Assembly (NCBI GenBank): GCA_013360945.1
Contig: JABWAQ010000028.1
Location: 1 to 37,513, forward strand
Direction of reading: 5' to 3'
Length of the DNA: 37,513 bases
Source: Candidatus Brocadia sp.
GTDB taxonomy: Bacteria > Planctomycetota > Brocadiia > Brocadiales > Brocadiaceae
Below, one piece after another: positions 1 to 37,513 of the stretch. The position numbers and the translations under genes are program-made. The notes under the pieces were generated by a model that had not been told where the DNA came from, searched no databases, and saw only the letters and a list, made by a program, of their open reading frames with translations. Within the stretch, counting starts at the first letter, position 1. The number at the start of each line of letters is the position of its first letter.

Positions 1-1
1 G

Positions 2-1194
2 TGCATAAACACAAAAATTGAAGAAAAGAAAAACACAGGGGGAATCAATATTTCAGACACCGTAGCGTGTCTACCGGGCTCATGCACAGTGACAGCAACA
101 ATGAGCGAAGATAGTGCGCAGGAGGCTTGCTTTTCGGGGGGCCCTGAAAAATGTCAACTTCCTCGGGTGATTGTGAAATGCCCTGGATCCTCTGAATCTC
201 CCCAGATGGAGTTTTCATATCTGTTATGTGGGACAGGCAGCGTACAGGCTGGTAATGAAATCGGCAGTAATCGGGTCGAAGTCGGCGCTGTGGTGGGAGA
301 AACCGGCAGTGGGACGGTGATGGTGATGGCAGATATCCCAGTCCCTCCAGGCGGAACCGCAACAATTTCGGATGTAATTAGCGTGGGTACCAACGGAATG
401 AGTAGCAGGGGAACGAAAAGATGCAACGACTGCCACGGGGACGCAGGTATCGCCGCTGGTACAGGAACTCCGCAGCTTTCTGAACGCATTGAGGTCTTTG
501 GGACAATGGGTGCCCCGACGACAGCTCGGAATCCGTCGTTAATTATTTTCACGGACGATAGCATAGTGGCAAAAACAGTCGAGACGACCTGTACGAGGCG
601 AGACCTAAAAACAACAAAGGAATTTTCCGATATTTGTGATTGCATTGATATGTTAAAGGGCACTGAATATCAAGTAAAAGACGCGGAGGGTAAAGTTAAG
701 GGCACAGTGACAGCAGAGCAGTCGACTGTAATGGCGATGCTGTGCCGGGAGCTCGAAAAGTATCAACATCATACGCCCTTGTCTTTGCCTCCTACTTGTA
801 CGCCGACACCAACACCGTCACCAACACCAACACCAACACCAACACCTACACCAAAGCCAACAGGCACACCAACTGTTGTCACACTCGCTTACTTCACTGC
901 TGAAGCGGGTGATGATGGCGTAGTTACCCTATTATGGGAGACGGCAACGGAGGTAGACAATGCGGGTTTCAACATTTTTATAAGAAGATCAACGACACGC
1001 TCATTCCTGCCCAGGGCGATGCCGTGTCCGGAGCCAGCTACAGTTATATCGACACACCAGGCAAAGGCACTTTCTACTACAAGCTGGAAGACGTAGACTA
1101 CTACGGGGTAAACACCATGCATGGCCCTGAAAAGGTGAGGGTGAGATCGGACGATGCCACAACAAAGAAGTTAAAGAAGCAGAAGCGTAAATAA
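2..1194 (+). pseudogene. Secreted CxxCH protein with PT linker, 5'-truncated by window edge, frameshifted C-terminal domain
   Basis: The reading frame is open from base 2, so the true start lies upstream of the window; the GTG at 89 is probably internal. The product is Cys-rich and holds one c-type haem motif, CNDCH, at 422-436, then a proline-threonine linker at about 800-870, then the start of a Fn3-like C-terminal domain (LWETATEVDNAGFN). Near base 977 the frame is lost: frame 2 runs on to a stop at 1096 with unrelated sequence, while the expected continuation (YKKINDTLIPAQG ... HGPEKVRVR ... KKLKKQKRK) is in frame 1 and stops at 1194. Against the intact paralogous domain at 36866-37200, about 25 nt are missing here, which is not a multiple of three. 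A single sequencing error would not explain this; a real deletion is likely. The N-terminal two thirds may still be made. Function is unknown; a haem-bearing surface protein is an inference from one motif. Confidence 0.6.
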
Positions 1195-1264
1195 GTTTGA
1201 GTCCGGGTAACAGTTCAATCCGCCTCTTGTTCCTCACTGAACAGTACCTGTATATCGCCTGATA

Positions 1265-1295
1265 ACCCTGTCAGGGTTTAAAACCCTGACAGGGT
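1265..1295. repeat. Near-perfect 15-bp-arm palindrome
   Basis: The arms ACCCTGTCAGGGTTT (1265-1279) and AAACCCTGACAGGGT (1281-1295) are exact reverse complements around one base. The element lies in about 130 nt present after this gene copy but absent at the matching place in the second repeat copy (37200-37211), so it looks inserted. It could act as a bidirectional terminator for the upstream gene, but no T-run follows. Confidence 0.7.
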
Positions 1296-1369
1296 ACTGA
1301 TTGTATGGGAGAGTGGGTAAACTATTACGAGGCAGGAATACAGAGGTCAGGGGCATAGGGGTATAGGCT

Positions 1370-1393
1370 GGTTCAATCGTCCACGATTGAACC
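1370..1393. repeat. GGTTCAATC hairpin, first copy
   Basis: The arms GGTTCAATCGT and ACGATTGAACC flank a CC loop. A related hairpin lies 66 bp downstream. In the second repeat copy, at about 37245-37268, one arm has decayed. Confidence 0.65.
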
Positions 1394-1458
1394 GAAACGT
1401 TTTGCAGGTTTCGTATGCCTGCCATTAATTAAAACGTACAGGCCGATGCCAAATACAA

Positions 1459-1481
1459 GGTTCAATCTGCAAGATTGAACC
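1459..1481. repeat. GGTTCAATC hairpin, second copy
   Basis: The arms GGTTCAATCT and AGATTGAACC flank a GCA loop. The same hairpin is intact at 37334-37356. Together with the hairpin at 1370 it forms a pair of REP-like palindromes. Confidence 0.65.
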
Positions 1482-1515
1482 AGCAACAGGTATTAAGCTA
1501 AGCGGTTTGAGATAT

Positions 1516-1538
1516 ATGGACAAACCAGGTTTGACCAT
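1516..1538. repeat. Palindrome with CAAACC/GGTTTG core
   Basis: The arms ATGGACAAACC and GGTTTGACCAT pair with one mismatch around a single A. The other copy (37389-37415) is perfect, with 13-bp arms. Confidence 0.55.
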
Positions 1539-1871
1539 GCATCAAAATGATTCGCAAGGGTATAAAAACTGCCGGAGATGTTGCTTCCCATTGTCCCCCG
1601 CTGGCGGGGGATTAAGGGGGTGGAATGGCATAAGTGAAAAATTCGGCAATCGTACACCCTGAATATCAATAAGTTTGCTCAGGCAGTTCCTAACCAGAGC
1701 GAATCGGAAAAGAAAGGCTTCTTGTTTGCTCACACAAAGCCACAAAGAGCCATAAAAGGTAACTATTCAACGAAAACATTTTGTATTAGTTTGTATTTTA
1801 AAAATGGCAAATGTTTTGCGTTATGAAACACCGGGATGTTACCTTTTATGCCCGAAGGGCAGGCAGTGTAT

Positions 1872-1894
1872 AGCAGGGGACATCACCCCCTGCT
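1872..1894. repeat. GC-rich hairpin beside the MITE-like element
   Basis: AGCAGGGG and CCCCTGCT are perfect 8-bp arms around a 7-nt loop. There is no T-run, so it is not a clear terminator. Its 3' arm overlaps the left end of the element at 1893. Confidence 0.5.
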
Positions 1895-2003
1895 AGTGTT
1901 TAATTGCATAAATTATTGATAGTATTTTCAAACTAACATCCGTGTATTTTCTATATATTCGAGGTAGTAACATATATAGCGTATTATTGCAATTAAACAC
2001 TAG
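1893..2003. mobile_element. MITE-like element with 16-bp inverted repeats
   Basis: CTAGTGTTTAATTGCA (1893-1908) is exactly inverted at 1988-2003, enclosing about 79 bp of AT-rich sequence without an ORF. The outer CTAG is itself a palindrome, so it may be a 4-bp target duplication (IS5-group elements target YTAR) with 12-bp terminal repeats inside. There is no transposase, so if mobile it is non-autonomous. It could instead be a stable RNA hairpin. Confidence 0.5.
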
Positions 2004-2111
2004 ATCCTAACGGCCTTTCAGTCCTCAATTTCTGTGTTTATTGCCTGATCTTGTTTGCTATGAGCGGTAGTGTTTGAAAATACGCTGAATAATTACAATT
2101 TTTCATACAAT

Positions 2112-4415
2112 TCATTCCTCTTCTTTCGCTGTATCTGTGGCAGTTGGCAGTTCGTTTGTGATATAGTCGCACTCGGGATATTTGCTGCAGCCAAAGAATA
2201 TGCCGCCCTTTTTCGAACGACGTTGAATCAGGTCTCCGCCACAACCCTCTTTGGGACACTTGACACCAGTAGGAAGGGATTTGATATTCCGGCATTTGGG
2301 ATAGGCCGAACACCCCATAAACCGGCCCTTCTTGCCGAACCGAATAACCATGGGACTCCCGCACTTTTCGCACTTCTCTTCGGTAGGCTCAACTTTGGTT
2401 GTCTCACCCGTGAGGGATTTTGTGTTTTTGCAGTTGGGGTATGCAGAGCATGCAAGAAATTTCCCGTGACGGCTCGTCTTGATAACCATGGCGCTGCCGC
2501 ATTTTTCGCACTTTTGATCAGTGGTTTCAGGAGGGGCAGGCGCACCCTTTTCATCTAAGGGAAGCGTATTTTTACAAGTGGGGAATGCTGAACATCCCAG
2601 AAACTTTCCGTGTCTCCCCCATCGGATAACCATAGGTTGTCCGCAGATGGTGCATATCTGGTTGCTTTCTTCCGGAGTTCCCTTTACGCTTTTCATTTCT
2701 CCTCCCGCCTTTTCTAAATCGACCTTAAACGGCCCGTAAAATTCCTTCAGCACGTCAAGCCAGCCAATTTTTTCAACCTCAATCTTGTCCAGTTCATCCT
2801 CCATGTGCGAGGTAAATTTTACATCCATTATTTTTGGGAAATGCTCAATGAGTTTTTCAGTAACAAGCGTTCCCAATTCCGTTGCATAAAAGGCTCGTTT
2901 CTCCTGCTTGACGTATCCCCGGTCCTGGATTGTGGAAATGATTGACGCGTAGGTGCTGGGCCTTCCGATCCCCATTTTTTCCAACGTTTTTACGAGAGAC
3001 GCCTCGGTAAAACGGGGAGGCGGTTGGGTAAAATGCTGGGTAGGCACTAATGCTATTAATTCAAGTTTTTGGTCTTTTTCTAAGGTCGGGAGGATTTGTT
3101 CATCCTTTTCCATTTCGTGCCCTGAAACACGGGTATGGCCGTCAAAGAGCAGTTCCCTGCCTCTGGCCTTGAAGATGTATCGTCCCGAAACGATTTCAAC
3201 GTCTGTTACGGCATAGAGCGCCGGATTCATCTGGCTGGCAACAAACCGATTCCATATCAGTTCGTAAAGCCGGTATTGATCTTTTGTTAAAAAGTTTTTT
3301 ATGGATTCGGGTGTATATTCGACTCCCGTGGGCCTTACGGCTTCATGAGCGCCCTGGGTGCCTTTCTTGTCGGATGCATGCACATTAGGTTTTTCAGGCA
3401 AATAATTTTTACCGTATTTGTCTGCAATGAGCTTCCGGCAGGATGCCGCTGCCTGTTCCGAAATATGGAAAGAATCCGTCCTCATATAAGTGATAAGTCC
3501 CACTGAGCCTTCGGCGCCGATGTCAACACCCTCGTAAAGCTGCTGGGCAATAAGCATCGTTTTTTTAGCGCTGAACTGTAGCCGTGTGGATGCCTGTTGC
3601 TGCAAAAGGCTCGTCGTAAAGGGAGGTGGGGCATTGTTGCGTTTGGTTTGTTTTTTTACATTCCCAACGCTATACTCTGCCTTTTGAAGTTCATTAACCA
3701 TGCCCGTAGCTTGCGGCTCATTTTTTATTTCTACGTTTTCATTATCAAATTTTTGCAGGATGGCTTTAAAGGTTTTGACATCCCCGGCTCCTTCTTTATC
3801 CTCTGAAATGATTTTTAGCTCGGCGGTAATCTTCCAGTATTCCTGCGGTTTAAACTCCTTGATCTCCTTTTCGCGTTCTACAATAAGCCGAACGGCAACG
3901 GACTGAACACGGCCTGCGCTGAGTCCCTTTGATATCTTCTTCCACAGCAGAGGGCTTATCTGATAACCCACCAGGCGGTCGAGTATCCTGCGTGCCTGTT
4001 GTGCATTCACCTTTGCCATATTGATGGGACCGTGATGTTTAAAGGCCGCCAGAATAGCGTCTTTCGTAATTTCATTGAAGGTAACACGGCGCGCCTTTTC
4101 GTCAGGAAGTTCAAGGGCTTGAGCTAAGTGCCAGGCGATTGCCTCCCCCTCGCGGTCAAGATCGGAGGCTAGATAAACGGCATCTGCCTTCTTTGAATCA
4201 CCAAGCAATTCAGAAACCAGCTTTTTCCGGCTGGGGATTATTTTATATTCGGGGGTAAAATTATTTTCTACATCAACGGATAATTTTCTTTCGGGCAGGT
4301 CTCGCACATGGCCCATGGATGAGCGGACAAAGAATGATGAACCTAAATACTTGCCGATGGTCTTTGCCTTGGCCGGAGACTCAACGATTACCATATTTTT
4401 CTTGGCTTTAGCCAT
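2112..4415 (-). CDS. topA: DNA topoisomerase I (type IA) with four C-terminal zinc ribbons
   Basis: Relaxes negatively supercoiled DNA through a transient 5'-phosphotyrosine link. The N-terminus has the Toprim fold (VIVESPAKAKTIGKYLG and the acidic ASDLDREGEAIAW). The active-site motif LITYMRTDS puts the catalytic Tyr at about residue 310 (codon 3488-3486). From about residue 585 to the C-terminus there are four Cys4 topoisomerase zinc ribbons (CxxCG ... GCSAFPxC type; the last has CPKEGCGG), which bind single-stranded DNA. At 767 residues it has normal length and looks intact. I prefer the ATG at 4415 (MAKAKKN) over the one at 4421 because GAGGG lies about 8 nt upstream of 4415 but almost touches 4421. 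It is the only convincing minus-strand gene in the window and is divergent from the chaperone gene at 4733. Confidence 0.97.
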   Translation of the reverse strand: MAKAKKNMVIVESPAKAKTIGKYLGSSFFVRSSMGHVRDLPERKLSVDVENNFTPEYKIIPSRKKLVSELLGDSKKADAVYLASDLDREGEAIAWHLAQALELPDEKARRVTFNEITKDAILAAFKHHGPINMAKVNAQQARRILDRLVGYQISPLLWKKISKGLSAGRVQSVAVRLIVEREKEIKEFKPQEYWKITAELKIISEDKEGAGDVKTFKAILQKFDNENVEIKNEPQATGMVNELQKAEYSVGNVKKQTKRNNAPPPFTTSLLQQQASTRLQFSAKKTMLIAQQLYEGVDIGAEGSVGLITYMRTDSFHISEQAAASCRKLIADKYGKNYLPEKPNVHASDKKGTQGAHEAVRPTGVEYTPESIKNFLTKDQYRLYELIWNRFVASQMNPALYAVTDVEIVSGRYIFKARGRELLFDGHTRVSGHEMEKDEQILPTLEKDQKLELIALVPTQHFTQPPPRFTEASLVKTLEKMGIGRPSTYASIISTIQDRGYVKQEKRAFYATELGTLVTEKLIEHFPKIMDVKFTSHMEDELDKIEVEKIGWLDVLKEFYGPFKVDLEKAGGEMKSVKGTPEESNQICTICGQPMVIRWGRHGKFLGCSAFPTCKNTLPLDEKGAPAPPETTDQKCEKCGSAMVIKTSRHGKFLACSAYPNCKNTKSLTGETTKVEPTEEKCEKCGSPMVIRFGKKGRFMGCSAYPKCRNIKSLPTGVKCPKEGCGGDLIQRRSKKGGIFFGCSKYPECDYITNELPTATDTAKEEE

Positions 4416-4645
4416 ATACATACCCTCAAAAGAATTAAAAACGAAGATTTAAGCAGAGGTACCAATCAGTGTCAAGACATTTTTGTGTTGCCTGTTCATT
4501 AATTTCAATTTCATGGTATTTGTTTTTCATATGCCTGCCTTAATTCTTCTCATCAAGGGAGAAAATGTTCTCCTCGCTCTTTTGTAATAGAGGGGCATGA
4601 TGATGAGTGTTTTCGCGCTGCTACCGGAGAAATGGAAAAAACCAT

Positions 4646-4674
4646 TTGATAATTGTAAAATTTAACGATAAAAT
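4646..4674 (+). promoter_or_regulatory. Sigma-70 type promoter for the PpiD/SurA-like gene
   Basis: TTGATA (4646-4651) and TAAAAT (4669-4674) are separated by exactly 17 bp, one mismatch each from consensus, with AT-rich flanks. Transcription would start near 4681, giving a leader of about 50 nt. The 317-bp gap between the divergent topA and this gene holds no other clear site. Confidence 0.5.
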
Positions 4675-4732
4675 GATTTTTTGTTTTATTTTTACATGGT
4701 CGCTATTGTAGGTATTCGATTAAGAGGGGGAT

Positions 4733-6487
4733 ATGGTCTCGAGTTCTTGGTTCAGGAGGCATCAAAAGACGGTTTATATCGTCATGATCTTTGCAATGTT
4801 TGTGTGGGGAATCAGTTATTCTGCTATGGAAATGATTCCTAAAAAACCTATAGGGAAGATATTTGGCAGGAAGATAACGCAGAATGAATTTGCGGATATG
4901 CTCGGACGGTGGCAAAGATTATTCTTCTCACAGTCGAAAGAATCGATCGTTTCCCTGGTTTGGAAACAACTCCTGTTTGTGGAAAAAGCAAAAAAAATGG
5001 GGATTTTGGTAACAACGCAGGAGATTGACGAGGGCCTTCAAAGACTTGCTTTTCAGATATTTGGTGAAAATGAGAACATCAACAGGCCGATGCTCATACA
5101 GTTTCTCTGCAATACTTTCAAGCTTAACCAGGAGCAGATCGTGCGTACGCTAAGGGAAGCGCTCCTTGTCGAGAAACTGGAATCCCTCATACGCACATCT
5201 GTAAAGATGACAACGGATGAAGCCTGGCTGAGATACTGCCTGGAAAATGAACAGGTAAAACTCAAGGTGCTTACTCTGAAGGCGAAGGATTTTTTGGATT
5301 CTGTGAGTGTAACGGAGGACGAAATACGCGCATACTACGAAAAGTACAAGAATGATGAATATGACGCCGGTGCTGAGAAACCTGGATACAAGCTTCCAGA
5401 GAGGGTTAAGCTGGAATGCCTTGTTGCAAAATATGATGATATGGAAAAGCAAATATCGGTTACAGCAGAGGATATGAAAAAATATTATGAAGATAATAAG
5501 GAGACACAATTTAAGGTCACAGCAGAACAGAAACCGGCAGATGTAACAGAGGATAAGGGTGTAACTAAGGACGAGTCAGCAACCGGCAATCAGTCTTTGA
5601 AAAATGAAGCGGAGGGGTCGGCCGCATATAAACCATTTGCCGAAGTAAAAGGTGAGATTCAAAAGACCCTTGCAAGACAAAAGGCCATGGAGAAGGTTGC
5701 TGAAATAATGAACAAGCTGGATGAAGAAATATTCGAGACTATGGATAAAGCAGAGCGTCCGAGTTTCAAGGATCTGGCAAATAAGTATAAAGTAATGTAC
5801 GAGGTTCCCACCGGTAAGAAGTCTCATAGTGAATTTCTTACGGAAACTGATCTGTTGGAGGTATTTCCGGGTTCCGACCAAATCGTCCAAGTTGCGTTTG
5901 ATAGAGAAAAAAACGAGGCATCCATTCCTTTTAATTTTATAGAAGGCAAGGTCATCTTCCAGGTCATTGATAAAAAACCGTCAGCGTCTGCGCCGTTAGA
6001 AGAGATTCGAAACGTGGTAGTCAATGACCTCAAAATGGAAAAGTGCCTGCTGAAAGCAAAGGAAATCGCTGAAAAATATGCAGGCACCACCAGGAGGATG
6101 TCATTTAAAGATATCGTAAAGGCAACCAGGACGGAAACCGGGAAAAAAGATATTTCAGTTTGTGAAACTGATTATATTACACGTCCCATGAAGCTTTTCA
6201 ATAAGGATTCCCGATATATTGAAGCACTGAAGGAGGATAGGCCCAATGTGGCAAAAAAGGCATTCGGGCTGAAATCAGGCCAACTGGGGATTGCCCTTGA
6301 AACCGCCGGAGAAAAGGCTTGCTACATTATAGGCTTAGTTGACAGGAAATCTGCTGATAAAACGGCCTTTGAAAAGAATGAGGAAAACATAACCAAACGA
6401 TATTTGTATGAAAAACAAGAAGCCTTCATGGCCGATTGGTATAACGAGGTTAACCAGCATATGGAAATCTATACAAAATTCCAGTAA
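4733..6487 (+). CDS. Membrane-anchored PpiD/SurA-like periplasmic folding factor
   Basis: Likely helps newly exported proteins fold in the periplasm. The 584-residue product starts with a short basic stretch (FRRHQKT) and one hydrophobic anchor (about residues 13-33, VYIVMIFAMFVWGISYS), the PpiD topology. A helical SurA_N-like region follows (about 40-180: GKIFGRKITQNEFADML ... NEQVKLKVLTL). The middle is charged and low-complexity. The C-terminal part (about 350-584) has the look of parvulin-family proteins (KVIFQVIDKKPSASAPLEEIRN). I cannot point to a clean parvulin catalytic core, so prolyl isomerase activity is uncertain. The ATG at 4733 follows AAGAGGGGG. Three downstream loci encode large exported proteins that would be plausible clients, but that link is inference. 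Confidence 0.7.
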   Translation: MVSSSWFRRHQKTVYIVMIFAMFVWGISYSAMEMIPKKPIGKIFGRKITQNEFADMLGRWQRLFFSQSKESIVSLVWKQLLFVEKAKKMGILVTTQEIDEGLQRLAFQIFGENENINRPMLIQFLCNTFKLNQEQIVRTLREALLVEKLESLIRTSVKMTTDEAWLRYCLENEQVKLKVLTLKAKDFLDSVSVTEDEIRAYYEKYKNDEYDAGAEKPGYKLPERVKLECLVAKYDDMEKQISVTAEDMKKYYEDNKETQFKVTAEQKPADVTEDKGVTKDESATGNQSLKNEAEGSAAYKPFAEVKGEIQKTLARQKAMEKVAEIMNKLDEEIFETMDKAERPSFKDLANKYKVMYEVPTGKKSHSEFLTETDLLEVFPGSDQIVQVAFDREKNEASIPFNFIEGKVIFQVIDKKPSASAPLEEIRNVVVNDLKMEKCLLKAKEIAEKYAGTTRRMSFKDIVKATRTETGKKDISVCETDYITRPMKLFNKDSRYIEALKEDRPNVAKKAFGLKSGQLGIALETAGEKACYIIGLVDRKSADKTAFEKNEENITKRYLYEKQEAFMADWYNEVNQHMEIYTKFQ

Positions 6488-6590
6488 AAAACAACGTAAA
6501 CCGACTGTTTTTACATGAATTTTCATTTTATTGATACGGGTTTGTGTATGGTAGCAGGCAAGAAGTCCCCCTCAAAAAACCAGGAGAGTC

Positions 6591-6670
6591 AGGGGGTTGT
6601 AAAATATTCTGACATAAAGAATATGATACAAAAAAATACAACCCCCTAAATCCCCCTTCGCTAAGGGGGA
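6591..6670. repeat. Nested inverted repeats upstream of ribF
   Basis: AGGGGGTTGTA (6591-6601) is inverted as TACAACCCCCT (6637-6647). Directly after it TCCCCCTT-CGCT-AAGGGGGA forms an 8-bp hairpin at 6651-6670. The GGGGGATTAA edge is also seen near 1609 and 37482, suggesting a dispersed palindromic family. It could also end transcription after the upstream gene. Confidence 0.55.
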
Positions 6671-6699
6671 TTAACTTATTACCCCGGCAGGAACAAACG

Positions 6700-7656
6700 T
6701 TGGAAACAATTTATGGCATAAAGGATCTGACCAGAAAGATTCAATACCCGGTGGCCACTATTGGAATGTTCGATGGTGTACATCGGGGGCATCAAAAGAT
6801 CATCGAGTGTGTAAAGCATTCTGCACTATCGAAAAAAGGTGAGTCAGTTGTTATTACCTTCGACCGTCACCCAAAAAGTATCACGGAAAACAGACATCCT
6901 TCTTTTATCACCTCATTGAAGCATAGATTGACATTGTTAGAGCGGCAGGGAGTGGATCACACCATAGTATTCCAATTTGATCAGAAACTTGCACAAATGA
7001 CTGCCGGGGATTTTATCCGTGAGGTATTGGTCTCATGGTTGGGCGTAAAATGTATTGTCCTGGGGTTCAATTGCCGTTTTGGAAAAGACCGTGAAGGTGA
7101 TATAACGCTGGTTCGTAAATTGGCTGACAAATATGATTTTGAGGTGTACGGATGCCCGCCGGTGATGTATCGAGGTCAGGTTATTAGCAGCACGGCCATT
7201 CGCCGGGCAATTCTCGAAGGTATGCTGGAAAAAGCGAAGGCGATGCTCGGCAGGCCCGTTTCTATCCTTGGCACCGTAGTGAAGAAGTCTGGCAGGGGGA
7301 GGATGTTGGGATATCCTACGGCCAATCTGAACTTGCATCATGAGGTCAGGCCTCCCCGGGGTGTTTATGGAACAAAGGTCCGCTGGGCCGAGCAAGACCA
7401 TCTGGCGCTGACCAACATAGGCTTAAGACCCACATTTGCAAAAGAGTTGTTTACCAGTGAAGACGAGACATTGGAGATCGAGGTACATATCCTCGATTTT
7501 CAAGGGTCTCTCTATGGGAAAGACCTCGAAGTACAGTTCCTCTATAAGATAAGGGATGAAATACCATTTAAAACGGTGGAGGAACTGAAGGCACAAATCG
7601 AAAAAGACAAGGAAATATTGCTTAAAAGGTCACTAACTGCACAGTATCTTGCTTAA
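6700..7656 (+). CDS. ribF: Bifunctional riboflavin kinase / FAD synthetase
   Basis: Converts riboflavin to FMN and then FAD in the cytoplasm. The N-terminal nucleotidyltransferase domain has IGMFDGVHRGHQKII (an HxGH-like signature) and the ISSTAIRRAILEG motif near residue 165. The C-terminal riboflavin kinase domain has GRGRMLGYPTANL (about residue 203) and PPRGVYGTKV. The length, 318 residues, is typical. The start is TTG at 6700, with AGGA about nine bases upstream (CAGGAACAAACG then TTG). It lies 212 bp after the chaperone gene; the gap is filled by inverted repeats, so it may or may not share a transcript. Nothing looks truncated. Confidence 0.96.
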   Translation: METIYGIKDLTRKIQYPVATIGMFDGVHRGHQKIIECVKHSALSKKGESVVITFDRHPKSITENRHPSFITSLKHRLTLLERQGVDHTIVFQFDQKLAQMTAGDFIREVLVSWLGVKCIVLGFNCRFGKDREGDITLVRKLADKYDFEVYGCPPVMYRGQVISSTAIRRAILEGMLEKAKAMLGRPVSILGTVVKKSGRGRMLGYPTANLNLHHEVRPPRGVYGTKVRWAEQDHLALTNIGLRPTFAKELFTSEDETLEIEVHILDFQGSLYGKDLEVQFLYKIRDEIPFKTVEELKAQIEKDKEILLKRSLTAQYLA

Positions 7657-8012
7657 TGTGATTAATCAAAATAACTCACCCTTGATGCATTCTTAATTAC
7701 AAATCAGGTAACAGTTCACCCCCTGGTGTGAGAGACACGAAATAAATTCATCGTGGCATTATTGCCTTGGTTCCCCGATGACGGTTGGTGAAGATATAAA
7801 GTATATCGTTTTTGACCGTAATGCTAACCCGCTTTCCTGCATCCTCTTGCTCAGGGAAATCCACTGCTTGAAAAAAAGCTTGCCTCCTATGAAAGAAACT
7901 CCTCAAATTCCCATAAATCACCCTCACGGGATGACCCATACGGCCAACATGCGATTCACTGCTAATTGTAACTTTTCAGATTACGGCAAGAAGGCTTAAA
8001 GTAAGATTTTAT
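7657..8012. other. 356-bp intergenic region, no supported gene
   Basis: I see no promoter, RNA gene or terminator I can support. A 73-codon ORF (7778-7999) has no recognisable features, no good ribosome site and an unlikely composition. The string GGTAACAGTTCA near 7706 also occurs near 1207, which suggests the remnant of a dispersed repeat. Confidence 0.4.
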
Positions 8013-11000
8013 TTGACAAATGAGTACGCAAGACATAACCTTAAATTTATTATGAGAAGAAGAAACACTATACGGTCAGGTTCGGCCAAATTCGTGAAGG
8101 GGTTATTTTTAAAATCCGTTCAAACCTTGCGGGACGTAATTGATTTTATTGTCCTCCTCAATTCCAGGGACCGTAAGTCACAAAACAGTCAGGCCATTAT
8201 CATGTCCTCTTTACGGACGGTTGGTAAGAGCGCCATTGCAGACAGGATATATGGGGGAATGGCGGTCTTATTTTCTCTAAGCCTGTTTCTCTTTCTTTTG
8301 GGTGGAATCGGTATTTATACCTTTTTACACCTTCCCTTTGTTTTTTCCATTTTTTCAACTGGCAGTCTTATCATACTCTGCATCGTATTTTTAAAAGCGG
8401 TGCTGCTCCCCTTGCTATCGTTATTAAACAAGGAAAAAATTGCGCTCTTAATTGAACAAAAATATCCCTCCTTAAATAATTCACTCATCAGTTCGGTGCA
8501 ATTGGGCGCCGGCAAACCGCGCAAAAAAACCGTAGTGTATTCTGAACAATTGATCTCGATGCTGGTAGATGATACGGCGCATCGGCTAAAACATCTGGAC
8601 CTTAATCAGGTAATGAGTAATGGATTCCTGCGATTAAGCTACGTAATCCTGTTTGTCTCCGTATTCGCCTTTGGAATGGTTTGCGCAATCAAGCCCTCGT
8701 ACCTTAAGAAGAACATACCCCTTTTTTTCAGCTATCTCACGAATGGAAAATCCTTTGATGAATTGCAACTGGCCACCCAAGCCGGTCCTGTTATTGGAGA
8801 TATTACGATAAGTTACCGGTACCCGCTTTACTCAGGATTACAACCAAAGATCTTCTATAACACCGGCGGCGATATCGGGGCATTAAAGGGGAGCGAGGTA
8901 CAGATGAGCGCCATCAGTGACCGAACTCTCATATCGGCAGGGATCGTCCTGAACAATTCAACCAAAATACCCTTTGAGATAGAAAGCGGCAACAGAATAA
9001 AAGGTGTCTTATCGCTGCTTGAAAGCGGAGCGTATGTCTTCGAGACCACAGACTCCAGAGGGAGGACTTTCCATGATACAACACCGCACTCAATTAAACT
9101 GGATCCCGACCAGTTTCCTGAGATCGTTGTCAATGCACCGGCAAAAGATATCACCGTCAATGAAAGGGATACCGTTGAGCTTAAATATACAGCTAAAGAC
9201 GACTTTGGTATCAGTGAGATTTCCCTGGTGTTCGAACAGGAAAACGAAAGAAAGGCCAGGTCGATCATCAGTTTTACTAAAAAGCAAATTCAGTATAGTG
9301 GCGCATACTCATGGTCGTTAGGCGAATTGGGTTTAAAACCGGATGACAAGATTGCATATCATATAGAAGTGAAAGACAACGACACGATATCAGGTCCCAA
9401 GGTCAGCAGTTCTAAAACCTATTATCTGGAGATATATAGTTCTAAAAAAAAGCACCAGGAATTGGTTCAATTGCAAGAGGCTCTTTTGCAGGAAATGCTC
9501 CAGATGTTATCTGATGATCTGACGAAGAGGATCGATGATGAAAAGTGCACGTCAAAAGACTATCTGGTCATGACGCAGGATGCTATCCAGGAACGCGCAG
9601 AAAGGATCATTCGTCTTTTTACCGATATCTTAGTGGGTATGCAGGATGATACTCTGGCAAATTACAGCGTGTATTATTCGCTCGAAAACCAGAAAGGCAA
9701 ATTCCGCGACGTCACTGAGAAAAAGCGGATGGCGATCCGGCAGTCTCTCTTAAATATAGCGGAGGAGACTATCCCGATTTCATTATTAGCGGAATTGCAA
9801 AAAACCCAGGATGAAGAAGTGGCTGAGGTTGAAAATATTATTCTCTTTCTAAACGACATGATAAAAAAGCAAAAACTGGAAGATGTCCTGGATACGGGTA
9901 AAAACCTGGTCCAATCACAAAATACCATTGAAAAATTACTCGATAAATTACGCGGGGGTGAAGATGAGAAATTGAATGAAAAGGCGCTTTCAGAACTCAA
10001 GCGCATCGAAGAAACAATCCGGCAGATGATGGAGAAACTGACGGCGATGGCGCAGGGAGAACATATGGATGAATTTCTTAATGCGGACGCCCTTAAAAAT
10101 ATCGAACAGAACGACCTTATGAAAGAACTCGACGCCATGAAAGACGCATTCAGCAAGGGGGATTTGAATGCAGCCTTGCAGTCCGCCCAAAGACTGCTTG
10201 CTGCCCTTCAGAACATGATGAACCAGATGAAATCTTCAGCGCAAAATTTCGCAGATTCGTCTTATTCAAACATGCTTAAAGATACAAACCAATTACTGGA
10301 CAAAATATCCGAATTAGAAAGTAAAGAAAGGGCGCTTACAGAAAATACCGACACCTTGAAGAGAGATATTCAAAAACGCGCCTCGGAATCGATAAACGAG
10401 ACCTTAAAGTCGTTTTTTGAGAAACAGGAGAAAAGGGTGGAGACAATCAAAAAAGACCTTTCAGAGACCAGGGAAATCCTGGCTCAAAATGAATTGTTGC
10501 AGGAATATCTTGCCGTGAATCGTGACTTAAAACGCATGGCCGAAGAAAGAGACGCCATAGCGAGCCGGTTCAGTGAATTTTTTGGCAGTGAAGACGAAGT
10601 AGGGCAATTTCAAAAGGAATCCGATAAATTAGTAGAACTATCCAGGAAAAATGCGGAACTGAACCGGAAAATCAACAAAGACCCTATGCAGCGGGATCTC
10701 CTTTATATGTCGAGAGAATTGCCACAAACGGAGGATGTCCTTTCCCATTTGGAGGAAATGTTGAAGGGGTGGGAGGCAAAGGAATCATTGGATTTGGCGA
10801 AAGAAATGTCACGAAACTTAAACCAATGGAATGCCCGTATGCAAAATACCCTGGAGCAAAAGAAGGTTGCCAGGAAGGAGGATGTATCCAATAAAGATCG
10901 TGAGGTGCCTGAAAAAATCAATGACGCCGCCAATCTGAATCAACGGATTGTTCAGGATCTTGAGTCTATGATACAGAGACTTGAAGAACAGCAGCTTGCC

Positions 11001-11519
11001 GGTTTGACGAAGGAAGATCAGGATGCTTTGCAACAATATGCAGAAAGACAAGAAGATCTGAAAGAAGAGGCAGATGACCTCAAGGAAATGGCGGATAAAC
11101 TTTCTCAGCAAAATCCTTTCATGGATGAGAACTCGGATAACCAGCTTGACCTTGCAGCAAAGTCTATGAAAGGCGCGGAAGAGAAATTGGAAAAGTGTGA
11201 CGTTCAGGGAGCTGTTATTGATGAGAGGGAATCGCTGTACCGCCTTGCCGAAGCAAAGAAGGGCATGGAGAAGACAAAGGAACGTATTGCGCAAGGGATG
11301 ATGGGGGGCGGAATACCTATGCCCATGCCGATACCTTTCCGTGGCCGGATGGAAGAAGGTCAGTTTGGCGCATCCACGGAAAAAGTTGAGATACCTTCAG
11401 AAGACGCTTACAAAGTACCCAGGGAATTCAGGCAAGATATCCTGGACGCCTTAAAGGAAGGACTGCCTGAAAAATACAAAGACCTGAACAAAGACTATTA
11501 TCAGAGATTGGTGGATTAG
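8013..11519 (+). CDS. DUF4175-like membrane protein with long coiled-coil region
   Basis: A 1168-residue protein of unknown function. Two hydrophobic segments lie at about residues 83-138 (SLSLFLFLLGGIGIYTF and SLIILCIVFLKAVLLPLL), with a third near 206-226. A probable periplasmic beta-rich region follows (about 250-480: IVVNAPAKDITVNERDTVEL ... YHIEVKDNDTISGPKV), then several hundred residues of charged helix and likely coiled coil, with a Met/Pro/Gly-rich stretch near the C-terminus (MMGGGIPMPMPIPFRGR). This order fits DUF4175-type proteins. The start is uncertain: TTG 8013 and ATG 8052 both lack a good ribosome site, and an internal Met (MSSLRTVGKS) also fits. Family members often sit near BatA/MoxR-type genes, but none is present here. 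Confidence 0.6.
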   Translation: MTNEYARHNLKFIMRRRNTIRSGSAKFVKGLFLKSVQTLRDVIDFIVLLNSRDRKSQNSQAIIMSSLRTVGKSAIADRIYGGMAVLFSLSLFLFLLGGIGIYTFLHLPFVFSIFSTGSLIILCIVFLKAVLLPLLSLLNKEKIALLIEQKYPSLNNSLISSVQLGAGKPRKKTVVYSEQLISMLVDDTAHRLKHLDLNQVMSNGFLRLSYVILFVSVFAFGMVCAIKPSYLKKNIPLFFSYLTNGKSFDELQLATQAGPVIGDITISYRYPLYSGLQPKIFYNTGGDIGALKGSEVQMSAISDRTLISAGIVLNNSTKIPFEIESGNRIKGVLSLLESGAYVFETTDSRGRTFHDTTPHSIKLDPDQFPEIVVNAPAKDITVNERDTVELKYTAKDDFGISEISLVFEQENERKARSIISFTKKQIQYSGAYSWSLGELGLKPDDKIAYHIEVKDNDTISGPKVSSSKTYYLEIYSSKKKHQELVQLQEALLQEMLQMLSDDLTKRIDDEKCTSKDYLVMTQDAIQERAERIIRLFTDILVGMQDDTLANYSVYYSLENQKGKFRDVTEKKRMAIRQSLLNIAEETIPISLLAELQKTQDEEVAEVENIILFLNDMIKKQKLEDVLDTGKNLVQSQNTIEKLLDKLRGGEDEKLNEKALSELKRIEETIRQMMEKLTAMAQGEHMDEFLNADALKNIEQNDLMKELDAMKDAFSKGDLNAALQSAQRLLAALQNMMNQMKSSAQNFADSSYSNMLKDTNQLLDKISELESKERALTENTDTLKRDIQKRASESINETLKSFFEKQEKRVETIKKDLSETREILAQNELLQEYLAVNRDLKRMAEERDAIASRFSEFFGSEDEVGQFQKESDKLVELSRKNAELNRKINKDPMQRDLLYMSRELPQTEDVLSHLEEMLKGWEAKESLDLAKEMSRNLNQWNARMQNTLEQKKVARKEDVSNKDREVPEKINDAANLNQRIVQDLESMIQRLEEQQLAGLTKEDQDALQQYAERQEDLKEEADDLKEMADKLSQQNPFMDENSDNQLDLAAKSMKGAEEKLEKCDVQGAVIDERESLYRLAEAKKGMEKTKERIAQGMMGGGIPMPMPIPFRGRMEEGQFGASTEKVEIPSEDAYKVPREFRQDILDALKEGLPEKYKDLNKDYYQRLVD

Positions 11520-11581
11520 GCATAATATTTAATCCCTTATTCATTACATTTGTATAATTTTGATATGTAATTATGATTTAT

Positions 11582-11643
11582 GATTTACGATTTGGGATTT
11601 ATTCTGATAATTAATTAAAATCACAAATCTCAAATCGTAAATC
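11582..11643. repeat. Long AT-rich inverted repeat
   Basis: The 19-nt arms at 11582-11600 (GATTTACGATTTGGGATTT) and 11625-11643 pair with one mismatch around a 24-nt loop. It lies between the DUF4175-like and peptidase genes. It could terminate the upstream transcript or be a small repeat element. Confidence 0.55.
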
Positions 11644-11687
11644 TAAAATAGCCTGGGTTCAAAATTGCCCATGTTGGAATATTTTAT

Positions 11688-13277
11688 ATGAAAAGAATTC
11701 TCATTACACTTACGTTTCTGCAGACAATCTTTAGTTTCTTTGCATTTGAGGCCGTTGCTCAGGAAGAGAAATTCTTCGATGTAGTGGGTGAAATAACTTA
11801 CGGGGAAGAATGTTTGAATGCCTGGCAAATTGAAGAGGCATCAGCCGTCGCCGAAAAACTGCTTTTGACAACCCCGGGAAATCCCTATGCGTGCTTTTTT
11901 GCCGGCGAAGTGCGCTTCTATGAGGGAAATTATAAAGAATCCTTGTCGTTTTTAAAAGAGGCTATGAGGGAACCATACATTGCACAAAAAGGACAAAAAT
12001 TTTATGACTTTGTAGACAAGATTTATCAGACAACGGGCACGTTCAAAGAGATAAAAACCGAACATTTCCTGTTTCGATATGTGGAAGATAAAGATGCGAT
12101 ACTGGCCGATTATGCCTTAGATACCCTTGAAAAGGCTTACCATGCGGTTGGGAATGACCTTAATTATTTTCCCCGGACACCTATCCTTGTTGAGGTATTT
12201 CCTGATGCAGAGAGTTTTTGCGCCATCTCAACGCTCACCAAAGATGAGATAGAAACCTCCGGTACGGTAGCCATCTGTTTATTTAATCGCGTGATTATCA
12301 CAAGCCCTCGTCTTCAGCCAAGGGGTTATCAATGGCTCGATACCCTGACCCACGAGTACGTGCACTACGTAATCATGAAAAAGACATACAATCGCGTCCC
12401 CATCTGGCTTCATGAAGGTATTGCAAAATTTGAAGAGAAACGCTGGCTTGAAGGCACGCCGCCAAAACTTCCGGTCTCTCTGGAAAGTCTGGTCGCTGAG
12501 GCCATAGAAAAGGACTATTTCATTACCTTTGAGCAAATGCATCCGTCCCTGGCAAAATTAAAAAGACGAGAGGATACAGCCCTTGCCTTTGCCGAAGTCT
12601 TTACGGTAATCGATTACCTGTTCAACCGCGGGGGTTATCCTTTGCTCGTATCTATTCTGGAAGGCATCAAAAACGGAAAAACGACAGAAGATGCGGTATC
12701 TTCAGCGACAGGAGTTCCATTTGCCGATTTTGAGAAGAACTGGTTGCAAGACCTGAAGCAGAAAAAATTCCGGCGGATTCACGGCATTCAGATACTCCCC
12801 ACAAAGCTGAAAGAAACATCAGCAATCGTAGATGATATGGAAAGCGTTGCCGGGATAGAGGTAAAGGAAGCCAGGAAATATGCCATCCTGGGTGACCTCT
12901 TGCGTCACGAAGGATTGCATAGCGCCGCTATCATAGAATATGAAAAGGCATTTAAAAAGGCAGGCCATATTTCTCCGCAAATTCAGAACAAATTAGCCAT
13001 GTCCTACATCATGGATACGCAATATGCGAAGGCAGAGGAAATCCTGAAGGTTGCCCTTGAATATTACCCGGAATATACCACTACCTACATTTCCCTGGGT
13101 GAACTTTATCAACGAAAAGGCGAGTATGATGCCGCCATAGACATCCTGTCACGAGCCAACCACGTCAATCCCTTCAATCCCATTATCCATAAAAACCTGG
13201 CGCTCTTGTATGATAAACTGGACAGGAAAGAAGATGCCTCTCTGGAACTCAGGAGACTCATGATGCTAACAAAATGA
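11688..13277 (+). CDS. Secreted peptidase MA-like gluzincin with TPR repeats
   Basis: A 529-residue exported putative zinc metallopeptidase. The signal peptide is MKRILITLTFLQTIFSFFAF, cut near AVAQ-EE. A TPR-like segment covers about residues 40-110. The catalytic region has LTHEYVHYV (an HExxH motif, about residues 222-226) followed by WLHEGIAKFEE, the downstream Glu arrangement seen in peptidase-MA gluzincins. A C-terminal TPR block (about 390-525: GLHSAAIIEYEKAFKKAG, AKAEEILKVALEYYPEY, GEYDAAIDILSRANHVNP) probably binds a partner. The ATG at 11688 has only a weak GGAA upstream. The gene ends about 325 bp before the regulatory palindromes of the giant-protein operon and is probably transcribed separately. 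The substrate is unknown. Confidence 0.8.
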   Translation: MKRILITLTFLQTIFSFFAFEAVAQEEKFFDVVGEITYGEECLNAWQIEEASAVAEKLLLTTPGNPYACFFAGEVRFYEGNYKESLSFLKEAMREPYIAQKGQKFYDFVDKIYQTTGTFKEIKTEHFLFRYVEDKDAILADYALDTLEKAYHAVGNDLNYFPRTPILVEVFPDAESFCAISTLTKDEIETSGTVAICLFNRVIITSPRLQPRGYQWLDTLTHEYVHYVIMKKTYNRVPIWLHEGIAKFEEKRWLEGTPPKLPVSLESLVAEAIEKDYFITFEQMHPSLAKLKRREDTALAFAEVFTVIDYLFNRGGYPLLVSILEGIKNGKTTEDAVSSATGVPFADFEKNWLQDLKQKKFRRIHGIQILPTKLKETSAIVDDMESVAGIEVKEARKYAILGDLLRHEGLHSAAIIEYEKAFKKAGHISPQIQNKLAMSYIMDTQYAKAEEILKVALEYYPEYTTTYISLGELYQRKGEYDAAIDILSRANHVNPFNPIIHKNLALLYDKLDRKEDASLELRRLMMLTK

Positions 13278-13333
13278 TGATTTCTAACGGAATAGTTTTT
13301 TGTAAAAGCAGAGGCGAAGCATTTACCAGTTTG

Positions 13334-13353
13334 GGTATGAATGCATTCATGCC
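13334..13353. repeat. 20-bp palindrome
   Basis: GGTATGAATGCATTCATGCC is self-complementary apart from one G/T pair. Its function is unknown. Confidence 0.4.
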
Positions 13354-13377
13354 GAAAGTGTTTAAAAAAACATTTTC

Positions 13378-13430
13378 ACGGTAAGACTTTTTGTTTTTAG
13401 CCTCATAGGTTGGATTGGAGGTTATGCATT
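13378..13430 (+). other. Degenerate copy of the leader/terminator end
   Basis: The stretch GGTAAGACTTTTTGTTTTTA, then AGCCTCATAGGTTGGATTGGA, resembles 14003-14050 (AGTAAGGCTTTTTTGTTTTC, then AGCCTTGTAAGGTTTGATTGA). It may be the remnant of a duplicated leader. I found no riboswitch core in front of it. Confidence 0.35.
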
Positions 13431-13591
13431 ACTGCTTTGTCAAAAATCACGTGGCGAATGTTTTCTTAAGACTTTGGCTTTATCCAGGAGGAAAGAGTCC
13501 AGGCAATAAGGCATATATGACCAGGACAAGCATGGCCATGTATCTTTTGCTAAAAACATCTTTCAACAAATGCCCGCAGAGAGTAATTTGA
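13424..13591 (+). CDS. Small ORF of 55 residues, unknown
   Basis: The ATG at 13424 has GGAGG very close upstream (GGAGGTT then ATG). The product, MHYCFVKNHVANVFLRLWLY and onward, has no motif I recognise. It lies between a decayed terminator-like stretch and the palindrome array, and may be the relic of a duplicated gene or a chance ORF. Confidence 0.2.
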   Translation: MHYCFVKNHVANVFLRLWLYPGGKSPGNKAYMTRTSMAMYLLLKTSFNKCPQRVI

Positions 13592-13601
13592 CAAAGGAAA
13601 A

Positions 13602-13652
13602 GTGTGACATGTCACACAAGTGTGACTGTCACAGAAGTGTGACATGTCACAC
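13602..13652. promoter_or_regulatory. Triple palindromic activator array, copy 1
   Basis: Three palindromes stand in a row: GTGTGACATGTCACAC (13602-13617), GTGTGACTGTCACAG (13620-13634) and GTGTGACATGTCACAC again (13637-13652), each pair separated by AA. The array centre is about 148 bp upstream of the -24 element at 13774, the usual position for sigma-54 enhancer-binding proteins. A matching array with the same spacing precedes the second riboswitch gene (35137-35187). The regulator is unknown. CRP is unlikely because the TGTGA and TCACA halves are 4 bp apart, not 6. Confidence 0.7.
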
Positions 13653-13773
13653 TTTCTTTACTGTTTGACGACTTGTTTATCCTAAATATTCCTAACCTCC
13701 TCTAGTTATAATCAAAATCAAGGAAAGGAGTTATGTTAAAAACAACTGAGTAAAGTTTGTTGTTCCTGGATTC

Positions 13774-13790
13774 TGGCAAACAAATTGCTT
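13774..13790 (+). promoter_or_regulatory. Sigma-54 type promoter, copy 1
   Basis: TGGCAA, five bases, TTGC matches the -24/-12 consensus TGGCAC-N5-TTGC with one mismatch and exact spacing. The predicted start, near 13799-13801, falls directly at the 5' edge of the riboswitch. The second cassette has the equivalent TGGCAT-N5-TTGC at 35312. Confidence 0.7.
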
Positions 13791-13799
13791 AAATAGTCT

Positions 13800-13948
13800 T
13801 TGCGATAAAGGTAAACCCTGAGTGATCAGGGGGCGCAAAGTAATAGGGTCTTTATTGTAGCGCAGGTCTCTATGATCGGCTTCCTGGAGGTATAAACCTC
13901 CTCGCTACGATATGAATTGAAGCTCCTGAGTGTTAAGCTGTTAAAAGA
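13800..13948 (+). promoter_or_regulatory. GEMM-I (c-di-GMP-I) riboswitch, copy 1
   Basis: GATAAAGGTAAACC, a CCCTGA-GTGA-TCAGGG hairpin closed by a GNRA tetraloop, and GGCGCAAAG follow in the order of GEMM-I aptamers. Aligned by hand to Vc2, the positions equivalent to ligand-contacting G20 and stacking A47, and to C44, are conserved. G at position 20 favours c-di-GMP over cGAMP. A second stem can form from ATAGGGTC (13843-13850) with GGTCTCTAT (13865-13873). Unlike copy 2, this copy carries an extra imperfect palindrome, about 13852-13911 (TTGTAGCG ... CGCTACGA, with an inner GGAGG/CCTCC hairpin), within or next to the second stem. The 3' limit of the element is uncertain. It should control the giant secreted protein and the PQQ-repeat gene behind it. 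Confidence 0.78.
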
Positions 13949-13949
13949 T

Positions 13950-14020
13950 AGCCTTACTGCCGAAGATGTTGTCCATGAAGGTATTGCATGGATTTCTTGG
14001 CAGTAAGGCTTTTTTGTTTT
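13950..14020 (+). terminator. Intrinsic terminator of riboswitch 1
   Basis: AGCCTTACTGCC (13950-13961) pairs perfectly with GGCAGTAAGGCT (13999-14010), and TTTTTTGTTTT follows. It lies between the aptamer and the gene, so it is probably the expression platform. In copy 2 one base pair has changed from G-C to A-T on both arms, which is covariation supporting the stem. Confidence 0.88.
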
Positions 14021-14125
14021 CAGCCTTGTAAGGTTTGATTGAGGGTAACGCTGAAAATAATGAATTTAACACGTTTCTTTATTTATGGCTATTGCTTCTC
14101 ACGGATTAAAGGAAAGAATAAAACC

Positions 14126-17100
14126 GTGCAGATACTGAAAAAACACGGTGTTACTCTATGTATCCTCATTGCCCTCATCCTGGCATGCGGGCAGGAAGGA
14201 CGGGGACAGTCATATCTTGATACCTGGCATTGGAGAAACCCACTGCCACAGGGCAATTCAATCGAAGGTGCAGCCTATGGCAATTCGACCTTCGTGTCTG
14301 TGGGATGGCGTGGTACTATCCTTACCTCACAAGATGGAACAACATGGACATCCAGGTTCTCAGGAACAAACGAGGACCTCGACGGGGTTGCCTATGGCAA
14401 TGGAACCTTTGTGGTTGTTGGCTGGAATGGCACCATTCTTACCTCTCCGGATGGGGCAACATGGACGTCCAGGTCGTCAGGAACCACACGAACGCTCAGA
14501 GGAGTAACCTACGGCAATTCCACCTTTGTGGCTGTGGGGTATAATGGCACCATTCTTACCTCTCCGGACGGGGTGATATGGACGTCCAGGTCGTCAGGAA
14601 CTACGAATATCCTCAACGGAGTAGCCTATGGGGATGGAACCTTTGTTGCTGTGGGAGATTTTGGCACAATTCGCACCTCGGCAGATGGAGCAACATGGAC
14701 GACCAGATCATCCGGAACGACGCAAGCCCTTTATGGGGTAACCTATGGGAGTTCTACCTTTGTTGCCGTCGGTTGGAACGGCACAATCCGCACCTCGCCA
14801 AATGGAGTAACATGGACGTCCAGATCATCTGGAACTACTGATTTCCTCAACGGGGTGGTCTGGGACAATGACCTCTTTGCAGTCGTGGGATTTGGAGGCA
14901 CAATCCTGACTTCTGCCGATGGGGTAACATGGACGTCCAGGTCGTCAGGCACCACGAATCGGCTCAACGGAGTAACCTATGGCAATTCCACTTTCGTGGC
15001 TGTGGGAGGAAGTGGCACAATCCTGACTGCTCCTGATGGAGTAACATGGACAACCAGATCATCTGGAACGACTCAAGGACTTTATGGGGTTGCCTATGGA
15101 AATTCCACCTTCGTTGCCGTTAGTTGGAACGACACGATCCTTACCTCAACAGACGGGGTAACATGGACGTCCAGGTCGTCAGTCACCACGAATCAACTCG
15201 AAGGTGTAACCTATGGCAATTCTACCTTCGTGACGGTTGGTTGGAATGGCACAATTCTTACCTCAGATGATGGAGTCACATGGTCGCCCAGCTCATCCGG
15301 AACGACTCAACACCTCGATGGAGTAACCTATGACAATTCCACCTTTGTGGCGGTGGGAAAAAATGGCACAATCCTGACTTCTGCCGATGGCGTGACCTGG
15401 ATAGCAAGGACATCGGGAACGAGTGATTGGCTCAGCGGAGCAACCTATGGCAATTCCTCCTTTGTGGCGGTAAGCATGTACGGTACGATCCTTACCTCTG
15501 CCGATGGGGAAACATGGGCAACGAGTTATTCAACCGGGGGTGGAGAAGAAGTTGGTTTTGTAGGCATAGCCTACGGCGATTCCACTTTTGTGACCGTGGG
15601 TTCTGAAGGTATAATCATGACTTCTGTCGATGGGGAAACCTGGATGCGCAGGTCGCCAAAAACCTGGAATTGGCTCGAAGGGGTAGCCTATGGCAATTCC
15701 ACCTTCGTGGCCGTGGGAGAAGATGGCACGATCCTTCAATCAGGTACAGTTGATACCACCCCAACACCCACATTAACACCGACACCAACAGCGACGCCAA
15801 CGCCGACACCGACGCCGGTTACAAACCAACCACCCGAAGTAACGACAATGTCTGCGGCAAGCGTAACACTCAGTTCGGCAATATTAACGGGATCGGTCAA
15901 TGCCAATGGAACGGATGCGACTGTATGGTTTGAGTATGGCACAAGCACCGGATCGTATAGTATCACAACCCCGTCGCAAGATATCAATGGCACGACAGAC
16001 ATTGGAATAAGCGCCAGCATAAATGGATTAACCCCATGGACGACGTATTATTACAGGACGAGGGCACAAAACAGCCACGGAACGTCGTATGGAGCAGAAT
16101 CCATGTTTTTCCCAATACCGCAGGTTTCTGGCGGATATACTCATAGCATTGCCGTAAAGCCGGACGGCACAGTATGGGCATGGGGATATAATGGGAGTGG
16201 TGAATTGGGAGATAATACCACCACACAAAGAAACGCTCCGGTACAGGTGCACGGATTTAATAATATTGGTTTCCTCGATGGTGTCATTACCGTTTCGGCT
16301 GGCGCTAACCACAACCATGCATTGAAGTCTGACGGTACGGTCATGGCGTGGGGGTATAATGGGTCTGGTCAGTTGGGAGACAATTCTACCAGTAGCGCCT
16401 TTACCCCTGTTGGGGTAGCAGGACTCACTGATGTTGTCGCCATTGCCGCCGGGGAAAATCACAGCCTTGCCCTGAAGTCGGATGGCACCGTGTGGGCATG
16501 GGGCTGGAATAATCTTGGCCAATTGGGTGATAATACTACTACCCAAAGGCTCACCCCCGTTCAAGTGCATGGATTTAATAATGTTGGTTTCCTGAGCGGA
16601 GTTATAGCCATAGCCGCTGGATATGATTACAGCCTTGCCCTGAAGTCAGACGGCACGTTATGGGCATTTGGATTCAATGGATATGGTCAATTGGGAGATG
16701 ATACTACTACACAAAGAAACACTCCGGTACAAGTAAAGGGTATTGGTGGTGTTGGTTTCCTCAATGGTGTTATTGCCATGGATGCCGGGTCGACTCATAG
16801 CCATGCCATGAAATTAGATGGTACAGTCTGGGCATGGGGAGGAGATAATGTATATGGTAAATTGGGAGATAATACGACTTCCCAAAGGCTCACCCCCGTA
16901 CAGGTGCATGGAAATAATAATGTTGGTTTTATCACAGGCGTTACTGCTATTGCTGTTGGGATAAACCACAGCCTTGCCGCAAAGTTGGACGGCACGGCAT
17001 GGGGATGGGGCAATGATACGTATGGTCAATTAGGTGATGGTCCTACTAATTTAGCTATAAATAGCACACCAATCCAGGTGAGCGGTCTCACAGGCGTAGT

Positions 17101-20100
17101 TGATATTGATGCCTACGCCCACGCTTACCATAGTCTGGCCCTGAAGTCTGACGGTGCGATCATGGCATGGGGGTTGAATGGGAATGGCCAATTGGGAGAC
17201 AATTCTACCACACAGAGGAACACCCCTGTACAGGTAAACAATCTTAATCTGGGACCGGATACAACGCAACCCACGGTGAGTGCAACAAACCCGCTGAATA
17301 ATGCGACCAATGTGGCAGTTAATAGTCCCATTACAGCCACGTTCGATGAGGATATGGATGCCAGTACAATAAACGCAGACACGTTTACCATAAATGGAGT
17401 GACAGCTACGTCAGTCAGTTACAACAGCACCACCAAAACTGCAACATTTACCCCATCTGCGAATCTGGACTATCTTACGACCTATACGGCAACGATCACA
17501 ACGGGAGCAAAAGACCTTGCTGGTAATCCAATGGCTGCAAATTACTCATGGAGCTTTACGACGGAATCAGCGCCGGATACCACGCCTCCCACGGTTACTT
17601 CAACAAGCCCCCTGAACAATGCGACCGGTGTGGCGATAAATAGCGTTATTACTGCTACTTTCAGTGAGGATATGGATGAATCGGTGTTGGCAGAAACCAA
17701 CTATTTTACTGTGAATGGAGTGACACCTGCGTTAGTCAGTTATGATATCCAAAGCAAGACAGCAACATTTACCCCATCGGTGAATCTGGCGTACTCAACG
17801 ATCTATACGGCAACGATTACCACGGAAGCGTTGGATCTGGCGGGCAATCCTCTGGCTGCAAATTACTCATGGAGCTTTACGACAGAGGCGCCGCTGGATG
17901 CGACACCTCCGGAAGTTGCCATAACCGATCCGACAATAGATCCAAGCTATGCGACGAATACCACGCCGATGCCTTTGAGTGGTACGGTGTCAGATGCAGG
18001 TGGAGTTGCAAGTGTGACATGGATGAATAGCGGTACGGGTGGGAATGGTACTGCCGATGTGAATGGGAACACATGGACGGTTACAGGTGGGGTGCCGCTT
18101 GCGGAGGGGACAAATAACAATCTTATCACGGTGGCAGCCGCCGATAATGCCGGCAATGTGAATACAGACCAGATCACAGTGACACTGGATCAAACAGCCC
18201 CGACAATAACCATCACCAGTCCAACCTCTAATGCTACCTATACAACCGGCAGCAGTACGATTGATCTCGGTGGTACTGCGGATGATACGGGTGGTGGGCT
18301 GGCAAATGTAACGTGGAGTAATAGTGCAGGAGGAAGCGGTGCGGCAAGCGGAACCGATAACTGGACTATTTCTGGCATATCTCTATCTACCGGAGAGAAT
18401 ATTATAACGGTAACAGCCACAGACAACGTAGGCAATACGGGTACGGATACGATCACAGTTACCTACGCCGGTGTTCCCACGGTAGTGACAGGTACAGCGG
18501 CAAGCGTGACATTAAGTTCTGCAATTTTGAATGGTACGGTCAATGCCAACGGAACGGAAACGACGGCATGGTTCGAGTATGGCACGAGCACTGGATCGTA
18601 TAGTATCACAACCCCGTCGCAAGATATCAATGGCACGACAGACATTGGAATAAGCGCCGGCATAAGCGGTCTAACGCCATGGACAACGTATTATTACCGG
18701 ATTGCGGCGCAGAACAGCTTTGATACCTCATATGGAAACGAAACCACCTTTATGCTACGATCGCAGATTTCAGCGGGGGGAGAACACAGCATTTCCCTGA
18801 AGTCAGATGGCACGGCGTGGGCATGGGGGCGGAATGGTACTGGACAATTAGGAGATGGGACTTTTACAAATAGCCCGACGCCGGTGCAGGTAAGCGGACT
18901 TAATGGTGTTATTGGTATTGCTGGTGGGCGTAGTCACAGCCTGGCATTGAAGTCGGACGGGACGGTGCGGGCATGGGGATATAATTTCTATGGACAATTA
19001 GGAGATGTGACTTTTACAAATAGCCCGATGCCGGTGCAGGTTAGCGGCCTTAATGGTGTTATTGGTATTGCTGGTGGAGTTTCTCACAGCCTGGCATTGA
19101 AGTTGGACGGGACGGTGTGGGCATGGGGAATGAATAATACTGGTCAATTAGGAGATGGGACTATCGTAAATAGGCCGACGCCGGTGCAGGTTAGCGGCCT
19201 TAATGGTGTTATTGGTATTGCTGGTGGAGTTTCTCACAGCCTGGCATTGAAGTCGGATGGGACGGTGCGGGCATGGGGAGCGAATGGTTTTGGACAATTA
19301 GGAGATGGGACTTTTACAAATAGCCCGACGCCGGTGCGGGTAAGCGGTCTTAGTGGTGTTATTGGTATTGCTGGGGGGGGCACTCACTGCCTGGCGTTGA
19401 AGTCGGACGGGACGGTGTGGGCATGGGGAGCGAATGGTTTTGGACAATTAGGAGATGGGACTTTTACACATAGCCCGACGCCGGTGCAGGTAAGCGGCCT
19501 TAGTGGTGTTATCGGTATTGCTGGTGGGGAGTATCACAGCCTGGCATTGAAGTCGGACGGGACGGTATGGGCATGGGGAGATAATTTCAATGGACAATTA
19601 GGAGATGGGACTATCGTAACTAGGCCGGCACCTGTGCAGGTAAGCGGCCTTAGTGGTGTTATTGGTATTGCTGGGGGGGATTTTCACAGTCTGGCATTGA
19701 AGTTGGACGGGACGGTGTGGGCATGGGGATATAATTCCTATGGACAATTAGGAGACGGGACTACCACAGATAGCACAATTCCTGTACAGGTGAGTAATCT
19801 CAACCTTGCGCCTGATACTACCTATCCCACAGTCAGTTCCACAAATCCTTCCAGTGGCGCTACCGGTGTAGGTATCGACAGCACCATCACTGCCACATTC
19901 AGCGAGGTAATGGACGCATCGACTATCGGCACATGGACATTTCATTTGTTGGATGCCGGGACGCTGAGCCAGGTAACAGGCACTGTCACTTACAGCGGCA
20001 CAACGGCAACATTTTTTCCATCAACGCTAAGTTATGCCACCAGCTACAATGCCACCATCACAAATGGTGTTAAGGATCTTGCGGGAAATGCTATGAATGC

Positions 20101-22414
20101 AGAAGGAGGAGGTTACACCTGGGGCTTTGTTACAGTGAGCGGGGGAGTAGAGCCTACCCCGACTCCCGCATTAACACCGACACCAACACCAACGCCTGTG
20201 CCGACATTGACACCGACGCCTGCACCAACTCCAATACCGACGCCGTCACCGTTGCCAACACTGGTACCGACGCCAACAGCAATACCAACGCCAGGCGACA
20301 ATACATTGCCTACTATTATTTCTACAAGCCCGCCAGAAGGAGAAACAGGGGTGACAATTAACGCTGTTATAACTGCCACTTTCAGCGAGGCGATGGATTC
20401 AACAACTATTGGAACGTCCACATTTAGTTTATTGAATACCATGACGATGAGCCAGGTAACAGTCACCGTAACCTATAGCGGCACAACGGCTACATTTACT
20501 CCATCGACAAACCTCACCCCTCATAGCACGTATACTGCCTCCATTACAACGGGCGTCAAAGACATGGCCGGAAATGCCATGGCTTCCGACTATACATGGA
20601 GTTTCACTACATCAGTGACAAACGATTTAAACACCCTTACGGCAGAAGAACTTGTTCAATTATTAATTGGCAGCGGAGGAGACAGTGTAAGTAACATAAC
20701 ATTTACTGGTTCTGCTTTGGCAGCCGGGTATTTCGGTGGTGGTCTGGCATATGGTATTGGGATAGAAAATGGGGTCATTTTAAGCACTGGAAATATAGCA
20801 GACTTTATTGGCCCCAATACCGATAGCGGGAATTCTACATCGAATGGCACGCCAGGTGATGAAGATCTTGACTTTTTAACCGAATCAACAACGTTTGATG
20901 CGTCTGTATTAGAATTTGATTTTGTTCCAACGGACAACAACTTAAGCTTTCAATTTGTATTTGCTTCGGAAGAATACAATGAATACGTGTACCAATTTAA
21001 CGACGTCTTCGCATTCTATGTAAATGGGGTGAATATCGCCCTGGTTCCTGAAACAACAATTCCTATTTCCGTTAATACTATCAATTTGAATGATAATGCA
21101 ACTTATTATATTAATAATGATCTCGAAATGTTAACACCGCCATACAATACGCAATATGATGGTTTTACAACCGTGTTAACCGCAAAGATTACCGTTACCC
21201 CAGGAAACACGCACCATATTAAGTTGGCAATTGCCGACAACCTGGATTATATACTTGATTCTGCAATCTTTGTCGCATCAGGAAGCTTCATTAGCACCGA
21301 ACTTTCTGCTGTAACGGATGCTGCAACAAATATTACCTCTAACTTGGCAACATTAAACGGGGAAGTAAACGGCAATGGGTTTCCAACATCGGTATGGTTT
21401 GGATATGGAACAAGTAGCGGATCTTATAGCAATACTACTTCCGTACAAACGATAAGTGGATCGGGCAATATACCGATAAGTAGCAGTATAAATGGATTAT
21501 CCCCGTTGACTACCTATTATTACAGGATAGTGGCGCAAAACAGTTCTGGTACCGCGTATGGAAGTGAGTTGAGCTTCTCTACGACGAGTAGCGGTGGAGG
21601 TGGTGGGGGTGGCGGCGGCGGAGGGGGTGGTGGTGGAGGCGGTGGTGGAGAAGGAACACCGACTCCGGCACCAACGGTAACATTGCCACCGACACCAATG
21701 CCGACACTGTCGCCAACACCAACGCCGATGCCGACACCAATTCCGACACCTACGCCTGCCGTGACACCGACGCCGCTGGAAACCTGCAAGATCTACGGTT
21801 TTATAAAAGACGAAGAAAATGAAGAACCCATAGGTTCTGCAACGGTAACTGTACGCAGGTTAACAACGGAGGTAGAGGAAAAGACCGAAAGTGATCAGTA
21901 TGGTTTTTTCAAGTTTACTGACCTGCGGGCAGACAAGTATGTGTTGAAATGTGAAAAAGATTATTACAGGAGATACAGGGAGACGGTAAGTTTCGAAAAA
22001 GAAGGAGAGACAAAGAGTATTACTGTTAAAATGGAGAGGATCACATCCGTCCCGGAACCGACGCCTACAGACGGTGGGGGTGGCGGTGGCGGTGGTGGAA
22101 CACCAACACCAGGCATAACGCCCACGCCTGCAGTGACGCCGACCCCTGGAATAAATAAAGGAGTGCTTTTTGGATTTGTGAAAGACAAAAATGGAGATCC
22201 GATAGAGTCTGCAGTGGCAAGTTTACGTGAGCTGAACTCAGACGGTCAGGAACAGTTGCAATTGAGCAGCCAGGATGGTTTCTTTGAATTTAGCAACCTG
22301 GAAGCGGGTAGTTATGTGGTAAGGATAGAGGATTCTTCTTATCGAAACATAGTAGAACTGCGAGAAAGAGAAACAAAGGAAATTAAAGATATCGTGATTG
22401 AAATCCAGGATTAA
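14126..22414 (+). CDS. Giant secreted multidomain surface protein (Asp-box, RCC1, Ig, choice-of-anchor L)
   Basis: About 2762 residues. I prefer the GTG at 14126 because AAAGGAAAG precedes it by about nine bases and a normal signal peptide follows (LKKHGVTLCILIALILACG); the frame is also open from TTG 14039 and ATG 14060. Domains by position: 13 repeats of about 39 residues with Asp-box-like TSPDGVTW (14270-15750); PT linker; Fn3-like (15830-16125); RCC1 repeats (16125-17250); two Big_5 Ig-like domains (17260-17890); two Ig-like domains (17890-18470); Fn3-like (18475-18765); seven RCC1 repeats of exactly 50 residues (18765-19800); two Big_5 around a PT linker (19805-20615); choice-of-anchor L (20620-21290); Fn3-like; a poly-Gly tract; two CarboxypepD_reg/CnaB-like domains (21785-22055, 22160-22410). 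No membrane anchor or LPXTG is seen. It is probably an adhesin or matrix protein; that role is inference. Expression is probably under sigma-54 and c-di-GMP riboswitch control. Confidence 0.85.
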   Translation: MQILKKHGVTLCILIALILACGQEGRGQSYLDTWHWRNPLPQGNSIEGAAYGNSTFVSVGWRGTILTSQDGTTWTSRFSGTNEDLDGVAYGNGTFVVVGWNGTILTSPDGATWTSRSSGTTRTLRGVTYGNSTFVAVGYNGTILTSPDGVIWTSRSSGTTNILNGVAYGDGTFVAVGDFGTIRTSADGATWTTRSSGTTQALYGVTYGSSTFVAVGWNGTIRTSPNGVTWTSRSSGTTDFLNGVVWDNDLFAVVGFGGTILTSADGVTWTSRSSGTTNRLNGVTYGNSTFVAVGGSGTILTAPDGVTWTTRSSGTTQGLYGVAYGNSTFVAVSWNDTILTSTDGVTWTSRSSVTTNQLEGVTYGNSTFVTVGWNGTILTSDDGVTWSPSSSGTTQHLDGVTYDNSTFVAVGKNGTILTSADGVTWIARTSGTSDWLSGATYGNSSFVAVSMYGTILTSADGETWATSYSTGGGEEVGFVGIAYGDSTFVTVGSEGIIMTSVDGETWMRRSPKTWNWLEGVAYGNSTFVAVGEDGTILQSGTVDTTPTPTLTPTPTATPTPTPTPVTNQPPEVTTMSAASVTLSSAILTGSVNANGTDATVWFEYGTSTGSYSITTPSQDINGTTDIGISASINGLTPWTTYYYRTRAQNSHGTSYGAESMFFPIPQVSGGYTHSIAVKPDGTVWAWGYNGSGELGDNTTTQRNAPVQVHGFNNIGFLDGVITVSAGANHNHALKSDGTVMAWGYNGSGQLGDNSTSSAFTPVGVAGLTDVVAIAAGENHSLALKSDGTVWAWGWNNLGQLGDNTTTQRLTPVQVHGFNNVGFLSGVIAIAAGYDYSLALKSDGTLWAFGFNGYGQLGDDTTTQRNTPVQVKGIGGVGFLNGVIAMDAGSTHSHAMKLDGTVWAWGGDNVYGKLGDNTTSQRLTPVQVHGNNNVGFITGVTAIAVGINHSLAAKLDGTAWGWGNDTYGQLGDGPTNLAINSTPIQVSGLTGVVDIDAYAHAYHSLALKSDGAIMAWGLNGNGQLGDNSTTQRNTPVQVNNLNLGPDTTQPTVSATNPLNNATNVAVNSPITATFDEDMDASTINADTFTINGVTATSVSYNSTTKTATFTPSANLDYLTTYTATITTGAKDLAGNPMAANYSWSFTTESAPDTTPPTVTSTSPLNNATGVAINSVITATFSEDMDESVLAETNYFTVNGVTPALVSYDIQSKTATFTPSVNLAYSTIYTATITTEALDLAGNPLAANYSWSFTTEAPLDATPPEVAITDPTIDPSYATNTTPMPLSGTVSDAGGVASVTWMNSGTGGNGTADVNGNTWTVTGGVPLAEGTNNNLITVAAADNAGNVNTDQITVTLDQTAPTITITSPTSNATYTTGSSTIDLGGTADDTGGGLANVTWSNSAGGSGAASGTDNWTISGISLSTGENIITVTATDNVGNTGTDTITVTYAGVPTVVTGTAASVTLSSAILNGTVNANGTETTAWFEYGTSTGSYSITTPSQDINGTTDIGISAGISGLTPWTTYYYRIAAQNSFDTSYGNETTFMLRSQISAGGEHSISLKSDGTAWAWGRNGTGQLGDGTFTNSPTPVQVSGLNGVIGIAGGRSHSLALKSDGTVRAWGYNFYGQLGDVTFTNSPMPVQVSGLNGVIGIAGGVSHSLALKLDGTVWAWGMNNTGQLGDGTIVNRPTPVQVSGLNGVIGIAGGVSHSLALKSDGTVRAWGANGFGQLGDGTFTNSPTPVRVSGLSGVIGIAGGGTHCLALKSDGTVWAWGANGFGQLGDGTFTHSPTPVQVSGLSGVIGIAGGEYHSLALKSDGTVWAWGDNFNGQLGDGTIVTRPAPVQVSGLSGVIGIAGGDFHSLALKLDGTVWAWGYNSYGQLGDGTTTDSTIPVQVSNLNLAPDTTYPTVSSTNPSSGATGVGIDSTITATFSEVMDASTIGTWTFHLLDAGTLSQVTGTVTYSGTTATFFPSTLSYATSYNATITNGVKDLAGNAMNAEGGGYTWGFVTVSGGVEPTPTPALTPTPTPTPVPTLTPTPAPTPIPTPSPLPTLVPTPTAIPTPGDNTLPTIISTSPPEGETGVTINAVITATFSEAMDSTTIGTSTFSLLNTMTMSQVTVTVTYSGTTATFTPSTNLTPHSTYTASITTGVKDMAGNAMASDYTWSFTTSVTNDLNTLTAEELVQLLIGSGGDSVSNITFTGSALAAGYFGGGLAYGIGIENGVILSTGNIADFIGPNTDSGNSTSNGTPGDEDLDFLTESTTFDASVLEFDFVPTDNNLSFQFVFASEEYNEYVYQFNDVFAFYVNGVNIALVPETTIPISVNTINLNDNATYYINNDLEMLTPPYNTQYDGFTTVLTAKITVTPGNTHHIKLAIADNLDYILDSAIFVASGSFISTELSAVTDAATNITSNLATLNGEVNGNGFPTSVWFGYGTSSGSYSNTTSVQTISGSGNIPISSSINGLSPLTTYYYRIVAQNSSGTAYGSELSFSTTSSGGGGGGGGGGGGGGGGGGGEGTPTPAPTVTLPPTPMPTLSPTPTPMPTPIPTPTPAVTPTPLETCKIYGFIKDEENEEPIGSATVTVRRLTTEVEEKTESDQYGFFKFTDLRADKYVLKCEKDYYRRYRETVSFEKEGETKSITVKMERITSVPEPTPTDGGGGGGGGGTPTPGITPTPAVTPTPGINKGVLFGFVKDKNGDPIESAVASLRELNSDGQEQLQLSSQDGFFEFSNLEAGSYVVRIEDSSYRNIVELRERETKEIKDIVIEIQD
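18761..19800 (+). repeat. Tandem 150-bp coding repeats (RCC1 block 2)
   Basis: The string ATTGGTATTG recurs at 18911, 19061, 19211, 19361, 19661 (ATCGGTATTG at 19511), a period of exactly 150 bp. Neighbouring units are nearly identical in DNA, unlike the first RCC1 block, suggesting recent expansion or gene conversion. Confidence 0.9.
21593..21650 (+). repeat. Poly-glycine G-rich tract
   Basis: GGT/GGA/GGG/GGC codons give about 18-20 glycines in a row. A second G-rich Gly tract is at 22074-22099. Both lie beside PT linkers and flank the first CarboxypepD_reg-like domain. The + strand has many G-runs that could form a quadruplex or slip in replication. Confidence 0.85.
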
Positions 22415-22486
22415 AGAGTTACGGTATTGAAATTTCACACGGCAGGGATGCTGGAAAAACCAAAATCTGTGGAGGAGGTAAACGTC

Positions 22487-25400
22487 TTGAATTCATTTAC
22501 CAAATGTCGCACGTATTTTACCGGCGCTATTTTTTCACAAGATTGCATTTTACATGGCTTCCGCCATTTTTGCCTTTCCCGGGTGTTTGCCATCGTGTTT
22601 TTCCTGTGTATGCAACCGGCCGTAGTATATGCCCAGCTTGCTGATACTCCCTGGCCGATGTTTATGCACGACATCCGGCACACCGGGCAGAATACCTTAG
22701 GCGGCCCTCAGCAAGGCGAGCTTTCCTGGCAATTCCAGACAGGAAGTGAGATCGTGGCATCTCCAGTCTTGGGGACTGATGGCACGATTTATATCGGTGA
22801 TGTTGCAGGAAAATTTTACGCTGTAAATCCGGGGGGCGCCCTGAAATGGACTTTTGTAACAGACGGGGAAATATATGCTGCCGCTGCGGTAGCTGCCGGG
22901 GATACGCAGGGCGTTATTTATGTCGGGTCAAGAGACGGATTTCTTTACTCTCTAAAAGACCTCGGCGCTTCCGGCACAGTCACCTGGAAGTATGAAACAT
23001 CGCAGGGTATTAGCGCATCACCCGTAATAAACCCTCAGGATGGCGCCGTATATTTTGGTTCCGAAGATCGGGGTCTGTACGCCCTGGATACTGCCGGTAA
23101 TCAGAAATGGATGACTACATTAGACGAAGAGATTTGGGGTTCACCAGTATTGGATATACAAGATAATGCCCTTTATGTGGGTACGATAGCCGGTTTGTTT
23201 TATGCGATAAACGCTGCCGACGGAACAGAAAAATGGGTTTACGATACAAATAATTTTATCACCGGCTCCCCCACAATTGACGAGGAAAATGGGGTAATCC
23301 TCTTCGGTACGGAAGATGGGATCATTTATGCCTTAGATAAAAATAACGGATCGACTGCATGGACATACCCAACCGGCAGCGCAATCAGGTCTGCCCCTGC
23401 CATCGATGCTGCAACTGATGCGGACGCTATTTATGTAACCGCTATGGACGGAATTCTCTATGCTTTAAACAGAACGACTGAGGGAACGAAAACCGCCGGA
23501 TCCTTGAAATGGAAATACGCAACAGGCGATGCAATTGGCTCGTCTCCGGCTATCGATAAAGATGGCAATATCTATTTTGGATCTGCAGACAAAAATATTT
23601 ATTCAATCGCCAGGGATGGAACCTTGAAATGGACCTACCCTGCTCAGGATGAGGTTGATTCGTCTCCGGCCATTGGCACTCAGGAATTTCTCTACATCGG
23701 TTCTTCCGATGGGAATCTTTATGCAATCGGGTCAGGAACTACGGCACGGTTAGCGTCTACGGTAAAACTAAATCCGATAATTCCAGCTGAAATAACCTTT
23801 GGTGAATCGTTATCAATAACAGGACAGATTGATCCGCCACACCTTGCCCAGGTAACCATGACCTTTGCCAATGACACCGGTGAAACAGCTACTGAGGTAA
23901 TTACTTCCACAATAGAAGGGACTTTTTCCCTGCCTGATTATTCCCTCGTAAGCGGCGGGTTGTGGAGTGTTGCAGCACAGTGGGATGGTGATGGAGATCA
24001 CGAAGGCGCTGCAAGCGATCCGCAAACATTTACGGTAAATCCTGCAAAGCCGGTACTTACTATCGAAGCATCTTCCCCGATAATTAACATTGGTCAAACC
24101 GTAAATATCACCGGAATGGTAACCTTAACGCCCGATGACGAGACAACACGAGATAAATTCCTGGAAGAGGAATTAAAGCTGTTTCGCAGTGACCCGTCGC
24201 TGATGTTCGGGGATGTCCTTGGGACGCGGACGGTTTTATCAGGAAATCAGCTCCATTATTCATTTGACGGCGTTCCATTGCCGTCTGCAGGCACATGGAC
24301 CGTGTCGGTTGGCTTTGAGAAAACTGAAAGTTTTGAAGGTACCCACTCCGGGGAGGTCACCGTAACAGTGCAACCGATCGACAAGGCAGTGGCCGGTTAC
24401 GCCATCCTTATAGAAGGCCGTGTTGAAGGCAACTCCGGTATAGATTCCCATAATCTTACTACAAATTCTATCTATAAAAAACTCCTCGCCATGGGTTTTA
24501 AAACAGGGGATATTTACTATTTTAATTTCGATAACACTCAAGACGGCGTAGTCGTGTACGATAAACCCACGAAGGATAAAATAGTAAACACGATAACAGG
24601 GATGGCCGGCAGTATGAATACGGCCCCTGCCTCATTGTATATCATCTTCGTCGGACACGGTGATAAAGAAAAATTGTTTATTTACCCCGATAAACTCACG
24701 TCGGGCGATCTGGCAAATGCCATAAACAATCTCGAATCTCAGTTGAATGCAAGTGCGGTCAGCGAGACTGTTGTAGTCGTTTTGGGCGCCAACCACTCCG
24801 GGAGTTTTATAGATGACCTGTCGGCCCCAGACACTTCCACGGCGGGCATAAAGCGCATTATTGTCACGAGTGCCGATTCGGAAGAGGTTGCTTATAAAGG
24901 TCCTTTGCCTCCGGACGAAACGATCAGACAGGGAGATTATTTTGTGTATGAATTCTTCAGGTACGCCGCCGTGGGCATGAGTTTGAAACGGTGTTACGAA
25001 GAGGCCGCGGGAAAAATCGCTCTGTTTACGAAAAACGAGACGGGCAACGGACTGAATGGCGCCAGCGCAGGCAACAATCAATATTTTGACGCTTCAGCGC
25101 AGCATCCCCTGCTCGATGATAATGGAGACGGGGTGGGAACATATCAAAAACTGTATTCTACCGAAGGCAGAGACGGCGGACTCTCCGCAAACCACATCAT
25201 GGGTGTCGGAACTCCTCCTCCGCCTCCGCTTGAATTGACACAGGTCACGGATATAACAACACTGGACGCAGATGACACCAGTCCTGCCTTGTTTGCAAAG
25301 GTAAACTCTGTTGACAAGGTTGGCGAGGTATGGACCGAAATTGCCTCACCCCGCCATACATTGAAACATAATAAGAATGCGACGGAACAACAAGTCATAA

Positions 25401-26512
25401 AACTGCCTGGATTCCGCTACAACTCATTCGATGAAGCGGAGGGAAAATATCTGTGGAATGATTTCAGCAGTGGTGAAAATGACTTCAACAATTTCGGGGA
25501 TAAAGGAAGCTACGAGGTATTTTATTTTGCACGGGACAATGAAAGGGAATTTACCCCACTTATGGAATCACAGGTTTACAGGAATGCCGTGAATAACACG
25601 GCTCCTAACACGTTTACCTTTATTTCTCCGGCAAACGGAACGGAAACGACAATTGCTTTAACATTCGACTGGGAAGATAGTGATGATTCAGAAGGCGAGG
25701 CGGTAACCTATACGTTTCAGATATCGGAAAACAGCGGGTTTGACCCTGTATATTATCAACAGAGCGGTTTAACAGATAGTATTGCCGTTGCAGACAGCAC
25801 CGCAGGTCTTCACGACGGGGTAACCTACTATTGGAGGGCTGTAGCTACAGACGCCGGCGGGGGAATTACTTTTATAGGGACAACGAGCGGAACGTCTTAT
25901 GGAATAATCTCCTCTGCGAAGGCAATAGACTACCATGTCCGTAACGGAACAAATAGTTCCGCGAATTCCAGCAGTTTTACGCCAAAACTGGCAAATGGCT
26001 ATCCGGGATTTGTAAAGGGATTTATTTTCGACAGCGACACACATGCAAAAATTACCAAAGCAACGATTACCGTGCAGGGAACGGAAGGCTCTTACACGAC
26101 AACGGAGAGCGGCGCTTATCTCATACAACTCTCCTCCGGTGAATACGCTCTTTCGGCCGACGCTCCGGGATATGAGGCAGCAATTGTGCCCGTGCGGGTA
26201 GATGCGCTCAACACGACGACACAGGACATCGGATTGGCGGTAGCCACCCAGACTGCCAGTCTCACCGGTGTAGTGATGGATAAGAAAGATCATGCCCCTT
26301 TGGAAGGTGTAACGGTAACAATCAGGGAAAAAAAGACTGACATAACCGTAACGACAATGACTGATAGCACAGGCAACTACTCGATTACCGACAGGGCATC
26401 CGGTAAATATAGCCTGACAGCGGAGAAGAGCGGTTATAAGAGTTACAAAACAAATACGAAACTCAAGGCTGGAAAAATTAAAAACCAAAACATAAAACTG
26501 AAAAAAGATTGA
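22487..26512 (+). CDS. Secreted PQQ-propeller protein with Cys-less C13-like domain
   Basis: 1341 residues from TTG 22487, chosen because GGAGGAGG lies eight bases upstream; an upstream TTG (22427) lacks such a site. An N-terminal hydrophobic stretch (VFAIVFFLCMQPAVVYAQ) looks like a signal peptide. Domains: PQQ-like beta-propeller (about residues 58-418, starting WPMFMHDIRHTGQN); two Ig-like domains (420-632); a caspase-fold domain resembling peptidase C13 (634-905) with His724 in FVGHGDKEK, while the expected catalytic Cys is Asn769 in LGANHSGSF; a Fn3-like domain (about 1035-1138); two CarboxypepD_reg-like domains at the end. The Cys-to-Asn change predicts a non-catalytic domain. It begins 72 bp after the giant gene on the same strand, so it probably shares that transcript and its riboswitch. 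No membrane anchor is seen. Confidence 0.82.
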   Translation: MNSFTKCRTYFTGAIFSQDCILHGFRHFCLSRVFAIVFFLCMQPAVVYAQLADTPWPMFMHDIRHTGQNTLGGPQQGELSWQFQTGSEIVASPVLGTDGTIYIGDVAGKFYAVNPGGALKWTFVTDGEIYAAAAVAAGDTQGVIYVGSRDGFLYSLKDLGASGTVTWKYETSQGISASPVINPQDGAVYFGSEDRGLYALDTAGNQKWMTTLDEEIWGSPVLDIQDNALYVGTIAGLFYAINAADGTEKWVYDTNNFITGSPTIDEENGVILFGTEDGIIYALDKNNGSTAWTYPTGSAIRSAPAIDAATDADAIYVTAMDGILYALNRTTEGTKTAGSLKWKYATGDAIGSSPAIDKDGNIYFGSADKNIYSIARDGTLKWTYPAQDEVDSSPAIGTQEFLYIGSSDGNLYAIGSGTTARLASTVKLNPIIPAEITFGESLSITGQIDPPHLAQVTMTFANDTGETATEVITSTIEGTFSLPDYSLVSGGLWSVAAQWDGDGDHEGAASDPQTFTVNPAKPVLTIEASSPIINIGQTVNITGMVTLTPDDETTRDKFLEEELKLFRSDPSLMFGDVLGTRTVLSGNQLHYSFDGVPLPSAGTWTVSVGFEKTESFEGTHSGEVTVTVQPIDKAVAGYAILIEGRVEGNSGIDSHNLTTNSIYKKLLAMGFKTGDIYYFNFDNTQDGVVVYDKPTKDKIVNTITGMAGSMNTAPASLYIIFVGHGDKEKLFIYPDKLTSGDLANAINNLESQLNASAVSETVVVVLGANHSGSFIDDLSAPDTSTAGIKRIIVTSADSEEVAYKGPLPPDETIRQGDYFVYEFFRYAAVGMSLKRCYEEAAGKIALFTKNETGNGLNGASAGNNQYFDASAQHPLLDDNGDGVGTYQKLYSTEGRDGGLSANHIMGVGTPPPPPLELTQVTDITTLDADDTSPALFAKVNSVDKVGEVWTEIASPRHTLKHNKNATEQQVIKLPGFRYNSFDEAEGKYLWNDFSSGENDFNNFGDKGSYEVFYFARDNEREFTPLMESQVYRNAVNNTAPNTFTFISPANGTETTIALTFDWEDSDDSEGEAVTYTFQISENSGFDPVYYQQSGLTDSIAVADSTAGLHDGVTYYWRAVATDAGGGITFIGTTSGTSYGIISSAKAIDYHVRNGTNSSANSSSFTPKLANGYPGFVKGFIFDSDTHAKITKATITVQGTEGSYTTTESGAYLIQLSSGEYALSADAPGYEAAIVPVRVDALNTTTQDIGLAVATQTASLTGVVMDKKDHAPLEGVTVTIREKKTDITVTTMTDSTGNYSITDRASGKYSLTAEKSGYKSYKTNTKLKAGKIKNQNIKLKKD

Positions 26513-26548
26513 CGGTATTATTGCTCTGTAAAAACCTTTAGTGTTGTG

Positions 26549-26567
26549 CCCTCCCAGTGAAGGAGGG
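26549..26567 (+). terminator. Weak hairpin after the PQQ protein gene
   Basis: CCCTCC and GGAGGG flank a 7-nt loop, 37 bp after the stop codon. There is no T-run, so intrinsic termination is uncertain; it may be one of the dispersed GC-rich palindromes. Confidence 0.35.
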
Positions 26568-26796
26568 GATATGTGGGGTTGTTGATTGCTTGGCTATACC
26601 GCGCCAGGAAATATCTTACTAATTTTTAGCCGGGTAGGGTAGGCATTGCCTGCCATCTGTTTCTGATTTGCTGATTTGTGGGGTAACTTGCGCGGATGGG
26701 GAATAAATCAAATGAATGGGAACGGCTTTGATATTGAACAGTTTCTTGCATTGGCGGGATCATGCATGCATTCCAGCATGTTGACGGTTTTGATTT

Positions 26797-26867
26797 GGCA
26801 GGCGGTGCCATGCCCTACAGGCTTGATCGGGTTCAGCCGGGTAGTTGGGTAAAGACATGAAGCCCAA
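26797..26867 (+). promoter_or_regulatory. Hairpin-rich leader of the adenylate cyclase gene
   Basis: Three possible stems lie in tandem just before the start codon: GGCA/TGCC (26797-26809), CTAC-A-GGCT/AGCC-GG-GTAG (26815-26844) and TTGGG/CCCAA (26845-26867). A three-codon reading frame (ATG CCA TGA) overlaps the cyclase start. No known riboswitch class was recognised. The rest of 26513-26883 has only short palindromes. Confidence 0.3.
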
Positions 26868-26883
26868 CGGATTTTAAAATGCC

Positions 26884-28731
26884 ATGACGGGAAGATTTTT
26901 TCTCAAGCGTTGTCTGTGCATTGTGCTTATTGGTCTTGCATGTGGCACAATCATGATCATTGTGCAGAGAGCAAACCTGCTCAATGGAGTCGAATGTATG
27001 AGTATTGATTTCAGATTTTTGCGTCGCGGGACAATTCCTGTAAATGACAAGATCATTATCATAGGAACCGATGAAGAAGCGCTGGACAAGATCGAAGATC
27101 CGTTCATTTTTTGGAATCCTTACTTTGCCGCGGTCATTAAGGCTGTAGCTAAAGGCGGAGCAAGGGTGATTGGGTTTGACTTTCTTCAGACTATCGCCTT
27201 AAAAGATAAAGTCGGGGAGAATGACCTCGATGGTATCATGACGGACGCTATAATGGAGGCAGAAAACGTAATTATGATTAACCTGTTACGATGGAACAAT
27301 GCGGTAAACGCCCTTACTGCCGTCAACCCCCTGCCGAGATATCAATACGCAGCAGACCCTGATAATATCGGCTTTTCGAATCTGATCATTGACAGAGACG
27401 GCCGCATCCGGCGGCAGATGTTGCTCCTCAGCGATGTTGAAGACAATATCTATGCACACATCGGATTACGAATAATCGCCAAGTACTTAAATAGCTCTAT
27501 TGATAAAAGAGGAAATCATCTTTGGGTGGGAGATTTCGCAATCCCTGTTACGCATGATAATGAAATGCTTATTAACTTTGCAGGACCTACCGGCACTTTC
27601 CCAATAGTATCATTCTACAAGGCCTGGCAATCGGCGCACCGGGGAGACACCGGCTATTTCAAAAAAAACTTTCATGACAAGATTGTCTTAATAGGTCCCG
27701 GGAATATTTACAGCCAGGATTTTAAGCCTACGCCCTATTATCGCTCCCGGTATTACACTGGTACCCGTCAAACCTCGGGCGTAGAAATCATGGCAAACGT
27801 AATTAACACCATCCTGGAGAGACGTTTTATAACCTCATTACAACTATGGCAGGCCATTTTCATCGTTTTATTTCTTGGGGTTTTGACCAGTTTTGCATCT
27901 TTTAAACTATCTCCTGGTTTTGGCGGAATTTCTTCTTTCGCTATTGCTGCGGGTTATGTTTACCTGTGTGTTGTTCTTTTTTGTCGTTATAATCTGCTCT
28001 TGGATTTGATTTGCTCTGTGATGGTTGTTCCACTTACGTATACCACAGTATTCAGCTATCGATACACGATTGAAGACAAAGAAAAAAGAAGGATTAAAAG
28101 GATATTCAAGCGTTATGTTAGCGAAGAGGTTGTAGAGGAGTTGTTGCAATATCCCAGTGAAATACCTTTGGGGGGGAACCGCGTTCAGGCAACGGTACTG
28201 TTTTCCGACATCCGCGGTTTTACAACGTTATCGGAAAATAATGATCCTCAGTACATTGTGTCGCTGTTAAACGCGTATTTTTCCATGATGGTCGATATTA
28301 TCTTAAAGAACAAAGGCACCCTGGATAAATATATTGGGGACGGAATTCTCGCCTTTTATGGCGCCCCTATTCCCCGTGAGGAGCATGCCGACCTTGCTGT
28401 AAACTCCGCGATAGAAATGGTGTCTAACTTAGCTATGTTAAGCAAAAGCCTTGCGCTTGATACGCCTTTGAGTATTGGGATTGGAATTCATTCGGGAGAG
28501 GCCGTCGTGGGAAACATCGGTTCAAAACGAAAGATGGAATACACGATCATCGGCGACACCGTAAACGTCGCATCGCGCATAGAAAGTCTTACAAAGGAGT
28601 TTAAGGCAAACATCTTAATTACCGAAATGACTTTTTCCAGATTAAAATCCAGGTACCATATTATCCCGGAAAAGGAGATTGTGCTCCGTGGAAAAACCAA
28701 ACCGGTCATGCTGTATCGCGTGGAAATATAG
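26884..28731 (+). CDS. CHASE2 sensor adenylate cyclase (class III)
   Basis: Predicted to make cAMP in response to a periplasmic signal. 615 residues. A first membrane segment (about residues 8-28, LCIVLIGLACGTIMIIV) leads into a CHASE2-like sensor (about 35-310: IIIIGTDEEALDKI, GGARVIGFDFLQ, DKIVLIGPGN). Further membrane helices lie at about 318-395. The cytoplasmic catalytic domain (about 435-615) keeps both metal aspartates, D442 (LFSDIRGFT) and D486 (DKYIGDGILAF), the purine-selecting pair K482 and D558, and N561/R565 of VNVASR. These residues point to ATP rather than GTP as substrate. The ATG at 26884 has a weak ribosome site. The caspase gene starts 50 bp later on the same strand, so an operon is likely, and CHASE2 and FecR domains often travel together. 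Confidence 0.92.
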   Translation: MTGRFFLKRCLCIVLIGLACGTIMIIVQRANLLNGVECMSIDFRFLRRGTIPVNDKIIIIGTDEEALDKIEDPFIFWNPYFAAVIKAVAKGGARVIGFDFLQTIALKDKVGENDLDGIMTDAIMEAENVIMINLLRWNNAVNALTAVNPLPRYQYAADPDNIGFSNLIIDRDGRIRRQMLLLSDVEDNIYAHIGLRIIAKYLNSSIDKRGNHLWVGDFAIPVTHDNEMLINFAGPTGTFPIVSFYKAWQSAHRGDTGYFKKNFHDKIVLIGPGNIYSQDFKPTPYYRSRYYTGTRQTSGVEIMANVINTILERRFITSLQLWQAIFIVLFLGVLTSFASFKLSPGFGGISSFAIAAGYVYLCVVLFCRYNLLLDLICSVMVVPLTYTTVFSYRYTIEDKEKRRIKRIFKRYVSEEVVEELLQYPSEIPLGGNRVQATVLFSDIRGFTTLSENNDPQYIVSLLNAYFSMMVDIILKNKGTLDKYIGDGILAFYGAPIPREEHADLAVNSAIEMVSNLAMLSKSLALDTPLSIGIGIHSGEAVVGNIGSKRKMEYTIIGDTVNVASRIESLTKEFKANILITEMTFSRLKSRYHIIPEKEIVLRGKTKPVMLYRVEI

Positions 28732-28781
28732 TCACTGCAATGACTGGCTAAAAAATTAATTTGTATGGAGGACACACAGAA

Positions 28782-30941
28782 ATGAACACACCCTTATTGC
28801 GTTTAAAGAAACTGATCTGCCTTATGCCGTTTTTGTTTCTCTTCACGTTTGTTTCCTCTGCAATTTCTCAGGATGCCGGATCACCGGAAACCGGTATGAT
28901 TAAAGCCATTTCCGGAAAAGTCTGGCTCCATCGGGGAGGTAAAAAGGATGAGGCAAAAAAAACCATGGAATTGAAAGAAGGTGACATCCTTGAAATTGAA
29001 GAAAAGGCAAGCGTTACCATCGTCTATTTTAAAGGAGGGAAAAAAGAAGTATATAAATCCAGGGCATTCATAGAAATAGGCGCTGATAAGAGTACGATAA
29101 AGGAAGGGTGCGCAGCATCCATACAAGAATCACAAGGAAAGAAAAATCTCATAGATAATATCGACGTTAATCCAATTCACCATGATAAGGATATAGCCCA
29201 CGCCGGTGGTCAGTTTATTCGCGGAATATTACCGCCGAACCAATATTTTGAAGATAACCATATCCGGCGTTACGCTGTGGTTGTTGGCATATCCGATTAT
29301 AAGGATCCAAAAATACCTGACTTAAAATACGCGGATGCAGACGCCCAGGCATTCTATGATTTCATAACCAGCCCCATTGGCGGCAATTTTAATAAAGAGA
29401 ATATCATGCTATTAAAAAATGGTCAGGCAACCCTTAAAAATGTCAAGCTGGCCGTCACGAATTTTCTGAAAAAGGCCGTCGATACCGATTTCGTCATTAT
29501 TTTTATGGCATGTCACGGTGAGCCAGAACCCGATCGACCAAAAAATGTCTATTTGTTGATGCATGATTCTGAACTCGATAGTTTACCGGCAACGGCGTAT
29601 CACATGGAAAACGTCAATGCAGACATGAAGCGATACATCTCAGCGAAGAGGTTAATCTTTTTCGCTGATGCCTGTCACAGCGCTGTGCTATCGGAAGGCT
29701 CTGCAGGCACGAGGGGATTTTTAAACAGTATCAATATAGCGCTCTCTACGCTCAAATCAACCAGAGAAGGCTGGGGCATTCTAAGCGCAAGCAGGGCAGG
29801 AGAGGTCTCCATGGAATCCGGCAAATGGGGAGGTGGACACGGGGCGTTTACGTATTATTTACTGGAAGGAATGAAGGGAAAGGCAGATGATGAAGGGAAT
29901 AAAAATGGCATTGTTACCCTCGCCGAGGCATTCGATTTTTTAGAGGAAAATGTGAAACGGGCAACGCAAAACGCCCAGCATCCCGATACTGCCGGCAATT
30001 TCGACAATAACCTGCCGCTGGGCTTCCCCGGCATAGAAACCGCATCGGAGGAAACAGCGCAGACAACCACGCCACTCCGTTTTGGAACCTTGCAAATCCG
30101 CACGAATCCTGATGGGGCATCAGTATATATCCATGAGAAAGAAGCTACTACGCCTTTGCATATTAACTTGGTTGCCGGCACCTATCCCGTAATTCTGAAA
30201 AAGAATGGCTATACCGATATTACAGACACGGTATTCATTAATCCAGGAGAAAAGACGGATGTCTCTTTTGAACTTACAAGGGGTGAACCGCGAGAGGTGA
30301 CAGAGACAGAACCTGTTACACCTGGCGGGTCCCGCCCGGAGCATGATGCATCAGCATCTGATAGAAAAGACAACCAAAAAACAAAGGACAGCATTGACAC
30401 ACTCATTAAAGAATTGGAGTCAATGGCAAGGGAACAATCTAAGGAAGAAAAACCTGCCGTTGACAAAAAGACCAGGGAAAGGAAGCCCGAACCATCGGGA
30501 ATTACCCGCACGGTGCCCATTTCTCTTAAGGAATTCAACGTGAAGATGGGGGTTTTATCACATAAGCAGGACGTGGAGAGTCTCAGGCAGCAGATCATTG
30601 ACGCCATGCTGAACCAAAAAGGCCTGAGCGTTGTGGAAAGGGATCTGGAATTTCAGGAGGAAATTCTGAGGGAACAAAGGCTTGGCGGTTCAATCCTTGC
30701 CGAAGAAATATACAGAATCGAATTAGGGAAGATACTGGGGGCTGCATTCCTCTGTTTCGGAGGAGTTTCATCAGGTGAAACTCCAGACCAACTTATCCTG
30801 AGGATGGAAATAGTGGATACGGCTACCACCCTGATCGATACGCTGGAGCATCCCTTTAATCGTAATGATAATTTGAAGACGGTGGCAAGCGCTGTCGCAG
30901 GAAAAATCAGAGAAAGAATTGCTGCAAAACGGAAATTATAA
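28782..30941 (+). CDS. Secreted FecR-caspase-PEGA-CsgG-like protein
   Basis: 719 residues from ATG 28782, which has GGAGG ten bases upstream. Signal peptide about 1-29 (LICLMPFLFLFTFVSSAIS). Domains: FecR-like (about 37-110, GMIKAISGKVWLHRGGKK); peptidase C14/caspase (about 160-400) with His245 (FMACHGEPE) and Cys298 (FFADACHSAV), so the dyad is intact; PEGA (about 433-503, GTLQIRTNPDGASVYIHEKEA); a charged linker; and a CsgG-like domain (about 572-718, VVERDLEFQEEILREQRLGG). It is predicted to act outside the cytoplasm as a protease or protease-activated assembly factor; the substrate is unknown. It lies between the cyclase and, with a three-base gap, the CsgG-like lipoprotein. The earlier in-frame TTG (28761) has no ribosome site. 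Confidence 0.88.
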   Translation: MNTPLLRLKKLICLMPFLFLFTFVSSAISQDAGSPETGMIKAISGKVWLHRGGKKDEAKKTMELKEGDILEIEEKASVTIVYFKGGKKEVYKSRAFIEIGADKSTIKEGCAASIQESQGKKNLIDNIDVNPIHHDKDIAHAGGQFIRGILPPNQYFEDNHIRRYAVVVGISDYKDPKIPDLKYADADAQAFYDFITSPIGGNFNKENIMLLKNGQATLKNVKLAVTNFLKKAVDTDFVIIFMACHGEPEPDRPKNVYLLMHDSELDSLPATAYHMENVNADMKRYISAKRLIFFADACHSAVLSEGSAGTRGFLNSINIALSTLKSTREGWGILSASRAGEVSMESGKWGGGHGAFTYYLLEGMKGKADDEGNKNGIVTLAEAFDFLEENVKRATQNAQHPDTAGNFDNNLPLGFPGIETASEETAQTTTPLRFGTLQIRTNPDGASVYIHEKEATTPLHINLVAGTYPVILKKNGYTDITDTVFINPGEKTDVSFELTRGEPREVTETEPVTPGGSRPEHDASASDRKDNQKTKDSIDTLIKELESMAREQSKEEKPAVDKKTRERKPEPSGITRTVPISLKEFNVKMGVLSHKQDVESLRQQIIDAMLNQKGLSVVERDLEFQEEILREQRLGGSILAEEIYRIELGKILGAAFLCFGGVSSGETPDQLILRMEIVDTATTLIDTLEHPFNRNDNLKTVASAVAGKIRERIAAKRKL

Positions 30942-30944
30942 ACC

Positions 30945-33116
30945 ATGAATAAAAAACTTATACACGCTGCCCTTATACTGTTGTTCGTATTGACATGCAT
31001 AAGCTGCGCCACAGTTTCAAATGTCGGAACCGATGCCTGGCGTGACTATTTTAAGCCGGGACGTTCAAAGGAAGAGATCACCAGAGACTTTAACCTTTAC
31101 CGTGGCAAGTGGTGGAATTACTACGTCAGAGGCCGCTGGTATGCAGACGGTGGATATCTGGACGAGGCTATCCGGGATTTTAAAAAGTCTATCAGCCTTC
31201 GGGGCAAAGACCGTCGTTTGGCCAGGAGTTACGGGCTCCATTTTTGGGAGTACTTCGCTCACCGTGAACTGGGAATCGCATATTATACCCAGAAAAAATA
31301 CGAAGATGCCAGGAAAGAATTGGAAACCTCTCTTTCCACGGCTGATTCTGCCAGGGCCAAATTTTATCTGAACAAATGCAACGAGGCGATCCTGAAGACT
31401 ACGATGGGTGACCGGGAGCCACCGATAATACAGGTTACTTCGCATACGGACGGGGAGATCATTAATACCCCGACAGCAAAACTGGAAGGGTTTGCCGTGG
31501 ACGATTGCTATGTAAATTCCATTCATGTGCAGGGAAAGAGAATCTTCATTGAACTTGCCGAAAAGAAACTTGATTTTAGCGAAGACATCCCTCTGCATAG
31601 GGGAGAAAATGTAATCCACCTGGAAGCTTCAGACCTTTTGGGCAAACCTGTTCGCCGGGACTTTAAACTCACCCTCGATACGCGCCCGCCGGTTCTCTCT
31701 CTGGATGATATACAAATACACCGGAGAAATGGCAATCAAATCGCCGCGGTTAAAGGAATCGCCCTGGATGACTACGGCGTAAAAAGCCTTTCTATCAACA
31801 ATACGGAGATATCTCTTCCTTCGGGCAAAGAAGCGGATTTTAAGCAAGATATCGTTTTAACAGACGGTCAGAATATCTCATTTAAGATTGTTGACATGGC
31901 GGGGAATGAAACAAGGGGGAGACAACAGATAGACACAAAGGCCTCGCTGTGGCCGGAAGACCTGATGAAGGGTCCGCGGTACGCCCTTCATACCGTCTAT
32001 AATCCAATCCTGATTGCAGCAAGCAAAATGGACGGATTTACCGTCAGCCGATTACTCGCCTCTCAGGATACAAACGTGTTGCAACCGTCTTCCATTTCCC
32101 TCCCCCGGCAGAAAGAGGACAAGGCGGGAATTAACAGCGCCCCCGCTCAAAATACGGGTACGGATACGATCCCCCCTGTGATCCATACCGACGTAAAACC
32201 CGCCGTTGTTAATAACACAAACATCTTTATGAGTGGTGACGCGCACGATGATAGCGGGATTGACAAACTCTTCGTGAACGAACATCCTCTGGACATCCGC
32301 CCCGGAAAGCACGTCTTTTTTAATCATTTATTAACACTCACTGATGGAGAAAATGCCGTTACGGTAAAGGCCGTTGATTTACACGGCAACGAAACACAGC
32401 TTTCACCGGTAAAAATTACAAAAAAGACCTTTGAACTTCTCGAGACGGACGCCAGATACACCGTTGCGCTGCTTCCGCTGAGGGTGTTTACAGAACAAGG
32501 CATACCCGTTGAAACCACCTATTCCATGCTGCTCAAGGCATTTGACGAAGAGCCAAAGAGATTTAACTTTGTGGAAAGAGACCGGGCAAAACTCGAGGAA
32601 ATCCTCCAGGAGCAAAAAATCAGCAATACAGAACTTACCGCCCCTGACACGGCTATAAAGATCGGAAAGATTCGCGCAGCGGAAGGAATGCTCTTTGGCG
32701 CCATTGAAGAGGATGCCAAAGGCATCAACATCTCACTCCGGCTCGTAGATACAGAAACAACGCAGGTAATTGCAAATGCCGACGTGTATGGCGAAGATAA
32801 GAGTGTGAAAAATCTCGAATGGCTTATTCACGGTTTGTCTTTAAAAGTGAAACAGCAATTTCCGATGGTTCAGGGAGATGTAATACACGTCTCCGGCAAT
32901 GGATTCCATATAAATGCAGGCGCCAGCAGCGGGATTGGCGTAGGGATGAAGTTATTGCTATTCCGTGAGATACGGGAAGATGGTTTTGTGCTCAAAGAAC
33001 CATTGGAGATAGTTGCGCGGATAACCCAGGTGCAACCTGAGAGCTCCTTTGCCAGGATTATCAGTTCAAAAGGGGATGAGAAGATAGAAAAAAAGGACCT
33101 TGTTATAACGAAATAA
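30945..33116 (+). CDS. Probable lipoprotein with TPR, Ig-like and CsgG-like domains
   Basis: 723 residues. The N-terminus MNKKLIHAALILLFVLTCISCATVS looks like a lipoprotein signal, although the box (CISC) is not ideal. A TPR-like region follows (about 60-150: GGYLDEAIRDFKKSI, KKYEDARKELETSL). Three Ig-like repeats of the REPPIIQVTSHTDGEI type lie at about 161-246, 246-329 and 409-492. The C-terminus has a CsgG-like domain (about 500-633, FNFVERDRAKLEEILQEQKIS) and a final beta-rich stretch resembling FlgT_C (GDVIHVSGNGFHINAG). It starts three bases after the caspase gene stop, so the two are translationally coupled. CsgG proteins form outer-membrane export pores in curli systems, but pore formation here is not shown: the residues match only part of that family. 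Confidence 0.75.
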   Translation: MNKKLIHAALILLFVLTCISCATVSNVGTDAWRDYFKPGRSKEEITRDFNLYRGKWWNYYVRGRWYADGGYLDEAIRDFKKSISLRGKDRRLARSYGLHFWEYFAHRELGIAYYTQKKYEDARKELETSLSTADSARAKFYLNKCNEAILKTTMGDREPPIIQVTSHTDGEIINTPTAKLEGFAVDDCYVNSIHVQGKRIFIELAEKKLDFSEDIPLHRGENVIHLEASDLLGKPVRRDFKLTLDTRPPVLSLDDIQIHRRNGNQIAAVKGIALDDYGVKSLSINNTEISLPSGKEADFKQDIVLTDGQNISFKIVDMAGNETRGRQQIDTKASLWPEDLMKGPRYALHTVYNPILIAASKMDGFTVSRLLASQDTNVLQPSSISLPRQKEDKAGINSAPAQNTGTDTIPPVIHTDVKPAVVNNTNIFMSGDAHDDSGIDKLFVNEHPLDIRPGKHVFFNHLLTLTDGENAVTVKAVDLHGNETQLSPVKITKKTFELLETDARYTVALLPLRVFTEQGIPVETTYSMLLKAFDEEPKRFNFVERDRAKLEEILQEQKISNTELTAPDTAIKIGKIRAAEGMLFGAIEEDAKGINISLRLVDTETTQVIANADVYGEDKSVKNLEWLIHGLSLKVKQQFPMVQGDVIHVSGNGFHINAGASSGIGVGMKLLLFREIREDGFVLKEPLEIVARITQVQPESSFARIISSKGDEKIEKKDLVITK

Positions 33117-33164
33117 GCGCTTTGTGAGAGGAAACAGCGGAATTTCCGTTTTCGACTCGTTCCG

Positions 33165-33212
33165 GCTCCCTCATCTTCTCGTTGCGAAGGCGGGGAAAGA
33201 TGAGTGGTTATT
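33165..33212 (+). terminator. Possible weak terminator after the CsgG-like lipoprotein gene
   Basis: CTCATCTT and AAGATGAG can pair across a loop of about 20 nt, followed by GGTTATTTTGG. The T-run is poor, so read-through to the outer membrane protein gene is possible. Confidence 0.35.
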
Positions 33213-33305
33213 TTGGTTGCGGCTTCGCTGCGTTATGAAATTTTTCAAAGAATATGATTTGAAAACTCTGAACAAGAACCTCGAAACACAAAACAGGTGT
33301 TAATT

Positions 33306-34646
33306 ATGAAACGAAAATACAATTTATTTATACCAGTCATTTTCTTCATGGTGTTACCCATAGCGCAAACCTCTTTTGCGCAATTTTCACTGTCGCCTCC
33401 CAATATCAACGCGACCCCTCTCCCGCTGGGTTCCGGCGCCAGGGCAATTGGTCAGGGCGGTGCCTTTATTGCCGTTGCCGATGATGCAACGGCTGCGTCA
33501 TGGAATCCCGGGGCTTTGATACAATTAGAGAAACCGGAACTTTCCGTAGTGGGCTCCTTCCTGTCAACACAGCTGGATTTTGATCCTGGCAACACCGGAT
33601 GGTCGCTGGGTGACGAAGCGGTATCGCGCGGCGACCTGAATTATGCCAGTGTTGCCTATCCTTTCCGGGTGTTCAGGAAAAATATGGTGGCCGCATTGAA
33701 TTATCAACAGAAATATGATTTCCACATGGACCTGGATTTTGATCAGATCATAGAAGACAAAACCTCTCCTTCGGTGAACGTAAAACAAAAGATTGATTTT
33801 GAATCAACCGGTGGAGTAGGCGCCTTAACACCTGCCATTTCCCTGTTGGTCGTGCCTAAATTATCGGTGGGGGTAGCAGTCAATTTTTACACGGACGAAT
33901 TTTTCGGAGACTATGCGTGGAAGCAAACTACGAAGGCAACAGGAAGCGGCAACCTTGAAGGCGCAAATATTACCACCAAATTTGATGAAGATAAAACGTT
34001 CAGGAATTTTCAGGCTGTCAATGTAACAATAGGTATGCTTTGGGACGTGTGGGAGAAGGAAGATAAGCTCCTCACGTTCGGCGCCCGGTATGATACCCCA
34101 TATACGGCCGATGTCGATCGTATTACCGATGGCACCTCCATTGTCTCTCCATTAGGACAATCCACATTTCATGACAGGGAACATTTTGAGATAGACTACC
34201 CTATGGCCTTCGGCGCCGGATTGGGTTTCCGATACAGCGATGCGATGTCTTTTTCCATGGATATCACGTGGACCGATTGGTCTGTATTTAAACAGAAAGA
34301 CGAAGATGGCAATAAGACGCGGCCGTTGGGTGGTGTATCTACCGGTAGAAAAATCGATGATACCTACGCGGTGAAGTGCGGTGCAGAATACCTGATATTC
34401 GGGCAAAAGGTAATTGTCCCCGTTCGCGGTGGGCTGTTTTACGACCCTCGGCCATCACTCGATAACCCAACAGACGTATATGGCTTCAGTGTCGGAAGTG
34501 GCATTACCTTTAAAAGATTCAGTCTGGACGGCGCCTACCAATTCCGATGGGCAGACGATGTAAACGGTGAGGACTTTGGTCTCTCAGGCACAGAGTTCGA
34601 TCTCAATGACCACATGTTCCTGACATCCATAACTGTCTATTTTTAA
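33306..34646 (+). CDS. FadL/OMPP1-family outer membrane protein
   Basis: 446 residues; an outer membrane beta-barrel expected to take up hydrophobic compounds. Signal peptide MKRKYNLFIPVIFFMVLPIAQTSFAQ. After it the family signature appears: GSGARAIGQGGAFIAVADDATAASWNPGAL, split here as GSGARAIGQGGAF and ADDATAASWNPGA. The rest alternates aromatic and polar strands and ends ITVYF, a typical barrel C-terminus. I prefer the ATG at 33306 to GTG 33297 because AGGTG lies six bases upstream. It is separated from the CsgG-like gene by 189 bp with a weak hairpin. Its substrate is unknown, and a link to the caspase operon is only positional. Confidence 0.88.
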   Translation: MKRKYNLFIPVIFFMVLPIAQTSFAQFSLSPPNINATPLPLGSGARAIGQGGAFIAVADDATAASWNPGALIQLEKPELSVVGSFLSTQLDFDPGNTGWSLGDEAVSRGDLNYASVAYPFRVFRKNMVAALNYQQKYDFHMDLDFDQIIEDKTSPSVNVKQKIDFESTGGVGALTPAISLLVVPKLSVGVAVNFYTDEFFGDYAWKQTTKATGSGNLEGANITTKFDEDKTFRNFQAVNVTIGMLWDVWEKEDKLLTFGARYDTPYTADVDRITDGTSIVSPLGQSTFHDREHFEIDYPMAFGAGLGFRYSDAMSFSMDITWTDWSVFKQKDEDGNKTRPLGGVSTGRKIDDTYAVKCGAEYLIFGQKVIVPVRGGLFYDPRPSLDNPTDVYGFSVGSGITFKRFSLDGAYQFRWADDVNGEDFGLSGTEFDLNDHMFLTSITVYF

Positions 34647-35136
34647 ATATTGCGGGCATGACAAAACGCCGCAGATTTAACATCAGGATATGTAAAAGTA
34701 CACCGTTTTATTATCCAAGGCACATTAACTCCTTTTTGTTATGGAAAGGCTATGACGTTCTTTCCGTAGAAAAAAATCCGTATCTTTGACTATTCCCAAT
34801 TCGCTCAATCATTGCGGAACGGGTTACCCCGACTTTCGTAATTCACACACAAAAATGGTTACGGGAAACACTGAAAAGCGACAAGTATATTTCTCAAATT
34901 ATCAAAAGAGTCGAAGTTGATATGCTTGACCCCTTGTGTGTGTGCTCTGTAACCCGTGGACATGAGGTAAGTGGGGATGTACTGCGAACGCTGGAGATCT
35001 TTGCTAGCATAGTGGTGTTGGATAATTAGGCGCTTAAACCCTTATTTTATTCAGAATGACTTTCTTGTCATGTTGGACGAGGTGAAGCATCCCCTTTTAG
35101 AACTATTTGAAACACTTTGTATCTTGTTATCATGAA
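34647..35136. other. Intergenic stretch with a possible gene remnant
   Basis: Frame 34785-35028 is open for about 80 codons (FPIRSIIAERVTPTFVIHTQ and onward) but has no plausible start or ribosome site, and I do not recognise it. It may be a decayed gene fragment. No RNA gene is seen here. Confidence 0.25.
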
Positions 35137-35187
35137 CTGTGCCATGACACACTTGTGTGACAGACACACTTCTGTGACATGGCACAC
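35137..35187. promoter_or_regulatory. Triple palindromic activator array, copy 2
   Basis: Three related units stand in a row, separated by TT: GTGCCATGACACAC (35139-35152), GTGTGACAGACACAC (35155-35169) and CTGTGACATGGCACAC (35172-35187). The outer arms GTGCCATG and CATGGCAC are also complementary to each other. The centre is about 150 bp upstream of the -24 element at 35312, the same spacing as in copy 1. Confidence 0.65.
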
Positions 35188-35311
35188 TTTTTAACTCTTT
35201 GTAGGTATACATGCATCGTTGCATTAATTTATTTTTTCATGGTTCTAATAGAAATCAGGGAAATATCTTACAACTAAACAATGTCGTAATACTTTTCATG
35301 TATCGGTATCA

Positions 35312-35327
35312 TGGCATTTGTATTGCC
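35312..35327 (+). promoter_or_regulatory. Sigma-54 type promoter, copy 2
   Basis: TGGCAT, five bases, TTGC has the exact -24/-12 spacing with one mismatch. The predicted start, near 35337, is about 20 nt before the riboswitch core. Confidence 0.7.
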
Positions 35328-35351
35328 CATATAACGACATAGATAGAATAC

Positions 35352-35443
35352 ATCACGATAAAGGTAAACCCTGAGTGATCAGGGGGCGCAAAGTGATAGG
35401 GTCTTGAAATATACAGGGACGTAGTTAAAAGACACTATGGTGA
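35352..35443 (+). promoter_or_regulatory. GEMM-I (c-di-GMP-I) riboswitch, copy 2
   Basis: GATAAAGGTAAACC, the CCCTGA-GTGA-TCAGGG hairpin and GGCGCAAAGT are identical to copy 1 over the core. The second stem is clearer here: ATAGGGTCTT (35396-35405) pairs with AAGACACTAT (35429-35438) with one mismatch. The closing stem may use CACGAT (35354-35359) with ATGGTG (35437-35442), one mismatch. The position equivalent to Vc2 G20 is G, pointing to c-di-GMP. Confidence 0.8.
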
Positions 35444-35451
35444 AAAAAGAC

Positions 35452-35510
35452 AGCCTTACTACCGAAGACGTTTTCACATAAATATCTTGGTAGTAAGGCT
35501 TTTTTGTTTT
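35452..35510 (+). terminator. Intrinsic terminator of riboswitch 2
   Basis: AGCCTTACTACC (35452-35463) pairs with GGTAGTAAGGCT (35489-35500), extended by AAGA/TCTT past a bulged G, and TTTTTTGTTTTT follows. It is the same terminator as in copy 1 apart from one compensated base pair and a different loop. Confidence 0.88.
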
Positions 35511-35655
35511 TATGGATCATCGCAAAAAGTATTTTACGCATACGGTAGCTATATTTGCTGCAGATGAAAAGGAGTCGATAACTGACAAAGAAAAATAGTA
35601 TGGTGCAAGTGCAAGGGGAAAGAATAAATTAGGATTAGAAAAAAAGGGGGGGAAA

Positions 35656-37200
35656 ATGAGAATGAATAATGCTGTAATATGCCGTTTTATGGGATTGATC
35701 ATGTTTTTCACGGTCATTTTTTCTTTTGAGACGTATGGTCAGCAACTTTCTTTTGAACAATTAAAAGAGATACGTAAAAAGGCATCAGAGAAAAACACGT
35801 TTTCCGGTAAGAACCGTAGCAAAAGTGTTGTTGGAACATCTAAACCGTTGGCTGTAACCTCTGATTTAAATACACTTACCGCAACACAACTTGCCGAGTC
35901 GCTAGTTGGGGTGGGGGTAAGCGTGAGTAATGCAACATTTACGGGTGCAAATGTAGCGGCGGGTAGTTTCAGCGATGGATTGTCAAATGGAATAGGGATA
36001 GAGAGTGGCATTATTCTCAGTTCCGGAGACATATCTTTTGTAAATGGTCCCAATGATTCGGACTTCTTTTCAGTAGATAACGGTCAGCCAGGCGACTCCG
36101 ACCTTGACGCATTGGTTTCGGCCGATACGCTTGACGCGGCAGTACTTGAGTTCGATTTTATTCCAACCGGGGATGTCTTAGCTTTTCAATATGTTTTTGC
36201 TTCGGAAGAATACAACGAATTTGTTGGCTCATCTTTTAATGATGTATTTGGTTTTTTTGTAGATGGCGTTAACATTGCCTTAATTCCCAGCACGACAACG
36301 CCCGTTGCAATCAACAATGTCAATTTGTTGAGTAATTCAGCATTTTATATTAATAATGACCCTGATGACCTTGGAATGCCAACACCATTCGATAATCTTC
36401 AGTATGATGGTTTTACTACCGTGCTCACTGCACAGGTAACCGTAACACCTGATGTCACCCATCATATGAAACTGGCAATTGCAGATACATCAGACGAAGT
36501 CTATGATTCTACGGTTTTCATTTCAGGGAGTAGTCTTGTTAGTGGTGATTTGGCCTCTGCAACAACTGATAATCCAACTGATATAGCGTGTGATTCAGCG
36601 ATATTACATGGAACAGTTAATCCGAACGGCCTATCAACGACAGTATGGTTCACATATCGTACGGGTGTAGGTTTGCCTATTGATACAGCAATAGAGAGTG
36701 TGGGCGGAGGGACTAGCGACATTGCTGTAAGCGCAAACATAGGCGGATTAATGCCTGGTGAGGATTATTTTTATAAAGTAGTTGCGCAGAACAGTGAAGG
36801 TACCAATGAGGGAAGCGAAATACATTTTGAAACGCTTTTGGATGGATGTGAAACAGCTATTACTTTAGCTTACTTTGACGCCAAGGCGGGCAAAGACGGT
36901 AGCGTTACTTTGGCATGGGAAACGGCTACCGAGGTTGACAATGCGGGTTTCAACCTTTACCGCGCCAAGTTAGAGAATGGCAAATACAAAAAAATCAACG
37001 ATACGCTCATTCCTGCTCAGGGCGATACGGTATCCGGGGCCAGCTACAGTTATATCGACACACCAGGCAATGGCACTTTCTACTACAAGCTGGAAGACAT
37101 AGACTACAACGGGGTGAGCACCATGCACGGCCCTGAAAAGGTAAGGGTGAGGACGGGTGATACCGCGACAAGGAGTTTAAAGAGGCAGAAACGTAAGTAA
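35656..37200 (+). CDS. Secreted choice-of-anchor L protein with shared C-terminal domain
   Basis: 514 residues. The ATG at 35656 follows a GGGGGGG ribosome site. Signal peptide about 1-28 (VICRFMGLIMFFTVIFSFETYG). A choice-of-anchor L domain spans about 68-300 (VSNATFTGANVAAGSF, VFASEEYNEFVGSSFNDVFGF), closely matching the one in the giant protein (20620-21290). A Fn3-like domain follows (about 305-395), then a C-terminal domain (about 405-500: LAWETATEVDNAGFNLYRA ... MHGPEKVRVR) ending in the basic tail KRQKRK. The same domain is broken in the gene at 2-1194. No hydrophobic anchor follows, so this domain may be the sorting or attachment module. Expression is probably controlled by the upstream sigma-54 promoter and c-di-GMP riboswitch. 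Role in adhesion or matrix is inference. Confidence 0.88.
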   Translation: MRMNNAVICRFMGLIMFFTVIFSFETYGQQLSFEQLKEIRKKASEKNTFSGKNRSKSVVGTSKPLAVTSDLNTLTATQLAESLVGVGVSVSNATFTGANVAAGSFSDGLSNGIGIESGIILSSGDISFVNGPNDSDFFSVDNGQPGDSDLDALVSADTLDAAVLEFDFIPTGDVLAFQYVFASEEYNEFVGSSFNDVFGFFVDGVNIALIPSTTTPVAINNVNLLSNSAFYINNDPDDLGMPTPFDNLQYDGFTTVLTAQVTVTPDVTHHMKLAIADTSDEVYDSTVFISGSSLVSGDLASATTDNPTDIACDSAILHGTVNPNGLSTTVWFTYRTGVGLPIDTAIESVGGGTSDIAVSANIGGLMPGEDYFYKVVAQNSEGTNEGSEIHFETLLDGCETAITLAYFDAKAGKDGSVTLAWETATEVDNAGFNLYRAKLENGKYKKINDTLIPAQGDTVSGASYSYIDTPGNGTFYYKLEDIDYNGVSTMHGPEKVRVRTGDTATRSLKRQKRK

Positions 37201-37513
37201 GTTAAAGGCCGGAATACAGAGGTCAGGGGCATAGGGGTATCGGCTGGTTCAATCGCCCACGATTAAATCAAACGTTTTGCAGATTTCGTATGCCTGCCAT
37301 TAATTAAAATGTACAGGCCGATGCCAAATACAAGGTTCAATCTGCAAGATTGAACCAGCAACAGGTATTAAACTGAGCGGCTTGAGACGCATGGACAAAC
37401 CAGGTTTGTCCATGCATCAAAATGATTCACAAGGGTATAAAAACTGCCGGAGATGTTGCTCCCCATTGTCCCCCGCTGGCGGGGGATTAAGGGGGTGGAA
37501 TGGCATAAGTGAA
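36992..37513. repeat. Long direct repeat, copy 2 (coding and downstream)
   Basis: Matches about 980-1638: first the C-terminal domain coding sequence, then 303 nt of non-coding sequence from 37211 on. It lacks about 130 nt found at 1200-1334. The match runs to the window edge, so the true repeat is longer. Confidence 0.88.
37389..37415. repeat. Perfect 13-bp-arm palindrome
   Basis: GCATGGACAAACC, then A, then GGTTTGTCCATGC: the arms are exact reverse complements. The copy at 1516-1538 is shorter and has a mismatch. Confidence 0.6.

Follow-up and report, generated by a model that had tools for sequence, protein, structure and literature searches.

Two genes in one stretch of a Candidatus Brocadia genome, each coding for a protein with a choice-of-anchor L match, lie behind what looks like the same regulatory leader. 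Do these leaders form a true two-layer control region, in which an activator would license initiation and c-di-GMP would license elongation, and are they confined to these two genes? An earlier note on the window (the whole stretch of 37,513 nt analysed here) had claimed the same four parts, in the same order, at both sites.

Two cassettes in the window

The sequence and a covariance model bear this claim out. Cassettes 1 and 2 both run from a triple palindrome through a -24/-12 element and a c-di-GMP-I aptamer to an overlapping terminator, followed by a choice-of-anchor L gene:

13600..13654: triple palindromic operator 1, outer sites GTGACATGTCAC, middle site GTGACTGTCAC; 6 in the genome, reversed control 0
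13774..13788, + strand: -24/-12 (sigma-54-type) element 1, TGGCAAACAAATTGC, 123 bp from the array end
13800..13964, + strand: c-di-GMP-I (GEMM-I) aptamer 1, RF01051 48.1 bits, position-20 equivalent G
~13945..14016, + strand: intrinsic terminator 1, -30.1 kcal/mol hairpin with T-rich tail
14039..22414, + strand: RCC1 / Ig / choice-of-anchor L protein, 2791 aa, start codon uncertain
22427..26512, + strand: BamB/PQQ-propeller-like protein, 1361 aa
35138..35189: triple palindromic operator 2, GTGCCATGACAC ... GTGACATGGCAC
35312..35326, + strand: -24/-12 element 2, TGGCATTTGTATTGC, 126 bp from the array end
35353..35466, + strand: c-di-GMP-I aptamer 2, RF01051 50.3 bits, position-20 equivalent G
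~35447..35506, + strand: intrinsic terminator 2, -25.1 kcal/mol
35656..37200, + strand: choice-of-anchor L protein, 514 aa, NF038133 E 5.4e-79

Operator 1 begins 2 bp ahead of the coordinate in the earlier note (13602). Both putative promoters have the GG/GC dinucleotides and the TGGC-N7-TTGC spacing, with predicted +1 positions at ~13800 and ~35338. The GEMM-I assignment is upheld, both aptamers scoring above the RF01051 gathering score of 35, and their position-20 region reads AAAGGTAAACC in both. The 5' arm of each terminator (AGCCTTACTGCC, 13950-13961, in cassette 1; 35452-35463 in cassette 2) overlaps the 3' strand of its aptamer. The array is not a chance feature: a scan of the 3.85-Mb genome gives six matches to its pattern and none to the reversed one. 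As far as sequence can tell, the cassette is confirmed as real at both sites.

It had also been claimed that the parts were kept while the sequence between them diverged. This is mostly so: identity between the two sites is 75% for the array, 93% for the first 55 nt of the aptamer and 74% for the terminator, against 65% for the array-to-promoter spacer (shuffle maximum 67%), 34% for the variable loop of the aptamer and 46% from terminator to start codon. The 15-nt -24/-12 element, however, reaches only 67% (shuffle maximum 60%).

Both downstream proteins match the choice-of-anchor L family, as had been proposed (for the 2791-aa protein, NF038133 E 5.9e-72). The larger is not a simple member of that family, a description we rejected in favour of an RCC1/Ig multidomain giant. 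The gene for the 1361-aa protein, 13 bp after it, is possibly on a shared transcript; a stretch of its product is related to the anammox S-layer family, under that family's cut-off.

The cassette across the genus

Recurrence of the full cassette, raised in the earlier note, was found at the level of the genome as well as of the genus, and the geometry is fixed. The operator consensus in the genus is GTGNCATGNCAC, centred on GTGACGTCAC. Strict triple arrays, a pattern that misses degenerate ones, are present in 18 of the 33 family genomes, where the reversed control has no match, and 52 of them were mapped over ten genomes of the genus; the 7 arrays of G024, G027 and G030 enter the per-genome counts and not the neighbour analysis. 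A c-di-GMP-I aptamer lies within 400 bp of 35 of these 52 arrays, at 144-171 bp in 25 of the 35 pairs, and is absent from the 400-bp range at the other 17; none was near any of the 23 arrays examined in five genomes of other genera. Seen from the aptamers, only 4 of the 38 in the genome of the window have a strict array at 400 bp or less. One further array in that genome, C22, was rejected as a cassette: its aptamer is 1017 bp off and its best promoter faces a LuxR-type gene instead. At another locus, C47, the aptamer begins ~170 nt past the -12.

The downstream proteins of 30 of the 35 genus cassettes were domain-scanned and the two window proteins analysed separately, leaving aside L182 (a copy of L181), L195 (no clear gene) and L209. 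Recognised targets are mostly surface or secreted proteins, which agrees with the surface or matrix regulon that had been suggested, except that regulatory genes, in the form of further activators, belong to it as well.

Aptamers are numerous in the genus, with at least 20-56 per genome (lower bounds, from 94 scored candidates per genome). Position 20, which we take to be G in c-di-GMP-type and A in cGAMP-type aptamers, is G in 37 and A in 1 of the 38 aptamers of the genome itself. Among the 35 array-linked aptamers it is A in 2 (L063 and L206), with L170 and L200 assigned G by eye; judged by this base, the two with A may prefer cGAMP.

The sigma-54-type promoter

Scored with weights set by hand from the consensus, a -24/-12 element (score ≥12) stands 108-128 bp from the array on the aptamer side in 30 of the 35 linked pairs and on the other side in none, in a window picked after the data were seen (shuffles: mean 0.57, maximum 4). 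A wider window of 60-200 bp gives 31 of 35 against 5 of 35. In the reverse test, a pattern of -24/-12 element plus aptamer gave 14 matches in the family, against 1 with a scrambled promoter. The operator lies upstream at 11 of these 14 sites (as a strict array at 7, as a triple array in which one site is degenerate at 3, and as a single site at 1), in one case (L208) with the promoter 279 bp from the array; no convincing operator was seen at the other three (L264-L266). The genome has one match to the RpoN DNA-binding domain (PF04552, E 9e-61) and 13 GGDEF domains.

A broader promoter-aptamer search set comprised 62 loci, of which a simple rule marked 34 as aptamer-like. Rfam was run on 38 of the 62, namely the 34 marked and 4 unmarked loci; it confirmed 32 of the 34, with the aptamer at the right place, and returned no aptamer match at L084, L114 and the 4 unmarked loci. 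Sigma-54-type promoters right before c-di-GMP-I aptamers also occur in records labelled Rokubacteria and Deltaproteobacteria.

A candidate activator

One array, at locus C41, lies between the gene for a REC-PAS-AAA+-Fis response regulator and a PAS-HD-GYP gene. The regulator has a receiver, a sigma-54 AAA+ domain with GAFTGA and a Fis-type helix-turn-helix. It is found (E 1e-120 or better) in at least 23 of the 33 family genomes, among them every one of the 18 that have strict arrays, in a table that ignores phylogeny and whose counts are lower bounds from 42 scored candidates per genome; G005 is the one member of the genus with neither the regulator, among the matches listed, nor a strict array. 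In 13 of 25 readable regulator loci, a strict palindrome lies no more than 165 bp past the 3' end of the gene. Co-occurrence and synteny lead us to nominate the C41 regulator as the candidate activator that would bind the triple array.

The neighbouring PAS-HD-GYP gene has no riboswitch, and its product, with the HHE...GYP signature in its HD domain, is a putative c-di-GMP phosphodiesterase-type enzyme. At the seven HD-GYP loci of the genus the -12 reads TTGAT (6) or TTGAC (1), not TTGC, at 121-308 bp; at the locus in the genome of the window the -24 is AGGC.

Proposed mechanism and alternatives

The two-layer interpretation of the earlier note is supported, and we infer the following mechanism, to which, taken as a whole, we give a probability of roughly 0.78. 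The NtrC-type two-component regulator of C41 would bind the triple palindrome and drive sigma-54 RNA polymerase at a -24/-12 promoter ~123 bp downstream, with the transcript starting at or just ahead of the aptamer. Bound c-di-GMP would then hold the 3' strand of the aptamer, block the overlapping terminator and permit read-through, as in an ON switch; without c-di-GMP, transcription would terminate in the leader. Output would therefore depend on high c-di-GMP as well as on the kinase/regulator signal. Because the C41 operator has the activator gene on one side and the riboswitch-free PAS-HD-GYP gene on the other, activation could bring c-di-GMP down too, which would complete a negative loop. 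One may speculate further that this is a genus-wide AND gate with a timer, in which one two-component activator opens the sigma-54 promoters both of secondary activators and of c-di-GMP-riboswitched surface genes, while turning on an HD-GYP enzyme that takes away the c-di-GMP on which those surface genes depend; we regard this extension as tentative and somewhat doubtful.

One alternative concerns the identity of the binding protein. Several of the genes behind arrays code for sigma-54 activators, the regulator has more than one close paralogue in some genomes, and five family genomes have the regulator and no strict array, so that another activator or a repressor might occupy the array of an otherwise unchanged cassette. 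We think this unlikely, given that none of the 10 family genomes without the regulator among the matches listed has a strict array, that in several genera the regulator gene is followed immediately on its 3' side by palindromes, and that the helix-turn-helix of the regulator, around AARLLGMSRRTIYRK, is well conserved. It is improbable, too, that the two layers form no functional gate, riboswitch leaders having multiplied by duplication and ended up behind sigma-54 promoters that were already there, under little joint selection. The abundance of aptamers, the close kinship of cassette 2 with C181 (81% spacer identity) and the operators that lack an aptamer in other genera would fit such a history, but the geometry is constant ahead of many unrelated genes in ten genomes, and 34 of the 38 leaders of the genome keep the overlap between terminator arm and aptamer.

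Ordinary sigma-70 transcription, with the -24/-12 element incidental and the palindromes CRP/FNR-like, seems to us very improbable for the cassette. An exact TTGACA does occur at -120 to -20 of 14 of the 38 aptamers in the genome, against 3.1% of random windows, so that many of its riboswitches seem to sit behind sigma-70-type promoters, and the AT-rich spacers yield weak sigma-70-like matches. Against it stand the positional enrichment and the scrambled-promoter control described above, and the position of the array, ~150 bp ahead of the predicted +1. CRP sites are spaced TGTGA-N6-TCACA; the half-sites of operator 1, TGTGA-CATG-TCACA, are separated by 4 bp, not 6, a spacing by which we rejected CRP/FNR-type sites.

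Relation to known systems and implications

NtrC-family activators such as NtrC and GlrR/QseF use several inverted-repeat sites that precede a -24/-12 promoter; the cassette differs in its site sequence and in having a riboswitch directly after the promoter. FleQ is a protein that itself senses c-di-GMP, whereas the sensor in the second layer of the cassette would be RNA. FleQ resembles the cassette in that an activator-type regulator and c-di-GMP converge on biofilm genes (PMC8125075). The pilM riboswitch of Geobacter metallireducens is a GEMM-I-type transcriptional ON switch with mutually exclusive aptamer and terminator, ligand-induced read-through and surface genes as output, much like the cassette; it senses c-GAMP, unlike our largely G-type aptamers, a subset of which follows a sigma-54 operator-promoter (PMC9262584). 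Sections of two other papers report 17 GEMM-I riboswitches in G. sulfurreducens (PMC8835794) and a fibronectin III protein under GEMM control in G. bemidjiensis (PMC2996986). These sets, like ours, have many aptamers per genome, some before surface proteins, and in those sections a triple operator with fixed sigma-54 geometry is not described (PMC8835794, PMC2996986). The single parts are already known; for the operator and the combined cassette, a search of open-licence PMC papers turned up no description, in line with the earlier note.

Granules and biofilms are the form in which anammox bacteria work, and their genetic manipulation is difficult; to our knowledge, little has been described of how they control genes for surface and matrix. 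A defined operator, 52 mapped strict arrays and a candidate activator together with its kinase yield testable predictions, RNA-seq included. If the timer reading is true, anammox aggregates would remodel their surfaces in pulses. The pairing is also seen in the Rokubacteria and Deltaproteobacteria records, so that stacking an activator-dependent promoter on an RNA switch for a second messenger may have arisen as a solution more than once. On the sequence evidence, Brocadia-group anammox bacteria appear to put many surface-protein genes under two serial locks, at fixed spacing and across related genomes.

Two cassettes in the window

All four parts that had been claimed at two sites, a palindrome array, a -24/-12 element, a c-di-GMP-I aptamer and a terminator, were found at both, and in the covariance-model check proposed by the earlier note each site scored above the gathering score (35) of RF01051, the Rfam c-di-GMP-I (GEMM-I) model. 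The Rfam search of the window returned two above-threshold matches, both of this type:

13800-13964, c-di-GMP-I aptamer of site 1 (RF01051, 48.1 bits)
35353-35466, c-di-GMP-I aptamer of site 2 (RF01051, 50.3 bits)

At each site a triple palindrome is followed by a TGGC-N7-TTGC element and then by the aptamer, whose 3' strand is overlapped by the 5' arm of the terminator behind it. The protein encoded downstream has the attributed choice-of-anchor L domain in each case; at site 1 it is 2791 aa long and RCC1/Ig-rich. Part of one window protein resembles the anammox S-layer family, scoring under that family's cut-off, and the host is taken to be a Brocadia-type anammox bacterium. The cluster separating the cassettes includes a CHASE2 adenylate/guanylate-cyclase-type gene (26884-28731), followed by a caspase-PEGA gene and then by a gene with a CsgG-like stretch.

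Operator array and promoter geometry

The strict array was defined as GTGNCATGNCAC-N20-25-GTGNCATGNCAC; the middle-site consensus is GTGACGTCAC (42 genus arrays of 46 bp). The window's own genome has six copies of this pattern, and 18 of 33 family genomes and 26 of 62 order genomes contain it; its reverse is absent from the own genome and from each of the 33. Rfam scans covered the neighbourhoods of 75 strict arrays, 52 of them in ten genus genomes and the other 23 in five genomes from outside the genus. Within the genus an aptamer lies no more than 400 bp from 35 of the 52, and 25 of these 35 aptamers lie 144-171 bp away from the array end; none of the 23 arrays in the five other genomes has one within 1300 bp. 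Four loci from other genera (L215, L218, L224, L227) carry one operator array between two tRNA genes, each at most about 0.7 kb away.

Promoter elements were scored with hand-set weights based on the -24/-12 consensus and a threshold of 12. At 108-128 bp from the array, a window picked after the data were seen, the threshold was reached on the aptamer side in 30 of 35 cases and on the opposite side in none; 500 shuffles averaged 0.57 of 35 and never exceeded 4. Among 20-bp windows on the aptamer side, those starting at 100 and 120 held 6 and 25 of the 35, and the others between 20 and 200 held 0-2. Over the wider 60-200 bp span the best score reached 12 in 31/35 on the aptamer side versus 5/35 opposite.

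The promoter-aptamer pair could also be sought with the array ignored. This gave 14 matches in the family versus one with a scrambled promoter, and that one overlaps a genuine cassette promoter (L189). A strict array is present at seven of the 14, its distance from the promoter being 279 bp in L208, and at three more one site of the triple array is degenerate; another, on own contig C122, has a single 9-of-10 operator site in the usual position, and at three no acceptable operator was found.

Across 84,980 species genomes, a -24/-12 element followed by an aptamer core was found at 62 loci, the scrambled-promoter control applying to the family search only; Rfam confirmed c-di-GMP-I in 32 of the 38 tested. 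A gap of 10-17 nt from the -12 element to the core occurs in none of the 32 confirmed loci versus 15 of 31 remaining matches (Fisher p 2.5e-6), as expected if the transcription start must precede the aptamer. Record titles include Rokubacteria, Deltaproteobacteria, Desulfobulbaceae, Syntrophaceae and Armatimonadetes; the promoter match in a Ruminococcus record is probably due to chance. Tandem sets of two or three c-di-GMP-I aptamers occur in records labelled Deltaproteobacteria and Syntrophaceae; those of L101 (2032-2447) and L119 (3132-3386) follow the -24/-12 match, and that of L141 (3004-3418) lies elsewhere in its locus.

Genes behind the cassettes

Behind the genus cassettes lie genes for choice-of-anchor L proteins (in the window), an IgGFc-binding-domain protein, SBBP and Kelch beta-propellers, autotransporters, caspase-PEGA proteins, a subtilase, a matrixin, a haem-peroxidase fragment and a polysaccharide-biosynthesis protein. 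Four cassettes precede sigma-54 activator genes (L063, L186, L206, L208), and 11 of the 30 proteins scanned from genus cassettes outside the window gave no Pfam match at 1e-5. Two further activators, of PocR type (L187, L199), follow arrays that lack a nearby aptamer.

Riboswitch repertoire and predicted ligand type

The own genome (3.85 Mb, 196 contigs) has 38 RF01051 matches, 37 of them above cut-off; the other one belongs to the window's 13800 site, which the genome search truncated to 13800-13862 at 33 bits and which scores 48.1 bits in the window search. Aptamers occur in all 33 family genomes, with at least 20-56 per genome across 11 genus members. A strict array lies within 400 bp of only four of the 38, and an exact TTGACA stands at -120 to -20 in 14 of 38, versus 3.1% of random windows from own-genome loci.

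Of the 38 own aptamers, 37 have G at position 20 and the other has A. Among the 35 array-linked aptamers, automated placement of this position gave G in 31 and A in 2; it went astray in the remaining two, which are G by eye. An A at this position marks a cGAMP-type aptamer. Both array-linked A20 leaders precede sigma-54 activator genes (L063, 10302-10421; L206, 3200-3315) and might respond to cGAMP; in L186, the leader of the orthologous activator, the base is G.

A hairpin with a T-rich tail overlaps the aptamer 3' strand in 34 of the 38 own leaders (-13.1 to -30.1 kcal/mol), and the overlap was not seen in the four on C146, C161, C49 and C163. This is the same mutually exclusive aptamer/terminator arrangement as that reported for the pilM ON switch (PMC9262584).

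In several own aptamers the second helix has a palindromic GTAGGGGCGTATTGCAATACGCCC-like repeat in its variable loop (L045, C86; L049, C51; L051, C76; L059, C181; L067, C132), as though a mobile repeat had inserted where the loop tolerates it. Short tandem repeats with ACACTA- and ATTCACACT-like units lie immediately 5' of several aptamers (L049, C51; L069, C154; L051, C76; L068, C69) and are possibly variable promoters. About 0.8 kb downstream of the L074 aptamer (C80:9271-9377), on the same strand, a GGDEF domain is encoded, a possible case of autoregulated c-di-GMP synthesis.

A candidate activator

Contig C41 carries one of the six own arrays, 59 bp past a response-regulator gene and ahead of a PAS-HD-GYP gene. 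The regulator combines receiver, PAS, sigma-54 AAA+ (with GAFTGA) and Fis HTH domains, and a HAMP-PAS-GAF histidine kinase gene lies immediately 5' of it. Among the matches listed, 23 of 33 family genomes have a relative at E 1e-120 or better, and these 23 take in all 18 that carry strict arrays; the ten genomes without a listed relative have no strict array, and five have the regulator and no strict array (Fisher p 3.2e-5, phylogeny ignored). G005, the only genus member with neither a listed relative nor a strict array, has at least 20 aptamers.

Thirty regulator loci were inspected, 25 with a readable frame. Thirteen of the 25 have a strict palindrome no more than 165 bp beyond the 3' end of the gene, and nine of these 13 continue with a long frame of PAS-HD-GYP type or with an HD-GYP signature. 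At seven genus loci with a strict array after the regulator gene, a -24-like element stands 121-308 bp on, before the next gene, with TTGAT (six) or TTGAC (one) where TTGC is expected; the own element starts AGGC. No aptamer lies within 1300 bp at any of the seven, and an HD-GYP signature was detected at five. In G009 (L250, L196) a stop interrupts the regulator frame, and the HD-GYP-type frame is short there and in G007 (L188), through real loss or assembly error.

A proposed serial gate

The own genome encodes an RpoN domain and 13 GGDEF domains. From the array, promoter, aptamer and regulator sequences we infer that the cassette acts as a serial gate, in which the kinase and activator would license sigma-54 initiation and c-di-GMP would then license elongation. 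The position of the HD-GYP gene beside the same operator suggests a negative feedback, the least secure step of this mechanism. Neither the operator nor the combined cassette was found described in the portions of open-licence PMC papers covered by our literature search, and each part is individually known.
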